From Silanimonas sp. (GTDB taxonomy: Bacteria > Pseudomonadota > Gammaproteobacteria > Xanthomonadales > Xanthomonadaceae), in the NCBI RefSeq assembly GCF_027530345.1, contig NZ_JAPZQK010000004.1, positions 1-64,000 on the forward strand: DNA of 64,000 nt. Reading direction: 5' to 3'. The position numbers and the translations under genes were made by a program. Positions 1 through 64,000 of this stretch are shown one piece after another. The notes beneath the pieces were generated by a model. It ran no database searches and was not told the DNA's origin. It saw only the letters and a list, made by a program, of their open reading frames with translations. How positions within the stretch are numbered: position 1 is the stretch's first letter; each line of letters starts with the position of its first letter.

Positions 1-77
1 CTCGTCCGCCGGGCAATCTCGCTGATCGAGAGCCCCTCCCGCAGCCGAAGCCGCCGGACCTTCGCGTACATCGCCAT
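1..77 (-). CDS. istA: IS21 transposase IstA, N-terminal fragment (cut by window edge)
   Basis: Reading leftwards from the ATG at 77 gives MAMYAKVRRLRLREGLSISE followed by IARRT. This is the characteristic start of IS21-family IstA transposases, including the beginning of the N-terminal helix-turn-helix that binds the terminal repeats. Only about 25 codons are visible. IstA is a DDE transposase that works with the helper ATPase IstB. Whether the full gene is intact cannot be judged here. Confidence 0.75.
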   Translation of the reverse strand, partial: MAMYAKVRRLRLREGLSISEIARRT

Positions 78-133
78 GGTGTGCACCTCGTCGTCCTGCC
101 CTTCGTCTGGTCGGGCAGGTCAGGTTGAACACC

Positions 134-180
134 CTGGTCAATTTTCGATGCGCAGATCCCCGTTTCGCTGGTCAATTTTC
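134..180. repeat. IS21 multiple terminal repeats
   Basis: CTGGTCAATTTTC occurs at 134-146 and again at 168-180, a spacing of 34 bases, between the transposase start and the element tip. These are the likely IstA binding sites at this end of the element. Confidence 0.65.
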
Positions 181-297
181 AGCGAGCGGCAACACGCCCA
201 AGTCTACCCGCGGCCCGAACGCGTCGGCCGGCGGCGGTGCCGGCGCGTCGACGAGGCGGGCGGCGTAGAGTACGTTGCGCGAAAAAGGGGTCGTTAC

Positions 298-768
298 TTG
301 GGGAAGTTCATCGTCGGCCTGTTCCTGCTGGTCGTGCTGTATCTGGCGATGCGCCCGGAATTGATGCCCGGGCATGCCTTGCCGGTACAGAACGGCGTAT
401 TGCGGGAGACCCCGCGCATGGCCGGGGGCATGTGCAGCGCCGAGCGCTGCCTGACCGTCTATCTGGCGCCATGGTGCCCATCCTGCCGCCGCGCCGAGCC
501 TATGGTCGCTCAACTCCGCGAGGTGCTCACGCGCGAGGGGCGGCCGGTGACGGTGGTCATGGGCATGGACGAGCCCGCGGCACTGGAGGCCCATGCCCGC
601 GACTTGGGCTACCCGGTGCTGCTCGACGTCGATGGGCGGGTGGAACGCGATGCCGGGATCCGCGGCGTGCCCTATTTCATCGTCACTGACCGGCAGGGCC
701 GCATCGTCAGCCGGCAGGCCGGGGCCTACGACGCCGTCGAGCCCAACCGCCGCGCGCTCGGTATCTAG
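298..768 (+). CDS. Membrane-anchored thioredoxin-like protein
   Basis: A short N-terminal membrane anchor (about residues 4-17, VGLFLLVVLYLAM) is followed by a thioredoxin-type fold. The redox motif is APWCPSC near residue 60 and the cis-proline loop is GVPYF near residue 125. The protein probably exchanges disulfides in the periplasm; the partner is not identifiable. The TTG at 298 is chosen because AAAAAGGGG lies 8 bases upstream and the hydrophobic anchor begins there. The reading frame stays open upstream into the IS21 end, so longer starts are artefacts of that insertion. The IS tip is only about 100 bases upstream and may have replaced or displaced the native promoter. Confidence 0.75.
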   Translation: MGKFIVGLFLLVVLYLAMRPELMPGHALPVQNGVLRETPRMAGGMCSAERCLTVYLAPWCPSCRRAEPMVAQLREVLTREGRPVTVVMGMDEPAALEAHARDLGYPVLLDVDGRVERDAGIRGVPYFIVTDRQGRIVSRQAGAYDAVEPNRRALGI

Positions 769-837
769 GCGTGGCGTCCACACCGCGCGGTTGCGCCGGC
801 CGTAAAGTGCCGTTTCCGCCGCCGCCAACGCCCGACC

Positions 838-2553
838 ATGCGCCTGCCAGCCGCCCGTTGTGTCCTGATCGCCGCCCTTGCGGCTGCCGTGCCCCTCGCC
901 GGAGTTTCGGCCGACCGCATCACCGGCCAGACCTTCGCCACCCGCTCGGAGGTCTACGCGCCGCAGGCCATGGCCGCGACCTCCCACCCGCTGGCCACGC
1001 AGGTGGCGCTCAAGGTGATGCGCAAGGGCGGCACGGCCGTCGATGCCGCCATCGCCGCGAATGCCGCCATTGGCCTGATGGAACCCACCGGCAACGGCAT
1101 CGGCGGCGACTTGTTCGCGATCGTCTGGGATCCGAAGACCGGCAAGCTGCATGGTTACAACGGTTCGGGCCGCTCGCCGCTGGGCCTGACGCGCGAGTGG
1201 TTTGACGAACAGAAGATGGCGCTGATTCCCTCGCACGGCGCGCTGCCGGTGACCGTGCCGGGCGCGGTCGACGGCTGGTTCGCCCTGCACGGCCGCTTCG
1301 GCAAGCTGCCGATGGCCGAGCTGCTGCAGCCCACCATCGACTACGCGCGCAACGGCCATCCGGTGCACGAGACCATCGCCTATTACTGGAATCTTTCCGT
1401 CCCGCGCCTGTCGCAGTTCCCGGGCTTCACCGAGCAGTTCACGATCGACGGCCGCGCACCGCGCACCGGCGAGCGTTGGACGAACGAGAACCTCGCCCGC
1501 ACGCTGGAACGCATCGCCACGAACGGCCGCGCGGGTTTCTACGAAGGCGAACTGCCGAAGATCGTCGAGGCCTACTTCAAGGCGAACGGCGGCTTCCTCG
1601 CCGCCGCCGATTTCGCGGCGCACAAAGGTGAATGGGTCGAGCCGGTGAGCGTCAACTACCGCGGCGTCGACGTGTGGGAGCTGCCGCCGAACGGGCAGGG
1701 CATCGCCGCGCTTCAGATGCTGCAAATCCTCGAAGGCTACGACTTCAGCAAGATCGAATTCGGCAGCGTCGAGCACCTGCACCTGCTCACCGAAGCCAAG
1801 AAGCTCGCCTTCGCCGATCGCGCCCGCTACTACGCCGACCCGAGCTTCCATCCGGCGCCGGTGGCCGAACTGATCTCGGAGGAGTACGCCGACACGCAAC
1901 GCGCGCGCATCAACCCGAACCGCGCGCAGACCGTCGTTGCGCCTGGCACGCCGCCCTCGCTCGACGAAGGCGACACCATCTACCTCACCACCGCCGACAG
2001 CAGCGGAATGATGGTCTCGCTGATCCAGAGCAACTACCGCGGCATGGGCAGCGGCATGACGCCCCCGGGCCTCGGCTTCATCTTCCAGAACCGCGGCGAG
2101 CAGTTCTCCCTGAAGCCCGGCCACCCGAACGAGTACGCACCGGGCAAGCGCCCCTTCCACACCATCATCCCGGCCTTCATCACCAAGGACGGCCAGCCGT
2201 GGGTGAGCTTCGGCCTGATGGGCGGCGCCATGCAGCCGCAGGGCCACGTGCAGATCGTGATGAACCTCGTCGACTTCGGCATGAACCTGCAGGAGGCCGG
2301 CGACGCCCCGCGCCTGCATCACGATGGCAGCGACGAACCGGTGGGCGCGGTGACGCCGATGAGCGACGGCGGCGTCGTCCAGCTGGAGACCGGCTTCGAC
2401 TACGAAACCATCCGCGGCCTGATGCGCCTCGGCCATCAGGTCGAGTTCGCCGACGGCCCCTACGGCGGTTACCAAGCGATCGCGAAGAACCCGCACGGCG
2501 GCTGGGTGGGCGCCAGCGAGAGCCGCAAGGACGGGCAGGCGGCGGGCTACTGA
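838..2553 (+). CDS. ggt: Gamma-glutamyltransferase (glutathione hydrolase)
   Basis: This 571-residue Ntn-hydrolase has a signal peptide (MRLPAARCVLIAALAAAVPL, cleavage near VSA) and is expected in the periplasm. The large-subunit start is clear, with GGTAVDAAIAANAAIGLMEP and the GNGIGGDLF loop. The autocleavage and nucleophile threonine is most likely Thr380, in GDTIYLTTADSSG. Downstream come SNYRGMGSG and the GGAMQPQGHVQ region of the small subunit. The family releases glutamate from glutathione and other gamma-glutamyl compounds. The cleavage motif (DTIYLTTAD) differs from the TTHYSVVD of E. coli GGT, so this is probably the YwrD/acylase-like branch, and substrate range is uncertain. Confidence 0.85.
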   Translation: MRLPAARCVLIAALAAAVPLAGVSADRITGQTFATRSEVYAPQAMAATSHPLATQVALKVMRKGGTAVDAAIAANAAIGLMEPTGNGIGGDLFAIVWDPKTGKLHGYNGSGRSPLGLTREWFDEQKMALIPSHGALPVTVPGAVDGWFALHGRFGKLPMAELLQPTIDYARNGHPVHETIAYYWNLSVPRLSQFPGFTEQFTIDGRAPRTGERWTNENLARTLERIATNGRAGFYEGELPKIVEAYFKANGGFLAAADFAAHKGEWVEPVSVNYRGVDVWELPPNGQGIAALQMLQILEGYDFSKIEFGSVEHLHLLTEAKKLAFADRARYYADPSFHPAPVAELISEEYADTQRARINPNRAQTVVAPGTPPSLDEGDTIYLTTADSSGMMVSLIQSNYRGMGSGMTPPGLGFIFQNRGEQFSLKPGHPNEYAPGKRPFHTIIPAFITKDGQPWVSFGLMGGAMQPQGHVQIVMNLVDFGMNLQEAGDAPRLHHDGSDEPVGAVTPMSDGGVVQLETGFDYETIRGLMRLGHQVEFADGPYGGYQAIAKNPHGGWVGASESRKDGQAAGY

Positions 2554-2581
2554 ACGCGCGGCGGCGCGTGGCGGCGGTGTC

Positions 2582-3505
2582 GTGAGCCTGCGTCGCCGCC
2601 CGCCGGCCATCGACGGGCTCGCGCCCAGCACGCTGCAGTTGCCGCCGGGCGAATGGCCTTCGCTGCTCGACGGCCTGTGCGCGCACTTCCCGGCGGTGCC
2701 GCGCGCGGTGTGGCTCGATCGCCTGGCGCGCGGTCGCGTGCTCGGTGACGAGGGTGAAGCGCTGGGGCCCGACACGCCTTACCGCGTCGGGCGGGAGGTG
2801 CACTACTACCGCGAAGTGGCGGACGAGCCGCGAATTCCTTTCGAAGAGCGCGTGCTGCACCTCGACGAGCATCTTCTCGTCGCCGACAAGCCGCACTTCC
2901 TGCCGGTGGTTCCCAGCGGCGTGCATGTGCATGAAACGCTGCTTGCGCGCTTGATTCGCCGCACGGGCAACGCCGACTTGGTGGCCCTGCACCGCATCGA
3001 CCGCGAGACCGCCGGGCTGGTGCTGTTTTCAACCAATACGAAGACGCGAGCGATCTACCAAGCCTTGTTTCCCGAGCGGCGCATCGAGAAGACCTACGAA
3101 GCCATTGCGCCCGCCTTGCCGGGCCTCGAGTTCCCGCGCGTTCATCGCAGTCGCATGGTGCCCGGCGAGCCCTTCTTCCGCATGCGTGAAGTGGCGGGCG
3201 AACCCAACAGCGAGACGCGCATCGAGGTGATCGAGCGTGGCGACGCGTGGTGGCGCTATGCCCTGCAGCCGGTCACCGGAAGGAAGCACCAGCTGCGGGT
3301 GCATATGGCGGCCCTGGGTGCGCCGATCCGCAACGACCCGCTGTATCCCGAGCTGCGGTTTCGCGACGCCGGGGATTTCCAGGCGCCGCTGCAGCTGGTG
3401 GCGAAATCCCTGTTGTTCGTCGATCCGCTGTCGGGGCGCACGCGACGGTTCGGAGGATGTGACGCCGCAGGCAGTCACGACTCCGGATCGTTCGGCGCCA
3501 CCTGA
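2582..3505 (+). CDS. RluA-family pseudouridine synthase
   Basis: The core RluA motif HRIDRETAGLVLF (about residues 138-150) contains the catalytic aspartate. The C-terminal RKHQLRVHMAALG motif follows. The enzyme isomerises uridine in rRNA or tRNA. The 307-residue length with an N-terminal extension suits the subgroup often just named pseudouridine synthase, and the target base cannot be assigned. The start is a GTG 28 bases after ggt. The last 31 bases overlap the convergent lipocalin gene. Confidence 0.8.
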   Translation: MSLRRRPPAIDGLAPSTLQLPPGEWPSLLDGLCAHFPAVPRAVWLDRLARGRVLGDEGEALGPDTPYRVGREVHYYREVADEPRIPFEERVLHLDEHLLVADKPHFLPVVPSGVHVHETLLARLIRRTGNADLVALHRIDRETAGLVLFSTNTKTRAIYQALFPERRIEKTYEAIAPALPGLEFPRVHRSRMVPGEPFFRMREVAGEPNSETRIEVIERGDAWWRYALQPVTGRKHQLRVHMAALGAPIRNDPLYPELRFRDAGDFQAPLQLVAKSLLFVDPLSGRTRRFGGCDAAGSHDSGSFGAT

Positions 3506-4050
3506 GGGACGAGCTGGAGCGAGTTGCGTTCGACGCCTTGGGCGACAAGGCGTTCCACCAAGGACTCGTAGCGCGCCGCCTCCATCGTGGGCTGCCGTCC
3601 GAAGATCCATGCCAGTTCGCGGTTGGGCGTCACGAGCGCCGCGCCCTCGTAGTCCGCGTCGACATGGATGACGACGAGCTCGGTCGAGAACGGCCAGACG
3701 AACTGGACGTTCCAGCGGGCGCCACCGCTGCCGGGAACCACGGTGGAGATGCCCCGCCATCGCCGATCCGGGCCGCCGAATTCGTCCTTGAACACGAAAT
3801 CGTTGTCGATTCGGCCGTCCGGGCGAAGTCGGTACTCGTCGCGGGTTGCGACCTTGCCCTCTTCGAAGAAGTACGGGACGTGGGCGATCACATGCCATGT
3901 CCCCATGAAGCGTGGCAGGTCGACGGACGGCGAGGGAGCCAGCGGTGGCAAGGAGCGCTCCTCGCTCGTCGCGCAGGCGATGAGCATCGCCGAAGCCATC
4001 GCGAGGAGGATCGCTCGCATGAAGGCCTTCATCGGTGGTCGTTGATTCAT
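3475..4050 (-). CDS. blc: Lipocalin-family outer-membrane lipoprotein (Blc-like)
   Basis: The N-terminus is a lipoprotein signal with lipobox LIAC (Cys near residue 22). A bacterial lipocalin follows: the GTWHVIAHVPYFFE start motif, RRWRGISTVVPG, NVQFVWPFSTELVVI, and the terminal helix with TMEAARYESLVERLVAQG. Blc-type lipocalins bind fatty acids or lysophospholipids at the outer membrane. ATG at 4050 is chosen because AAGGAG precedes it by 7 bases. It is the last gene of a minus-strand run with two membrane proteins (DUF1295, DUF2878), a combination often linked to membrane-lipid stress responses. Confidence 0.85.
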   Translation of the reverse strand: MNQRPPMKAFMRAILLAMASAMLIACATSEERSLPPLAPSPSVDLPRFMGTWHVIAHVPYFFEEGKVATRDEYRLRPDGRIDNDFVFKDEFGGPDRRWRGISTVVPGSGGARWNVQFVWPFSTELVVIHVDADYEGAALVTPNRELAWIFGRQPTMEAARYESLVERLVAQGVERNSLQLVPQVAPNDPES

Positions 4051-4079
4051 GGCTTGGCTCCTTGGAAGCGATTCCCGGG

Positions 4080-4853
4080 TCATGCGGGCAGGACGGTACA
4101 TGTGGTCAGCGACTCGTCCGAGGCGACGTCGAACGTCTGCTGGTCGACGAGTGTCGGTTGCGGCGGGAAGTCGATACGCACTTGCATGGGGGATTCGCCC
4201 GAGTCGTCGCGGAGATTCGACAGCCCTTCGAACCAACGCAATCGCTTCGTCTCGGCGTCGTAGGCCACCCGAATGGCGGGCACCAACCATCCGAACCATC
4301 CTCCCAGGCGCAGCCGGAACGCCCTGAGTCCGGGCGATCCGGAATCGATCGAGGCGACATCGAAGTCGTATGCACGAAGCCGCGAAGGCACGAGGAAGCG
4401 CATGGGCAGCGTCTGCCCCTGCGTCAGGGGATCCCACGCGCCCCGCACCCACTCGTCGAACCCGGCATCGGCGACCACATCGCCTGCGGGAAGGAGCATC
4501 GACGCCTCGCTGCCGCCGGGTGCGGTCCACGAGACACGCGTTCCGGACGGCGTCCGCTCCGCGCCCTCGCGATAGCCGCTTCGCGCGTCCTCGAGTTGGA
4601 AGGAGGGCGCGGACGGGATGTCGGCGTAGCGGACGCGCTTCCGAGCGAAGGCCTTGCCGTCCAGGCATCGGTAGATCACTAGCCGCTCTTCGGGTTCGCC
4701 TTCGGAGAAACGCACGATGTGTTGCTCCTTGAAAAGCACATTGCGGCTCTCCAGGTCTCGCGCGGTGGCGATTTCCTCCTGGACCATGCACTTCGCGGGG
4801 TGTGCAGCAAGCGACAGGAGCAAGACGAAGAAGGTTGCGGGGATTCTGCTCAT
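4080..4853 (-). CDS. Secreted protein of unknown function
   Basis: The protein has 257 residues with a signal peptide (MSRIPATFFVLLLSLAAHPA). It has no transmembrane segment afterwards and no domain I can name. The mature part is beta-rich, with many Trp and Tyr and acidic turns, as in a periplasmic lipid-handling or structural protein, but this is only an impression. The ATG at 4853 is preferred because AGGAG lies 5 bases upstream; longer in-frame starts lack this. It lies between the DUF1295 gene (29 bases) and the lipocalin gene (29 bases) in the same direction, so it is very likely co-transcribed with them. Confidence 0.7.
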   Translation of the reverse strand: MSRIPATFFVLLLSLAAHPAKCMVQEEIATARDLESRNVLFKEQHIVRFSEGEPEERLVIYRCLDGKAFARKRVRYADIPSAPSFQLEDARSGYREGAERTPSGTRVSWTAPGGSEASMLLPAGDVVADAGFDEWVRGAWDPLTQGQTLPMRFLVPSRLRAYDFDVASIDSGSPGLRAFRLRLGGWFGWLVPAIRVAYDAETKRLRWFEGLSNLRDDSGESPMQVRIDFPPQPTLVDQQTFDVASDESLTTCTVLPA

Positions 4854-4882
4854 GGGGGACTCCTGGAAGGATGGGGGGGGGC

Positions 4883-5671
4883 TCACGGCGAAGTCGTTGT
4901 TCGAGGCGGCCGTGGGAAGAAGGCGCTGACTTCGTCCTGGTAGCGGCGATAGTCATCGCCGCGCGTTCGAAGGGCTTGGGCTTCGGTCCACGGGATGCCG
5001 CTGACGCGCCAGAGGAAGGCGAACATCAGCGCCGGACCCAGCAGTGCCAGCCATCCCCACGGCCCGCTGGCGGCGAGTGCGGCATACGCGAACCAGTGCA
5101 CCCATTCGAAGAAGTAGTTGGGGTGGCGTGACCAGGCCCACAGGCCGCGTCGACACGTCTGGCCCTTGCGTCGCGGGTCGCGACGATGCGCATGCAACTG
5201 CCCGTCTGCCACGGCCTCGCCGATGACTGCGATCAGCCAGATGCCGATCGCCGCCCAGACCCAGGCACTCTTGAGTCCCGCCTCGCCGGACGCTGCCGCG
5301 ACGAACGCCACGGCGAACAGCGCGATCACGATGGCCTGAGCCTGGAAGAAGGCGAACCACTTCGCCGCCCCGTCGCCGATCGCAACCCTCATGGCCTGGT
5401 ATCGACCGTCCTCGGGTTCGCCCCGGACGCGGTGCCATAGGAACCGGAACAGGCGGAGGCCCCAGAGCCCTCCGAAGAGCGCCACCAAGCCTCTGGACTC
5501 GATGCTTCCGCTACCAAAGGCGCCCGCCAGCACCGCCGCGAAGGCCATGCCCAAGGCCCAGAACACGTCGACGTAGCCCATGTTTCCCTTGGCGCGTGCA
5601 TACAGGAACGCCAAGCCCATGCCGATGGCCGCCAGGGCCCAGATGAGGCCGACAAGGAGCAGCACGTTCAT
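4883..5671 (-). CDS. DUF1295 membrane protein (steroid-reductase/ICMT-like fold)
   Basis: The protein has 262 residues and about seven transmembrane helices. The DUF1295 signature is present near the C-terminus: RRGLWAWSRHPNYFFEWVHW, then GDDYRRYQDEVSAFFP. These motifs are shared with isoprenylcysteine methyltransferases and 3-oxo-5-alpha-steroid 4-dehydrogenases, where the region binds a cofactor. The substrate is unknown and is presumably a lipid. GAGG precedes the ATG at 5671. The gene overlaps the upstream DUF2878 gene by ATGA, implying translational coupling. Confidence 0.85.
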   Translation of the reverse strand: MNVLLLVGLIWALAAIGMGLAFLYARAKGNMGYVDVFWALGMAFAAVLAGAFGSGSIESRGLVALFGGLWGLRLFRFLWHRVRGEPEDGRYQAMRVAIGDGAAKWFAFFQAQAIVIALFAVAFVAAASGEAGLKSAWVWAAIGIWLIAVIGEAVADGQLHAHRRDPRRKGQTCRRGLWAWSRHPNYFFEWVHWFAYAALAASGPWGWLALLGPALMFAFLWRVSGIPWTEAQALRTRGDDYRRYQDEVSAFFPRPPRTTTSP

Positions 5672-6204
5672 GCGAGTGCCTCCTCGGGAACGTTCGCGAG
5701 CTTCTTGTCGATCCGGTAAAGCAGGGGCACGGCGACGGCCCAGGCCACGGCGACGGCCAAGAGACCGGACACGATCCCTTCGTTGAAGGTCACGGCACCG
5801 GCCGCTGCGCCGGCACTGGCGTACGCGAGCGGTCCGCCGAGCAGGCCGAAAATGGCTGCGGCCCAAGGTCGGGCGGCCAGCGCTTTCATGGAGTGGGTCA
5901 GCGTGAGAGCAAAACCCGCCCAGAGGGCGAGGATCCACGCCGGTGCGAGCGCGGGCTGCCCACCGTTGGCAGCGTAGGAGAGCAAGCCGCTTCCCCCGAG
6001 TGTGCTGTCCACCAGCAAGCCCATCACGACGGCGCTCACCAGCAAGCGGGCATCCCGGCGTCGTGTCGGTGTGAATCGAAGGTGGATCGCCGCGAACGCC
6101 GCCGCGGCTATCGGCCCCATCCATGGTGATCCGGCGCCTGCGCCGAGAACGCAGGCCCACCAGACCGCTTGGAATCCCAAAATGTTGAACGCCAACCATT
6201 GCAT
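5668..6204 (-). CDS. DUF2878 inner-membrane protein
   Basis: The protein has 178 residues and five to six hydrophobic helices. It starts MQWLAFNILGFQAVWW and has the LVDSTLGGSGLL and LTLTHSMKAL segments seen in DUF2878 proteins. The function is unknown. The family usually sits beside DUF1295, cyclopropane-synthase-like methyltransferases and lipocalins. It is the first gene of the minus-strand run (DUF2878, DUF1295, unknown, lipocalin). No methyltransferase, amine oxidase or sigma factor is found upstream, so the cluster here looks reduced. Confidence 0.8.
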   Translation of the reverse strand: MQWLAFNILGFQAVWWACVLGAGAGSPWMGPIAAAAFAAIHLRFTPTRRRDARLLVSAVVMGLLVDSTLGGSGLLSYAANGGQPALAPAWILALWAGFALTLTHSMKALAARPWAAAIFGLLGGPLAYASAGAAAGAVTFNEGIVSGLLAVAVAWAVAVPLLYRIDKKLANVPEEALA

Positions 6205-6679
6205 GGTCCTGATCTCCTCCGGGCTCGAGCCGCCCGGCTGTCGAAACAGGATCGATGCAGACCATCCCGAGCTTGCGAGAGCGAGATGAAAGGCGGCATC
6301 AATGGCGCCGCGGATGCATCAGCGGTTAGTGGCTCGCGAGGATGCGGCGCCGTGGCAACGCGAACGGCGTGAGCAAGGGGCGAAGCCAAGCGGCTTCCGC
6401 CGGTGATGCCGGGGTGATCCATGGCCGGTAAACCGCGGCAGCTGCTCGATGGCGCCGTGCCTTCGCGATCTCACGACCCACCTCACGCGGACGCACTCAT
6501 CCCGAGGTGAGGCCTCTGTGACGCCAGCGAAGGGCGAGTGCCGTGTCGATTGCACCGACCGGGAGATTTCGACGCGCCCTTGCCGCTCGTGGCGGGACAG
6601 GTGACGTTTGTCGCCCGCTGAGGGGCCGCGGGATCGCGTTCCTGTCGGCACAGCGTCCCGGATCGTGAGTCAACGAAGG
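6205..6679. other. Non-coding stretch upstream of the DUF2878 gene
   Basis: About 475 bases without a convincing gene on either strand; the open frames here have no recognisable product and no good start. It presumably holds the promoter of the minus-strand DUF2878 operon. I see no clear -35/-10 pair. It may be decayed coding sequence from a longer lipid-stress cluster. Confidence 0.4.
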
Positions 6680-6702
6680 AGGGCGCCGACGATCGGCGCC
6701 CT
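6680..6702 (-). terminator. Hairpin after the PEGA-like lipoprotein gene
   Basis: AGGGCGCCGA-CGA-TCGGCGCCCT is a perfect 10-bp stem with a 3-base loop, 17 bases past the minus-strand stop codon. The following sequence is only weakly T-rich, so termination may be imperfect. Confidence 0.6.
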
Positions 6703-6718
6703 CTCCTGGCACGTCGGC

Positions 6719-7387
6719 TTAGTGCATCCGGCAGATGCCGGTCCAGCACTCGATCTGGATCTCGCGGCTCGGGCACGTCGTCTTGTAGATCTCACGCCCG
6801 TTCTCCCGGCTCACCAGGGCGACGTCTTCGGAGCACTGGTACTGCTTGGCGAATCGCGCGGCCTCGACGGCATATCCCTCGGCGGGGTCCAGCGAGGTCG
6901 ACGCGACCGCGGGTTCCGGCGCAGAAACCGCTGGTTCGGCGGTCGCGCTGGCCGTGGGCGCTGGCGGCGCGACTGCCACCGGTGCCGTCGATGCTTGGCC
7001 CCGGGAGGACACCAGCTTCACCACCAACGGATTCGGGCGGAGTTCTTTCGTCGCACCGCTCGCCGCGTCGACGCCGATGCCGATCAGGCCGCCGAACAGC
7101 ACGTTGCCCGCCATGCCGACGGCACCAGCGCGCGAATTCGAGGAGACCACCTGCGTCGAAACGCGGTCGTAGCCCTCCTTCTCGATCTCGACGCCGAAAT
7201 TGTTCTTCCGCTTCAACTCGAGCGTGCACGGCGTGGTGCACGTCTGTCCGCTCGACAGCCGGACCTGCGCCCCGGCCGGCTCGCTCTCGACGACCCACGC
7301 TTCCGTCGTGCCGCGGGTGATGGTTGCGCACCCGCTGCCCATCACCAGCATCGTCAATCCCAGTATTGCTCCAACCACCCTTTGCAT
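6719..7387 (-). CDS. PEGA-like lipoprotein of unknown function
   Basis: The protein has 222 residues. It has a lipoprotein signal (lipobox MGSGCAT), then a PEGA-type beta-sandwich with ESEPAGAQVRLSSGQTCTTP and KKEGYDR-like spacing (IEKEGYDRVS). A glycine-rich membrane-seeking segment (AVGMAGNVLFGGLIGIGVDA) follows, then an Ala/Pro linker and a short Cys-containing C-terminal domain (CSEDV, TTCPSREIQIECWTGIC). PEGA domains occur on surface and periplasmic proteins; no specific role can be assigned. The paired cysteines in the tail suggest a disulfide-bonded periplasmic domain. Confidence 0.7.
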   Translation of the reverse strand: MQRVVGAILGLTMLVMGSGCATITRGTTEAWVVESEPAGAQVRLSSGQTCTTPCTLELKRKNNFGVEIEKEGYDRVSTQVVSSNSRAGAVGMAGNVLFGGLIGIGVDAASGATKELRPNPLVVKLVSSRGQASTAPVAVAPPAPTASATAEPAVSAPEPAVASTSLDPAEGYAVEAARFAKQYQCSEDVALVSRENGREIYKTTCPSREIQIECWTGICRMH

Positions 7388-7543
7388 AAGGCCTCCTGGC
7401 CTGTTGAAAAACCGTCATGGCAAGGCTCCGCCGCTGCGCGCCACCAAGGCGCGTGTGCGCTTTTCGCCGTGTTCCCTCGTTGTCCCCGTAATGAACGACG
7501 CGATGCGGCGTGACTCCGTTGCGGCGGACCTCCCCGGTCACCG

Positions 7544-7566
7544 CCCCTGCCGTCGAACGGCGGGGG
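7544..7566 (-). terminator. Hairpin downstream of the Ycf46-like gene
   Basis: CCCCTGCCGT-CGA-ACGGCGGGGG forms a 10-bp stem with one G-U pair, about 70 bases past the minus-strand stop of the AAA ATPase gene. There is no T-tract. Confidence 0.45.
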
Positions 7567-7636
7567 CCATCCGATTCGCTAGGCCGAGCCTATCCGCGAT
7601 TCGGCGATGCAGCCATCCGGGCGTCTGCATCCGTGT

Positions 7637-9124
7637 TCAATCCGCCGCCACGGTCCTCGTGCTCGCCCACTCGCGCAGCGCGTTCACCTGTTCGGCCATC
7701 AGCACGCTCAGGGGACGCGTGTGCTGTATTTCGGCCATCACGTGTTTTGCAGCCATCGGCTCGCCGGCGCCGTGCGCGGCGTACAGCGCGCTGACCACGG
7801 CCTGCTCGATCTCCGCGCCGGAGAAACCTTCGCTCGCTTCAACCAAAGGCGCGAAATCCCAGCCGTCCACGTCCACCTTGCGCCGCTTCAAATGCAAACC
7901 GAGAACGGCCTCGCGCACGTCGGGCTTCGGCAGATCGACGAAGAAGATCTCGTCGAAGCGGCCCTTGCGCAGCAGTTCGGGCGGCAGCTGGTCGATGGCG
8001 TTGGCGGTGGCGACGAGGAACACGCCGCTCTTGTGCTCGGCCATCCAGGTGAGGAAGGTGCCGAGCACGCGCTTGGAAACGCCATCGTCGCTGGTGGATG
8101 CCGCGAGGCCTTTCTCGATCTCGTCGATCCACACCACGCAGGGCGAAAGCTGTTCCGCTGAAGCCAGCGATTCGCGCAAGTTGCGCTCGGTCTCGCCGTG
8201 GTACTTGTTGTAGAGCGAGCCGAAGTCGAGGCGCAGCAGGGGCACGCCGAAGCCGCCGGCCACCGCTTTCGCGGCGAGGCTCTTGCCGCAGCCCTGCACG
8301 CCGAGCAGCAGGATGCCGCGTGGGGAGTCCAATCCCGGCGGCAGCGGTTCGCCACGCAAGCCCGCACCGCGCTGTTCGACCCAGCGCTTGAGCTTGCGCA
8401 GGCCTGCCACGTCGCTGAACTTCGTGGTGTCGGGCTCGTACTGCAGGGTGCCGCCCTTGTTCAGCAGCTCGAACTTCAGCTTGCCGAGCCGCGGCAGGTC
8501 GCTGGCGTCGAGCACGCCGTCGTCGAAGATCAGCTGGCGCACGATGCGCTGCGCATCGACCATCGACAGGCCCTTGATGTTGCGCACCAGCGCCACTTCG
8601 GTCTCGGGGTCGACCACCACGCGCTTGCCGCTGTGCTCGCGGGCGTAGGCCAGCAGCTCGTCGCGCACCATCTTCCGCAGCGCCTTCTCGTCCGGCAGGC
8701 GAAGGCTGAAGCGCACGGCGCGCGATTCCAATTCGGGGGGCAGCTCGATCTTGCCGCCCACCATCACGATCGTGTGCTGCACGCCGTTCTCGGCCTGCAT
8801 CAGTTCGCGCAGCTGGCGCTGGTGGCTGGCGTAGCCGAGGTAGGGGTGGAAATCCAGCAGCAGGTACAACCCCCGCTGGGTGTGGCCGGCCATCGCCCGC
8901 AGGGCACTGCTGGCGTCGGAACCGCCGCGCTCTTCCTGCTCCAAATCCATGTCCAAGCGCACCAGACCCGTCGTGATCGTCCAGCGGTACAGCGGCCGGA
9001 ACAGCTCGGCCAGCAGCCCGCGGAACAGCTCGACCACGCGCGGTTCTTCCGGCGTCTCGATCAGGATGAGCGGCGTTCCGGCGCGCACCAGCGCAGCCAG
9101 GTCCTTGATGTCGTGGGTGGGCAT
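7637..9124 (-). CDS. AAA-family ATPase, Ycf46-like
   Basis: This is a cytoplasmic AAA+ ATPase of about 495 residues. The N-terminal half matches the Ycf46-type region (LVRAGTPLILIETPEEPRV at the start). The AAA module has Walker A GVQGCGKS, Walker B VVWIDEIEK, sensor-1 VFLVATANAI and arginine finger region LLRKGRFDE. Ycf46-like proteins are linked to regulation of carbon uptake in cyanobacteria; in proteobacteria the role is open. ATG at 9124 is used; an in-frame GTG at 9139 is possible and neither has a strong ribosome site. It is divergent from the ParA gene, with about 145 bases between them. Confidence 0.8.
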   Translation of the reverse strand: MPTHDIKDLAALVRAGTPLILIETPEEPRVVELFRGLLAELFRPLYRWTITTGLVRLDMDLEQEERGGSDASSALRAMAGHTQRGLYLLLDFHPYLGYASHQRQLRELMQAENGVQHTIVMVGGKIELPPELESRAVRFSLRLPDEKALRKMVRDELLAYAREHSGKRVVVDPETEVALVRNIKGLSMVDAQRIVRQLIFDDGVLDASDLPRLGKLKFELLNKGGTLQYEPDTTKFSDVAGLRKLKRWVEQRGAGLRGEPLPPGLDSPRGILLLGVQGCGKSLAAKAVAGGFGVPLLRLDFGSLYNKYHGETERNLRESLASAEQLSPCVVWIDEIEKGLAASTSDDGVSKRVLGTFLTWMAEHKSGVFLVATANAIDQLPPELLRKGRFDEIFFVDLPKPDVREAVLGLHLKRRKVDVDGWDFAPLVEASEGFSGAEIEQAVVSALYAAHGAGEPMAAKHVMAEIQHTRPLSVLMAEQVNALREWASTRTVAAD

Positions 9125-9269
9125 TCCGGGGGCGCTCACGGGTAAACAGCCAAGAAGTGTACGGGGCGGCCCGCTTCGTCCGCGCGGGTCGAGCGGCGGG
9201 CCCCGGCCCTGTCCCCCGCCGTCGTCGCCTTGCTACAGTCCCCGGCAGGCTCGACAGGTAGGCGCGCTC

Positions 9270-9902
9270 ATGCAGACGATCCTCGTGGCCAGCTCCAAGG
9301 GTGGTGCCGGCAAGACCACGCTCTCCACCCAGCTCGCCGGGCATTTCGCAGTGGCCGGCAAGGCCACGGTGCTGGTCGATGCCGACCCGCAGGCTTCGTC
9401 CACCCGCTGGTGTGAGAAGCGCGCCGACATGGACGCCGCGGTGCTGCCCATCAACGGCCATTCCCGCGCGTTCCGCAAACAACTGCCCGAGGACGCCGAG
9501 CGCATCGTCATCGACGCCCCGGCCGGCGCCATGGCCGACGACCTCGAGCCCTTCCTCGAGATCGCCGATGTCGTGCTGGTGCCGGTGCTGCCTTCGGCCA
9601 TCGACCTCGAAGCCACCGTGCCTTTCCTGAACACGCTGGCGCAGGTGCCGCGCATCAAGAAGGGCAAGCTGCCGGTCGGCCTCGTGGCGAACCGCGTCAA
9701 GGCCTGGACCTCGGTGAGCCAGCAGGCCATCGAGCAACTGCAGTCGTGGCCCTACCCGCTGGTGGCCCAGCTGCGTGATTCGCAGGCGTATGTGCTGCTC
9801 GCGGCGCTCGGGCGCTGCGTCGACGATTACCGCTCCGAGCAGATGCGCGGCCACCAGGACGATTTCGCGGCCATCTACCGCTGGATCAAGAAGCACACCT
9901 GA
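9270..9902 (+). CDS. Orphan ParA-family ATPase
   Basis: The protein has 210 residues, starting MQTILVASSKGGAGKTTLST with the deviant Walker A motif KGGAGKTT. The LVDADPQASSTRW and IVIDAPAGAMADD motifs follow. ParA/MinD-like ATPases position cargo such as DNA, chemoreceptor arrays or flagella. No parB, parS-like site or replication gene lies beside it, so this is an orphan chromosomal copy, not a plasmid partition system. The predicted nucleotide-binding surface is complete. It is followed 13 bases later by sixA in the same direction. Confidence 0.85.
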   Translation: MQTILVASSKGGAGKTTLSTQLAGHFAVAGKATVLVDADPQASSTRWCEKRADMDAAVLPINGHSRAFRKQLPEDAERIVIDAPAGAMADDLEPFLEIADVVLVPVLPSAIDLEATVPFLNTLAQVPRIKKGKLPVGLVANRVKAWTSVSQQAIEQLQSWPYPLVAQLRDSQAYVLLAALGRCVDDYRSEQMRGHQDDFAAIYRWIKKHT

Positions 9903-9915
9903 CCCAAGGAACCCC

Positions 9916-10392
9916 ATGCGCGACCTGATCCTCCTTCGCCACGCCCACGCCGAGCCCGCACAGCCGGGCCAGTCCGATGCCGACCGCCCGCTCTCCCCGC
10001 GTGGCCAGGCCGAGGCTGAAGCCGCGGCCCAGTGGTTGAAGTCCCACAACGCGAAGCCGACGCGCGTGCTCTGTTCGCCGGCGCGCCGCACCCGCGAGAC
10101 GCTGGAACGCGTCCTCGAAGCCTTGGGCTATACCGAAGTGCGCTACGAGCCGCGCATCTACGACGCCGCCCCCGGCACGCTCATGGCCGTGCTCGACGAG
10201 CACGCCGACATCGACCGCGTCCTGATGGTCGGCCACAACCCGGGCTTCGAGCAGGTGGTGGCGCTGCTGCACAGCGGCATCAGTGGCGATGCGCGGGGCA
10301 TGCCCACCGCCGGCATCGCGCGCCTGAGCCTGCCGGCCGGCGCCGCGCTCGAGCCCGGCATCGGCACGCTCACCCAGTTCTGGTGGCCGTAG
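9916..10392 (+). CDS. sixA: Phosphohistidine phosphatase SixA
   Basis: The protein has 158 residues and belongs to the histidine phosphatase (RHG) superfamily. The catalytic motif LLRHAHAE is at residues 5-12, with the second histidine in VGHNPGFE. SixA removes phosphate from histidine on HPt domains or the PTS-Ntr phosphocarrier. It lacks a signal peptide, so it is cytoplasmic. The final bases overlap the GTG start of the next gene by 10 bases, which suggests coupled translation. Confidence 0.85.
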   Translation: MRDLILLRHAHAEPAQPGQSDADRPLSPRGQAEAEAAAQWLKSHNAKPTRVLCSPARRTRETLERVLEALGYTEVRYEPRIYDAAPGTLMAVLDEHADIDRVLMVGHNPGFEQVVALLHSGISGDARGMPTAGIARLSLPAGAALEPGIGTLTQFWWP

Positions 10393-10976
10393 GCGGACTG
10401 CTGCTTGCCCTTGCGGGAAGTGTGGCGCTCGCCGTGGCGCCGCCGCCCGCAGCCGACACCGGCGAGGCCGCGCCTGCCTGCCGGGGTCGCATCGACGCCG
10501 CCGCCAGCGAAGCCCGCTTCGTCGTCGATGTCCGCTTGCCGATCAAGGCCGAGGGCCGATTCGCTGGCGTGGAAGGCGAGCTCGTGCCCCGGCCGGACGG
10601 GCAGTGCGAAGTGCGTGTCCGCCTGCGCGCCGACACCGTCGAATACTCCGGCCCGGAATGGATGGCCAAGCTCACGCGCTCGCCGGCCTTCCTTGATGCC
10701 GAAACGCACCCCGACGTGGCCTTCGATTCCGCCGAATTCCCCGTGGCGTGGCTGAACGAAGGCGGGTCGATCCGCGGCCGCCTGAGGCTTCGCGGCCGGG
10801 AGCGCCCCGTAGAATTCGCGCTCCGTCCCGCCGAATGCGATACCCCCGGACAGGCTTGCGCGATCCGCGTCAGCGGTGAGGTGAGCCGGCGCGATTTCGG
10901 CATGCAGGCCTACCGCTTCACCGTGAAGGACACCGTCCGCTTCGACTTCGCCATCCGCCTCGAGGCCGCGCCGTGA
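10383..10976 (+). CDS. YceI-like periplasmic protein
   Basis: The protein has about 197 residues, with a signal sequence (VAVGGLLLALAGSVALAVA). A lipid-binding YceI-type barrel follows: DAAASEARFVVDVRLPIKAEG, SPAFLDAETHPDVAFDSAEF, and SGEVSRRDFGMQ near the end. YceI proteins bind polyisoprenoid lipids in the periplasm. The GTG at 10383 is chosen because it begins the signal peptide; the frame stays open further upstream inside sixA. The stop overlaps the GTG of the phospholipase D gene. Confidence 0.8.
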   Translation: MAVGGLLLALAGSVALAVAPPPAADTGEAAPACRGRIDAAASEARFVVDVRLPIKAEGRFAGVEGELVPRPDGQCEVRVRLRADTVEYSGPEWMAKLTRSPAFLDAETHPDVAFDSAEFPVAWLNEGGSIRGRLRLRGRERPVEFALRPAECDTPGQACAIRVSGEVSRRDFGMQAYRFTVKDTVRFDFAIRLEAAP

Positions 10977-12853
10977 GCGCTGCGCCCTCGTGGCCCGGCG
11001 GCACTGCCGCCCGGCGCGTGCGCGCGTGCGCGCTGGCGTTCGCTGTCCTGCTGCTGGCGGCCTGCCAGAGCCTGCCCGCGCCCGAGCGGGCGGCGATCGC
11101 CGCCGAGATGGTCGCCGCGCGGAGCACGGTCGTGGATTGCGCCCTGCCAGAACGCTGCGCGACGCCCTCGAGCTTCCGCGAGGCCGGTATGGCGAAGCTC
11201 GCTGCCTCCACGCCCGAAGCGCCGCGACACGAGCTGGTGCTGCTGGAGCGCGGCCCCGACGCCTTGGCCGTGCGGCTCGCCTTGATCCGCTCGGCGCAGC
11301 AGACCGTCGAACTGAAGAGCTTCATCTTCGAAGCCGACGACAGCGGCCAGCTGGTGCTCGACGCCCTGCTCGATGCCGCCGAGCGCGGGGTGCGCGTGCG
11401 TGTACTGCTCGACCAGCTCTACGGCCTCTCGGAGCCGAACCTGCAGGCGGCGCTGGCCAGTCACCACCGCAACTTCGAGCTGCGCCTGTACAACCCGACC
11501 TTCGACGAGGCGCGCACGCAGCCGCTGCAGTTCGCCGCCGGCATCGTCTGCTGCTTCCGCCGCTTCAACCAGCGCATGCACGGCAAGAACCTCGTGGTGG
11601 ACGACGCCGTGGCCATCACCGGCGGCCGCAACGTGCAGGACCGCTATTTCGACTGGGACCCGGTCTACAACTACCGCGATCGCGACCTGCTGGTGGCAGG
11701 GCCCGCGGCGCGCGCGATGCGCGACGAGTTCGATCTCTTCTGGGATGCCGAACGCAGCGTGCCCGCCGAGGGTCTGGTCGACGTGGCGGAACGCTGGCGC
11801 CGCGACGGCGGGGCCCCGCCCGGGCGGCTGGATTTCCGCGACCGGCTGCACGAGGGCCGCCTGGGCACCATGCGCCAGGCCGCGGCGGACGATGCGGCGC
11901 TGCGCGCGGGCCTGCGCGACGTGACGTTCGACGTCGGGGCGGTGCGCTTCATCGCCGACCTGCCCGAGAAGCACGCCAGCGGCGCGGCGGCGCGGCGCGA
12001 CGCCAGCCGGGTCATGCGCGCCATCATCGCCGGCGCCCGCGAGGACGTGCTGCTGCAGACGCCCTACCTGGTGATGTCGCGGCCGGCGCGCGAGCTGTTC
12101 CAGGACCTGCAGGAGCGGGACGACCCGCCGACGGTGCGCGTTTCCACGAACTCGTTGGCGGCGACGGATGCCTTCCCCGTCTACGCGATGAGCCACAAGT
12201 ACAAGCGCGCCTACCTGCGTGAGCTCGGCTTCCGCATCCACGAGTACAAGCCCTATCCGACCGACACGCCGATCGACCCGGCCTCGACGGGCGCGCTCGG
12301 CGCACAGGCGGCGGCCGACTTCCCGCTGTTCGGTTCCGCCACCCGGGGCGGCAACGACGGCCCCGTCCCCCTGCGCCGCGCCGGGGTGCGGGTGGGCCTG
12401 CATTCGAAGTCGATCGTCATCGACCGCCGGATCGGCATCGTCGGCACCCACAACTTCGACCCCCGCTCCGACCACTGGAACACCGAGAGCCTGGTGGTGG
12501 TGGAGGACGCCGCCTTCGCCGACGCGCTCGCGGACGCCATCGAACGCGACATGGCCCCGGAGAACGCCTGGCTGATCGCCCCGCGCGCCAAGCCACCCCT
12601 GCTCTCCGGGCTGAGCTACAGCCTCGGCAAGCTGTCCGAGGCGCTGCCGGTCTTCGACCTGTGGATCTGGCCCTTCCCCTACGCCAGGAGCTACGCGCTG
12701 AGGCCGGGCTGCGAGCCCCTGCCCTGGGGCGACCCGCGCTTCTTCGAATGCTGGGAGGACGTGGGCGATTTCCCGGAGGTCGAGGTGGGCAGCAAGCGCA
12801 TCTACACCCGCATCATCACGGGCTTCGGCGCGGGCCTGACGCCGATCTTGTGA
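10973..12853 (+). CDS. Phospholipase D-like lipoprotein (cardiolipin synthase family)
   Basis: The protein has 626 residues. It has a lipoprotein signal with lipobox LLAAC (Cys near residue 26) and two HKD motifs: HGKNLVVDD about residues 203-211 and HSKSIVIDR about residues 477-485. Each is followed by the expected GG(R/T)N or GTHNFDPRS segment. Two HKD motifs make one PLD active site, as in cardiolipin synthases ClsB/ClsC. The lipoprotein anchor and length fit envelope phospholipid processing; cardiolipin synthesis itself is an inference. The GTGA overlap with the yceI-like gene indicates one operon. Confidence 0.8.
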   Translation: MSAAPSWPGGTAARRVRACALAFAVLLLAACQSLPAPERAAIAAEMVAARSTVVDCALPERCATPSSFREAGMAKLAASTPEAPRHELVLLERGPDALAVRLALIRSAQQTVELKSFIFEADDSGQLVLDALLDAAERGVRVRVLLDQLYGLSEPNLQAALASHHRNFELRLYNPTFDEARTQPLQFAAGIVCCFRRFNQRMHGKNLVVDDAVAITGGRNVQDRYFDWDPVYNYRDRDLLVAGPAARAMRDEFDLFWDAERSVPAEGLVDVAERWRRDGGAPPGRLDFRDRLHEGRLGTMRQAAADDAALRAGLRDVTFDVGAVRFIADLPEKHASGAAARRDASRVMRAIIAGAREDVLLQTPYLVMSRPARELFQDLQERDDPPTVRVSTNSLAATDAFPVYAMSHKYKRAYLRELGFRIHEYKPYPTDTPIDPASTGALGAQAAADFPLFGSATRGGNDGPVPLRRAGVRVGLHSKSIVIDRRIGIVGTHNFDPRSDHWNTESLVVVEDAAFADALADAIERDMAPENAWLIAPRAKPPLLSGLSYSLGKLSEALPVFDLWIWPFPYARSYALRPGCEPLPWGDPRFFECWEDVGDFPEVEVGSKRIYTRIITGFGAGLTPIL

Positions 12854-12912
12854 TTGACGCCGCCACGCCCCCCGCCTAGGCTCCCGGCGATCCCTCACAC
12901 CCAGCGCCAGCC

Positions 12913-13521
12913 ATGTCCTTGACCCTGACGATCCAACTCTCCGACCGCGACCTCGAGCACTTCACCAAGGCCATCGAGGCCGCGCGCGTCGCCGCCGAAC
13001 ACAAGTCGGCCGCCGACGTCATGGCTGCCGCCACCGCCCTGCTCGCCACGGCGCAGGCCAGCCAGCTGCCGGACTTCATCGCCGACCGCCTCGACCAGCT
13101 CGACACCCTCGTGGCGATGGTCAAGGACGAGGGCTGGGCGCTGCCGGAATCGGATGCCAAGCGCGTCATCGGCGCCCTGGCCTACTTCGCCGACCCGAAG
13201 GACATCATCCCGGACCACGTGCCGGTGCTGGGCTTCCTCGATGACGCCATCGCCATCGAACTGTGCGTGCGCGAACTGGGCCACGAGTTCGAGGCCTACG
13301 ACGATTTCTGCGAATACCGCCAGGCCGAGGCCGAGCGCCGCGGCGTGCAGCCGGCCACGGTCGGCCGCGCCGACTGGCTGGAAGGCCGCCGCGAAGAGCT
13401 GCAGAACCGCATGCATCGCCGCCGCGAGCGTGAGGAAGGCCAGGGCTACGGCAGCAGCTCGGGCTACGGCCGTCGCAGCTACCTGAAGAACGTCTGGCGC
13501 CCCAGCACCTACGTTCGCTGA
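12913..13521 (+). CDS. YkvA/DUF1232 family protein
   Basis: The protein has 202 residues. The DUF1232 core is ALAYFADPKDIIPDHVPVLG followed by FLDDAIAIELCVREL, about residues 92-128. A charged, Gly/Ser/Tyr-rich C-terminal tail follows (EGQGYGSSSGYGRRSYLK). Family members are small, often membrane-associated proteins of unknown role. Here the flanking sequence is mostly helical and soluble. It starts at an ATG 60 bases after the phospholipase D gene. Confidence 0.8.
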   Translation: MSLTLTIQLSDRDLEHFTKAIEAARVAAEHKSAADVMAAATALLATAQASQLPDFIADRLDQLDTLVAMVKDEGWALPESDAKRVIGALAYFADPKDIIPDHVPVLGFLDDAIAIELCVRELGHEFEAYDDFCEYRQAEAERRGVQPATVGRADWLEGRREELQNRMHRRREREEGQGYGSSSGYGRRSYLKNVWRPSTYVR

Positions 13522-13525
13522 CCCC

Positions 13526-13969
13526 TTGGCGGTGCAGGCGTCCTCGGGCGGGCCGTTCCGGCGCCGCCCGCCGATCGACGTGCTGAACGCGCAGCGTGAG
13601 GGCTGCGCGGTCGGCCATCTCGGCATCGAACTCACGGAGCTCGGCCCCGATTTCCTGCGCGGGCGCATGCCCGTCGACGCTCGCACCAAGCAGCCCTATG
13701 GCCTGTTGCACGGCGGCAGTTCGGCCCTGCTGGCCGAGACCCTCGCAAGCATCGCCGCCAACCTCTGCATGGAGGAGGGCGCCGGCCAGGCGGTGGGCCT
13801 CGAGCTCAACTGCAACCATGTGCGGGCGATGACGGAGGGCTGGGTCGTCGGCACCGCGCGCCCGCTGCATGTGGGCCGCAGCACGCAGGTCTGGGACATC
13901 CGGATCGAGGACGAGCAGGGCCGGCTGGTCTGCGCCAGCCGCCTGACCCTCGCCGTCCGCAAGGCCTGA
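13526..13969 (+). CDS. Hotdog-fold acyl-CoA thioesterase (PaaI/MenI type)
   Basis: The protein has 147 residues. The hotdog motif PYGLLHGGSSALLAET includes the HGG turn and the nucleophile-position Glu (LAETLAS). VGHLGIELTELGPDFLRGRM precedes it, as in 1,4-dihydroxy-2-naphthoyl-CoA and phenylacetyl-type thioesterases. The enzyme hydrolyses a CoA thioester; the substrate is not resolved. The start is uncertain: TTG at 13526 or GTG at 13532 both give the family's usual N-terminal length. It lies 3 bases before the acyltransferase gene. Confidence 0.8.
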   Translation: MAVQASSGGPFRRRPPIDVLNAQREGCAVGHLGIELTELGPDFLRGRMPVDARTKQPYGLLHGGSSALLAETLASIAANLCMEEGAGQAVGLELNCNHVRAMTEGWVVGTARPLHVGRSTQVWDIRIEDEQGRLVCASRLTLAVRKA

Positions 13970-13972
13970 GCC

Positions 13973-14725
13973 ATGCGCCTTCTCCGCACCCTGCTGCGCC
14001 TGCCGTTCCTCGCGGTGCACCTGGGCGTGTTCCTGCCCCTGCTCGTGGCCGTTCTGGTCTTCCCCGGCAGCCGCCGCTGGGCCTGGAACGGCGAGTGCCT
14101 GCACGGCCGGCTGATCCGCCGCTGGTCGGCGGGCCTGATGCGGGTGTTCGGCTTCACCGTGAAGCGCACCGGCACGCCGCTGCCGGGCGCCGTGCTGTTC
14201 GTGGCCAACCACGTGAGCTGGATCGACATCGAGCTGTTCCACAGCCAGCTCTGGGCCGGCTTCGTCTCCAAGGCCGAGGTCGAGAAGTGGCCGCTGGTGG
14301 GCCGGCTGGCCAGCCTCGGGGGCACCATCTACCACCACCGCGGCAGCCAGGACTCGCTGCATGGCGTGATGCACCAGATGGTGCTGCGTCTGGAAGAAGG
14401 CCGGCCCGTCGCCGTCTTTCCCGAGGGGCGGACCACGTCCGGCGAGGGCCTCGGGGTCTTCCACGCCCGCATCTTCCAGCCCGCCGTGCTGGCCAACGTG
14501 CCGGCCCAGCCCGTGGCCCTGCGCTACGGCGCCGGTGGCGATGCCCAGACCATCGTCGCGTTCGCGCCGAACGAGACCTTCATGGGCAACTTCGTGCGCT
14601 TGCTCGGCGAGCCCTCGCGGGTGGCCGAGGTGCATTTCCTCGAGCCGGTCTCGGCCAGCGAGGACGGCCGCCGCCGCATGGCCGACGCCTGCCGCGAGCG
14701 GATCGCCGCGGCCTTGGCCCGCTAG
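13973..14725 (+). CDS. 1-acyl-sn-glycerol-3-phosphate acyltransferase family (PlsC-like)
   Basis: The protein has 250 residues, with an N-terminal membrane helix (LAVHLGVFLPLLVAVLVF). The acyltransferase blocks are NHVSWID (the HX4D catalytic motif, about residue 79) and FPEGRTT (about residue 143). It transfers an acyl chain to a lysophospholipid or related acceptor at the inner membrane. Its place beside a thioesterase and a two-HKD phospholipase-like protein suggests lipid remodelling as the common theme of the operon. Confidence 0.85.
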   Translation: MRLLRTLLRLPFLAVHLGVFLPLLVAVLVFPGSRRWAWNGECLHGRLIRRWSAGLMRVFGFTVKRTGTPLPGAVLFVANHVSWIDIELFHSQLWAGFVSKAEVEKWPLVGRLASLGGTIYHHRGSQDSLHGVMHQMVLRLEEGRPVAVFPEGRTTSGEGLGVFHARIFQPAVLANVPAQPVALRYGAGGDAQTIVAFAPNETFMGNFVRLLGEPSRVAEVHFLEPVSASEDGRRRMADACRERIAAALAR

Positions 14726-14783
14726 AGCGCGGCCAAGGTCTCACTGCATTAGGCTCTGAGCGACGCCCCACCGTCGCCTCACC

Positions 14784-15809
14784 GTGCTGACCGCTTCCGA
14801 TTACCGCCCCCCCGCCTGGCTGCGCAACGGCCACGTGCAGTCGCTGCTTTCCGCCGCGCCCCCGCGCCGGCTTGCCGGCGAACGCCTGCTGCGCGCGCTG
14901 GCGCCGCGCATCGAGGAATGGCTGCTGCCGGCCGGCGACGCGACCCTTCAGGCCTTCCACCTGACCCTGCCCTCGCGCCCGCCGCAGGGCGTGGCCCTGC
15001 TGCTGCACGGCTGGGAAGGCAGCCACCGGTCCAGCTACGTGCGGCACACCGCCAACGCCCTGCTGAAGGCCGGCATCGACGTGGTGCAGCTCAACTTCCG
15101 CGACCACGGCGAGACGCATCACCTCAATCCGGAGCCCTTCCACTCCTGCCGGCTCGACGAAGTCGTGCAGGCGGCGAAGTCCGCGCAGGCGCGGCTTCCC
15201 GCGCTGCCCTGGTTCGTGGCGGGGTTCTCGCTGGGCGGCAACTTCGCGCTGCGCGTCGCGCGCGCCGCGCCGGCCGCGGGCTTGCGGCTCGCCCATGCGG
15301 CGGCGGTCTGCCCGGTGGTGCACGGCGAATCCGGCCTGCGCGCGCTGGAGACCGGCTTCCCCCTCTACCACTGGTACTTCATGAAGAAGTGGCGGCGCTC
15401 GCTCGAAGCCAAGCGCCGGCACTTCCCGGACCGCCACCGCTTCGTGACGGCCGACCTCGACCGCGACATGCGCGGGCTCACGCGCTTCCTCGTCGAGCAG
15501 TACACCGAGTTCCCCAGCCTCGAGGCCTACCTCGACGGCTACGCCATCGCCGGCGACCGGCTGGCGGGTTTGCAGGTGCCGGCCTCGATCCTGACGGCGG
15601 CCGACGACCCGGTGATACCCGTGGCGGATTTCCACGACCTCCAGCTGCCGCCCATGGCCCGGCTGGAGATCGCCCAGCACGGCGGGCATTGCGGCTTCAT
15701 CCTCAACGCCCGGCTGGAGGGCTTCGCGGAGCGCTGGATCCGCAGCCGGTTCCGCGCGGCGCTGGGTTCGGCGGCCCCGGCCGGAGCCGGTACACTCGCC
15801 GGTCACTGA
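14784..15809 (+). CDS. Alpha/beta hydrolase, YheT family
   Basis: The protein has 341 residues. The family hallmarks are PPAWLRNGHVQSLL at the N-terminus, LLHGWEGSHRSSY at the oxyanion region, nucleophile elbow GFSLGGN (Ser near residue 148), acid ADDPVIP and catalytic His in HGGHCGF. YheT-like hydrolases probably act on lipid esters. It starts with GTG at 14784. The preceding 58 bases hold no clear terminator, so it may extend the lipid-related operon. Confidence 0.85.
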   Translation: MLTASDYRPPAWLRNGHVQSLLSAAPPRRLAGERLLRALAPRIEEWLLPAGDATLQAFHLTLPSRPPQGVALLLHGWEGSHRSSYVRHTANALLKAGIDVVQLNFRDHGETHHLNPEPFHSCRLDEVVQAAKSAQARLPALPWFVAGFSLGGNFALRVARAAPAAGLRLAHAAAVCPVVHGESGLRALETGFPLYHWYFMKKWRRSLEAKRRHFPDRHRFVTADLDRDMRGLTRFLVEQYTEFPSLEAYLDGYAIAGDRLAGLQVPASILTAADDPVIPVADFHDLQLPPMARLEIAQHGGHCGFILNARLEGFAERWIRSRFRAALGSAAPAGAGTLAGH

Positions 15810-15848
15810 TCGCGGGCGTGACGCCGGCCGCCCTTTCCGAGGAATCCC

Positions 15849-17798
15849 ATGCTGCAAGATGCCCTGACCGCGCTGCGTGCCGGTGACCTGTCCGCCGCCG
15901 CCGTGGCCTTGGACCGAGCACTCGTCGCCACCCCTGACCGTTCCGACCTGCTCACCCTGCGCGCCTTCGTCGACCTGCAGGTGCGCGACACGGCGAAGGC
16001 CGAGGCCGGCTTCCAGGCCGCGCTGGCCCATGACCCCAACCAGATCGACGCCTATCTCGCGCTGGCCCACATGGCCTGGGCGCGCGGCGACCGCAAGGAT
16101 GCCGAGAAGCACCTCGCCTATGCCAAGCGTGTCGATGCCCAGCACCCGCGCGCGTTGGTGCTCGATGCCTGGATGGCGGGCAGCGACGGCGAAGCCGATC
16201 GCTCGCTGGCGCTGCTTCACGCGGCGGCCAAGCGCACCCAGTCGGATCCCATGGTGCTTTCGGCACTCGGCCTGGGCCTGCTCGAGCGTCGTCATTACGC
16301 CTTTGCCGCCGAGGCGCTGCGCCGGGCCATCGACCTGAGCCCCGCCTCGCCGGCCCTCCGCGCTGCCCTGATCGCAGCCTTCGATGCCCAGGGCCACCTC
16401 GACCTCTCTTTCGCGGAGGCGCTGTCCTGGCGCGCCGTGCAGCCGGAGTCGTTGCTGGCGCAGTGGCACCATGCGCGGCTGCTGGCGCTGCTCGGCCGTC
16501 TGGACGAGTCCGTGGCCGAGCTCGACGCCCTGCTGGCCAACGCGCCGCGACACGCCGAGGCGCTCGAACTCGCCATCCGCCTCCGCGGCCGGCTGGGTGG
16601 CACCCCGGCCGTGGTGGCCGACCTCGAGGCGCGCGTGGCCACGGATCCGGCGTGGTCCTTGCCATGGCGTCTGCTGCTCGGCCTGGTGGACGCCGGCGAC
16701 GTGGCGGCGATGGTCCGGCGTTGGCACGCCGCGGCGCCGGACAGTGGCGAAGCCGAGGAAGTCGCCGCGCTTCTCGCGGAACAGGAAGGGCGGGTCGCCG
16801 AGGCGATCGACCATGCCGAGCGGGGCATCGCGCTGGAGCCGCTTCTCACGGAGGCGCGGCTGCTGCTCGCGCGCCAAGCCCTCTCACTGCCGCCCGAGGC
16901 GGCCGTGGCTCGAGTGCAGGGCCTCATCGCCGCGGCATCGACGCCCGAACAGGCCCGCGCGCTGCAGGGCTGGCTCGGCCAGGCCTGCCATCGTGCCGGG
17001 CGTCATCGCGACGCCCTGCTGGCCTGGCGGCGAATGTGGACCGATGGGCCGGCCTTCGGCCTGCCGCTTCCGAATCCGGAGCCTGCCGAGTCGGCGCGCC
17101 CCGCGGCAGACGGTGGCGAGGGTCGGCTGTTGTGGGGTCTTCCGGGCAGTCGCATCGAGCGCGTGCAGGCGGCGCTGATGCCGGCCCTCGGCGGGCGATT
17201 GCTGCTCGATCGCTGGCATGCGCCGCGCCGTGACGACGGATTCAATCTGTTCCGCGCCGGTCCGGCCGATGATCGCGGGGGCACGGCCCTGCGCTGGCGT
17301 TCGGCCCTTGAGGGCGCGGGTCTCGTGCCAGCTGCCGTCGTGGATGCGTTGCCCTTCTGGGACGGTTGGACGCAGGCCATGCTCCATGGCACGACGCTGG
17401 TGGTCGTGCTTCGCGACCCGCGCGACCTGCTGTTGAACTGGTTGGCGTGGGGGAGTTCGCTCGGGCTGGGCTTCCCGGCTCCGGACGTGGTGGCGGCCTG
17501 GCTGCACCGTAGCCTCGAGCAGCTCGTGGCGGCCGAAGCCGACCCGCGGGTCCGTGTCGAGCGCATCGACGCCGACCTGCTCGACAGCGACCCTGCGGCC
17601 TTCAGCGCACGCTTGCAGATGATCTTCGACCTGCCCGCGGCCCCGGACCCGACGCCGGCCCTCCTGCTGGGCCGTGGCCCGAGCGGCTTGCCGAATGACT
17701 TCCCGGCCGGAACCTGGCGGAGCTACGCCGAGCCCCTGCAGGGCTTGTTCGCGCCATTCGCCGAGATCGCGGTGCGGCTCGGCTATCCGGCCGAATGA
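15849..17798 (+). CDS. TPR protein with a degenerate sulfotransferase-like C-terminal domain
   Basis: The protein has 649 residues with no signal peptide. Residues about 1-410 are tandem TPR-like helical repeats with alternating Ala/Leu patterns. Residues about 430-640 resemble the sulfotransferase fold: LVVVLRDPRDLLLNWLAW matches the 3-phosphate loop of PAPS-binding enzymes. The N-terminal P-loop expected as GxPRSGTT is replaced by LPGSRIERVQ. The protein may therefore bind a nucleotide poorly or not at all. It ends before a strong bidirectional hairpin. Confidence 0.65.
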   Translation: MLQDALTALRAGDLSAAAVALDRALVATPDRSDLLTLRAFVDLQVRDTAKAEAGFQAALAHDPNQIDAYLALAHMAWARGDRKDAEKHLAYAKRVDAQHPRALVLDAWMAGSDGEADRSLALLHAAAKRTQSDPMVLSALGLGLLERRHYAFAAEALRRAIDLSPASPALRAALIAAFDAQGHLDLSFAEALSWRAVQPESLLAQWHHARLLALLGRLDESVAELDALLANAPRHAEALELAIRLRGRLGGTPAVVADLEARVATDPAWSLPWRLLLGLVDAGDVAAMVRRWHAAAPDSGEAEEVAALLAEQEGRVAEAIDHAERGIALEPLLTEARLLLARQALSLPPEAAVARVQGLIAAASTPEQARALQGWLGQACHRAGRHRDALLAWRRMWTDGPAFGLPLPNPEPAESARPAADGGEGRLLWGLPGSRIERVQAALMPALGGRLLLDRWHAPRRDDGFNLFRAGPADDRGGTALRWRSALEGAGLVPAAVVDALPFWDGWTQAMLHGTTLVVVLRDPRDLLLNWLAWGSSLGLGFPAPDVVAAWLHRSLEQLVAAEADPRVRVERIDADLLDSDPAAFSARLQMIFDLPAAPDPTPALLLGRGPSGLPNDFPAGTWRSYAEPLQGLFAPFAEIAVRLGYPAE

Positions 17799-17803
17799 GT
17801 GCC

Positions 17804-17836
17804 AGCCGGTGCGGCGCTCCGCGCGCCGCGCCGGCT
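17804..17836. terminator. Bidirectional hairpin between convergent genes
   Basis: A 14-bp stem (17804-17817 with 17823-17836, one G-U pair) with loop TCCGC lies exactly between the TPR gene stop and the uppP stop. It is suited to terminate transcripts from both sides. Confidence 0.7.
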
Positions 17837-18678
17837 CACTGCCCGGGCAGGAACAGCAGCAGGCCCAGGCCGAGGACGATTCGGTACACCGCGAACACGG
17901 TGAACCGCCGCGACTTCACGTAGGCCAGCAGCCAGCGCACCACGACGAAACCGGTCAGCGCAGCGGCGGCGAAGGCCACGGCCAGCGCGGCCCAGTCCTC
18001 GCGTGGTGCCGCCGGATTGCGCGCGTACTCGAGCAGCGCGTAGGCGCTGGCGGCGAACATGGTCGGAATGCCGAGCAGGAAGGCGAACTCCGCGGCCGCC
18101 GGGCGTGAGGCCAGGCCGGCGAGCATCGCCGCGAAGATCGCCGCCGCCGAGCGCGACGTGCCCGGGAAGACGCCGGCCAGCACCTGCGCCAGGCCCACCC
18201 ACACCGCCACGTTCCAGCTCACCGCCGGCAGCGTGGCCGCGAGCGGGCTGTGGTTGGCCGTGTCCGCCGACACCGCGCGACGCGCGGCGCGCGCCTCGAC
18301 GAAGCGTTCGATCAGGATCATCGCGATGCCGCCGAGGATCAGCGCGATGGCCACCGGCCAAACGCTTTCGGGCAGTTCCCAGCCCAGCTTGCGCACCGGC
18401 AGGCCCACCGCGGCGGTCACTGCGAAGGCGACGCCCAGCTTCAGCACGTAGTCCTGCGCGGCGCGCTCGCGCCAACCGGTGGCCAGCGCGAGCAGGCGCG
18501 CGCGGAACACCAGCAGCACCGCGAGGATCGCGCCGCTCTGGATCACGATGTTGAAGAGGTCGGACTCCGGCCCGAGCCAGTGCTGCGCAATCAGCAGGTG
18601 GCCGGTGGACGACACCGGAAGGAACTCGGTGAGGCCTTCGAGGACCCCGAGCAGCAGGGCGATGAGCAGGTCGTTCAA
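17836..18678 (-). CDS. uppP: Undecaprenyl-diphosphatase UppP (BacA)
   Basis: This polytopic inner-membrane protein recycles the undecaprenyl carrier lipid for peptidoglycan synthesis by dephosphorylating undecaprenyl diphosphate. The catalytic signatures are EGLTEFLPVSSTGHL (about residues 14-28) and PGTSRS (about residues 164-169). TTG at 18678 is chosen because it gives LNDLLIALLLGV, the usual UppP N-terminus. Upstream in-frame ATGs would overlap the divergent gene at 18743. The length (280 residues) is typical. Confidence 0.9.
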   Translation of the reverse strand: MNDLLIALLLGVLEGLTEFLPVSSTGHLLIAQHWLGPESDLFNIVIQSGAILAVLLVFRARLLALATGWRERAAQDYVLKLGVAFAVTAAVGLPVRKLGWELPESVWPVAIALILGGIAMILIERFVEARAARRAVSADTANHSPLAATLPAVSWNVAVWVGLAQVLAGVFPGTSRSAAAIFAAMLAGLASRPAAAEFAFLLGIPTMFAASAYALLEYARNPAAPREDWAALAVAFAAAALTGFVVVRWLLAYVKSRRFTVFAVYRIVLGLGLLLFLPGQ

Positions 18679-18742
18679 GCGGGAGGCGGCGGCAGGGGAC
18701 GCGGCAGTGTACGCAGCCGCGGCGACCGCGCACGATGCCGGC

Positions 18743-19156
18743 ATGGATGCATCGCCCACCGCCCTCTACGCGCCGCTGCGTTTCGCCGTCGCCTACTTCG
18801 GCGCGGTGTTCGTCGCCGGCTTCGGGCTCGGCGTGGTGCGGACCTTGTGGCTGGCCCCAGCCGTTGGGCCGCTCGCCGCCGTGGCCCTCGAGCTGCCGCT
18901 GATGCTGGGGTTCAGCGCCTTCATGGCGGGCCGCCTGCTGCGGCGATGGCCCCTGTCGCGCGGCACGGCCGCGCTGGCCGGAGCGCTCGCTCTGCTCCTG
19001 CTGCTCGCGGCCGAGGCGGGGGTGTCCCTGCTTGCCGGTCGCGACCTCGCGGCGCACTGGGCGCTGTACCGCGCGGCCGAGGCGCAACTCGGCCTGGCCG
19101 GGCAGCTCGTGTTCGGGCTGTTGCCCGCGCTGCGGGCGAATCAAAAAGCACCATGA
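18743..19156 (+). CDS. Small four-helix membrane protein of unknown function
   Basis: The protein has 137 residues with four hydrophobic segments: LRFAVAYFGAVFVAGFGLGV, VGPLAAVALELPLMLGF, TAALAGALALLLLLAAEAGV and LGLAGQLVFGLLPAL. No motif ties it to a named family. It starts at ATG 18743, divergent from uppP with 64 bases between. Its 3-prime end overlaps the first NtrC-like box of the glnA promoter. Confidence 0.6.
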   Translation: MDASPTALYAPLRFAVAYFGAVFVAGFGLGVVRTLWLAPAVGPLAAVALELPLMLGFSAFMAGRLLRRWPLSRGTAALAGALALLLLLAAEAGVSLLAGRDLAAHWALYRAAEAQLGLAGQLVFGLLPALRANQKAP

Positions 19157-19163
19157 ATATGCA
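19147..19163. promoter_or_regulatory. NtrC-like box 1 upstream of glnA
   Basis: AGCACC-ATGAA-TATGCA matches 9 of 12 defined positions of TGCACC-N5-GGTGCA. Its centre is about 119 bases before the predicted start of transcription, overlapping the end of the preceding gene. Confidence 0.6.
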
Positions 19164-19168
19164 TTAGG

Positions 19169-19185
19169 TGTTCGTCAATGGTGCA
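19169..19185. promoter_or_regulatory. NtrC-like box 2 upstream of glnA
   Basis: TGTTCG-TCAAT-GGTGCA has a perfect right half-site and 9 of 12 positions overall. Its centre is 22 bases (two helical turns) from box 1, as needed for cooperative binding on one DNA face. Confidence 0.65.
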
Positions 19186-19246
19186 AGCGTCTCGCGCCTT
19201 TGTTCTTAAGTGATTGATTCAATTTGGTTAGTGGCGTCGGCGATGC

Positions 19247-19263
19247 TTGGCACGGCCCTTGCT
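19247..19263 (+). promoter_or_regulatory. Sigma-54 promoter of glnA
   Basis: TTGGCACGGCCCTTGCT is a near-perfect -24/-12 element (TTGGCAC, 5 bases, TTGCT) with GG and GC correctly spaced. Transcription should begin near 19274, about 25 bases before the glnA ATG. With the two upstream NtrC-like boxes it forms a classical enhancer-dependent nitrogen promoter. Confidence 0.85.
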
Positions 19264-19297
19264 ATCCGTAGGGCATCCATCACCCATCGGAGCGGCC

Positions 19298-20707
19298 ATG
19301 AGCCTCGAGAACGTCCAGAAGCTGATCAAGGACCACGCGATTGAATTCGTCGACCTGCGTTTCGTCGACATGCGTGGCGTCCAGCACCACGTCACCTTCC
19401 CCGCGAACATCGTCGACGCCTCGCTGTTCGAGGAAGGCAAGATGTTCGACGGCAGCTCGATCTCGGGTTGGAAGGGCATCAACGAGAGCGACATGATCCT
19501 GCTCCCGGATGCCACCTCGGCCTTCGTCGACCCGTTCTTCGCCGACCCGACCATCGTCCTGCTCTGCGACGTGCTCGACCCGTCGACCATGCAGGGCTAC
19601 TCGCGCTGCCCGCGCGGCGTCGCCAAGCGCGCCGAGGCCTTCCTGAAGTCGAGCGGCATCGCCGACCAGGCCTTCTTCGGCCCGGAGCCCGAGTTCTTCA
19701 TCTTCGACGGCGTCCGCTTCAGCAACGACATGGGCAAGGTCGGCTACGAGATCTTCTCGGACGAGGCCGCCTGGGCCACCAACCAGAAGCAGGACGGCAA
19801 CAACCACGGCTACCGCCCGACCGTGAAGGGTGGCTACTTCCCGGTGCCGCCTACCGACTCGCTGCATGACCTGCGCGCCGAGATGTGCAAGGTGCTCGCC
19901 GCCGTCGGCCAGGAAGTCGAAGTGCACCACCACGAAGTGGCGAACGCCGGCCAGTGCGAGATCGGCGTCAAGTTCAACTCGCTGGTGAAGAAGGCCGACG
20001 AACTGACGACGATGAAGTACATCGTCAAGAACGTCGCCCACCGCAACGGCAAGACCGCCACCTTCATGCCGAAGCCGATCGTCGGCGACAACGGCTCGGG
20101 CATGCACGTGCACCAGTCGCTCTCGAAGGGCGGCACCAACCTGTTCTCGGGCGACGGCTACGGCGGCCTCTCGCAGATCGCGCTGTGGTACATCGGCGGC
20201 ATCTTCAAGCACGCCAAGGCCATCAACGCCTTCACCAACTCGACCACCAACAGCTACAAGCGCCTGGTGCCGGGCTTCGAAGCCCCGGTGATGCTGGCCT
20301 ATTCGGCCCGCAATCGTTCGGCCAGCTGCCGCATCCCGTACGTGTCGAACCCGAAGGCGCGCCGCATCGAGATCCGTTTCCCCGATCCGATGCAGTCCGG
20401 CTACCTGACCTTCGCCGCGCTGATGATGGCCGGCCTCGACGGCATCAAGAACCAGATCGATCCGGGTGCCGCGTCCGACAAGGACCTGTACGACCTGCCG
20501 CCGGAAGAAGAGAAGAACATCCCGAAGGTCTGCCACTCGCTGGACATGGCGCTGGAAGCGCTGGACAAGGACCGCGAGTTCCTCAAGGCCGGTGGCGTGT
20601 TCTCCGACGATTTCATCGACGGCTACATCGACCTGAAGATGCAGGAAGTGACCAAGTTCCGCGCGGCCACGCACCCGCTCGAGTACGCGCTGTACTACGC
20701 GATCTGA
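19298..20707 (+). CDS. glnA: Glutamine synthetase, type I
   Basis: The enzyme makes glutamine from glutamate, ammonia and ATP in the cytoplasm as a dodecamer. It has 469 residues, the normal length. Visible signatures are [13 protein letters not shown], the metal site [15 protein letters not shown] (ammonium/glutamate site), [13 protein letters not shown] and the adenylylation region DLYDLPPEE, whose Tyr is near residue 397. GlnE-type adenylylation control is therefore expected. Transcription is predicted from the sigma-54/NtrC promoter directly upstream. ntrB and ntrC lie 2.6 kb downstream, with three genes between. Confidence 0.97.
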
Positions 20708-20766
20708 CGATCACGCGGTGCCGGCGGGGGAGCGCCGGTGCTATCGACAATGGATGTCGACGGAGG

Positions 20767-20790
20767 CGGCCCGCGAAAGCGGGCCGTTTT
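20767..20790 (+). terminator. Rho-independent terminator of glnA
   Basis: CGGCCCGC-GAAA-GCGGGCCG followed by TTTT: an 8-bp stem with a GNRA-type loop, about 60 bases after the glnA stop codon. Confidence 0.9.
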
Positions 20791-20827
20791 CGTTGTGCGG
20801 GCGGCGCGGCGATCCGCGTTCGCGCGA

Positions 20828-21067
20828 TCAACCCTCGCGCGGCGAGCGGTTGGCCGCGCGGACGACCAGCGAGAACCCCGTGACGAAGAAGCCGACGAGG
20901 CCCATGGCGGCGCCAGCGATCCACGTCACCATCCGGAGGTCGTACGACGTCACGGCCACGAGGCCACCGATGGCGGTGATGGTGCCCATCGCCATCAGGA
21001 CGAGGCCGATGCGCAAGGGGATTCGGGTGAAGGCATCCAGTTCGCGCCGGGCGGGTTCGCGTGGCAT
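20828..21067 (-). CDS. Small two-helix membrane protein
   Basis: The protein has 79 residues and two transmembrane helices (about residues 19-41 and 48-70) flanked by Arg-rich ends. The function is unknown. ATG at 21067 is preferred because AGGA lies 6 bases upstream; a second ATG at 21073 would sit directly against that site. It is convergent with glnA beyond the terminator. Confidence 0.65.
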   Translation of the reverse strand: MPREPARRELDAFTRIPLRIGLVLMAMGTITAIGGLVAVTSYDLRMVTWIAGAAMGLVGFFVTGFSLVVRAANRSPREG

Positions 21068-21226
21068 CGACATTCCTATTGAGGGCTTCGCGTAGGGACT
21101 TCGAGGGCGGGCCGGCATCCGCCCGCGTCCGACTACGATGCCATCCTTCTGCCGTGCGGCGCACGCTGGCCCTCTGACGATCTGGCGCTTTAGGCTGGAG
21201 CCCCCCAGTGCAGCAAGGAAGCCCCC

Positions 21227-22483
21227 ATGTCGATCGCTTGGCGCTGGTTGTCGCGCCTGCTTCTCCTCCTCTTGGCTTTGCTCCTCGCCGTCGCGGCGCT
21301 CTGGGCCTATGGGCGCCTGACCTCGCCCACGCCGGCGCAGCGCGAGGCTGTGGCGTTGATGCAGGCCCGTCCGCCCCAGCCCGCGGGGGACAACGGCTTC
21401 GACGTGTTGATGGACATGCCGGCCCCGCCGGATGCGGGGGCCCCGCCCCTGCCGGTGTGCGGTGACAACGTGTCGTGCATCGCGGTGATCGAGTCGGCGC
21501 CGGAGCAGGCCTCGGCGGCCATCGCCGCGCGCCGGGACTGGCTCGAGTCCGGTGCCCGCGCGCTGCGCGCGCCGGCGTTCCGCGATCTCCGCGGCGAGGC
21601 GACCGCCGCGGATTCCCTGCCGCCCTACCAGGCCATGACCCAGACGCGGGTGCTGCGGGCCTTCGATTTCGCAACGGGGCAAACCACGGCGGCCCTCGCC
21701 GCCGCCTGCGAGGATGCGCTCGGCGCGGTGCGCCGCGCCTCGGATCCCGACGTGCTGATCGACGGCATGCTCGGCCTCGCCGTGTTCCGCCAGCACGTCG
21801 CGCTGATCCCCGACATGCGCCGGCGGGCGCCGGCCGATCCGCTGCCGGCCGCATGCCTTGCGCTCGCGGATTCGCCCGATCCGGCCGCCGAGGGCACGCT
21901 GTGCCCGGCCTTGCGCGGCGAGTGGCATTGGCTCACCCGGGTGATGGCGGATATGAACGCGCAAGTATCCAGCGACGCGCCGGCGTGGTCCCTTCCGCTG
22001 CTGCACGATCCCGATTGGCTGATGGCCCGCACCGCCGAGCGCTTCGCGCCGCATTGCGGCAAGGCCGCGGCGGACGCCGCGCGTGAGGACGACGCCATAG
22101 AGTTCGCCCTCGTCGAGCCGCGCTGGGTCGACCGAGTGGCGCATCCGGTCTCGGTGATCCTCGACCAGATCGCGGCGCCGGCCTATTCGAGCTATGCCGA
22201 GCGCCAGCTCGACTTCGTGGCGCAGCGCCGCCTGCTCGCGGCCTTCCTGCGAATGGAGGCGATGGATGCGGCGCTCTCCAACGCGCAGTGCTTCGAGGCC
22301 CTGCCCGCCGCCTTGCGCGATGGCCCGCGCCCGCTGCGCTTCGATCCCGCGACGGATCGCCTGTCGGTGGCCTTGCGCGACCGCGGCGTCGGCCAAGCGA
22401 GTGGCGAGGCGGTGCTGGCCCTGCCGCCTCGTGCCGTCCCGCCGCCGGTCGATGCGCCTGCAGCGCCCGCCGCCGAACCGTGA
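21227..22483 (+). CDS. Membrane-anchored protein of unknown function
   Basis: The protein has 418 residues. An N-terminal anchor (LSRLLLLLLALLLAVAALWA) is followed by a large periplasmic domain with scattered cysteines (PVCGDNVSC, ACEDAL, ACLALA, TLCPAL, HCGKA, QCFEAL). It is helix-rich, with no recognisable domain. The even number of cysteines would allow disulfide bonds. AAGGAAG lies just upstream of the ATG. The stop overlaps the GTG start of the amidase gene (GTGA), so the two are translationally coupled. A role in the cell wall is only suggested by that neighbour. Confidence 0.6.
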   Translation: MSIAWRWLSRLLLLLLALLLAVAALWAYGRLTSPTPAQREAVALMQARPPQPAGDNGFDVLMDMPAPPDAGAPPLPVCGDNVSCIAVIESAPEQASAAIAARRDWLESGARALRAPAFRDLRGEATAADSLPPYQAMTQTRVLRAFDFATGQTTAALAAACEDALGAVRRASDPDVLIDGMLGLAVFRQHVALIPDMRRRAPADPLPAACLALADSPDPAAEGTLCPALRGEWHWLTRVMADMNAQVSSDAPAWSLPLLHDPDWLMARTAERFAPHCGKAAADAAREDDAIEFALVEPRWVDRVAHPVSVILDQIAAPAYSSYAERQLDFVAQRRLLAAFLRMEAMDAALSNAQCFEALPAALRDGPRPLRFDPATDRLSVALRDRGVGQASGEAVLALPPRAVPPPVDAPAAPAAEP

Positions 22484-23283
22484 ACCGGCATCGCGCCCCC
22501 TGGGTTCGTGGCGTCGCCCTCGCGCTCGCGGCCACCCTGCTGTCGGCCTGTGCCAACGCGCCGCAGCGCAGCCCGCTGGCCGCGTGGTCGCCATCGCCCA
22601 ATCACGACGCGCGGCAGGCGCAGGTCATCGTGCTGCACCACACGCAGATGGATTCGTTCGATGAGGCACTGGCCACGCTGAAGTCCGCGAACGACCACGG
22701 CCGCGTGAGCGCGCACTACCTGATCGCCGAGGACGGCCGCATCGTGCAGCTCGTGGACGAGCGTGCGCGGGCCTGGCATGCGGGCGTCGGCCGTTGGCGC
22801 GGCATGGGCGACCTCAACGACGCGTCGATCGGCATCGAGCTCGACAACGACGGTAGCGAACCCTTCGCCGAGGCGCAGATCGACGCCTTGATCCGCCTGC
22901 TCGACGACCTGTGCACGCGTCTCGCCATCCCGCGCACGGCGGTGATCGCCCACGCCGACCTCGCGCCCACGCGCAAAGCCGATCCTTCCGCGCAATTCCC
23001 GTGGGCCCGGCTGGCGAACGCCGGTTTCGGCGAGTGGCCGCGGGCCGATGCGCCGCCGGCGCCGGAAGGATTCGACCCGGTGCTGGCGCTGGCCCTGCTC
23101 GGTTACGACACCACGGATCTCGCCGCCTCACTGGCCGCGTTCCGGCGACGATTCCGCGGGGTGGATTCGCGGCCGCCGATCTCGACGCCGGCCGCCGGCG
23201 CTGTGGGCATCCCCCCCGTGGTGTTCGACGACGAGGACCGGCGCCTGCTGTTCGACCTGCAGCAGCAGCGCCTCGGGCGCTGA
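22480..23283 (+). CDS. N-acetylmuramoyl-L-alanine amidase lipoprotein (AmiD-like)
   Basis: The protein has 267 residues, with a lipoprotein signal (lipobox LLSACAN). An Amidase_2 domain follows, with zinc-site motifs VIVLHHTQMDS (first His), SIGIELDNDG and VIAHADLAPTRKADPS (second His and the Asp/Lys region). HYLIAEDGRIVQLVDE is a family hallmark. It cleaves the amide between MurNAc and the stem peptide and is expected at the outer membrane facing the periplasm, in cell-wall turnover. GTG start at 22480 overlaps the preceding stop. Confidence 0.88.
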   Translation: MNRHRAPWVRGVALALAATLLSACANAPQRSPLAAWSPSPNHDARQAQVIVLHHTQMDSFDEALATLKSANDHGRVSAHYLIAEDGRIVQLVDERARAWHAGVGRWRGMGDLNDASIGIELDNDGSEPFAEAQIDALIRLLDDLCTRLAIPRTAVIAHADLAPTRKADPSAQFPWARLANAGFGEWPRADAPPAPEGFDPVLALALLGYDTTDLAASLAAFRRRFRGVDSRPPISTPAAGAVGIPPVVFDDEDRRLLFDLQQQRLGR

Positions 23284-23311
23284 GCCGGCGGGCCCGGCCG
23301 CTCTGCAAATT

Positions 23312-23328
23312 TGCGCCTCGCTGGTGCG
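23312..23328. promoter_or_regulatory. NtrC-like box immediately before ntrB
   Basis: TGCGCC-TCGCT-GGTGCG matches 10 of 12 positions of the NtrC consensus and ends 11 bases before the ntrB ATG. No sigma-54 element accompanies it. A position this close fits NtrC acting as a repressor of its own operon, as known for glnL in enteric bacteria. Confidence 0.6.
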
Positions 23329-23339
23329 ATACTTCGGCC

Positions 23340-24376
23340 ATGCCCGCCGACCTCGTCGCCTTCGACCGCCTCGCCACGCCGCTGTTCTGGCTGGATGGCG
23401 ACGGCCGCATCACCGCGCTGAACCCGGCCTTCGCCAGTTGGCTCGGGGTCAGTGCTCGGCGCCTCGTCGGTCTCGCCCTCGCGGAGCTTGACGGCGGCGA
23501 GCGCCTCGCGTCGGCGCTGCCTCGCGTGCCGCACGACGAGCAGGCGCTGCGCCTGCAGCGCGTGGGGCTCGGCTTCGGCGGCCTGACCGCGCGCTTCGCC
23601 GACGTCTGGTGCGTGCGTGAGGGCGACGGCGTGCGCGTCGAGCTGCACCCGGTCGAGGAGTTTCCCGGCGAAGACCCGGTCACCGCCCTGCCGCAGGCGT
23701 TGAGCGCTTCGTTGCGCGGGCTGGCGCACGAATTGCGCAATCCGCTGGCCGGGCTGAAGGGCGCGGCGCAGCTGCTGTCGCGGCGCACCAGCGACGCCGA
23801 CAGCCGCGAGCTGGTCGGTTTGATCGCCAGCGAAGTCGAGCGCCTGAACGGCCTCGTCGACCGCATCCTGCATCCCGCCGCGCCGCGCCCCTTCGAGCCG
23901 ATGAACATCCACGCCGTGCTGGAGCGCGTGCGCCAGCTCGCCGAAGCCGAGGCCGGCTGGTCGGTGAAGGTGGTGCGCGACTACGACCCCAGCCTGCCGG
24001 ATCTCCTCGGTGACGCCGACCGGCTCACGCAGGCGGTGTGGAACCTCGTGCGCAACGCGCTCGAGAGCGGCGCCACCACCGTCGGCCTGCGCACCCGCGC
24101 CGAACACCAGGTGCTGATCGGCGACCGCAGCCATCGCCTCGCGGTGCGCGTCGAGGTGGGCGACGACGGCCGCGGCGTGCCCGAGGATCTCGTCGAGCGT
24201 CTCTTCCTGCCGCTCGTCTCGGGCCGTGCGGACGGCACCGGCCTCGGCCTGCCCTTGGCGCAGCAGATTGCGCGCGAGCATGGCGGCTCGCTGGCCTATC
24301 GCTCGCGCCCCGGGCACACGGTGTTCACCGTGCTGCTGCCGCTGCCCGATCCGGATGATGGCGCGGAGGCCGCGAC

Positions 24377-24380
<4 letters not shown>
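23340..24380 (+). CDS. ntrB: Nitrogen regulation sensor kinase NtrB (GlnL)
   Basis: The protein has 346 residues and is cytoplasmic. An N-terminal PAS domain (about 1-115) is followed by the HisKA box GLAHELRNPLAGLKGAAQLL, with the phospho-accepting His near residue 131. The ATPase domain has WNLVRNALE (N box), GDDGRGVP (G1) and GTGLGLPLAQQI (G2). NtrB phosphorylates NtrC under nitrogen limitation and dephosphorylates it when PII is bound. The HELRNPLAG motif is diagnostic for this subfamily. It is coupled to ntrC by GTGA. Confidence 0.93.
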
Positions 24381-25809
<1,429 letters not shown>

Positions 25810-25813
<4 letters not shown>

Positions 25814-26148
25814 CGCCCCCGTACATCGCCGTGATCTTCAGTTCGCAGCGCCGCGTCGATGACGACGGTTACGCCGCGATGGCCGAACGGATGGTGGCGC
25901 TGGCCGCCGTCCAGCCGGGGTTCCTCGGCATCGAGAGCGCGCGTGGTGCCGACGGCTTCGGCATCACCGTCTCGTATTGGCGTGACGAGGACGCGGTGCG
26001 CGCCTGGAAACGCGACGTCGACCACCTTGACGCCCAGCGCCGCGGCCGCGAGCACTGGTACGCCCGCTATGCCGTCCGCATCGCCCGCGTCGAGCGCGCC
26101 TACGGTCTCGACTCCGACGCCCCCTTGCTGCCAACCGAGCGCCCATGA
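25810..26148 (+). CDS. Antibiotic-biosynthesis-monooxygenase-like (ABM) protein
   Basis: The protein has 112 residues. It is a dimeric alpha/beta-barrel type with YAAMAERMVALAAVQPGFLG, SYWRDEDAVRAWKRD and a WYARYAVRIARVER tail. ABM-domain proteins range from heme-degrading enzymes to small-molecule oxidases; this subgroup has no assigned substrate. It overlaps both the ntrC stop and the next start by ATGA, so it is translated with ntrC. Confidence 0.75.
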
Positions 26149-26609
26149 GCCCGATCACGATCCGCGTTGTCACGCCCGCCGACCTCGAAACCCTCGCCCG
26201 CTGGGCCGAGGCCATGGCGCTGGAAACCGAAGCCAAGGTGCTCGACGCGGCGACGATCCGCGGCGGCATCGCCGCCGGCCTCGCCGACCCGCACAAGGCG
26301 CGCTACCTCGTCGCCGAGCACGACGGCCGGGCGGTCGGCACCTTGATGCTCACCACCGAATGGAGTGATTGGCGCAACGGCTGGTGGTGGTGGATCCAGA
26401 GCGTGTTCGTCGCCGAGGACGCGCGCCGGCTCGGCGTGTTCCGCGCGCTCTACGCGCATGTGGAGCACGAGGCGCGGGCGACGCCGGGCGTGTGCGGCCT
26501 GCGCCTGTACGTCGAGAACGACAACGCGCGCGCTCAGGCGACGTACGCCGCGCTCGGCATGCGCGATGCGCACTACCGGGTGTTCGAGGCAGAGTTCCGG
26601 CGGGACTGA
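26145..26609 (+). CDS. GNAT-family N-acetyltransferase
   Basis: The protein has 154 residues. The GNAT fold is visible: LVAEHDGRAVGTLMLTTEWS (strands 2-4), WWWWIQSVFVAEDARRLGVF (motif A with a degenerate CoA loop DARRLGVF) and LRLYVENDNARAQATYAALG (motif B). The substrate is unknown. It is the last gene of the ntrB-ntrC-ABM-GNAT run and ends 6 bases from the convergent regulator gene. Confidence 0.8.
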   Translation: MSPITIRVVTPADLETLARWAEAMALETEAKVLDAATIRGGIAAGLADPHKARYLVAEHDGRAVGTLMLTTEWSDWRNGWWWWIQSVFVAEDARRLGVFRALYAHVEHEARATPGVCGLRLYVENDNARAQATYAALGMRDAHYRVFEAEFRRD

Positions 26610-26615
26610 GGCGGC

Positions 26616-28817
26616 TCAGCCCTTCCCGCGCTGCGCCAGCCATTGCCTCAGCATCGCCTCCGGCATCGGCCGGGCGTGCCAATAGCCTTGGCCCAGCTCG
26701 CAGCCGAGTGCCTGCATGAGTCGCGCCTGTTCCTCGGTTTCGATGCCCTCGGCGACCGTCGACAAGCCCAGTCGTCGCGCCAACCCCACGATGCACTCGA
26801 CGAAGGCTTCATCGGGCCCCTCGCTGCGCTCGGAAACGAAGCGGCGGTCGATCTTCAGCGCATCGACCGGCAGCTCGCGGAGCTGCGCGAGCGAAGAGTA
26901 GCCGGTGCCGAAATCGTCGATCGCGACGCGCACGCCCATGGCGCGCAGGTGCTCGAGGCTGCGCCGCAGCGCCAGCGCTTCGTCCATCGCGATGGATTCG
27001 GTGATCTCGAGTTCCAGGCGGTCGCCGTCGAGGCCGTGGCGCCGCAGCAGGCGCTCGACCATCGCGACGAAGCCCGGGTCGCGGAACTGCGGCATCGCGA
27101 CGTTGACGGCCATGCGCGCTGGCGCCGTGCCGCTGTCGCCCAGCCCCGCGAGCATCCCGCAGGCGCGGTCGAGCACGAACTCGCCCATCGGCACGATCAG
27201 CCCGGAGTACTCCGCGAGGGGGATGAACACGTTGGGCGGCTGCACCCAGCCGCCGCGGCCGTCGGGCCAGCGCAGCAGGGCCTCCACGGAGTGCGTCCGG
27301 CCATCGGCCAGCCCCACCTGTGGCTGGTACCACACCTCGAGGCGGTCGCCCTCCAGGTCGCGGCGCAGTTGCCCCAGCATCCCGAGCCGATGCCGGGTGT
27401 GTTCCGCGAGCCCGGCCTGGTAGAGCAGGGCCGAGTCGTTGAGGCTGCGCTTGGCCGCCTTCAGCGCGATATTGGCGTGGCGCAGCGCGGTGACGCCGTC
27501 GGTGCAGTCGCCGAGGTCGCACAGCCCGAGGGTGACGCGCGCCGGCGTCAGGTGTTCGCCGCAGGCGAAAGGCGGTTCGAAAGCGGCCTGCAGCTCGAAC
27601 GGTGCGAGGCGTTCCGCATCACCCACCACCGCGAACACGTCGGCACCGATGCGGGCGAGCGAGGCGTGCCCGCCGAAGCGCTCGCGCAGGCGCTGGCCGA
27701 CCGCGCTCAGCAGCAGGTCGCCGGCTTCCTGCCCGAGGCCGTCGTTGAAGTCGGTGAAGTGGTCGATGTCCACCAGCACCAGGCGCAGGTCTTGCCGTCC
27801 CGCCACGCCGTCGAGCTCGCGCAGCAGGCCGGAGCGGTTCATCAGGCCGGTGAGTGGATCGCGGAAGGCGAGCCGGTGCACTTCCTCGAAATGCTGCAGG
27901 TTGCTGAAGCAGGCCGAGAGATTGGAGGCGAACACTTCGAGCAGCTGGTGGTCGACGTCGTTGAGGCGCGTCGGCGTGGCGACGTAGATGGCCGCCTCGC
28001 GCTCGCGCGTCGAGAGGTAGAGCACGCTGTAGTCGTCACCGTGGACGTTGCGGCGCTCGCGCAGCGCGCGGGCGATGGCCGCCACCACCGGTTCGGCGTG
28101 GAGGTCGGAGAGAGGGTGCCACACCGCGCCGGCGAGGGCGCCGGCGGCACCGACCACGTACAGGCGGTTGTCGTTCGGGTCGAGCGGCGAGCCGCGCTGG
28201 GCGCAGACGATGCCGTCGATCGGGCCGCGCAGCAGGGCCTTGGCCTGGGTGAGCACGCCCTCGGCGAAATTGGCCAGCCCTTGCGGCTGCAGCAGGCTGG
28301 GCGAGGAGCGCACGATCAGCTCGAGGCCGCGCCTGCTCTCGTCGATGGTGCGGATCTGCTCGTGGCTCTTCACCGCGGAAGTGATCGCCGTGATCAGGCG
28401 CGTGCGCGACAGCTCCGCCTTGGTGAAGTAGTCGTTGATGTCGTAGCGCGCGAACACGCTGAGCTCGGGCGCATAGCCGGGCTGGCCGGTGCGCAGCACG
28501 ATGCGTGTCGCAGCGAGCTCGCAGTCGTTGCGGATGAAGTCGACGAGGTCGAGCCCGGCGTTCTCGGTCTCCATCACCACGTCGAGCAGGATCACCGCCG
28601 GGATGTCGAGCGTGGGCAGGACGCGCCGGGCCTCGGTGGCGGAGAACAGGTGCACCAGCTCGAGGGGCCGGCCGTGCACGTGCACGTGGCGCAGCGCGAA
28701 GCGCGTGGCTTCGTGCACTTCCTCGTCATCGTCGACCACCACGATGCACCAGCCGGGCACCGCGCTATCGCCGCCTTCCTCCGCTTCCTTGGCGAAGCTG
28801 ATCCACTCGTCGTTCAT
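26616..28817 (-). CDS. Response regulator with REC, DUF3369, GGDEF and EAL domains
   Basis: The protein has 733 residues and is cytoplasmic. The receiver (about 20-145) has VVVDDDEEVHE, phospho-Asp in ILLDVVMETENAG and Lys in YFTKAEL. DUF3369 covers about 160-310. The GGDEF domain (about 325-480) has ARIGADVFAVV in place of the signature and should not make c-di-GMP. The EAL domain (about 490-725) keeps EALLRW, NVAMPQF, ELEITES, DDFGTGYSS, LKIDRRFV and EGIETEEQ, so it is probably an active c-di-GMP phosphodiesterase. It overlaps the upstream kinase gene by ATGA, its likely phosphate donor. Confidence 0.88.
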   Translation of the reverse strand: MNDEWISFAKEAEEGGDSAVPGWCIVVVDDDEEVHEATRFALRHVHVHGRPLELVHLFSATEARRVLPTLDIPAVILLDVVMETENAGLDLVDFIRNDCELAATRIVLRTGQPGYAPELSVFARYDINDYFTKAELSRTRLITAITSAVKSHEQIRTIDESRRGLELIVRSSPSLLQPQGLANFAEGVLTQAKALLRGPIDGIVCAQRGSPLDPNDNRLYVVGAAGALAGAVWHPLSDLHAEPVVAAIARALRERRNVHGDDYSVLYLSTREREAAIYVATPTRLNDVDHQLLEVFASNLSACFSNLQHFEEVHRLAFRDPLTGLMNRSGLLRELDGVAGRQDLRLVLVDIDHFTDFNDGLGQEAGDLLLSAVGQRLRERFGGHASLARIGADVFAVVGDAERLAPFELQAAFEPPFACGEHLTPARVTLGLCDLGDCTDGVTALRHANIALKAAKRSLNDSALLYQAGLAEHTRHRLGMLGQLRRDLEGDRLEVWYQPQVGLADGRTHSVEALLRWPDGRGGWVQPPNVFIPLAEYSGLIVPMGEFVLDRACGMLAGLGDSGTAPARMAVNVAMPQFRDPGFVAMVERLLRRHGLDGDRLELEITESIAMDEALALRRSLEHLRAMGVRVAIDDFGTGYSSLAQLRELPVDALKIDRRFVSERSEGPDEAFVECIVGLARRLGLSTVAEGIETEEQARLMQALGCELGQGYWHARPMPEAMLRQWLAQRGKG

Positions 28818-31627
28818 CCGCGCGTCTCCTCTCCGGCGGCCGGGGCGACCGCCGGCAATTCCACGATGAAGCTGGCTCCCGGTCCAGCGCCGTCCAGCAA
28901 CTCGATGCTGCCGCCCAGCCGGCCGTGCACGAGGTTGTACACCAGGTACAGGCCGAGGCCGCTGCCGCCCTGCCCGAGTTTGGTGGTGAAGAAGGGGTCG
29001 AACACCCGATGCCGCAGGGCCGCGGGGATGCCCAGCCCGTCATCGGCGTAGCGGAGCCGGATGAGGGGTCCCGCCGCCTCGGCCGAGATGCGGATGACGC
29101 CGGCGCGCCCCGGCTCGAAGCCGTGCACGAGGCTGTTCTCGACGAGGTTGGTCAGCACCTGCTCCAGCGGCCCGGGGTAGCTTTCGAGCACCAAGCCGGG
29201 CGGGATCTCGACCTCGACCCGGTGCGGGGAGCGCTTGAGCCGCGGGCTCAGCGTGGAGAGCACGTCTTCCACCAGGGCAGCGAGGTCGAACTGCCGTCGC
29301 CGCACGCTGGCCTGGTCCACGGCCACCTGCTTGAAGTGGCTGATCAAGGCAGCGGCGCGCTGCAGGTTGCGTTCGATCAGCTCGGTGGCCTCGCTGTTCT
29401 CGGCCACGAAGCGGTCGAGCGCCGAACGCCTCACCGCGCCTTTGGCGAGCACGTCGGCGAATTGGCGATGGATGTCGTTGAGGGCGGTCGAGACCGTCAG
29501 CGCATTGCCGATCGGCGTGTTCAGTTCGTGCGCGACGCCGGCGACCAGGCTGCCCAGCGAGGCCAGTTTCTCGCGCTGCACCAGCTGCTCCATGGCCTGC
29601 GAGAGCGAGGCGTTCGCTGCTTCGAGCTCGCGCGTGCGCTCGGCCACGCGGTTCTCGAGGGTGTCGGCGAGCCGCTGCAGGTCCTCCTCGGCGATGACCC
29701 GCTCCAGCTCGGCGGCCACGCGGGCCTGGAACAGGTCGAGAAGCCGGGCGGCGGCATCGTCCGCGGCCATCGGCTGGCCGTGCAGGACCGCGAGCACACC
29801 GATCGGCCGGCCGTGGCTGTCATCCAATCGGCGACCGATGTAGGACCGCAAGCCGCGGGCGGCCAAGGCCGCATCGTCGGGGAATCGCTGGGTGACGCCG
29901 TCCAGCACCTCGATCTGCCCCTCCGCCAGCACCGCCGCGCTGGGGGTGCCGGCGATGGCGAAGTCCGCCCGCTCGCTCGGGCCGTCGCGGTGCGCCAGCG
30001 CCAGCGAGATCACTCGCGTCGGCGGCGAACCGTGGTAGCGCCCGATCATCACCCGCTCGACGTCCAGCACGCGCGCCAGCCCGGTGGCGAGGGCGAGGAA
30101 GAAGTCGCCGCCCACCCGCGCTTCGATCCGTCCTCGCAGCAGGGCCATGGCCTGGTTGGCCGTCTCCCGCTCCGTCACGTCGAACATCACGCCGGTGAGT
30201 TGGGTGGGGCGACCCGCGGCGTCGGCATGCACGCTGCCCAGTTCCCACACCCAGCGCGTCTCGCCGTCCCGGTCGCGGATCCGGTAATTCAGCTGGTACT
30301 TGCCAAGGCGGATCGTGGCGTCCGAAATCGCCGCCTCGCAGTGCGCCATGTCCTCGGGATGGATCAGCCGGGAGAAATGTTTGCCATCGCCCGCCAGCAG
30401 GTCGGAGGCCGTGAATCCGGTGAGGGCCACGATCTGCGGGCTGAGGAACTCCATCGGCCAACCGGCGGCGTTCCCGCAGCGATACACCGCTGCGGGCAGC
30501 TGTTCGACGAGGTCGAGGTACTGCTCCTTGCTGGCCCACAGCGCCGCCTCGGCGTCCCGGCGTTGCTGCAACTCCTTGGAGAGCGTGCCGATGGTGTCGC
30601 GCAGCCGCGCGGCGAGTGCGTCGAGCGCCTCGCCAAGTTGGCGGGCCTCCTCGGCGCCGGGCCAACGCGGCACCGGGCTGTAGTCGCCTTCGGCCAACCG
30701 TCGGGCAACATCGCTGAACCGGGCCAGCGGCGCCGCGATGCGGCGACCCAGCAGCAGGGAGGCGCCGAGCAGCAGGACCAACAGCAGCACGGTCTCCAGC
30801 ACCCATTGGCGATTCAACTCGTCCTGCGGCGCGACCCATTCCGGCAAGGGCTGGCGCACCACCACGCGCCAGGGCGCATTCGGCACCGGCTTGATGGCCA
30901 CGCGTTCGTTGCCGACCGTGAGCACGCGCTCCGCCATGCCGTCGGCCTTCGCACCCAAAGCTAGTTCGGCATTGCCGAGGGCTCCGACGCTGGCCAGCGT
31001 GCGGCCCTCCTCGTCCATGAGTGTGGCCGACAGGCCGGGGGTTGCGACGAGGGCCGTGGCCATCACTTGGCCGAGCACGGCCGGCTCCATGCGCATCCGC
31101 AGGACGCCGCGACGCTTTTCGTCCGCATCGCGCACCAGTGCGGTGAAGTAGAGCGCCGGTCGGCGTTCGCCCGTTGCGGTGTAGGGGCCGACCATCTGCG
31201 GATGGCCGGAGGCCACCACCCGCAGGAACCAGGGCTCCAGCGACTCGTCGCGGCCGAGGTTCACCGCCTGCGAGTCCTGCACCACGCGGCCCTCGAGGTC
31301 GAGCACGCCGATGGCGCCGATGTTCACCGTGTCGCGGCTGCCCATGGCGGCGAAGAAGCGGCTCAGGCGCAGCGGCGACGGGGCCGCATCGCTCGTCAGC
31401 ATCTCTTCGAAGATCGGCAGGCGGGCATCGGCGCGCACGCTCTCCAGCCAGCGCGTCCGCGTGGCGGCGAGCAGGGCGGCGAGCTCGTCGGCATTGCCGG
31501 ACAGCAGCAGGTCGCCGTTGCGCGCCGCATCGTCGCGGCGGTCGGCGAGGCTGCCCGCATTCACGAGGATGAGCGGAAGCGCGGCGAAGGCAAGGATCGC
31601 CGCGGCGACGCGGGTACGGGCCTTCAT
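28814..31627 (-). CDS. Sensor histidine kinase: Cache, HAMP, PAS, GAF, HisKA, HATPase
   Basis: The protein has 937 residues. TM1 is about 8-25. A periplasmic Cache-type sensor follows, then TM2 about 272-295 (VLETVLLLVLLLGASLLLG), HAMP, PAS about 368-485, GAF about 500-635 and a coiled coil with NRVAERTRELEAAN. The H box GVAHELNTPIGNALTV has the His near residue 700, and the ATPase domain has NLVENSLVHGF, DDGLGIP and GSGLGLYLVYN. It is joined by ATGA overlaps to a periplasmic binding lipoprotein (upstream) and the REC-EAL regulator (downstream), so it probably receives a signal from the first and phosphorylates the second. Confidence 0.9.
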   Translation of the reverse strand: MKARTRVAAAILAFAALPLILVNAGSLADRRDDAARNGDLLLSGNADELAALLAATRTRWLESVRADARLPIFEEMLTSDAAPSPLRLSRFFAAMGSRDTVNIGAIGVLDLEGRVVQDSQAVNLGRDESLEPWFLRVVASGHPQMVGPYTATGERRPALYFTALVRDADEKRRGVLRMRMEPAVLGQVMATALVATPGLSATLMDEEGRTLASVGALGNAELALGAKADGMAERVLTVGNERVAIKPVPNAPWRVVVRQPLPEWVAPQDELNRQWVLETVLLLVLLLGASLLLGRRIAAPLARFSDVARRLAEGDYSPVPRWPGAEEARQLGEALDALAARLRDTIGTLSKELQQRRDAEAALWASKEQYLDLVEQLPAAVYRCGNAAGWPMEFLSPQIVALTGFTASDLLAGDGKHFSRLIHPEDMAHCEAAISDATIRLGKYQLNYRIRDRDGETRWVWELGSVHADAAGRPTQLTGVMFDVTERETANQAMALLRGRIEARVGGDFFLALATGLARVLDVERVMIGRYHGSPPTRVISLALAHRDGPSERADFAIAGTPSAAVLAEGQIEVLDGVTQRFPDDAALAARGLRSYIGRRLDDSHGRPIGVLAVLHGQPMAADDAAARLLDLFQARVAAELERVIAEEDLQRLADTLENRVAERTRELEAANASLSQAMEQLVQREKLASLGSLVAGVAHELNTPIGNALTVSTALNDIHRQFADVLAKGAVRRSALDRFVAENSEATELIERNLQRAAALISHFKQVAVDQASVRRRQFDLAALVEDVLSTLSPRLKRSPHRVEVEIPPGLVLESYPGPLEQVLTNLVENSLVHGFEPGRAGVIRISAEAAGPLIRLRYADDGLGIPAALRHRVFDPFFTTKLGQGGSGLGLYLVYNLVHGRLGGSIELLDGAGPGASFIVELPAVAPAAGEETRG

Positions 31628-32622
31628 GGCGCGGTCGCGGCCTCGGGCAGTACCGCCGGGTCGAACATCGCCGCCGGGTCTGGCGGCTTGCTCAGGCTGC
31701 CGCGTTCGATGAAGAACGTGGCGTAGCGTTCGATCAGCGAGGCCAGCGGGGAATCGGCGCCGCCCGCCATCGCATGGCGGTTGTCGTCGAGCGAATACAG
31801 CTTCACCCCGGCCAGCGAGACGGTCGCGGCGTCCAGCCCGAGGGCGGCGGCCGCGGCGGCGTTGCCGGCCGCCGAGTCGGCGCGCCAGCGGTGCTCCGCC
31901 TCGAACCAGGCCCGCACGAAACCGCGGTAGGCCTCCGGATGGCGCTCCATCCCCGCACGCGTGGCCAGCACCACGTCGAGGATCAGACCCGGGGTGTCCG
32001 CACTGCTGAAGACCGGGGTCGCACCGGCCGCCACCGCTTGGCCGGCGTAGGGCTGCCAGGTGTGGCCGAAGTCGATGCGGCCTTCGGCCAGGGCCGCCGG
32101 CACATCGGAGGCGTCGACATTGGCCCAGACCACGTCGCCGGGGGCGATGCCCTCGCGCTCCAGCCAAGCGCGGATGAACAGCTCACCGAAACCGCCGAGA
32201 TTGGTGCCGAAGCGCGGTGGGGCCGCGGGGTCGGCGCCGGCGGTGGGGGCGCGCAGCAGCTGGTCGCCGCCGGAGGATTCGTCGGCGACCAGCAGCACGA
32301 CCACGTCGGGCCGGTTCCGCGAAAGGATGATGGCATCGCCAAGCGACACCGCGATGAGGTCGTAATGGCCGGCGGCGAACTCGGCGATCAGGCCATTGGT
32401 GTCGCGCGTGGCCACGACCTCGAGGTCGACGCCTTGCGCAGCCATCAGTCCTTCGCGCTCGGCGATGACCGCGGGGAAATACCCGGCCCAGAGGTCCATG
32501 CCCAGCCGCATCGGCGTGGGTGCACTGGGGGCGTCGGCGGTTCCGCACGCGCACAAGAACGCCGCCATGAGCGCTATCGCGCGCCAGCCCGCCTTGCCTT
32601 GCGTCGCCACCGCCGTGCGCAT
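31624..32622 (-). CDS. Periplasmic substrate-binding lipoprotein (NMT1/SsuA-like)
   Basis: The protein has 332 residues, with lipobox LCAC (signal MRTAVATQGK..MAAFLCAC). A type II periplasmic binding fold follows: MRLGMDLWAGYFPAVIAERE, VVATRDTNGLIAEFAAGHYD, VVVLLVADESSGGDQLLRAP. It resembles the nitrate/sulfonate/thiamine-precursor binding proteins. No ABC permease or ATPase is nearby; the next genes are a kinase and a c-di-GMP regulator, overlapped by ATGA. It therefore probably works as a ligand receptor for the kinase and not in transport. The ligand is unknown. Confidence 0.82.
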   Translation of the reverse strand: MRTAVATQGKAGWRAIALMAAFLCACGTADAPSAPTPMRLGMDLWAGYFPAVIAEREGLMAAQGVDLEVVATRDTNGLIAEFAAGHYDLIAVSLGDAIILSRNRPDVVVLLVADESSGGDQLLRAPTAGADPAAPPRFGTNLGGFGELFIRAWLEREGIAPGDVVWANVDASDVPAALAEGRIDFGHTWQPYAGQAVAAGATPVFSSADTPGLILDVVLATRAGMERHPEAYRGFVRAWFEAEHRWRADSAAGNAAAAAALGLDAATVSLAGVKLYSLDDNRHAMAGGADSPLASLIERYATFFIERGSLSKPPDPAAMFDPAVLPEAATAP

Positions 32623-32702
32623 GCCCGGTTCCTGCGTGAGGCTTCCGAGCCCCGACTATAGCCCCGGGTGACGCCGGAGTTGGCGACTCAGCGCGTCAGG
32701 CC

Positions 32703-33605
32703 TCAGCCGCGCAGGATGGCGCGCGCGTCCTTGCCGACGGGGCAGTGGGCGAAGGTCACCTCGAGGCCGTGGGCGCCGAGAACCGCGGCGATCTGCCGCT
32801 GCCGGGCTTCGAAGTGGTCGAACAACCGTTCCATGCCCTCGGCGCCGAGCTTGCCGGCGTCGACGCCCGGGGGCACGAAGCCGCCGAGCGCCCAAGCGTC
32901 GGCATCGATCAGCGCGATCTGCGCCGCGCCGTTGGCATAGCGCACCAGCGGCTCGGGCGGGGCATCGAGCCACAGCTCGTCGTCGTCGCCGAACAGCGCG
33001 GCCTCGATCATCGGCCACAGGCCGGCGAGCCCCGCGTGTTCGTACTGGATGGCCATCATCGCCATCAGGTCGTGCAGGGTGAGATAGCGCATGTGCTCGA
33101 CGCGCAGGCCGAAGGCGGACTGCGTCGCCAGGGCCGTGCCGGCGTTCGCCATGCCGGTGTCGAGCAGGCGCTCCTCCAGGGCTTCCCCGACGCGCTTCAC
33201 GGCTTCGGCCGGCCCGCGCAGCAGGAAGGGCAGCACGCGCAGCGGGCCACCGGCGAGATCGGATTGCGGCACGAAGTCGGCGGGCAGGCCGTCGGCCCCG
33301 GCACCGAAGGCGATCACGCGGCCGCCCGCGTCGCCCGGCACGCGCGCCGCGTAGGCCTCGAGCAGGGCGTGGCGCGGCACGTTCGGCCGGAGGATTTCCG
33401 ACGGGTCGTAGAGCGCCGCGGCCACGACGAGGTCGAGCGAGGCGGTTTCGGCCACCACGCGGGCGAGGTCGGCGGCGATACCGGCCGCCCAATCGCCGGC
33501 CTCGGCCTGCGGCAGCGCGTTGCGCCCGACAGGCGCCTCGCCGGCCAGCTCGATGGCGATCACGCCCAGGGTGGTCAGCACTTCCGGGGTCGGCATTCGG
33601 CTCAT
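32703..33605 (-). CDS. Protein of unknown function
   Basis: The protein has 300 residues and is cytoplasmic (no signal). It contains TPEVLTTLGVIAIELAGEAP near the start, a central EHMRYLTLHDLMAMMAIQYE and LWPMIEAALFGDDDELWLDA. I do not recognise the family. It is mostly acidic and helical. ATG at 33605 is used, with another ATG three codons in; neither has a clear ribosome site. It is divergent from the methyltransferase gene with about 63 bases between them. Confidence 0.55.
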   Translation of the reverse strand: MSRMPTPEVLTTLGVIAIELAGEAPVGRNALPQAEAGDWAAGIAADLARVVAETASLDLVVAAALYDPSEILRPNVPRHALLEAYAARVPGDAGGRVIAFGAGADGLPADFVPQSDLAGGPLRVLPFLLRGPAEAVKRVGEALEERLLDTGMANAGTALATQSAFGLRVEHMRYLTLHDLMAMMAIQYEHAGLAGLWPMIEAALFGDDDELWLDAPPEPLVRYANGAAQIALIDADAWALGGFVPPGVDAGKLGAEGMERLFDHFEARQRQIAAVLGAHGLEVTFAHCPVGKDARAILRG

Positions 33606-33668
33606 GGGCTTGGGCGGCTCGGCGGGGCGGTCTACCCTATTGTGGTCCAAAGTCACCGGCCCTGCGCC

Positions 33669-34652
33669 TTGTCCTCCTCCCCCGAAAACTACAAAGCCGC
33701 GTGGAACGCGCGGTCGGCCACGCTGTCCGATGGCATGGCCGCCGTCGATGGCAGCGCCGACGAGTCGGTGCTCGCCGCCACCGGTGCGTTCACCGCGGGC
33801 CAGGTGCACGCTGCGCTCGAGCTCGTGCCTTCCGACCGCGTGTTCGAGATCGGTTGTGGGGTGGGCCGCATCGGCGCGCAGCTGGCCGGCCACGTCGCCG
33901 TCTGGCACGGCATCGACATCGCCGAGAACATGGCGGCCCTCGCCCGTGCGCGCGTCGAATCGCATCCCGGCGCGACTGCCAGCGCCGTCGATGGCCCGCA
34001 TCTCAAGCCCTTCGCCGACGCGTCGATGGACAAGGGCTACTGCGTGGCCGTGTTCATCCACATGGACAAGGAGGACATGGTCCTCTACCTGCGCGACGTC
34101 GCGCGCGTGCTCAAGCCCGGTGGCCTGTTCTACTTCGACCACTGGAACCTCTCGCATCCCGTCGGCTGGCAGCGCTTCGCCTACGAGGTCGACCAGGTGG
34201 CGCGCGGCGACGCGGCCGAGCGCAAGGACGTGGCGCGCAACCAGTTCTGCACGCCGGAGGAGCTGCGCCTCTACGTGCGTGCCGCCGGCCTCGAACTCGT
34301 GTTCGAGCACATCGACGCGCATCTCGTCGGTATGGTGGCGCGCAAGCCGGAGCATCCGCTGCCGGCCGTCGCGCCGTCGCCGCAGCCGATCGACCGATCG
34401 ACGCTCACCGCCGGCTCCGCCGCCGTGGCCGAGCGCCTCGAGGCCGCCCGCGCCGACATCGGCTTCTCGCCGCGCTGGGTGCAGTGCTTCGCCGAGGCCT
34501 GCGAAGTGCTGATCGGCGGCCTGCACCCCGCCACCCTGCTCGACCGCTGGCGCGCCGAGCCCGGCCCGCCGCCCGAAGTGGCCATCCATATCGCATGGCT
34601 CGACGCGATCTGGCACCGTCACCCCCATCTCTGGCCGCCCGTCGCGGCCTGA
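33669..34652 (+). CDS. SAM-dependent methyltransferase (class I)
   Basis: The protein has about 327 residues. The SAM-binding motif I is VFEIGCGVGRIG (about residue 58), followed by GIDIAENMAALARAR and the post-motif VLKPGGLFYFDHWN. A C-terminal extension of about 100 residues is unusual for the minimal fold and may bind the acceptor. The substrate is unknown. TTG at 33669 is chosen as the nearest plausible start before the conserved ENYKAAWNAR segment; this is uncertain. Confidence 0.75.
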   Translation: MSSSPENYKAAWNARSATLSDGMAAVDGSADESVLAATGAFTAGQVHAALELVPSDRVFEIGCGVGRIGAQLAGHVAVWHGIDIAENMAALARARVESHPGATASAVDGPHLKPFADASMDKGYCVAVFIHMDKEDMVLYLRDVARVLKPGGLFYFDHWNLSHPVGWQRFAYEVDQVARGDAAERKDVARNQFCTPEELRLYVRAAGLELVFEHIDAHLVGMVARKPEHPLPAVAPSPQPIDRSTLTAGSAAVAERLEAARADIGFSPRWVQCFAEACEVLIGGLHPATLLDRWRAEPGPPPEVAIHIAWLDAIWHRHPHLWPPVAA

Positions 34653-34674
34653 TGTCTCCCGGAGTCCCGTGTCC

Positions 34675-35961
34675 ATGAATCCCCGCCCCGCCCGTCGCGT
34701 CGCCATCCTCGGTGGCCAACGCATCCCCTTCTGCCGCAACAACACCGCCTACTACGACGTCGGCAACCTCGGCCTGTCGATCAAGGCGGTTGGCGCCGTG
34801 GTCGAAAAGTTCGGCCTCCATGGCGTGCAGCTCGGCGAGGTGGCGATGGGCGCGGTGCTCAAGCATTCCAGCGACTGGAACATCGGCCGCGAAGCGGCGC
34901 TCTCATCGGGCCTGTCGCCCTACACGCCGGGCATCACCATGCAGCGCGCCTGCGGCACCTCGCTCGATACCGTCATCGCGGTGGCGAACAAGATCGCGCT
35001 GGGCCAGATCGAGGTCGGCATCGGCGGCGGTTCCGACACCACGTCGGACGTGCCGATCGTCCACAGCAAGGGCTTCCGCCGCCGCCTGCTCAACATGAAC
35101 ATGGCCAAGACCCCGGTCGACCGGATCAAGGCGCTGCTCAAGGGCTTCTCGCTCAAGGAGCTGGCGCCGGAGTTCCCCGGCGTGGCCGAGCCGCGCACCG
35201 GCAAGAGCATGGGCGAGAGCTGCGAGATCATGGCCAAGGAGTGGGGCGTCACCCGCGCCGAGCAGGACCAGCTCGCCTACGAATCGCACGCAAAGGCCGC
35301 CAAGGCCTACGCCGATGGCTTCTACGCCGACCTGGTGGTGCCCTTCCGTGGCGTCGACCGCGACAACATCCTCCGCCCGGAGACGACGGTCGAGAAGCTC
35401 GCCACGCTGAAGCCCGCGTTCGACAAGACCTCCGGCAAGGGCACGCTCACGGCAGGCAATTCCACGCCGCTCACCGATGGTGCCTCGGCCTGCCTGCTCG
35501 CTTCGGAAGAATGGGCCGCCGCGCGCGGCCTCGAGGTGCAGGCCTACCTGCGCGACGCGCAGGTGGCGGCGGTCGACTTCGTGCATGGCGACGGCCTGCT
35601 GATGGCCCCGGCCTGGGCCGTGGCGCAGATGCTCCAGCGCAACAACCTCACGCTGCAGGACTTCGACTTCTACGAGATCCACGAGGCCTTCGCCGCGCAG
35701 GTGCTCTGCACGCTGAAGGCCTGGGAATCGGCGGAGTTCTGCAAGGAGAAGCTTGGCCTCGACGCGCCGCTCGGTAGCATCGACCGCAGCAAGCTCAACG
35801 TCGTCGGCAGCTCGCTGGCACTGGGCCACCCGTTCGCCGCCACCGGCGCGCGCATTGTGGCGACGGCGGCGAAGCTGTTGAAGCAGAAGGGTTCGGGCCG
35901 TGCGCTGATCTCGGTCTGCACCGCCGGCGGGATGGGCGTCGTCGCTATCGTGGAGCGTTGA
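34675..35961 (+). CDS. fadI: Acetyl-CoA C-acyltransferase (thiolase), FadI-like
   Basis: The protein has about 428 residues. The nucleophile Cys is in TMQRACGTSLD (about residue 92). The second-motif histidine is in YEIHEAFAAQV, and the C-terminal base is in VCTAGGMGVV. It catalyses the last step of fatty-acid beta-oxidation, or the reverse condensation. The length and the insertions match the FadI type better than degradative FadA. No fadJ partner is adjacent. ATG at 34675 is used; GTG at 34669 has GGAG 4 bases upstream and is an alternative. Confidence 0.85.
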   Translation: MNPRPARRVAILGGQRIPFCRNNTAYYDVGNLGLSIKAVGAVVEKFGLHGVQLGEVAMGAVLKHSSDWNIGREAALSSGLSPYTPGITMQRACGTSLDTVIAVANKIALGQIEVGIGGGSDTTSDVPIVHSKGFRRRLLNMNMAKTPVDRIKALLKGFSLKELAPEFPGVAEPRTGKSMGESCEIMAKEWGVTRAEQDQLAYESHAKAAKAYADGFYADLVVPFRGVDRDNILRPETTVEKLATLKPAFDKTSGKGTLTAGNSTPLTDGASACLLASEEWAAARGLEVQAYLRDAQVAAVDFVHGDGLLMAPAWAVAQMLQRNNLTLQDFDFYEIHEAFAAQVLCTLKAWESAEFCKEKLGLDAPLGSIDRSKLNVVGSSLALGHPFAATGARIVATAAKLLKQKGSGRALISVCTAGGMGVVAIVER

Positions 35962-36877
35962 CCGGCGGCGGGTTGAACACCGCCGTCGACCGCACCAGGC
36001 CGAGCACGTCGAAATCCTCGAGCGGCGTGCCCGGCGGCACCGGGTAGCCGCTCACGTGGATGATGCTGCGCTCTTGCAGCCTCGCCTCGCGCATGGCGGC
36101 CTCGAAATGCTTCTGGAACAGCGCGGAGTAGCTGCCATCGGCGAGTGCGCGCTGGAAGCCGCGCTCGATGGCGCGCGCCAGGTCCGGGCGACGCGGCGTG
36201 ACGTGGAAGTAATCGTCCAGCGGGTAGTAGAGGGCGATGCCCGGCACCACCACCAGGCCGCTACCGGCCAGCCGAGGGTCGGCCAATTCGGGGCCCAGCT
36301 CGTTGACGCCGCGATTGAGGTAGTCGAAGCGGCCAGCCCGCAGCATGTCGAACAGGCCCGGGTAGTTGTTGCCGGTCGACACGCGGAAACCGAGGTCTGC
36401 CAGGGCCTCGCGATCCATCCAGGTGTCGCCATAGCCCATCACGAAGTCGCGCTTGAGCGATTCGAGGCTCTCGATCCGCATCAGGCGTTCGGCATCCGCG
36501 GGGCGCGCCAACAGCAGCCGCATGCCCAAGAGACCGCGGCGCAAGGGCTTCCGAACGACGATCAGCCGGCTGCGGTCCGACGCGAGGCTGGGCAGGGCCA
36601 CGACGTCGACATCGCCCTGTCGCGCCGCCTGCAGCGCACGCGGCTGCTTCATGGCGTCGATGATCTCGACGTTCCACCCGCCGCCGGCGCGTTGCAGGAC
36701 CAGTACGAGCAGCTCGGCGCTGAAGTCGAAGCGCTGGTCGCCCGGCTCGCCGCGGCTGGGGAAGCGCACCTCGCGGGCCGCGGGCGCTGCCGCCGCCGAC
36801 TGCGCCGCGACGGGCAGGGCCGGGCAAAGCGCCAATGCGGCGAGCAGCAGGGGAAGCGCGATCCAGAGACGTCGCAT
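35945..36877 (-). CDS. Periplasmic solute-binding-like protein, paralog 1
   Basis: The protein has 310 residues with a signal peptide (LPLLLAALALCPALPVAAQS). The family-3-like binding fold includes RFDFSAELLVLVLQRAGGGW, VMGYGDTWMDREALADLGFR, GLFDMLRAGRFDYLNRGVNE and VVVPGIALYYPLDDYFHVTP. It is clearly homologous to the next gene upstream, and both lack a cognate ABC transporter. The role may be sensing or scavenging; no ligand is evident. The last 17 bases overlap the convergent thiolase gene. Confidence 0.75.
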   Translation of the reverse strand: MRRLWIALPLLLAALALCPALPVAAQSAAAAPAAREVRFPSRGEPGDQRFDFSAELLVLVLQRAGGGWNVEIIDAMKQPRALQAARQGDVDVVALPSLASDRSRLIVVRKPLRRGLLGMRLLLARPADAERLMRIESLESLKRDFVMGYGDTWMDREALADLGFRVSTGNNYPGLFDMLRAGRFDYLNRGVNELGPELADPRLAGSGLVVVPGIALYYPLDDYFHVTPRRPDLARAIERGFQRALADGSYSALFQKHFEAAMREARLQERSIIHVSGYPVPPGTPLEDFDVLGLVRSTAVFNPPPVNAPR

Positions 36878-36882
36878 CGGTG

Positions 36883-37848
36883 CTAGTCCGGGTCGGCGGG
36901 CTCGCCCAGGGGCTGGAAGACGCCCCGCGAGCGCACGAGCCCGAGCACGTCGAATTCCTCGAGCGGCGTTTCGGACGGCACCGGGTAGCCGAGCACATGG
37001 ACGATGCTGCGCTCGCTCAGGCCGATCTCACGCATGGCCTCGCCGTAGTGGCGTTCGAACAACGCGGCATAGCTGCCGTCCGCCAGAGCGCGCTGGAAGC
37101 CGCGCTCGATCGATCGCGCCAGCGCCGGGCGTTGGGGAGAAACGTGGAAATAGTGGTCCAGCGGGTAGTACAGGGCGATGCCCGGCACCACGACCAGGCC
37201 GGACCCGGCCAGCTGCGGCTGTTGCCGTTCGGCGCGCAGTTCGCCAACGCCGCGGGTCAGGTAGTCGAAGCGCCCGGCACGCAGCATCTCGAACAGGCCG
37301 GTGTAGCGGCTGCCGTACTCCATGCGGAAACCGAGGCCGGCCATCACGTCGCGATCGAGCCAGTTCGCGCCGTAGCCCATCACGTAGCCGCGCTTGAGCT
37401 CCTCGACTGATCCGATGGTCATCAGGCGCTCGGCCATCTCCGGGCGGGCCAGCAGCACGCGCACGCCCAAGAGGCCGCGCTGCAGCGGATGGCGGACGGG
37501 GACCAACCGCGACTTCGCCGACGCCTGGTGCGGCAGCACCACGACGTCGACGAGCCCGTCGTGCGCCGCCTGGATGCGCCGTGGCTGGTTCCTGCCGCCG
37601 ACGATCTCGAGGCGGAAACCCTCGTCCGACTTCGCCAGCACCAGCGCCAGCAGGTCGGCGGCGAACGCACCGCGCACGTCGCCGGGCTCCTCGGCGCGAC
37701 CGGGGTAGCGGACCGTCTTTTCCGCCACGCGTTGCGCCAGCGTCTGCGCCTCGACCGGCGATACGCCGCCACCGAGCAGCAGCGTGCTCAGGACGACGGC
37801 GGCGAGGGCGGCGAAGCGGACCATGGGCCGGGCTAGGGCGCGGCCCAT
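36883..37848 (-). CDS. Periplasmic solute-binding-like protein, paralog 2
   Basis: The protein has 321 residues with a signal peptide (FAALAAVVLSTLLLGG). It shares long stretches with paralog 1, for example GLVVVPGIALYYPLDxYFHV, ERGFQRALADGSY, the FExMLRAGRFDYL motif and the C-terminal VLGLVRS. It is 5 bases from paralog 1 and 21 bases from the upstream truC-like gene, so co-transcription is likely. ATG at 37848 is used; an internal ATG at 37824 begins the signal peptide more directly. The ligand is unknown. Confidence 0.75.
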   Translation of the reverse strand: MGRALARPMVRFAALAAVVLSTLLLGGGVSPVEAQTLAQRVAEKTVRYPGRAEEPGDVRGAFAADLLALVLAKSDEGFRLEIVGGRNQPRRIQAAHDGLVDVVVLPHQASAKSRLVPVRHPLQRGLLGVRVLLARPEMAERLMTIGSVEELKRGYVMGYGANWLDRDVMAGLGFRMEYGSRYTGLFEMLRAGRFDYLTRGVGELRAERQQPQLAGSGLVVVPGIALYYPLDHYFHVSPQRPALARSIERGFQRALADGSYAALFERHYGEAMREIGLSERSIVHVLGYPVPSETPLEEFDVLGLVRSRGVFQPLGEPADPD

Positions 37849-37869
37849 GACGATTCAAGCTGCCCCGCG

Positions 37870-38613
37870 TCACGAGGCGGCGGCACTCGTCCAACCCAGC
37901 GCGGCCAGGGCCTTCACGAACTCCGCGTCGAGTGGTGCCTCCACGACCACGCGCCGGCCGTCGACCGGGTGCATGAAGGCGAGGCGCCACGCGTGCAGCA
38001 GCATGCGGTGCACGCCAAGGTGCATGCGGAACATGCGGTTGCGCGCGCCGTCGCCGTGGCTGGTGTCGCCGATCAGGTGGTGGTGGCGGTGCTTGAGGTG
38101 TCGCCGGATCTGCCGGAAACGCCCGGTGTGCGGCGCGCACTCCAAAAGTGCGAAACGCGATTCGGTGTGCTCGCCGTAGGCCCAGGGCATCGCGCCGGTG
38201 GCCAGCACCCGGTACGCCGTCTGCGCCGGCTTTTTCTCCGGCTTGCCGGGCCCACCGTCGAGCGGGTGGTCGATCAAGTCCTCCGCGGGCTCCGGCCAAC
38301 CTCGGCAGACCGCGAGGTAGGTCTTCTCGACGGCGCGGGTCATGAACTGCTCACCCAAGGCGCGGGCCGTGTCCTTGTCGAAGGCGAGGAGCAGGCAACC
38401 CGAGGTGGCGCGATCAAGCCGGTGGATCAGGTGCACGGGCCGGCCGAACTGCGCGCGCAGGCGGTCGGCGAGGAAGTCGTTCTCGCCGCGGGCGAGGCCG
38501 CTGTCGTGGGCCATCAAGCGCGCCGGCTTGTCGACGACCGCGAGCTGCGCGTCGGCGTACAGCACCGGGACGGCGAGGTCGTCGGGCGTGCTTTCCGCGT
38601 CGGTGCCGCTCAT
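37870..38613 (-). CDS. truC: tRNA pseudouridine synthase, TruC-like (RluA family)
   Basis: The protein has 247 residues. It has [20 protein letters not shown] with the catalytic Asp, [20 protein letters not shown] and [13 protein letters not shown]. The short length without an S4 domain and the [11 protein letters not shown] motif match TruC, which modifies U65 in tRNA. The target is inferred from family. It overlaps ubiB upstream by ATGA. Confidence 0.82.
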
Positions 38614-40277
38614 CGGCGCCGCGGCCAGGCCGCGACGAAGCAGGCCAGCGCGCCCGCGCCGGCGATCCAGGTCGCTGCGCGCACGCCGCCCCAGGCCGGG
38701 CCGCCGGCGTCGAAGCCGAACAGCACCGCGGCCGTGATCATCAGGCCGGCGCCGAGGATGGCGTACACCGCGGCGCGCTGGTTGATCGCCGAGATGCGCG
38801 CCAGTTCGGCGATGTCGGTGGAGTCGATGCGGATGCGATGCCGGCCCTCGACCTGCTGCGACAGGAAGCCGTGGATCAGCCGCGGGAACTCCGGCGCGCG
38901 GGTGATGATCTCCGGCAGGCGCTTCTTGAATTCCTCGGCCAGCCACGCCGCGCTGTAGCGCTTCTTCAGGATCTCGGTGAGCACCGGTTGCGCCACGGCC
39001 CAGATGTCGAGCTTCGGGTCGAGGTGGCGCGCCACGCCCTCGATGTTGAGCAGGGTCTTCTGCAGCAGGATCAGCTGGGGCTGCAGCGTGAGTTCGTATT
39101 GCTGCGCGGTCTTGAACAGCTTCACCAGCACCTCGCCGAGCGAGATCTCCGCCAGGGGGCGCGTGAAGTAGGGCTCGCAGACCGCGCGCGTCGCGGCCTC
39201 CAGGTCGTCGAGGCGCAGGTGCGCCGGCATCCAGCCGGCCTCGACGTGCAGCTCGGCGATCCGGCGGTAGTCGCGCTGGAAGATCGCCATGAAGTTCTCT
39301 GCGAGGTAGTACTGATCGTTGGCCGAGAGCTGGCCCATGATCCCGAAGTCCAGCGCGATGAAGCGCGGGTTGTCGCGCCGTGCCGGGTCGTCGTCGACCC
39401 AGATGTTCCCGGCATGCGCGTCGGCATGGAAGAAATTGTCGCGGAACACCTGCGTGTAGAACACCCGCACGCCTTTGGCCGCGAGCTTCTCGCGCGAAAT
39501 GCCGGCCGCTTCGAGGGCGGCGATGTCGTCGGACGGGATGCCGGTGACGCGTTCGAGCGTCAGCACGCGCTCGTGCGAATGCGTCCAGAACACCTCGGGC
39601 ACGTAGAGGTCGTCGCTATCGAGCCAGAACCGGCGCAGCACCGAAGCGTTCGCGCCCTCGCGTTGCAGGTCGAGCTCGCCGCGCAGCGTGGTTTCGATCT
39701 CGGCCACGACCTCGTGCGGGCGGATCTTGTCGGCGCGCGGGTGCGTCTTCGCGGCGACCTCGGCCAGCGCCTTCAGCAGCCGCAGGTCGGCGTCGATCTG
39801 GGCGTCGATGCCGGGGCGGACGACCTTGACCACCACCGCGCGGCCGGCGCTGCCATCGGCATTCCGCAGCCGAGCGGCATGCACCTGCGCGATCGAGGCC
39901 GAGGCCAGCGGCGTCTCGTCGAACTCGGCGTAGAGCGCATCGATCGGTTGGCCGAGCTGCGCCTCGATGATGCGGCGCGCCTCCGCGCCGTCGAAGGGCT
40001 GCACGCGGTCGCGCAGCAGGGCCAGCGCATCGGCCACGTCGGGCGGCAGCAGGTCGCGGCGGGTGCTGAGGATCTGCCCGAACTTCACGAAGATCGGCCC
40101 CAGCTCTTCCAGCGCGGCGCGCAGGCGTTCGCCGCGCGGCGTCTCCGAGGTGCCGCGGCCCAGCGGGCGCAGCACCCAGCGCAACTTGGCGAACGGCGTG
40201 CCCTCGAGCAGGGCGTCGAGCCGGTGCTTGAACAGCACGCGGACGATGCGCAGCGCGCGCAGCGGCGCGGCGATCAT
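38610..40277 (-). CDS. ubiB: UbiB, atypical kinase/ATPase for ubiquinone biosynthesis
   Basis: The protein has 555 residues of the ABC1/ADCK/UbiB family. The KxGQ motif is in [20 protein letters not shown]. The Ala-rich nucleotide loop is [15 protein letters not shown], the invariant lysine is in VVKVVRPG, and the metal-binding block is [14 protein letters not shown]. Two C-terminal membrane helices ([35 protein letters not shown]) anchor it to the inner membrane. It helps extract or channel ubiquinone precursors to the Ubi complex. The gene order ubiJ-ubiB with ATGA overlap is classical for gammaproteobacteria. Confidence 0.93.
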
Positions 40278-40912
40278 CCGGTGGGCCCCGAGGCGTGGCG
40301 CGCCACGCGGGCAGCCAGCCGCTCCACGCGGTCGCGCAAGGCATCGACGTCATCGAAGAAGGCCTGCTGTTCGGCCTTCGGCACGAGGTCGCGCGATTCC
40401 TCGGTGAGGTACTCGGCGCCCGCCTTGGCGAAGGCGCCGCCTTGCACGCGCGCCTCCCGCAGCCCAGCGCGCACGGCCTTGGCCACCTGCGGGCCGATCA
40501 CCGGGCCGAGCGCGTCGGCGAAGGGCTGCTCCCAGTCCGGGTCGAAGCCTTCGGCGAGGCGCTGCAGCTGGCGCGCCAGCTCGGCATCACCGCTGATGCG
40601 CACCTTGCCCACCGGGGTCGCGCCCGAGGCCTTCAGGAACGGGAGCTGGCCGAGCAGGGCGCCGATCCCGGCGCGCACCGAGAGGTCGGGCTCTTCGCTT
40701 TGGGCCGGGCCGACGCGCAGCGCCTCGCCGTCGACGCGCAGTTCCATCGCCAGCGGCGGGGATTCGAGGTGCAGCTGCAGGCGTTGGCCGTCCAAGGGCG
40801 CCACGGCGGCGCGCGTCTCCGGGTCGAGCGCCAGGGCGCGGTTGAGCGCGGTTTCGAGCAGGCGGCCGGCCAGCGGCTTCAGCGCGTCGAGGGGAGAGCG
40901 GGGCGAGGTCAT
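40274..40912 (-). CDS. ubiJ: UbiJ, SCP2-domain ubiquinone biosynthesis factor
   Basis: The protein has 212 residues. An SCP2-like lipid-binding domain at the N-terminus ([58 protein letters not shown]) is followed by a helical tail ([20 protein letters not shown]). UbiJ binds hydrophobic ubiquinone intermediates and is part of the soluble Ubi metabolon. It is first in the run ubiJ-ubiB-truC-like-SBP-SBP, with ATGA coupling to ubiB. ubiE is not adjacent. Confidence 0.88.
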
Positions 40913-40959
40913 GCCGCGATTCTAGCGGGCGGGCGTCACGGCACCGTGCCCGCCGGTGC

Positions 40960-42306
40960 TCAGGGGCTCAGCAGGAAGTTCAGCAGGTTGTTCTGGAAGT
41001 AGCGGTTCGCCAGCAGCCGGCCGTGGCTCTCGCAGAGGAAGAAGCTCTGCCGCAGCGGCACGAAGCCGTGCGCACCGGCGTCCTGCGATTCGCGCGTCAC
41101 CAGCCCGTCGCCGGCGGCGCGCATCAGCCCTTCGTAGTCGACGCCTTCGATCGGCGCATCCACCTCGCTGGGCTCGAAGGCCAGCATGGCGCGTTCGCCC
41201 ACCGTTTCCAGCACCGCGCCGGACAGCGTCAGCTCGCAATCGCCGCCGAAGGCCGCCATGCGCAGCCCCTTCGTCGGGAAGGGGCGGGCCAAGGCCTCGT
41301 TGAATCGGCGCGCGCGGCGCAGGTTGCGCTCGAAGTTGGCCTGCATCACCGACAGCACCAGCCGCGCTTCCGCGCCGTCGCCCCAAGCCTCGCGCACCCG
41401 CGCCTCCACCTCGGGCGAGAACACCGACCAGCGGTTGTCGCGCCAGATCGTGGGGTCGTAGAGGTCCAGCGGCAGGGCGCGGCCCTCGCGGTCGTACACC
41501 ACCTGCGTGTGCGGGTGCGGCAGGGTTTCGAACACGGTCGAGAAGCTGGCCAAGGCCTCGATCGGTACCGTGCGCAGGCCGAAGCGGAAGCCCTGCTGCA
41601 GTCGGCGCAGGCTGGACACCGAGCCGAGGTTCGGCGTGCCGAGCATGGCCACCCGCCGGACGCGCTTGCCGCCATCGGTCCAGGGCTGCGGCTGGGCGGC
41701 CTCCAGCACGTCTTCCGGGCCGTAGCGCAGGTAGTAGTTGGCGATCAGCCCGCCGTTGCTGTGGGCGAGGATGTCCACCCGAAGGTTCGGGTCGTCGAAA
41801 TCCTTGCGGATCTGGTCGATCAGCGCGTGCAGCTGCCGCACCGCAACAATATTCGGCTGCCGCCAGTCGTAGGCCAGCGTGTAGTAGCGCCGTCGCCAGC
41901 CGTTGGTGGGCGGGTGGCCCGGCTCGCCGGGGGCGAAGCGGCCGGCGCCCTCCAGCGTGCCGAGCAGTTCGCCATAGATGTCGAGGCCGCCGAGCTCCCT
42001 GATCAGCGGTCCGGCCACAAGTCCGTCGTCCGTCTCCCAGTCGGGCCCGATGCGGGCGAGCCGCGCGTAGTCGCTGAAGGCCATGGTCGAGAGCGAACCG
42101 GGCCATTGCTCTTCGCCGGTCCGGCGGTCGACGAGTCGCGAGCCCATCAGGCCGGGGATGACGATGACGGGCGGCTGGCTCGGGTCGCTTGCGGCCCGGG
42201 CGTACAGCGTCTCGAGGTCCGGCCCCTGGCGGCTGGCACAGCCGCCGAGCAGCAGGGCGAGCAGGATCAGCGTCGCGCGCAGGACAAGAGGGGGGTAGGC
42301 CGGCAT
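40960..42306 (-). CDS. LCAT-like alpha/beta hydrolase lipoprotein
   Basis: The protein has 448 residues, with lipobox LLGGCAS after a short signal. The lecithin:cholesterol acyltransferase-type hydrolase has VIVIPGLMGSRLVD (oxyanion region), YYTLAYDWRQPN (the LCAT-type AYDWR motif), nucleophile elbow LAHSNGG (about residue 187) and GDGLVT near the end. It probably hydrolyses or transfers acyl chains from phospholipids in the envelope. ATG at 42306 is chosen because the signal peptide starts there. Confidence 0.78.
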   Translation of the reverse strand: MPAYPPLVLRATLILLALLLGGCASRQGPDLETLYARAASDPSQPPVIVIPGLMGSRLVDRRTGEEQWPGSLSTMAFSDYARLARIGPDWETDDGLVAGPLIRELGGLDIYGELLGTLEGAGRFAPGEPGHPPTNGWRRRYYTLAYDWRQPNIVAVRQLHALIDQIRKDFDDPNLRVDILAHSNGGLIANYYLRYGPEDVLEAAQPQPWTDGGKRVRRVAMLGTPNLGSVSSLRRLQQGFRFGLRTVPIEALASFSTVFETLPHPHTQVVYDREGRALPLDLYDPTIWRDNRWSVFSPEVEARVREAWGDGAEARLVLSVMQANFERNLRRARRFNEALARPFPTKGLRMAAFGGDCELTLSGAVLETVGERAMLAFEPSEVDAPIEGVDYEGLMRAAGDGLVTRESQDAGAHGFVPLRQSFFLCESHGRLLANRYFQNNLLNFLLSP

Positions 42307-42462
42307 GAGCGAAGCATAAGCGTCGAACTCCGTCACGGAATGAACAACGCCCCAGCCAAGCCCGTCACGGAACGCGAGTTCGGCGCTGGCAAGCGCGGGG
42401 CACGTCGGCCCAGCATCCGCCCACCCCGCCGTGCCACCTCATTCGACCGAAAGGAAACTGTC

Positions 42463-42852
42463 ATGCGCACCCTCCTGCTCTGCACCGCCGCCGTCGCCAG
42501 CCTCGTCGTCGCCTCGTCCGCCAGCGCGCAGGCCGGAAGCAACCGCATCCGCGGTGAGATCCCCGTCGTCCAGGCCGCCCAGTTCGTCGGCAAGGAGGGC
42601 ACGGTGTGCGGCGTCGTCGATGGTGCGCGTTTCGCCGAGAACGCCGAAGGCCAGCCAACCTACCTCTTCATGGGCGGCAACTTTCCCGGCCACAAGTTCT
42701 CGGCCCGCATCTGGGGCCGCGACCGCGGTGACTTCAACCCGGCGCCCGAGACCCTGGCCGGCCGCACCGTCTGCGTGACCGGCGACATCCGCACGGCCAA
42801 TGGCCGGCCCGAGATCGTCATCCGCGGGGCCCGCAACCTCAAGGTCTCGTGA
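42463..42852 (+). CDS. Secreted OB-fold-like protein, copy 1
   Basis: The protein has 129 residues with a signal peptide (MRTLLLCTAAVASLVVASSA, cleavage after AQA). The mature domain reads EGTVCGVVDGARFAEN, YLFMGGNFPGHKFSARIWGR and TVCVTGDIRTANGRPEIVI, a pattern like the small OB-fold domains found with secreted nucleases. It binds an unknown ligand; nucleic acid or oligosaccharide are possibilities by fold only. Two cysteines may form a disulfide. AAGGAA lies 6 bases before the ATG. A near-identical second copy follows about 180 bases downstream. Confidence 0.75.
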   Translation: MRTLLLCTAAVASLVVASSASAQAGSNRIRGEIPVVQAAQFVGKEGTVCGVVDGARFAENAEGQPTYLFMGGNFPGHKFSARIWGRDRGDFNPAPETLAGRTVCVTGDIRTANGRPEIVIRGARNLKVS

Positions 42853-43433
42853 CGGAATCGGCCGAAGGGCGACGCACCCCTCGCGGAGCGTCGTGCCCTG
42901 TGCCACGATCCCCTCGAAGGGGAATCGTCAATTCGCGTTCAAGCCTGTCCGGGTGCCGCCGATCACGGCTTGGATAGGTTCATCATGCATTGACCGTCCG
43001 GGCCCGTCCCGGCGAATCGACCAGGGGGTGCTTCGTGAGCATGCGTTCCGGTGTCGCTGCGTTTTGCGTCGTGTGGTTCTGCGCGACGTCCAGTCCTCCC
43101 GCCATGGCCCAGGCCGGCAGCAACCGCATCCGCGGTGAGATCCCCGTCGTCCAGGCCGCCCAGTTCGTCGGCAAGGAGGGCACGGTGTGTGGCGTCGTCG
43201 ATGGCGCCCGCTTTGCCGAGAATGCCGAAGGCCAGCCGACCTTCCTTTTCATGGGCGGCAACTTCCCCAGCCACAAGTTCTCGGCCCGCATCTGGGGCCG
43301 CGACCGTGGCGACTTCGACCCGGCACCCGAGACGCTGAGCGGCAAGACCGTCTGCGTGACGGGGGAAATCCGCACGGCCAACGGTCGTCCGGAGATCGTC
43401 GTCCGCGGCGCGCGGAACCTGAAGGTCAAGTAA
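42520..43433 (+). repeat. Tandem gene duplication (42520-42849 and 43111-43433)
   Basis: The two mature-domain coding segments are nearly the same at DNA level. The first 60 or so bases after the signal peptide differ at only one or two positions, including synonymous sites. This indicates recent duplication or gene conversion. Confidence 0.8.
43035..43433 (+). CDS. Secreted OB-fold-like protein, copy 2
   Basis: The protein has 132 residues. From AGSNRIRGEIPVVQAAQFVG onward it is almost identical to copy 1, with changes such as PTF for PTY, PSHKF for PGHKF and LSGKT for LAGRT. The signal peptide (VSMRSGVAAFCVVWFCATSS) is quite different, so the duplication covered only the mature part or the leader has been replaced. 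GTG at 43035 is chosen because GGGGG lies 6 bases upstream; ATG at 43041 is an alternative. Confidence 0.72.
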   Translation: MSMRSGVAAFCVVWFCATSSPPAMAQAGSNRIRGEIPVVQAAQFVGKEGTVCGVVDGARFAENAEGQPTFLFMGGNFPSHKFSARIWGRDRGDFDPAPETLSGKTVCVTGEIRTANGRPEIVVRGARNLKVK

Positions 43434-43444
43434 TCCGTTTTCCT

Positions 43445-43462
43445 CCGGCCCTTCCGGGCCGG
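43445..43462. terminator. Hairpin between the OB-fold gene and the chemoreceptor gene
   Basis: CCGGCCC-TTCC-GGGCCGG is a perfect 7-bp stem 11 bases past the stop codon of copy 2. There is no T-run on the plus strand, so it may attenuate and not fully terminate. Confidence 0.5.
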
Positions 43463-43490
43463 GGGCCACGTTCGAGTGCAAGGATTCCGA

Positions 43491-45968
43491 ATGGACTGGC
43501 TGCGCAACCTCAAGATCGCCCCGAAACTGCTGCTCGCCTTCGGTGTGGTCGTTGTCCTGATCATCGTGTTGGCCGTCAGCGCCTTCCGCGGCCTCGGCAC
43601 GCTCAACGCCGCCACCACCGAAATCTCCCAGCGCTGGATGGTGGAGCTGACCACGGCACAGGACCTGAAGTCGGAGGCCTCTGCGTACCGCCTGCAAAAC
43701 TTCAGCCTCGTTCTCCGCACGTCGGAAGAGGCCAAGGAGTCCGCGCGCGGCGAGATCGAGAACCACAAGTTCAACTTCGAGGATCTCCTGCTCTCGCTGG
43801 AGACCACCTCCGTCACTGACGAGGACAAGGCCAAGGTCGCTGCGATCAAGGCCGCCTGGGAGGCCTACGTCGCCAACACCGGCGAGGTCACCTCGGCCTA
43901 CGACATGGGCTTCGTCGACGAGGCGCTGGACATGTTCCTCGCCGACAACCGCGTCAAGTACGAGGAAGTGGCCACGCTGATCCAGGAACGCGTCGACTAC
44001 GGCATCCAGGGCTCCACCGCCGCACGCACGGGGGCCGAGGAGGCCTACAAGACCGCGCAGGGCGTGATCTGGACCAGCCTGCTCGTCGCCATCGTGCTGG
44101 CTATCGTGCTCGCCCTGCTGATCGCCCGCGCCATCTCGAAGGGCGTGAACTCGGCGGTGACCATCGCCAACGCGGTCGCGGGCGGCAAGCTCGACAACGT
44201 CATCGACACCAAGCGCAATGACGAGATCGGCGCCCTGCTGGCGGCGCTGAACCGGATGCAGAACGACCTCAACGGCCGCATCGAGGCCGACCGCCTTGTC
44301 GCCGAGGCCAACCTGCGCATCAAGAACGCCCTGGACAGCGCCAGCGCGGCCGTGTTGATCGCCGACGACGGCGGCCAGGTGATCTATGCCAACGGCTCGC
44401 TTTCGCACCGCTTCGCTGACCTCGAGGAGCGCATTGCGCAGCGCGCGCCGGGCTTCACCGCCGCGAACCTCGTCGGGTCCTCGCTCGGCGAGTTGACCGG
44501 CATCGACGTGCTGGCCGCCGACGCACTGGCAGCCATTACTGACACCCAGGTGGTCGAGCGCGAGTTCGTCGGCCGCATCTTCCAGCTCAGCGCCACGCCG
44601 ATCCGCAATGCCGAAGGCGAGCGCCTCGGTATCCTCGTCGACTGGCGCGATCGCACCGACGAAGTGTCGGTGGAAGCCGAAGTGCAGGGCGTGGTGCAGG
44701 CCACGGCCCGCGGCGACTTCTCCAAGGTCATCGCCGAGGCCGGCAAGAGCGGCTTCTTCCTGACGCTGGCGACGGCCTTGAACGCCGGCTTCGCCGGAAC
44801 GCGCTCGACCCTCACCGAGATCGGCCGCGTGATGGGTCTCGTTGCGCAGGGCGACCTGACGGCGAAGATGGAAGGCCACTACGAAGGCCAGTTCGCCGAG
44901 ATCCGCGACAGCATCGAGGGCAGCGTCACCCAGCTGCGTTCGCTGATCGGCCAGATCCAGATGGCGGCCGGCCAGATCAACACCGCGGCCTCCGAGATCG
45001 CCGCGGGCAACCAGGACCTGTCGGCGCGCACCGAGCAGCAGGCGGCCAACCTCGAAGAGACCGCCGCCTCGATGGAAGAGCTCACCGCCACGGTGAAGCA
45101 GAACGCCGATTCCGCGCGCCAGGCCAACCAGCTCGCCAGCGGCGCCGCCGGCGTCGCCGAGCAGGGCGGCGAAGTGGTGGGCAAGGTCGTTACCACGATG
45201 CGCGAGATCGAGGATTCGTCGAAGCGCGTCGCCGACATCATCAGCACCATCGATGGCATCGCCTTCCAGACCAACATCCTCGCGCTGAACGCGGCGGTGG
45301 AAGCCGCGCGTGCCGGCGAGCAGGGTCGCGGCTTCGCGGTCGTCGCCAGCGAGGTCCGCAGCCTCGCCGGGCGTTCGGCGCAGGCGGCGAAGGAGATCAA
45401 GGAGCTGATCGAAGCCTCCGTGGAAACCGTTGGCGAGGGCTCGCGGCTCGTGCAGCAAGCCGGCGCCACCATGGCCGAGATCGTCGGCTCGGTGAAGCGC
45501 GTCACCGACATCATGGCCGAGATCAGCGCGGCCTCGGCCGAGCAGAGCACCGGTATCGAGCAGGTCAACCAGACCATCACGCAGATGGACGAGACCACGC
45601 AGCAGAACGCCGCGCTGGTCGAGGAAGCCACCGCCGCCGCGCGTTCGATGGAAGACCAGGCCCAGCAGCTCGCCGAGGCGGTGGGCCGCTTCAAGATCGC
45701 CGATACCGCCGCGCCGGTCGCTGCAGCAGCGTCGCCGGCTCGCTCGGCCGGCAGCGCCATGGCCGCGCCGTCCACCGGCGGCACGCGTAACATGCGCGCC
45801 ACCAGCCCGGCACCGCGTGCTCCGGCCAAGCCCGCCCCCGCAGCACCCGCGCCGAAGGCCGCCGCGAAGCCGGCGGCGCGTCCGGCGCCGCGCGTCGAGA
45901 CGCCGAAACCCGGGGCTTCGCGGGGCAAGTCGGATAGCGCGTCCGAGGGCGAGTGGACCGAGTTCTGA
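43491..45968 (+). CDS. Methyl-accepting chemotaxis protein with PAS domain and EWTEF tail
   Basis: The protein has 825 residues. TM1 (about 13-35) and TM2 (about 190-212) enclose a short helical periplasmic domain. HAMP follows, then a PAS-like domain about 275-390, then the signalling domain with tip [20 protein letters not shown] and [16 protein letters not shown] long Ala/Pro linker ends in EWTEF. This matches the x-aromatic-x-x-aromatic pentapeptide (NWETF in E. coli) that tethers CheR and CheB. It is therefore probably a major receptor able to recruit adaptation enzymes. ATG at 43491 has AGGA 6 bases upstream. Confidence 0.92.
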
Positions 45969-46232
45969 GTGACCGCCCGCCCCGCCAGCGCGTGGTTCGT
46001 GCTGGCGGCTTGGCTGGGATTGATGGCCGGTGTCGGCGCAAGCCTGCGCCCGGCCTCGCCACGCGTGCTTCCCGCCGTGGAGGCGCACGCGCTCGCCTCC
46101 GCGTGGAGTGGTGTTGTTGAGGGCGCTGCGCCGGGTCGCCCGGCGCTCTACCTCGGCAAGATCGACTGTGCCTGCGATGCGGGAGCGCGGCGCACGGCGC
46201 TCGTCGGTCGGTTTCGCCTTGGCACGCCTTGA
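45969..46232 (+). CDS. Short membrane-anchored open frame, possible gene remnant
   Basis: The product has 87 residues with one N-terminal membrane helix (AWFVLAAWLGLMAGVGAS) and a CxC pair in LGKIDCACDAG. The layout resembles the first part of thioredoxin-like proteins that put a Cys-x-Cys after an anchor, but the rest of such a fold is missing, so truncation is likely. The GTG start abuts the stop of the chemoreceptor gene. The sequence after it is less GC-rich and has no continuation in another frame that I can recognise. Confidence 0.4.
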   Translation: MTARPASAWFVLAAWLGLMAGVGASLRPASPRVLPAVEAHALASAWSGVVEGAAPGRPALYLGKIDCACDAGARRTALVGRFRLGTP

Positions 46233-46510
46233 CAGTGCAGGCGGCGAGTGTCGAACCAGGCGGACGTCGTTTTCGGCGACGCATGGGATGAAGGGCGCGT
46301 CGAAGCCAGCGGTGGAATCCGGTCAAAACGTGAGCCCTGACGCATTGCTGGACTCGGCAATGGATTTACGCTCTGACTGTGGAGAGGCGATTCAACTCCC
46401 TAGGTTGTGTGATGGCTATCCAAGAGCCGAGGTTTCACGGGTTTCGGGGGACGAGGTTCGGATCGCTAGCTTTTGCTGGACATAAGCCATCGTTGGCTCA
46501 CCCGGGGGGA
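46233..46510. other. Relatively AT-rich intergenic region before the second chemoreceptor
   Basis: About 280 bases with no credible gene. Base composition is lower in GC than the surroundings, and this region probably carries the promoter of the second chemoreceptor. I found no clear sigma-28 (TAAA-N15-GCCGATAA) element. Confidence 0.4.
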
Positions 46511-49321
46511 ATGCAAGTGGCGGCCTTTTTCCAAAGCGTTCGTGCGAAGTTGACGGTCATCATCCTGGCGCTCGCCGTCATCCCCATGGCCGGCCTGACG
46601 TGGTTCGCCTACAGCGGAGCAAAAGCGCAGCTGGAGGATCTCGCCAGCGAGCAGATGCGAACGCAGGTCGATCTCCGCGCCCAGCAGGTCGAGGATTACT
46701 TTTCTACCGTCCGCAACGATGTGCTTGCGCTCTCCGAAAGTGAGATGACGCGACGGGCGCTGCGGCAGTTCGAGGCGGCCTTCGCGCAGATGGCGCCGGC
46801 GCCGGGAGCCTCAGAACGCGTCGACGCCTTCGTGGCGGATGATTTCGATGGTCGCTACGTCGAGCGCACCGGCGGGTCCTGGGGCGGCAAGGACGGATTC
46901 GCGTCGAGGCTCGAGCCAGCCGCCGTCGCCCTCCAGGACGTCTTCATCGCAGCCAATCCGGCGCCCCTCGGTGAGAAGGACGCGCTGATCTCGCCAGAGC
47001 AGCGGGGCGCCTATGCCGACGCGCACCGTCTGTTCCATCCCATCTACCGCAGCCATCTCCAGCGGCAGGAGTACTACGACATCTTCCTCGTCGGCATGGA
47101 TGGCCGGCTGGTCTACAGCGTCTACAAGGAACTGGATTACGCCACCAACCTCATGGAAGGCGACTTCAGGGATTCCGGCCTCGCCAAGGCCTTTCGCGCC
47201 GCACGGGACGCCGGTGAAGAAGGCGTGGCCCATGTCGAAGACTACGCCCGCTATGCGCCGAGCTACGAAGCGCCGGCGATGTTCATCTCCGCTCCGGTCC
47301 GCATCGAGGGGGAAACCGTCGGCGTGGCCATCGTGCAGGTGAGCCTGGATCGAGTCTCACGCATCGCCGGCAATCCCGCGGGCTTGAGCGACGGCCAGGA
47401 CCTTGTCCTCGTGGGGGCGGACGACGGACTGCGGTCGGACTCGCGCCTGGCGGCGGAGACCCATACCGTCGCGGCCTCGTTCTCGGAAGCCAATCCCTTG
47501 CGGATCCCCGCGATGGCCGATGGCGACGATACGTTGGGTGTTTCTCCGGCCGGCCGCCCCGCCTTGCTCATCGAGCAGGTGGTGTCCGTTGGCTCCGGGG
47601 TCGATTGGCGGTTGCGCGCCTATTACGAGACGGCCGTGGCGTTTGCCCCGGCGACGCGCCTGTTCTGGGTGCTGTCGATCGCCGCGCTCGTTGTGGGCGT
47701 CCTTGCCGTCTTTGCCTCGTCCTTCATGGCTTCCCGCTTCGTTGCTCCGATTTCCTACGCCCAGGCCGTCGCGGAACGGATAGCTAAGTTGGAGCTAGAC
47801 GCAGCGATTCGAGTCACCGGGAACGACGAGTTCGCGAGGTTGCTCGCATCCCTTGGCGTGATGCAAAAGGAACTGAAGGAGCGCATCGACCGCGAGCGCG
47901 AGATCGCCACCGAGAACGCCCGCGTGCGCAGTGCGCTCGACGTGGCCACCAGCGGCATGATGATCGCCGACGCCGACGGGAAGATCGTCTACGTGAACCC
48001 GGCGGTCGCCAAGGTGCTCAAGGATGGCGAAGCGGCGGTTCGCGAGCGCCAGCCCGATTTCCGCGCCGACCGGGTGATGGGCAGCGCCTTCGACCCGTTC
48101 GATGGCGAACCCGGGCAGCAGCGCAACCTGATCGTCGGCCTCAAGGCCACGCATCGGGCCCGCCTCTCGCTCGGCGAGATGCATTTCGACCTTGCAGCGA
48201 CACCGGTGTTCGATGCCGCGGGCCAGCGCATCGGTACCGCGCTCGAGTGGCAGGACCGCACCGCGGACACGAACTTCCGCCACCAGCTGCGCAACGTGGC
48301 CCAGAAAGCCGCCGCCGGCATCCTCACCGCCCGCGTCGAAGCCAGTGCGAGCGAGGACCGCTACTCCGAGCTGGCACGCATCTTCAACTCGCTGATGGAC
48401 CTCACGGCGCAGGCCATCGACGAAGTGCAGCGCACCATGGCCGCGCTCGCGGAAGGCAATCTCACCGTGCGCTCGAACGCGAAGATGATGGGCAGCTTCG
48501 GTGAGCTGAACAGCAACGCGAATGCCACGGCCGAAGCCCTCGCGCAGGCGATCGGCGAGGTGCAGCAGGCGGTCGGCGCCATCAGCGATGCCGCGGCCGA
48601 GATCGCCTCCGGCAACATGGATCTCTCCAAGCGCACCGAGCAGGCCGCCGCCAGCATCGAGGAGACCGCCGCGGCGATGGAGGAGATGACGGCGACGATC
48701 AAGCAGAGCGCCGAGCACGCGCAGCAGGCCAAGCAGATCGCCACGCGCGCCGCCGAAGTGGCCGGTGACGGTGGCCAGACCGTCGAGGCCGTGGTGCGCG
48801 TGATGCGCGACATCGAGGACAGCTCGCGGCGCATGGCGGACATCACCACCACCATCGACGGCATCGCCTTCCAGACCAATATCCTCGCGCTGAACGCGGC
48901 CGTCGAAGCCGCTCGCGCTGGCGAGCAGGGGCGCGGTTTCGCCGTGGTTGCCGCGGAAGTGCGGGCGTTGGCGCAGCGCTCGGCGACGGCCGCGAAGGAG
49001 ATCGCGCAGCTCATCAACGAGTCGGTGACGAAGATCGCCGAAGGCGCCAATGTCGCGCAGCGCGCCGGCCGCACCATGAGCGAGATCGTCGGCTCATCGC
49101 AGAAGGTGGCCGACATCATCGGCGAGATCACCGCGGCCAGCATCGAGCAGGCCAAGGGCCTCGGCGAGGTCAACAACGCCGTCACCCAGATGGACCAGTC
49201 GACCCAGGCCAACTCCGCCCTCGTGGAGGAGATGGCCGCTTCGGCGCAGTCCATGAACGACCAAGCCCACCAGCTTTCGGAGATCGCCTCGCGCTTCGTC
49301 CTAGCCGGCGGCGGCCGCTAA
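46511..49321 (+). CDS. Methyl-accepting chemotaxis protein with dCache and PAS domains
   Basis: The protein has 936 residues. TM1 (about 12-32) is followed by a large double-Cache-like periplasmic sensor of about 350 residues ([40 protein letters not shown]), TM2 about 383-405, HAMP, and a PAS-like domain about 485-590 ([16 protein letters not shown]). The signalling domain has [20 protein letters not shown] and [15 protein letters not shown]. It lacks a C-terminal pentapeptide and ends in LAGGGR. ATG at 46511 is used, although a G-rich run directly abuts it; GTG at 46517 has better spacing. Confidence 0.9.
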
Positions 49322-49382
49322 CCCGCCCCGCCTCGGCGCGGCTCAGGCCCGGGGTGCGATGCGCGGCACGGTTTGACGGCGA

Positions 49383-49414
49383 TTGACAAATTCATGATGC
49401 GCAATCGTTATGGT
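49383..49414 (+). promoter_or_regulatory. Candidate promoter and dyad operator for a small RNA
   Basis: TTGACA (49383-49388) is a perfect -35. The best -10 is TATGGT (49409-49414), with a long 20-base spacer. An inverted repeat CATGATGC (49393-49400) and GCATCATG (49419-49426) straddles the -10 and start region, as an operator would. Confidence 0.45.
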
Positions 49415-49420
49415 TGAGGC

Positions 49421-49542
49421 ATCATGGAAACGTTCCAGCCATATTCCAGCGCCGGGGGGCGTGGCAGCCGCGCGAGAGCGTCGCAGCCAGGAGGGCCGGA
49501 ACACAAGCCGGGAGTTCCGGGGGGAGCTCCTGGCTTTTTTTT
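49421..49542 (+). ncRNA. Candidate small RNA
   Basis: About 120 bases between a sigma-70-like promoter and a strong rho-independent terminator, in a gap between a chemoreceptor gene (plus) and a receiver gene (minus). No convincing open frame fits. The transcript would contain several GGA triplets (49426, 49490, 49498, 49511 and 49523 areas), some in predicted loops. That is reminiscent of CsrA/RsmA-titrating RNAs, but this is weak in GC-rich sequence. It could instead be a long leader or the 3-prime region of the chemoreceptor transcript. Confidence 0.4.
49485..49542 (+). terminator. Strong rho-independent terminator
   Basis: The outer stem AGCCAGGAG/CTCCTGGCT (49485-49493 with 49527-49535) and inner stem CCGGAAC/GTTCCGG (49496-49502 with 49514-49520) are followed by eight T residues. 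It is oriented for the plus strand. Confidence 0.88.
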
Positions 49543-49557
49543 GCCCGGAATCCGGGC

Positions 49558-49953
49558 TTAGCCCGGCAGGTCCTGCCAGATGGCCCGCACGCGCGCCGCG
49601 AGAGTCAGCGGGTCGAACGGCTTGGCAATCAGGTCGACGGCACCGAAGCGCTGGAACGAGGCGCGATCGGCGTCCGTCGCCAGGCCCGTGACGAAGACCA
49701 CCGGGATCGCGGCCAGTTCGGGATCGGAGCGGAGCACGCCGAGGGCTTGCGCGCCGCCCATGCCACCGGCCATCGAGGCGTCGAGAAGGATCAGGTCGGG
49801 CCGGTCGGAGCGCGCGGCGGCGATCGCCTCCTCCCCGTCCGCGGCCAGGGTGACCCGCCAGCCGCCCAGAGTGCCGAGCGCGACCTCGAGGATCATCCGC
49901 ATGTCGGCGTCGTCATCGGCGCAGAGGATGTGGCGGAGGGGGCGCAGGCTCAC
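49558..49953 (-). CDS. Single-domain response regulator (receiver only)
   Basis: The protein has 131 residues. The receiver has CADDDADMR (acidic pocket), phospho-Asp in LILLDASMAGGMGG (about residue 56), Thr in VFVTGLA and Lys in LIAKPFDP. There is no output domain. The GTG start at 49953 overlaps the stop of the hybrid kinase gene (GTGA), so it is probably a phosphate acceptor or sink for that kinase's HPt domain, in CheY or Spo0F style. Confidence 0.88.
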   Translation of the reverse strand: MSLRPLRHILCADDDADMRMILEVALGTLGGWRVTLAADGEEAIAAARSDRPDLILLDASMAGGMGGAQALGVLRSDPELAAIPVVFVTGLATDADRASFQRFGAVDLIAKPFDPLTLAARVRAIWQDLPG

Positions 49954-52900
49954 GGTGGGGCGTCCTTCGGATGGGTCGACGACCGGTCGGATTGTAGGGC
50001 GGCGAGTTCATGGTCGAGCGCCGCCGCGAGCCCCTCAGTGGGTTCCGCAGGCCCCTTGGCCGCCCGTTCGAGGGCGCCCGCCGCGCTGCTCACCGCGTCG
50101 AAGCCGAAGGTGCCGGCGCTGCCCTTGAGGCGATGCGCGAGCTGCACGAGGGCCTCCCGGCCCTGGCCTGCCGACGCGAGCTGGAGGGCTTCGGCCAAGG
50201 TCGCGCGCTCCTCGGGCACATTGGCGATGAAGCGCTGGCGGATCTGGGCGAGCGCCGCGGCCAAGGGGTCGGGCGCCGCCGCCGGGGTGCTGGGGGCCAC
50301 CGGGATGGGGGAGGGCGCAGGTGCCATCGGTGCCGGCGTGTCGGCCGCCAGCAGGTGGCGTGCCAGCACGGCGTGCAGCGCGTCGATGTCGACCGGCTTG
50401 GCGAGCGCGCCGTTGCAGCCGAGCGCGATGAATGCCGCGACGTCGTCCTCCATCACGTCGGCGCTGCAGGCGTAGACCGGCATGGAATAACCATCGCGGC
50501 GGAGCTGCGCCACCGCGTCGCGGCCGTCCATCACCGGCATGTGCATGTCCATCAGGACGAGATCCGGCGCCGCGGCGGCGAGGCGGTCCAGCGCCTCCCG
50601 GCCGTTCACGGCCTCGATGACCTCCGCGCCCGTGGCTTCGATCGTGGCGCGCAGCAGTGCGCGCAGGTCGTCGACGTCGTCCGCCAGCAGCACCCGGCCG
50701 CGCAGGCGCGGCGTCTGGCGCGGCACCGGCGTTTCGGTCGTCGGGAGGTCTTCGCCGTCCTCGAGCCAGGGCGCATCGAGGCCGATCGGCAGTGTCAGCA
50801 GGAATCGGCTCCCGGTGCCCGGCGTGCTGGTGGCCGTCAGGTCGCCGCCCATCTGCCGCGCGAGCTGGCGCGAGATGTACAGGCCGAGCCCGGTGCCACC
50901 GTAGCGCCGCGTGGTCGAGTCATCAGCCTGCTCGAAGCGTTGGAACACGCACTCGCATTGCGCCGCGTCCATGCCGATGCCCGTGTCCTCGACCTCGATC
51001 GACCATTGGCGGGTGGCGGCGTCGGCACGAATGCGCACCGCGACGAAACCCTGCGGCGTGAACTTGATGGCGTTGCTGAGCAGGTTCAGCAGAACCTGCT
51101 TCAGGCGCAGCGGGTCGGCCAGCACCTTCGCCGGCAGCGGCCAGTGCGCCGAGAGCACGAGCTGCAGGTTCTTTTCCAGGGCGCGCGGACGAAGCAGCTC
51201 GATGGCCTCGCCCAGCAGCGGCAGCGGCGCGACCGGTTGCTGCTGCACGCGCAGTTGACCGGCTTCGATCTTGCTGGCATCGAGCACGTCGTTGACGATT
51301 TCGAGCAGGTGGCGGCCGTTGCGCACGACCGTCTGCAGGCTGCGCCGCATCTCGCCGGGACGTGCGTCGTCGCGAAGGCCCTGTTCCGAGTAACCGAGGA
51401 TGGCTGCGAGCGGCGTTCGCAGCTCGTGGCTCATGTTGGCGAGGAAGCTAGATTTCGCCGCGGCCAGATGCTCGGCGCGCGACAAGGCCCGGCGGAGTTC
51501 GATGGTGCGGTCTTCGACGCGCGCCTCGAGTTCGCGATTCAGCGCCTGCTGCTGTTCGGCGGCGTCGCGGAGTGCCGCGTGCATCGCTTGCAGCCGCGAC
51601 TCGGCCGCCTCGAAATCGTGGATCAGTTCCGACAGTTCGGCGCTGCTCGCTTCCATCGCGCCGGCGAGCCGGGAGCCGTTCCGCGAGGGGTCGAGCCCCC
51701 GAAGGCGATCCACCACTTGGGCCAGCCCGCGCGCGTGGCTCTCGGCGAAGCGCCGCGCGAGCCGCTGCAGTCCGATGATCAAGGTCAGCACGAGGACGGC
51801 GGCCAGCAGGGAGCGCAGGGTCTGCCGGCGTTCGAGGGGACGCAACGGCTGCAGAACGCGCACCTGCCAGGCGATCCCTTCGACATCGTGCACGGCCACC
51901 AGGAACTGCTGATTGGCATCGAACACCAACCTTGGTGCCGCATAGAGGTGCTGCGCCCACCACGGCTGGGCGGCGTGGCCTTCGAGGCGCTCGCGAGCGA
52001 TCACCGAGCCGGTCTTCACCGGCAGGTCGGGGAGGCTGGACATCACGATCTGCCCGACGGCATCGCTGACGGCATAGCGCAAGGCCGCGGCATCGAGGCG
52101 GTTCCGTTCCTCCAGCACCAGCTGGCCGAGTGCGAGGGAGCCCTGCAATACGCCATCGATACGGCCATCGTTCGCCCGGATGGGCGCGGCCACCGCGACG
52201 ATCAGGTCGCTGCCGATGCCGCGGCCCTGGAACACCGGCGAGACGGTGGGCTCGCCGCGCGCGACGGTTTCCCGGAAGTAGGCGCGGTCGGAAACGTCGC
52301 TGGCGCGCTGCCGAGGCGCTTCGCCCCGGAGCATCGAGTACTGCACCTGTCCGAGGGCGTCGGCGCCGAGCAGCGAGAGGAATCCCGGTTGCACCGAGGA
52401 CACCTGTTGCAACACCGGCGCCACGCCGAGGCTCGGGACGGTGAGTGCGGCCTGCGCCACGGCATCGCGGTGACGGCGGACCTCCTCCGACGTGCCCACC
52501 GCCAGCTGCTCGGCCTTGCCGTCGATGAAGAACGCCGTGCGTTGCACGTCGACCTGGTGTCCCCATTGCACCAGCATCGCGATGACGACCGTCGCCGGCG
52601 CGGCCATCAGGGTGGAGAGTTGGACGGACAGCTGCAGGGCCATGGGCTGGCCCGCGCGTTGCCGCCTCGAGCGCGTGACGCTGGCGAGCTGGCGGCCACC
52701 GACGATGGAGGTGGCGCCGGTCGCCAGCACCACGGCGAACCCGGCCAGCCAGAGCCAGGGATCGTTGACGCCGGGGGGCAGGGTGATCCACGCGGCCACC
52801 GGCGACAGCGGCAGCCAGACGCGCCACCAGAGCCCGAAGGGGCTCCATGGTTGCAGCCGCCAACGTGCGACGAGCATGCACTCGAGCACGGCGAGCGAGA

Positions 52901-53168
52901 CCCAATGCACGTCTCCGGTTATGCCGCTGGCGACCAGCGCCACCGGCAGGCTCATGCGCAGGCCGAAGCGCATCGCGACGGCGACCGCCGCCATGTTCCC
53001 GACGAGGAAGGGAGTGCTGCCCGGGAGCTGCATCGCGAGGCTGTTGGCGATGCAGGCGAGCAGGGTGAACTGGAGCAGGACGAGGCTGCGCCCGCGCCAG
53101 TCGACGCCACGGGCTCCCGGCGTCACGGCGGCCGGGTCGGCGGCGGTTTCCGGGAGAGGGTTCGGCAA
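49950..53168 (-). CDS. Hybrid sensor histidine kinase: membrane sensor, Cache, HisKA, HATPase, REC, HPt
   Basis: The protein has 1072 residues. An N-terminal multi-helix membrane region of MASE type spans about 25-165. A periplasmic Cache-like domain (AYFRETVARGEPTVSPVFQG) lies between further helices. A coiled coil leads to the H box FLANMSHELRTPLAAILGYS (His near residue 582). The ATPase domain has LSNAIKFTPQG and GGTGLGLYISRQLA. REC has LADDVDD and LVLMDMHMPVMDG (Asp near 871), and HPt has AHRLKGSAGTFGF (His near 1012). This is a complete internal phosphorelay, followed by a stand-alone receiver. Confidence 0.92.
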   Translation of the reverse strand: MPNPLPETAADPAAVTPGARGVDWRGRSLVLLQFTLLACIANSLAMQLPGSTPFLVGNMAAVAVAMRFGLRMSLPVALVASGITGDVHWVSLAVLECMLVARWRLQPWSPFGLWWRVWLPLSPVAAWITLPPGVNDPWLWLAGFAVVLATGATSIVGGRQLASVTRSRRQRAGQPMALQLSVQLSTLMAAPATVVIAMLVQWGHQVDVQRTAFFIDGKAEQLAVGTSEEVRRHRDAVAQAALTVPSLGVAPVLQQVSSVQPGFLSLLGADALGQVQYSMLRGEAPRQRASDVSDRAYFRETVARGEPTVSPVFQGRGIGSDLIVAVAAPIRANDGRIDGVLQGSLALGQLVLEERNRLDAAALRYAVSDAVGQIVMSSLPDLPVKTGSVIARERLEGHAAQPWWAQHLYAAPRLVFDANQQFLVAVHDVEGIAWQVRVLQPLRPLERRQTLRSLLAAVLVLTLIIGLQRLARRFAESHARGLAQVVDRLRGLDPSRNGSRLAGAMEASSAELSELIHDFEAAESRLQAMHAALRDAAEQQQALNRELEARVEDRTIELRRALSRAEHLAAAKSSFLANMSHELRTPLAAILGYSEQGLRDDARPGEMRRSLQTVVRNGRHLLEIVNDVLDASKIEAGQLRVQQQPVAPLPLLGEAIELLRPRALEKNLQLVLSAHWPLPAKVLADPLRLKQVLLNLLSNAIKFTPQGFVAVRIRADAATRQWSIEVEDTGIGMDAAQCECVFQRFEQADDSTTRRYGGTGLGLYISRQLARQMGGDLTATSTPGTGSRFLLTLPIGLDAPWLEDGEDLPTTETPVPRQTPRLRGRVLLADDVDDLRALLRATIEATGAEVIEAVNGREALDRLAAAAPDLVLMDMHMPVMDGRDAVAQLRRDGYSMPVYACSADVMEDDVAAFIALGCNGALAKPVDIDALHAVLARHLLAADTPAPMAPAPSPIPVAPSTPAAAPDPLAAALAQIRQRFIANVPEERATLAEALQLASAGQGREALVQLAHRLKGSAGTFGFDAVSSAAGALERAAKGPAEPTEGLAAALDHELAALQSDRSSTHPKDAPP

Positions 53169-53226
53169 CGTCGGTCGTCCGCAGCCTGCGATCTGCGGAC
53201 GATATCAGGGCGGCGCCGGCCGTCGA

Positions 53227-54234
53227 CTACTGGAGGTGATCCTCGACGACGGGCTGCTCCTCGCGGGGCTCCTCGCGCGGCTCGAAGCGCGGTTCCTCGC
53301 GGGGCTCCTCGCGCGGCTCGAAGCGCGGTTCCTCGCGGGGTTCGAAGCGGGGCTCCTCGCGGGGTTCGAAACGCGGTTCGTCGCGGGGCGTCACGAAGCG
53401 GGGTTCATCGAAGCGCGGCATCGGCGTCTCTTGCGGCGGCGCGTCGACGAACCCGGGCTGCGGCTTCGCGCGTGGCATAGCCTCCGGCATCGCCGCGGGT
53501 TGGTCGGGCTGCTCCCAGCGCTGTTCGCGCGCCACGGGGCGCAGCGCTTCGCCGCCAATGCTCGGGCCGGTCATCACCGGGAGTGAGACGTCGAGTCCGA
53601 CACTGCGCACGGCCGGCTTCGGCATCGGCCGCGGTTCCATCGGGCGCGGCTCCTGCGGGCGCGGCACGTGCGGGCGCGGCACGTGCGGGTGCGGCACGTG
53701 CGGCCGCGACGGCGTGTAGCCGTACCCATAACCGTACCCATAACCATGGCCGTAGTAGCCGCCGCCCCACGGCCGGTAACCGCTGCTCCAGGAGGGCGAC
53801 CAGCTCCACCGGTTCGACCATGACGGTGAATACCACGAGGACCGGTACCACGTGGGCCGGTACCCGCGGTGGCCGTAGACGATGCGCACCGAAGAACCGC
53901 TGCTGTAACCGAAGTAGGGGTCGAGGTCCCACGCCGAGCCGTACCCGCGGTAGCCGTAGAACCAGCGGTCGTAGGGGTCGTCGTCGTAACCGCTGTAGCG
54001 CGGTGAGTCGTACTCGTAGCGGCGGACCCGTCCATCACGGTCGTAACGGTCGCCATAGCGATCGTCGTAGCGATCGTACGAACGCTCCTCGTAGCGGCGA
54101 CCGTCCTCGTAGGGGTCGTACACGCGGGTGTAGCTTCCGTCCTCGCGATAGACGCGGCGCTCGACGACTTCGTAGGTGACGCAGCCGCTCAGGACCAGCG
54201 ACGACAGGGCAAGGAACGCGGTGCGGCGCAGCAT
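53227..54234 (-). CDS. Repeat-rich Tyr/Pro/Glu lipoprotein
   Basis: The protein has 335 residues with lipobox LVLSGCVT. A Tyr/Asp/Arg-rich region (YDRYDDRYGDRYDRDGRVRR) comes next, then a Tyr/Trp/Ser/Gly region (GYGYGYGYGY), a PHVPRPHVPRPQEPRP proline pentad repeat, and a C-terminal repeat of EEPRFEPRE units with a 36-base DNA period. No enzyme domain is visible. It is probably an envelope protein projecting from the outer membrane. The acidic/Arg repeats could bind surfaces or partners, but this is inference. Confidence 0.7.
   Translation of the reverse strand: MLRRTAFLALSSLVLSGCVTYEVVERRVYREDGSYTRVYDPYEDGRRYEERSYDRYDDRYGDRYDRDGRVRRYEYDSPRYSGYDDDPYDRWFYGYRGYGSAWDLDPYFGYSSGSSVRIVYGHRGYRPTWYRSSWYSPSWSNRWSWSPSWSSGYRPWGGGYYGHGYGYGYGYGYTPSRPHVPHPHVPRPHVPRPQEPRPMEPRPMPKPAVRSVGLDVSLPVMTGPSIGGEALRPVAREQRWEQPDQPAAMPEAMPRAKPQPGFVDAPPQETPMPRFDEPRFVTPRDEPRFEPREEPRFEPREEPRFEPREEPREEPRFEPREEPREEQPVVEDHLQ
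53258..53395. repeat. 36-base tandem repeat encoding EEPRFEPRE-type units
   Basis: The 36-base unit starts at 53258, 53294 and 53330, with the first two units essentially identical, then decays. It encodes 12 residues per unit at the C-terminus of the lipoprotein. Tandem repeats like this can vary in copy number between strains. Confidence 0.8.
53625..53705. repeat. 15-base repeats encoding Pro-rich pentads
   Basis: About five copies of a 15-base unit (RPHVP/RPQEP/RPMEP type) lie in the middle of the lipoprotein gene. Confidence 0.65.
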
Positions 54235-54303
54235 GGCGGCGGTCTCCGGGTGGGCCAATCCATCATCCGCCGCGGGAGTGAATGCGTACTTAAAGCTCCC
54301 CGT

Positions 54304-54332
54304 CGCGACGCCGCTGTTCAGCGGCCGTCGCG
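54304..54332 (-). terminator. Hairpin after the isoaspartyl dipeptidase gene
   Basis: CGCGACG (54304-54310) with CGTCGCG (54326-54332), and inner CCGCT/AGCGG with loop GTTC and one bulged base, 12 bases past the minus-strand stop. There is no T-tract. Confidence 0.55.
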
Positions 54333-54343
54333 TGCCGCGCCGT

Positions 54344-55480
54344 TCAGAGTCGGCCGCCGGCCATCGTCCAGCGCAGCGCGAGGGTGTCGCGGTCGAGCAG
54401 GATGAGGTCGGCATCGAGGCCCGGTGCGATGCGGCCCTTGTGCGCGAGTCCCCAGACCGCCGCGGGAGAGGACGTCGCCGCGGCGAGCGCGGTGGCGAGG
54501 GGCAGCCGGTGCAGCTCGACGGCCTCGCGGACGCTGGACAGCAGGCTGCTGATCGGGGCGACTTCGAGCGAGACCAGCCGTCCTTGCGCATCGAAGTGCG
54601 GCAGGCTGGCCTGGCCGTCGGAGCTCATCGTCAATCGTTCGATCGGCAAGCCGGCGGCGAGCGCGTCGGCCAAGGCGAGCGCGGCGGGAACTTCCCCCGC
54701 GGCGACGAAATCCGGCGTGCTGCTGGTGGTGAAATCGATGCTGCCACCTTCGCGGACGAAGGCGAAACCGTCCGCGAGCAGGCGGGCGTTCCGGTTCACG
54801 TGCGTGGGATGCCACTGCTTGATCGGCACCGGCCAACGCGAACTCGCCTCGCGCAGCAACGCCAGCCCTTCGGGCGCTTCACCGCAGTGCACGAGCACGG
54901 TGCCCGACTTGCCGGCGAGCATGCCGCCGACGCGCGCGTCCGACGCGAGCCGTGCCAGCTCTGCCGCACTGGGCTGCGAGCCGCGGTGGTCGGCGATGGC
55001 GATCTCGCCGAGGCCGATCATCTCCGGAATGAAGGCGAGGTCGCCGCGGACACTGCCGGTGAGCGTGACCGGTGGGACCTGGTAGGACCCGGTGAGCGTG
55101 TAGGCCGACAGGCCGCTGGCGGCCAGCGCCCGCGCGCAGGCCAGCAGGTCGGCGTGGCTGCGCGTGACGTCGTCGGTGCCGAGTGCGCCGATCATCGTCG
55201 TCACGCCCGCGGCGAGCGCCGTGGACGCTGCGAGCGGCGGCATGCGCGTGGCGAAACCGCCTTCGCCACCGCCGCCGCCGAAGTGCACGAGACCATCGAC
55301 GAGGCCGGGGCAGAGCCAATGCCCGGCGGCATCGATGATCCGCACCGGCACGCCGCAGCCGCGCGGATCGAGGCCCGTGCCCATCGCCAACACACGGCCG
55401 TTCGCGACCAGCACATCGCCCCGCCCGGCGGGTGCCGGCGTCATCAACTCCGCGTCGCGGATCCACAGCAGTTCAGACAT
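54344..55480 (-). CDS. iadA: Isoaspartyl dipeptidase-like amidohydrolase (IadA)
   Basis: The protein has 378 residues with no signal peptide, so it is cytoplasmic. The match to IadA is strong: GGGGGEGG (catalytic Glu loop), GVTTMIGALGTDDVTR, LTGSYQVPPVTLTGSVRGD, GKSGTVLVHCGE (carbamyl-Lys and His), PTHVNRN (His) and SSDG (Asp). IadA cleaves beta-aspartyl dipeptides such as beta-Asp-Arg from cyanophycin. The metal motif expected as HVH reads LVH (Leu64, His66), so one zinc ligand is missing; activity may be altered. The start ATG at 55480 overlaps the stop of the permease gene by 8 bases, so the two are coupled. Confidence 0.85.
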   Translation of the reverse strand: MSELLWIRDAELMTPAPAGRGDVLVANGRVLAMGTGLDPRGCGVPVRIIDAAGHWLCPGLVDGLVHFGGGGGEGGFATRMPPLAASTALAAGVTTMIGALGTDDVTRSHADLLACARALAASGLSAYTLTGSYQVPPVTLTGSVRGDLAFIPEMIGLGEIAIADHRGSQPSAAELARLASDARVGGMLAGKSGTVLVHCGEAPEGLALLREASSRWPVPIKQWHPTHVNRNARLLADGFAFVREGGSIDFTTSSTPDFVAAGEVPAALALADALAAGLPIERLTMSSDGQASLPHFDAQGRLVSLEVAPISSLLSSVREAVELHRLPLATALAAATSSPAAVWGLAHKGRIAPGLDADLILLDRDTLALRWTMAGGRL

Positions 55481-56900
55481 AACCGATCCCGACGGCAAGG
55501 GCCACGGTGAGGGCGGAGAGCGCCATCAGCAGCAGCATGAAACGGAAGATGATGCGCACCCACGCGAGCCAGCCGAGGCCGGCCACGCCGATGGCACCCA
55601 TCATGGCGGCGGAGGTGGGGATCACCAGGTTGGTGAACCCGTCGCCGAGTTGGAAGCACAACACGCTGACCTGCTTGCTGACCCCGACGAGCTCGCCGAG
55701 GCCCGCCATCAAGGGCATGGTGATCGTGGCCTGGGCGCTGCCGGAGCTCACGAAGAAGTTGAACACCGACTGCACCGCGAGCATGCCCCACGCAGCGACC
55801 AGTTCGGGCATGCCGGCGATGGCGCTGCCCATGCTGTAGAGCGCGGTGTTGAGCACGGACGGCGCGTGCGGGTCGCTGCCGCCGAGGATGCCGAGCATGC
55901 CCTTGGCCACGGCGATCACCAGCACCACCGGCACGAGGGCGCGCACGCCATCGGTGAACGCCTGCACCGCGCCATTGGCGCTGATGCGGCCGCCAAGCAC
56001 CGCGGCGACACCGGCGAACAGGCCGAGCGCGAAGAACTGCGTCGCGATCTCGGCGATGTAGTAGCCGGCGACGGTGACGCCCCAGACGATCCACGCGACC
56101 GTGGCCAGCGTCGCCCACAGCACGGCATGGTCGACCCAGCCGAGGGGCGCGCTCGCCGTGCCGGCGGTGGCCGTCGCGTCTCCCGCATCCGTCGCCTCCG
56201 GTGCACGGCGGTGCGCCGTCGCGTAACGCAGGGCGAAGGCCAGCCCCACCGCGGTGAAGCCCGCCCACATCGCCATCCGGAACGGCGCGCCCGAGAGCAG
56301 TGGCAATCCGGCGATGCCCTGCGCCACGGCGACGCTGAAGGGGTTCATCCACGAGGTGCCGAAGCCGATCTGGCTGGCCATGTAGGTCACCATCACGCCG
56401 GTCTCCGGCGGGTAGCCGAGGCGGCGGATCAGCGGCAGCAACAGGGCGAGGAAGGCGATGGTCTCCTCGCCCATGCCGAACACCGCGCCGCCGGTGGAGA
56501 AGGCGACGAACAGCACGGCGAGCAGCAGGCGCGGGCGATGGCCGAAGCGCGCGATGAGGCGCTTAAGCCCGTTGTCGATGGCGCCACTGGCCTGCACCAG
56601 GCCGAAGGCGCCGCCGACGGTGAGCACGAAGGCGATCACGCCGATCGCGGCGCCGTTGCGGCTGCCCGACGTGAAGCCATCGAAGAACAGGTTGAGCACG
56701 CCAGGATGGTCGGCGTCGCTGGAGAACAGGCGCAGCCCGAGCGCGGACTCGCCGGGCTGGAAGCTGGCCAGCGACATCGGCTGACCGGGCGCGAAGAAGC
56801 CGGCAGGCACGAAGGGCACGATCGCTGCCAGCACGAGGGCGACGGCGAGCAGGACCAGCAGCGTGTCGGGCGCGCGCGATGGCGCGGCGGTGGAAGTCAT
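55473..56900 (-). CDS. YfcC-family inner-membrane permease
   Basis: The protein has 475 residues and about twelve transmembrane helices. Family motifs are FSTGGAVFGMGEETIAFLAL, MVTYMASQIGFGTSWMNPFS, FNFFVSSGSAQATITMPLMA and QLGDGFTNLVIPTSAAMMG. YfcC and related DcuC/AbgT-superfamily carriers move amino acids, dipeptides or dicarboxylates. Overlap with the dipeptidase gene suggests it imports the dipeptide that IadA splits, or exchanges arginine. This role is inferred from context. It is 147 bases after the TonB-dependent receptor gene, with a hairpin in between. Confidence 0.82.
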   Translation of the reverse strand: MTSTAAPSRAPDTLLVLLAVALVLAAIVPFVPAGFFAPGQPMSLASFQPGESALGLRLFSSDADHPGVLNLFFDGFTSGSRNGAAIGVIAFVLTVGGAFGLVQASGAIDNGLKRLIARFGHRPRLLLAVLFVAFSTGGAVFGMGEETIAFLALLLPLIRRLGYPPETGVMVTYMASQIGFGTSWMNPFSVAVAQGIAGLPLLSGAPFRMAMWAGFTAVGLAFALRYATAHRRAPEATDAGDATATAGTASAPLGWVDHAVLWATLATVAWIVWGVTVAGYYIAEIATQFFALGLFAGVAAVLGGRISANGAVQAFTDGVRALVPVVLVIAVAKGMLGILGGSDPHAPSVLNTALYSMGSAIAGMPELVAAWGMLAVQSVFNFFVSSGSAQATITMPLMAGLGELVGVSKQVSVLCFQLGDGFTNLVIPTSAAMMGAIGVAGLGWLAWVRIIFRFMLLLMALSALTVALAVGIGYV

Positions 56901-56995
56901 TCGCAAGTCCGGGACGAAGGGGCGAAGCGCGACGCGCCGTGGCCGCGTTGGGCGGCCACGGTAGCGCAGGAAAGGTGGGGCGTCCGTGCCCCGAA

Positions 56996-57019
56996 GGCCC
57001 ACCGGTGCGCCGGTGGGCC
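56996..57019 (-). terminator. Hairpin after the TonB-dependent receptor gene
   Basis: GGCCCACCGG-TGCG-CCGGTGGGCC is a perfect 10-bp stem 28 bases past the receptor stop on the minus strand. With little T-richness after it, partial read-through to the permease gene is possible. Confidence 0.65.
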
Positions 57020-57047
57020 GTCCAAGCGAGGGATCAGGCGCGGCGGA

Positions 57048-59846
57048 TCAGAAGCGGCCGATCCAGTTCAACGTGACGAAGCGGCCCATCGCGTCGTGGT
57101 TGAACGTGTCGACCCACGCGCTGGCGCCGAGGGCACGCGGCGGATCGCGGTCGGTGAGGTTCTTCACCTGCAGCGAGACGCGGTGCGTTTCGTTGATGTT
57201 CCAGCCCCACGAGGCGTTGAACGTGGTCCACGAGGCCACGCGCGCCGTCGTCGCGATCGCCGCCGGGTCGAAGCGGAAATCGTCGTAGTACGAGCCGGTG
57301 TAGCTGGCCCAGAGGGCGGCGTCGAAGTCCTCGCTGGTCCAGTCCAGCGCCACCGTGCCGCGCCACTTCGGATAGCGGTACTCGCCATTCAGCTCGACGA
57401 GGCGCTGGCCGCCGACGCAGGCTCCATCGCCGCGCAGCGGTGCGACCTGCGGCGAGCACGATTCCGAGCGCTCGAACGAGAGCACGCGGGTGGCGTCGAT
57501 CGACAGGTCGAGGCGGCCGCCGAGGAAGTCCTCGGCGAGGCCGTGGTCGATGGCGAGGTCCCAGCCGTTGGTGCGCTGGACGCCGATGTTCTGCAGCGGC
57601 GCGAACACTTCGCCGGTCGACACGCGGCCGACACCGCCGCTGGCGGTTTCGATGCCCGGCGCGTTGACCGGACGCGGGCGGCTGCCATCCGCGAAGGTGT
57701 AGATCAGCGACGGGTTGGTGAGCGCGGCACGCAGCAGGCCGAAGTAGTCGACGTCGACGGTGTTCTTCTGGTCGAAGTTCCAGTAGTCGATGCTGACGGT
57801 GGTGCGTTCCAGCGGCGACCACACCATGCCGGCATTCCACGCCTCCGAAGTCTCCGGCTGGAGATCCGGATTGGCGAGTACCTGGCTCAGGATGGTCGGG
57901 CGGCCCGAACGGCTGCCGCACCAGTTGGCGAAGAACTCGCTGCCCGAGGCGCAGGGCAGGGTGAACGAGGCCGCGGTGGTGCCGCTGCCCGCTTGCGCCA
58001 GCGACGGTGCGCGGAAGCCGGTGTTCCAGCCGGCGCGGAAGACCAGCGCGTCGCTCGGGCGGAAGCGCAGGCCAACGGACGGATTGAAGTCGCCGCCGAA
58101 GTCGGAGTAGTGGTCGTAGCGGCCGGCGAGACGAACGTCGAACGTGTCGGTGAAGGGCAGCAGCGATTCGACGAACACGGCCGACGCATTGCGATCAGCA
58201 TTCGCCGACTTCGAGCCGAAGCCGAACACGCCGGGCTGGCCGGTGAGGCGGTTCACCTCAGCGAGCGGCGACGGACGGTCGGCGATGTCCTCGCGGCGGC
58301 CTTCGAGACCGACGGCCCAGGCGATGTCGCGGTCGCCGATGGCGCCGGCGATGCCGTTGAACTTGAGGTCGGCGCTCAGCGTGGTCGATTCACCGTTGCG
58401 CGGCACCGTGTCGCGGAGCAGCCGCATCACGTTGGGATCCTGCGTGGCTTGGCCGCCGAACGGGTTGTACCAGAGGCCGCCCGTGGTCGGCGTACAGGTC
58501 GTGGTGCCATCGGCGCAGAGGCGGCCGCGGAGCGCGGCGAGCGTGCGCAGGCGGTTGTAGATGCCACCGCTGGCGATCTGTTCGGACTCGCTGCGGCCGT
58601 ACCCGACGGCGGCTTCCCAGCCCCAGTCGTCGTTGAGCTCGCCGCGCAGGCCGGCGAGCGCGCGCCAATTCTTCGTCTCCACGTCGATCTGGCGCTCGTC
58701 GGGGAAGCGGCCCCAGCCGACGATGTCCTGCGTGGCGCCGAGCCCACCGGCCAGCAGGCGGGTGCGAAGTTCGGCCGGCATGTTCGGGTGGTTGAACGCG
58801 ATGGTGGCCTGCGACCACGGCGCCGGCGCGCTGGTGGCGAAGCTCTCGTTGCGCTGCAGCTGCACTTCGCTGAAGAAGGCGAGGCTGTCGCCAAGGCGCG
58901 CGTTGAACGTGCCGTAGAGGCCGAGCTGCTCGAGCTGCGGGTCGAAGGCGGTGTAGTCGCTGCGGTCGACGGCGCAATAGGCGCCGAGGCTGCCGAGCGG
59001 GAAGCCCGGGCGGCCGTCGAAACGCTGGCCCGACGGGCAGCTGGCTTCGACGAAGTCGTCGCGGCTGAAGCTGCCCCAGTTGTAGCTCGGGAAAATGCCC
59101 TGCTGCGACGGCACGCGCTCGTTGGCGGTGATCGCGCGGTCGCGGTTGTAGAAGCCGTTGCGGCGGAAGGCGTCGATCACGACCAAGCCTTCGACCGTGT
59201 CGGTGCTGAAGCCAGCCAACAGGTTGGCGTTGAGCTTGGCTTCGTCGCCGTCGGCGGTCGAATCGCCGATGCTGACGGCGGTGCGCACGCCGTCGAAGCT
59301 CTGGCGCAGCACGACGTTGATGACGCCGGCGACGGCGTCGGCGCCGTAGATGGCCGAGGCGCCGGCGGACAGCACTTCGATGCGCTCGACGGCCGCCATC
59401 GGGATGGCGTTGATGTCGACGAAGTTCTCCGAGCGCACGCCGTTCGAGAACGAGCTGGCAGCGACGCGACGGCCGTTGACCAGCGTCAGCGTGGAGCCGG
59501 CGCCGAGGCCGCGCAGCGAGGCGCCGGCCATGCCGGCCGGCGAATCGGCCTGCAGCGCGCCGGAGGTGGCGGTGCTGAAGTTGCCGGTGCCGCCACCGGT
59601 CTCGGAGATCAGCTTCAGCACGTCGCCGATCGAGGCGAGGCCGAGGCGTTCGATCTTGACCGCGTCGATGACCTGCACCGGCTGCGCTTCGGCGAGATCG
59701 ACGCCACGCAGGTTGGTGCCGGTGACGGTGACGGCGTCGAGGGTCTTGGCGTCGTCGGTTTCGGCGGCAGGCGACTGGGCCTGCGCGGCAACGGACGTGG
59801 CGAGGAGCAGCGCGATCGTGGCGCTGAGAGGCTTCTTGGACAGCAT
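57048..59846 (-). CDS. TonB-dependent outer-membrane receptor
   Basis: The protein has 932 residues with a signal peptide (LSATIALLLATSVAAQAQ). The plug domain has LDAVTVTGTNLRGVDLAEAQ, GASLRGLGAGSTLTLVNGRR and AVERIEVLSAGASAIYGADA with VAGVINVVLR. A long barrel ends in LNWIGRF with a terminal Phe. It imports a large or scarce substrate using TonB energy. AGGA lies 9 bases before the ATG at 59846. It is divergent from the cyanophycinase gene and upstream of permease and dipeptidase genes. I infer it takes up cyanophycin fragments; siderophore or other peptide uptake cannot be excluded. Confidence 0.9.
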   Translation of the reverse strand: MLSKKPLSATIALLLATSVAAQAQSPAAETDDAKTLDAVTVTGTNLRGVDLAEAQPVQVIDAVKIERLGLASIGDVLKLISETGGGTGNFSTATSGALQADSPAGMAGASLRGLGAGSTLTLVNGRRVAASSFSNGVRSENFVDINAIPMAAVERIEVLSAGASAIYGADAVAGVINVVLRQSFDGVRTAVSIGDSTADGDEAKLNANLLAGFSTDTVEGLVVIDAFRRNGFYNRDRAITANERVPSQQGIFPSYNWGSFSRDDFVEASCPSGQRFDGRPGFPLGSLGAYCAVDRSDYTAFDPQLEQLGLYGTFNARLGDSLAFFSEVQLQRNESFATSAPAPWSQATIAFNHPNMPAELRTRLLAGGLGATQDIVGWGRFPDERQIDVETKNWRALAGLRGELNDDWGWEAAVGYGRSESEQIASGGIYNRLRTLAALRGRLCADGTTTCTPTTGGLWYNPFGGQATQDPNVMRLLRDTVPRNGESTTLSADLKFNGIAGAIGDRDIAWAVGLEGRREDIADRPSPLAEVNRLTGQPGVFGFGSKSANADRNASAVFVESLLPFTDTFDVRLAGRYDHYSDFGGDFNPSVGLRFRPSDALVFRAGWNTGFRAPSLAQAGSGTTAASFTLPCASGSEFFANWCGSRSGRPTILSQVLANPDLQPETSEAWNAGMVWSPLERTTVSIDYWNFDQKNTVDVDYFGLLRAALTNPSLIYTFADGSRPRPVNAPGIETASGGVGRVSTGEVFAPLQNIGVQRTNGWDLAIDHGLAEDFLGGRLDLSIDATRVLSFERSESCSPQVAPLRGDGACVGGQRLVELNGEYRYPKWRGTVALDWTSEDFDAALWASYTGSYYDDFRFDPAAIATTARVASWTTFNASWGWNINETHRVSLQVKNLTDRDPPRALGASAWVDTFNHDAMGRFVTLNWIGRF

Positions 59847-60204
59847 GGCGGTTTCCTCAGGGTCGACGGACGACCGCGCCACGGGCGCAGTCGTCAGGGT
59901 CTGGTCTTGGGGCATGGATGGCCCCGATGCACGGCGCCGCCGTCGAACGACGGCAACGCGAACGCAACCTCGCTTCGCGCCATTGCGGCACGAAGGAGCT
60001 CAGCCGATGGGATCTACTCGTCCCACCACTCGCTGAGATAGAAAGTCCGGGCGATGTGCCGGATGTGGTTGCGTGGCTTGGGCATTTCGGTGGACCGGAA
60101 ACGTGCTGCTTTCATACTTTGTTCATTTCCACGCCGTCAAGTGCCGACGGATGAAACCTGCTAAACATCGGCGCCTTCCGTCGCTGATCGGGGTGGTTTC
60201 GGAC
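59847..60204. other. Divergent regulatory region between receptor and cyanophycinase genes
   Basis: About 360 bases without a gene, carrying promoters for both strands. The notable feature is a perfect inverted repeat GCCGTCG-AA-CGACGGC at 59939-59954, about 93 bases before the receptor start, a possible regulator site. No NtrC-like or ArgR-like box was recognised. Confidence 0.45.
59939..59954. promoter_or_regulatory. Palindrome, candidate operator
   Basis: GCCGTCG-AA-CGACGGC is a 7-bp perfect dyad in the divergent region. The GC-rich background makes chance dyads common, so this is tentative. Confidence 0.3.
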
Positions 60205-61944
60205 ATGGATTCACTGTTTTTGCGCGCTGCTTTGCTGGCCTTCACGGGGATCGGTAGCGTCGCTTGGGCGTCGGTCCCGGCCGACGGGCCGACGCGCAGC
60301 CTGCTGCTGGCGGGCGGTGCGCTGGCGGTTTGTTCCGACCTCTCGCCACGTGCGTGCGCGACCGCACCGAGCGACGCGACCCGCGGCCCCGCGCGCTTCC
60401 GCGTCGACGACGCTGGCATCGCCCGTGCGCTCGATCCGGCCCTGTGGTCCTTGCCCGGTGCGCCCTCGCGCGACGACGTGGCGGCGATGCTCGCGCAGGG
60501 GCAACGCGCTTTGGACGCGACGGGTGGAAACGCTGGGGACGTGTTCGATGCAGCGCGCCTGGAATCGGCATTCGCCGAGGCCTGCCTTGGTGGTGGTTGC
60601 GCCGAAACGGACCGCCGCCGGCCGTGGTCGGTGCTGCTGGACGTCGAACGCGCGGCGGTGATGGCCGCGCTGGAAGTGCCCCAGCGCACGGAGGGTGGCG
60701 CGCGCCCGCTCGAACGCGCACTGCCGGCGCGCAGCCGCGTGCGCGGCGGTGTCGATGTGCTGCGTGCTTTCGTCGCGGAGGCGCAGGCGCGCACCACGGG
60801 ACGGCCGAAGATCGCCGTGGTGACGGCCTCGGGCTTCGACCCGATGGATGCGGTGGATTTCTACGTCGACGTGTTCCGCGAGCTCGGCGCCGACGCGGTG
60901 TGGTGGCCGGTGGATGCCGCAGCGGCCGCGGCGCGGTTCGAGTCGGGGGATTGCGCGGCGTTGCCGCGACTTCGCGTCGAACGCCTCCGGCTTCCCAACC
61001 GCGAGGCCGTGTACCCCGACCTCGCCGATTATCAGCGCGCGCACTGCGCCTCGCAGCCGGCCCTGATGCTGCAGGTGCAGGGCGTTTTCTTCGCCGGGGG
61101 TGACCAGTGGCGGCATCGGCAGGCCTTCGTGCGGGCCGATGATTCGCCGAACGACTGGCTGCTGGAACTGCGTCAGGCGCATGCGGAAGGCCGGGTGGTC
61201 GTCGGTGGCACCAGCGCGGGAGCGGCCGTGCAGAGTGGCTCGTGGATGCTCGGCAATGGCGATGTCGAAGCTGCCGTGTCGCGCGCCGCACGCGTGGCGC
61301 CGCCGCCGGAGCCGGGCTGCACGCGTGGCGGGCGCTGCGGCGGTCTGCCCGAAGATGTGCTGACGCTGTGGCCGGCCGGTGGGCTGCGGCTGGCGGAAGA
61401 CGCGATCGTCGACACCCACTTCTCGGAGCGCGCGCGCGAGCTGCGACTGTTGATGGCGATGCAGGCCGCCGACGCGCGCTGGGGCTATGGGGCGGACGAG
61501 ACGTCGGCTCTGCTGTTGCGCGAGCGCGACGGTCGTCGCGAGATCCGCGCGGTGGGTGAATCCGGCGGTTGGGTGATGCGCCGCGATGCGGCGATGCGCG
61601 ACGAGGTCGAGGCCTGGTACCTCGCGCCGGGCGCCGTGCTGGTGGTCGAGCCCTCGGCCGAGGGTGGCGAGCGCGTCAGCCTCGTCCTCGACGCGGAGGC
61701 CTCGCGCGCCACGCGCCAGCGTGTGCCGCTGCCTGACTCCGCGTTCGAGGCGGGGGCGCTGCGCACGGCCGCCCAGCGTCTGGCGTGGCGTTGCGGAACC
61801 AGCGTGCAGCTGCCCGCGGCGCCGGGCGTGGCGGAACTCCGTTGCGCGGAGGGGGCGCGAGGTTGGAAGGGAGCGGGCGGCATGCAGGGCGTTGGTCCCC
61901 TGCGTCTGCGTTTCGTTCGCGAAGGCATTGCCGTTCCGCGTTGA
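60205..61944 (+). CDS. cphE: Exported cyanophycinase-family serine hydrolase
   Basis: The protein has 579 residues with a signal peptide (MDSLFLRAALLAFTGIGSVA, ending in WA). The cyanophycinase (peptidase S51-like) core has KIAVVTASGFDP, VFFAGGDQWRH, the nucleophile elbow VVGGTSAGAAV (Ser337), and IVDTHFSERARELRLLMAM. These are the hallmarks of extracellular cyanophycinases (CphE), which release beta-Asp-Arg dipeptides from the storage polymer cyanophycin. It is longer than typical CphE, with an N-terminal region and a C-terminal extension of unknown role. ATG at 60205 starts the signal peptide. Neighbouring receptor, permease and dipeptidase genes fit the same pathway. Confidence 0.85.
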   Translation: MDSLFLRAALLAFTGIGSVAWASVPADGPTRSLLLAGGALAVCSDLSPRACATAPSDATRGPARFRVDDAGIARALDPALWSLPGAPSRDDVAAMLAQGQRALDATGGNAGDVFDAARLESAFAEACLGGGCAETDRRRPWSVLLDVERAAVMAALEVPQRTEGGARPLERALPARSRVRGGVDVLRAFVAEAQARTTGRPKIAVVTASGFDPMDAVDFYVDVFRELGADAVWWPVDAAAAAARFESGDCAALPRLRVERLRLPNREAVYPDLADYQRAHCASQPALMLQVQGVFFAGGDQWRHRQAFVRADDSPNDWLLELRQAHAEGRVVVGGTSAGAAVQSGSWMLGNGDVEAAVSRAARVAPPPEPGCTRGGRCGGLPEDVLTLWPAGGLRLAEDAIVDTHFSERARELRLLMAMQAADARWGYGADETSALLLRERDGRREIRAVGESGGWVMRRDAAMRDEVEAWYLAPGAVLVVEPSAEGGERVSLVLDAEASRATRQRVPLPDSAFEAGALRTAAQRLAWRCGTSVQLPAAPGVAELRCAEGARGWKGAGGMQGVGPLRLRFVREGIAVPR

Positions 61945-62017
61945 TCGACGGCAAACCGGAGGCGACGGGAATGCCCCATCCTGCATCCTCCCCGGTTCCC
62001 TTCGACGGACGCCTGAC

Positions 62018-62548
62018 ATGAGCACGATCCGCTACGCCGCTTCGCAACGCTGGATCCACTGGACGGTCGCGGGCCTCGTCGCCGCGGCCTATGCGCTCGC
62101 AGAGTTCCGCGGCTGGTTTCCGCGCGGCACGCCGATCCGCAGCGCGATGATGCCCCTGCATTTCTGGGCCGGCATCATCGTGATGCTGCTGCTGTTGCCG
62201 CGCTTCGCGCTTCGTGCCCGCCACGGCGTACCGCCCGTCACGCCGCCACTGCCGCGCTGGGAGACGATGCTGGGCAGCCTCACGCACGTCGCGCTCTACG
62301 CCTTCCTGCTGGTGCAGCCGATCCTCGGCGTGCTGATCCTGTGGAGCGAAGGTCGCGGCATCCCGGTGCCGTTCACGAGCCTCGCCATCCCGCCGCTGTT
62401 CGCGCCGGGCGCGGCCATCGAGGATGTCGCCGAGGACGCGCACAAGCTGCTGGCGAGCGTGTTCTACGGCGTGATCGGCCTGCACGTGCTCGCTGCCGTC
62501 TATCATCGCTGGCTCCGCCGCGACGACGTCATGCAGCGGATGCTCTGA
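62018..62548 (+). CDS. cybB: Cytochrome b561 family protein
   Basis: The protein has 176 residues and four transmembrane helices. Heme-ligand histidines sit in RWIHWTVAGL, MPLHFWAGIIV and IGLHVLAAVYH, with further His residues in LTHVALYAFLLVQ and DAHKLL. It transfers electrons between quinol and another acceptor in the inner membrane. It lies 73 bases after the cyanophycinase gene in the same direction; a functional link is not evident. Confidence 0.87.
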   Translation: MSTIRYAASQRWIHWTVAGLVAAAYALAEFRGWFPRGTPIRSAMMPLHFWAGIIVMLLLLPRFALRARHGVPPVTPPLPRWETMLGSLTHVALYAFLLVQPILGVLILWSEGRGIPVPFTSLAIPPLFAPGAAIEDVAEDAHKLLASVFYGVIGLHVLAAVYHRWLRRDDVMQRML

Positions 62549-62566
62549 CGCCGACCCTCGCCGACC

Positions 62567-63583
62567 ATGACCCTGCCGACCGCCGATTTCCGCAGCGACA
62601 CCGTCACTCGCCCCACGCCGGCCATGCGTGCCGCAATGCTCCACGCCGCCGTAGGCGACGACGTGTACGGCGACGATCCGACGGTGAATGCGCTGCAGTC
62701 GCGGCTGGCCGCGGATCTCGGTTTCGAGGCGGGGCTGTTCGTCGCCAGCGGCACGCAGAGCAACCTGATCGCGCTGATGGCGCATTGCCAGCGCGGCGAC
62801 GAGTACCTCGTCGGCGCCGACGCGCACACCTACAAATACGAAGGCGGCGGCGCGGCGGTGCTGGGCTCGATCCAGCCGCAGCCGATCCCGCAGGCGGCCG
62901 ACGGCACGCTGCCGCTGGAGGCGGTGGGTGCGGCGATCAAGCCCGACGATCCGCACTTCGCGCGCAGCCGCGTGCTCTGCCTGGAGAACACCTGGCACGG
63001 CAAGCCGCTGCCGCTCGCCTACGCCCCGGATGCGCGCGCGCTCTGCGACGAGCGCGGCCTCGCCCTGCATCTCGACGGCGCGCGGCTGTTCAATGCCGCC
63101 GTCGCGCAGGGCGTGCCCGTGCGCACGCTGGTCGCGCCCTTCCACAGCGTGTCGGTGTGCCTCTCGAAAGGCCTCGGCGCGCCGGTCGGCTCGGTGCTGC
63201 TGGGCAGTGCCGAACTCATCGCCCGCGGCAAGCGCCTGAAGAAGCTGTTGGGCGGCGGCTGGCGCCAGGCCGGCATGCTCGCCGCCGCGGCGCTGCACGC
63301 GCTCGACCACCATGTCGAACGCCTCGCCGACGATCATCGCCGCGCCCGCGTTCTCGCCGAAGGACTTGCGGCGATTGCCGGCCTCGCGGTCGAGACGCCG
63401 CAGACCAACCTGGTGTTCGTCACCGTGCCGGAGGCCGCGTTGCCGCGACTGCGGGCAACGCTCCATGAGTACGGGATCATCGCCAGCGTCGGCGGCCCGC
63501 GCGTGCGCCTCGCCACGCACCTCGACATCGACGATGCCGCCGTCGCGCGCGCCGTGGCGGCGTTCTCGGCGGCGATGCGTTGA
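62567..63583 (+). CDS. ltaE: Low-specificity L-threonine aldolase
   Basis: The protein has 338 residues and is a PLP enzyme of fold type I. It has [18 protein letters not shown] at the N-terminus, [11 protein letters not shown], the aromatic-stacking His in [24 protein letters not shown] and the PLP lysine in [15 protein letters not shown]. It splits threonine (and allo-threonine) to glycine and acetaldehyde in the cytoplasm. It starts 18 bases after the cytochrome b561 gene. Confidence 0.93.
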
Positions 63584-63612
63584 ATCGCCTTCGGGCCTGA
63601 CCCGCGCGGCCC

Positions 63613-64000
63613 TCATCGGGTCGCTTCGCCCGCCGGATCGCGCCAGATCATGTAGATGTCGGCGCGGGCGTAATGGCTTCCCGGCTTCACCCCGGGCTGC
63701 TGTTCGAAACCGACCTTCCGGTACATCGCGATGGCCGTCTGCAACTTCCCGTTGGTTTCCAGGAACAGCGTGTGCGCGCCTCGCCGGCGGAACTCGTCGA
63801 TGGCGGCTTCGATCAGCCGTCGCCCGAGGCCGAGGCCCTGGTGCGCCTCCGTCACCGCCATCTTGGTCAGCTCGTAGACGCCGGGCGCATCGAGCATCAG
63901 CGCGCAGGTGCCGACCACCTCATCGCCCACCATCGCGAAGAGGATCGTGCCGCCGGGGTCGACGATGTGCTTTTGCGGATTGGACAGCACCTCATGGTCG
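63613..64000 (-). CDS. GNAT-family N-acetyltransferase (N-terminus cut by window edge)
   Basis: At least 128 residues are visible; the frame runs off the right edge. The acetyl-CoA site is AHQGLGLGRRLIEAAIDEFR (motif A with Q-x-x-G-x-G), followed by TLFLETNGKLQTAIAMYRKV and GFEQQ (motif B). IVDPGGTILFAMVGDEVVGT matches the strand 2-3 region. The substrate is unknown. The true start lies beyond 64000; the GTG at 63990 is internal. Confidence 0.85.
   Translation of the reverse strand, partial: DHEVLSNPQKHIVDPGGTILFAMVGDEVVGTCALMLDAPGVYELTKMAVTEAHQGLGLGRRLIEAAIDEFRRRGAHTLFLETNGKLQTAIAMYRKVGFEQQPGVKPGSHYARADIYMIWRDPAGEATR

Follow-up and report, generated by a model that had tools for sequence, protein, structure and literature searches.

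The locus described here lies within a 64,000-nucleotide stretch of a Silanimonas sp. contig, which is called the window in what follows. A homologue of the S51 cyanophycinases on the plus strand is divergent from a TonB-dependent receptor gene on the minus strand, and downstream of the receptor lie yfcC and then iadA. The initial annotation had proposed these four genes as a set, and every ORF was recovered at the position it gave. The receptor (57048 to about 59846, minus strand) has plug and beta-barrel domains that both score above the Pfam cut-off. The YfcC/DcuC-family inner-membrane permease (ORF extent 55473 to 57002, minus strand) scores 515.2 bits against NF008611 (cut-off 500); its ORF overlaps that of iadA, and its true start is probably downstream of the ORF start. 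The IadA-family isoaspartyl dipeptidase (54344 to 55498, minus strand) scores 389 bits against TIGR01975, for which the cut-off is 331.25. A short ORF, referred to as the leader ORF (60014 to 60085, minus strand), ends in FYLSEWWDE followed by TAG, and a hairpin is predicted in the 48 nucleotides immediately 3' of that stop (59966 to 60013, minus strand; z of -2.39 against shuffles). Both the leader ORF and a lost metal ligand in IadA, described below, were absent from the initial annotation. A search for an empty site in the same genus turned up nothing that matched the flanking DNA well in genomes G001, G002, G004, and G005.

The hydrolase runs on the plus strand from the ATG at 60205 to a stop at 61944 and is 579 amino acids long, with extra N- and C-terminal regions. 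Its N-terminus, judged by eye, resembles a signal peptide, so the protein is predicted to be exported. Numbering from that ATG puts the elbow serine at position 337, the number given in the initial annotation. The motifs GGDQW, GGTSAGAA, and VDTHFSERAR are kept, and Ser337, His405, and Glu432, which align with the catalytic triad of cyanophycinases, are conserved in at least 90% of 14 hydrolase rows. The modelled fold (mean pLDDT 88) is that of a cyanophycinase: rows 1 to 6 of the Foldseek matches are cyanophycinases and rows 7 to 9 a pseudo-CphB, with a best E value of 1.6e-11. The only PDB sequences matching better than E 0.001 are also cyanophycinases. A Pfam scan of the hydrolase returned no family at E 0.001, and its 76.5 bits to TIGR02069 fall under the curated cut-off of 126.6, which counts against the scavenging reading. 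This shortfall from the equivalog cut-off would suit a more general S51 peptidase acting on other beta-aspartyl or Asp-rich peptides, as would the promiscuity that Sharon 2023 describes for the IadA and IaaA enzymes characterised from cyanophycin clusters. Against such substrates, cyanophycinases are the nearest relatives of the hydrolase in both fold and sequence, ranking above dipeptidase E.

The scavenging proposal had been staked in advance on the receptor and permease being conserved beside the hydrolase, and it withstood that comparison. The hydrolase adjoins a receptor of the same clade in 28 genomes, and the full four-gene set is present in 20 of them, which come from three families of the organism's order and from two families beyond that order; three named Pseudoalteromonas replicons carry the full set as well. 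These counts exclude three duplicate rows (L036, equal to L058; L096, equal to L038; and L169, equal to L041), and they are not independent since the rows are related. An intact iadA next to the hydrolase and receptor in 24 of the 28 loci, and an arginase-family gene near the locus on two of the three Pseudoalteromonas replicons, also argue against a substrate other than cyanophycin, which is distinctly unlikely. The wider co-occurrence of the four families held in part, for the pairing is not fixed. Among 24 hydrolase-bearing genomes sampled from the order, 12 have the receptor beside the hydrolase and the other 12 have no high-scoring receptor adjoining it, which counts against the scavenging reading; of these latter cases, L171 has no upstream sequence left and the remaining 11 have 1.5 to 10.5 kb. 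Also counting against it, yfcC is missing and iadA kept in four loci (L159, L162, L163, and L167), and neither gene was found 3' of the receptor in L041 and L157. Several of the genome searches, including those of the order sample and of the out-of-order receptors, scored at most two to three candidates per genome. Among plasmid records, three of the 18 with a receptor match and both of the two with a hydrolase match were examined.

By sequence score, the receptor is a distinct clade. In its own genome it scores 1625 bits, versus 175 at the next place. Receptors outside the order that score about 640 bits or above lie within such a locus, and 14 of 14 examined at 344 to 533 bits lie outside one. 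Counting against the reading preferred below are some low-scoring receptors (312 to 363 bits) on the same stretch as yfcC, iadA, or a hydrolase in L095, L103, L158, and L160, and a 1270-bit receptor in G038 that adjoins a hydrolase yet has no leader. In P. xiamenensis, a receptor elsewhere on the replicon has none of the other locus genes among those listed nearby.

The isoaspartyl dipeptidase was correctly assigned to its family, as the TIGR01975 score indicates, but it is not a canonical IadA, one zinc ligand having been lost. H68 of E. coli IadA, the first His of the HxH motif and a Zn ligand (Sharon 2023), is replaced by Leu in 24 of 24 locus IadAs (Leu70 in the window protein). The binuclear zinc site (H68, H70, K/E162, H201, and H230) is therefore incomplete, with the other four positions kept. 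Apart from this replacement, the locus enzyme is like the canonical ones (E. coli 1onw and Leucothrix mucor 8dqn) in passing the family cut-off and in ten other active-site positions, which are identical in 47 of 47 IadA rows. The window IadA might be inactive, which counts against the reading preferred below. His-type IadAs of relatives are all (23 of 23) in genomes with a cyanophycin synthetase. The IadA tree leaves out three fragments (two from the frameshifted L042 and one weak L167 match) as well as L203 to L208, six rows that were assessed by motif alone. A His-to-Leu change with the remaining active site intact poses a question of one-metal versus two-metal catalysis.

Cyanophycin is a nitrogen store in cyanobacteria and other bacteria, and the organism could in principle be turning over its own polymer. 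The initial annotation noted no cyanophycin synthetase in the window, and the genome as a whole bears this out, its best match reaching 83.6 bits against a cut-off of 850. The clustering of putative cyanophycinase, isoaspartyl dipeptidase, and transporter genes without a synthetase, all recognised as homologues, is what would be expected of a cyanophycin utilization locus. Turnover of endogenous cyanophycin draws some support from the 5 of 16 locus genomes tested that also carry a synthetase above the cut-off (G057, G124, G130, G142, and G585). It is nevertheless extremely improbable, given the lack of a synthetase above the cut-off in the window genome, a receptor of an outer-membrane family, and the signal-like N-terminus of the hydrolase. 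The synthetase-bearing relatives with His-type IadA also argue against it, since 22 of the 23 encode a short homologue of cyanophycinase within the same stretch, in a different arrangement.

A short ORF is found immediately 5' of the receptor in all 28 loci, with the tail [FYW]YLSEW[WF][DN]E followed by a stop. In the window it has 23 codons from the nearer ATG and 33 from an in-frame upstream ATG, its start being uncertain. Three more copies precede PPC-domain S51 cyanophycinase homologues rather than receptors, and the three named Pseudoalteromonas four-gene loci, which lie outside its defining set, all have the leader. In L253, the stricter regular expression matched a second leader copy only and the looser one matched the copy before the receptor. 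A genome-wide search of 78 hand-picked genomes found the leader in 23 of 23 locus genomes, 22 of them already known as carriers, versus 2 of 55 others. EWWDE followed by a stop occurs in 2 of 369 genomes of the class, one of the two being this locus. The leader had no match in NCBIfam, and a Pfam match (E 0.056), far under the family cut-off, was rejected as chance. A text search of the literature for the leader tail returned nothing related, and no regulatory leader appeared in the titles and abstract openings of literature on cyanophycin and leader peptides.

The leader is a short conserved ORF directly 5' of a pathway gene, with residues conserved up to the stop, as in arrest peptides. Its Leu and Ser codons differ among copies while the residues stay constant. 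The stops are TAG in 21 copies, TAA in 9, and TGA in none, whereas TGA ends 26 of 36 ORFs in the window; UAG and UAA are both read by RF1. In single-sequence folds compared with shuffles, the mean z just 3' of the leader stop is -1.37, versus -0.02 in later control windows. Varying synonymous codons, the lack of TGA stops, and post-stop folding stronger than in controls together give the leader a profile like that of regulatory leader peptides of the TnaC kind. It is like TnaC and SpeFL (PMC8429421) in being a short leader before a metabolic operon, with stalling at termination as the model. The likeness is one of profile, and TnaC as described there ends in UGA, whereas the locus leaders end in UAG or UAA.

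The short ORF might instead encode a functional microprotein of a scavenging locus, such as a trans-acting peptide with a membrane or regulatory role. Conservation of residues is by itself compatible with either reading. When seven leader regions were folded as an alignment with RNAalifold, no common hairpin emerged 3' of the stop, and neither a terminator nor a Shine-Dalgarno sequence could be assigned to the leader; a scan of the intergenic region for sigma-70 promoters and terminators found no promoter-like site and one terminator-like site, at chance level. These results count against a cis-acting leader. A microprotein is rather unlikely all the same, as only the nine residues preceding the stop are conserved across loci, TGA is never used, and folding after the stop exceeds that of control windows. 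Moreover, all 34 copies examined sit directly before a cyanophycin-degradation gene, and G007 and P. xiamenensis have distinct leader copies before distinct genes.

The preferred reading, which is fairly probable, is that of a cyanophycin-scavenging locus with outer-membrane uptake and leader-peptide control; its scavenging part is supported by the conservation of the locus, the distinct receptor clade, and the absence from the genome of a synthetase above the cut-off. The exported cyanophycinase homologue would cut foreign polymer to beta-Asp-Arg, or would shorten it. Polymer, oligomer, or dipeptide would then be carried over the outer membrane by the TonB-dependent receptor, YfcC would move the dipeptide or arginine over the inner membrane, and the modified IadA would cleave beta-Asp-Arg to Asp and Arg. 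The leader peptide of about 23 residues would be translated ahead of the receptor operon and control it: in response to a signal derived from cyanophycin, be it arginine, ornithine, or beta-Asp-Arg, the ribosome would stall at the UAG or UAA stop of the leader, which would allow expression of the downstream genes. The balance is about even for the more specific proposal, namely that the leader is a new family of ligand-sensing arrest peptides, stalling at an RF1-read stop on a cyanophycin breakdown product and controlling the receptor-yfcC-iadA operon as well as the cyanophycinase genes with a PPC domain that stand apart from it, while the IadA of the locus is a specialised form whose metal site has changed.

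Outer-membrane import of cyanophycin had been put forward as a new idea in the initial annotation, but the general idea had been published before (Tang 2012; Ben Hania 2017, cited in Sharon 2023). From the adjacency of a cyanophycinase gene in Citromicrobium sp. JLT1363, cyanophycin was proposed as the substrate of a TonB-dependent transporter (Tang 2012; PMC3400609), an argument like the one made here. That proposal concerns a single example, and the passage presenting it mentions no iadA, yfcC, or leader, whereas conservation was tested for the present locus. A cyanophycin utilization locus is also described in the Bacteroidota, in Salinivirga cyanobacteriivorans (Ben Hania 2017, cited in Sharon 2023). 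Unlike the locus outlined for that organism, the present one pairs a proteobacterial TonB-dependent receptor with a YfcC permease, and it has a leader ORF. The Bacteroidota locus is reportedly PUL-like. The leader ORF and the loss of the IadA ligand go beyond the published general idea of scavenging.

An uptake system conserved in proteobacteria would reveal how heterotrophs living near cyanobacteria harvest cyanophycin, and the leader tail is a strong sequence marker of genes for cyanophycin scavenging. If the leader does stall ribosomes on arginine, ornithine, or beta-Asp-Arg, it would add a new member to the nascent chains that sense nutrients.

The DNA between the S51 cyanophycinase homologue (the hydrolase, forward strand) and the divergent genes on the reverse strand, which encode a TonB-dependent receptor, YfcC, and IadA, carries a short leader ORF. 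Alignment of this intergenic DNA from five loci gave an ungapped block encoding the ORF on the receptor strand, located at 60014-60085 (-) in the window and ending in FYLSEWWDE-TAG. In loci without the WW form, the tail reads WFDE or WFNE instead. The leader is present in 28 of 28 loci, and its length depends on the start chosen; with scripted starts, it is 23 or 24 codons in 19 of 30 cases and 25-48 in the others. Over the last nine residues of the 30 leaders, variation is limited to F/Y/W, W/F, and D/N at three positions. Leu is written with four codons and Ser with both AGC and TCN, and fixed residues with varying codons argue, at the level of sequence, that selection acts on the peptide and not only on the DNA.

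The leader also lies upstream of the receptor in all three Pseudoalteromonas loci kept out of its definition, and three annotated records of this genus list no gene at its position. The held-out named records were taken from a plasmid collection, and by annotation all four genes are present in P. xiamenensis, P. shioyasakiensis SDCH90, and Pseudoalteromonas sp. THAF3. In the fetched stretch of P. shioyasakiensis A316, for which the gene table is incomplete, there is a cyanophycinase with no listed receptor, yfcC, or iadA and no leader. An arginase-family gene lies nearby in SDCH90, THAF3, and A316.

The pattern LSEW[WF][DN]E-stop was scanned across 78 hand-picked genomes, 23 with the locus and 55 others. 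It occurs in all 23 locus genomes, with a single match in each except G007 (two), and in two of the 55 without the locus (G120 and G065). Since the leader had previously been seen in 22 of the 23, the scan adds only its uniqueness and its rarity elsewhere. The G120 match reads FWEWLNE and was discarded as chance; the one in G065 is a real copy. A shorter pattern, EWWDE-stop, covers the WW form only and was found in two of 369 genomes of the class, once at the window locus and once in an unrelated place.

The additional copies precede a different kind of S51 gene. In G065, the leader is followed by a PPC-domain S51 protein and then by yfcC, and second copies precede a PPC-S51 protein in G007 and a second, PPC-bearing S51 protein in P. 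xiamenensis. These proteins score 72.6 to 96.8 bits, under the cut-off of the cyanophycinase model TIGR02069. Because extra copies stand before PPC-S51 genes, the leader tracks the pathway rather than a single gene. There is a counter-case, G038, in which a 1270-bit receptor adjoins the hydrolase but no leader is present. The G065 pathway itself is in two parts, with a Leu-type iadA (defined below) and a more distant receptor on contig C3 (L095) and the leader, PPC-S51 gene, and yfcC on contig C2 (L251).

All four ORFs reported by the initial annotation were found in their places. The window IadA and YfcC score above NCBIfam cut-offs, and the receptor has plug and barrel domains. The hydrolase, 579 aa from the ATG at 60205, has an N-terminus that by eye resembles a Sec signal. 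It retains the cyanophycinase motifs; its score against the cyanophycinase model is sub-threshold. Among PDB sequences, the cyanophycinases 3en0, 7uqw, and 7uqv alone match it at better than E 0.001. For an AlphaFold2 model (14 sequences, mean pLDDT 87.9), structure matches 1-6 are cyanophycinases and 7-9 pseudo-CphB, followed by dipeptidase E. Named relatives at 40% identity or more come from Silanimonas, Lysobacter, Arenimonas, Pseudomarimonas, Alkalisalibacterium, and unnamed Lysobacteraceae. A homologue in G020 (L051, 4077-5603) has GIGAGA instead of GTSAGA and no DTHF and is probably inactive; that genome also has a His-type iadA and a cyanophycin synthetase. In a Sphingobacteriia MAG (L046, 8578-12613), a His-type iadA is adjoined by two hydrolase homologues, apparently a Bacteroidota cyanophycin cluster.

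The initial annotation would have been refuted by a receptor and permease that are not conserved beside the hydrolase in relatives. A survey using whole-genome searches, fetched stretches, and HMMs built from the close set did not refute it: the hydrolase is divergent from a receptor of the locus clade in 28 genomes, and 20 of these loci are complete, running hydrolase, then receptor, yfcC, and iadA. Among the eight incomplete loci, four keep iadA and have no yfcC (L159, L162, L163, and L167), and two show neither gene past the receptor (L041 and L157, the latter with only about 1.6 kb remaining). The other two are L161, which is cut, and L042, which is frameshifted and has no yfcC. The receptor is damaged in three of the 28, ending at a contig edge (L161), frameshifted (L042), or interrupted by a stop (L205). 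The whole locus looks decayed in L042 (Alkalisalibacterium limincola, 5650-11730), where matches to iadA, the receptor, and the hydrolase are each broken across frames, but the leader is intact. In L203 (G910, 5083-13264), the hydrolase sits between two locus-clade receptors, one on each side. In G003, the nearest relative, the window's flank right of the hydrolase is separated by about 30 kb (contig C38, 50920-81747), which suggests an insertion or rearrangement.

The hydrolase is rare and patchily distributed: at E 1e-12 it occurs in 3 genomes of a class sample of 369, and at E 1e-20 in 24 of the 398 sampled from the order. A locus-clade receptor adjoins it in 12 of the 24 (G000, G028, G057, G063, G124, G130, G142, G538, G573, G585, G621, and G634) but not in the remaining 12, so the hydrolase also occurs alone, and the four-gene set, though strongly conserved, is not universal. 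In 10 of the 24, no receptor was seen on the fetched stretches, one of which (L171) has no remaining upstream sequence; in G140 and G146, the hydrolase adjoins yfcC and a distant receptor (344-348 bits) lies elsewhere on the stretch. In three order relatives, L164 (G630), L166 (G598), and L173 (G594), the hydrolase is near none of the other genes and has no leader.

The receptor clade is distinct. Its profile gives 1625 bits for the window receptor and 175 bits for the runner-up in the same genome, and 20 of 398 genomes in a phylum sample reach E 1e-100. Outside the order, all fetched receptors scoring about 640 bits or more are within the locus, and the 14 at 344-533 bits lie on fetched stretches that lack the hydrolase, yfcC, and iadA. 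Within the order, receptors of 312-363 bits share a stretch with at least one other locus gene in L095, L103, L158, and L160. The nearest solved receptors match mostly in the plug, so structure gives no reading of substrate.

Another feature of the locus is the metal site of IadA. In E. coli IadA, zinc is bound by H68, H70, H201, H230, and carboxylated K162 (Sharon 2023). The window IadA has Leu at the H68 position and keeps the remaining ligands, with Glu at the K162 position, as in Leucothrix mucor. Leu is found in 24 of 24 locus IadAs, in all three from Pseudoalteromonas, and in five beyond the defined locus (L089, L095, L103, L105, and L108). Among 47 sequences, one type has His in 24 of 24 and the other Leu in 23 of 23, and the Leu-type proteins are monophyletic (FastTree support 0.84, midpoint-rooted). 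Ten other active-site positions are invariant in all 47 (H70, E77, T106, Y137, K/E162, R169, H201, H230, R233, and D285 in E. coli numbering). The discriminating positions listed include no newly fixed His, Cys, or Asp in the Leu clade. The change of a single ligand in an otherwise intact site points to a function altered rather than lost.

The absence of a cyanophycin synthetase, initially claimed for the window, holds for the whole genome (99.96% complete), where the best score against model TIGR02068 is 83.6 bits versus a cut-off of 850. Among 149 relatives, 36 IadAs are above cut-off, 23 His-type and 13 Leu-type. A synthetase above cut-off accompanies all 23 His-type proteins; of the Leu-type genomes, five have one, seven have none at E 1e-60, and one has sub-threshold partial matches.

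Outer-membrane import of cyanophycin had been put forward as novel, but PMC3400609 already proposes cyanophycin use via a receptor from gene adjacency in Citromicrobium. A utilization locus with a transporter is also cited in Sharon 2023. With both in print, the locus is not wholly new and is a variant on a known cyanophycin utilization theme. No such peptide turned up in literature searches on the leader tail, on cyanophycin together with leader peptide, and on receptor together with leader peptide and upstream ORF; these covered few subscription papers, and within their reach the leader is undescribed.

Leaders end in 21 TAG, 9 TAA, and no TGA, to which Pseudoalteromonas adds four TAG; TGA ends 26 of the 36 window ORFs passing a crude GC3 filter. 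Folding of the 48 nt after the stop, compared with shuffles, gave a mean z of -1.37 (n = 30 related rows; p under 0.05 in 10), an effect weak in many GC-rich members, versus -0.02 (n = 90) for control windows further downstream. As described in PMC8429421, TnaC and SpeFL undergo metabolite-induced stalling at their own stop codons, and TnaC stalling blocks Rho, which permits transcription of the operon. Purely by analogy, a similar logic is proposed for the leader, in which the ribosome would stall at its stop codon in response to a metabolite.
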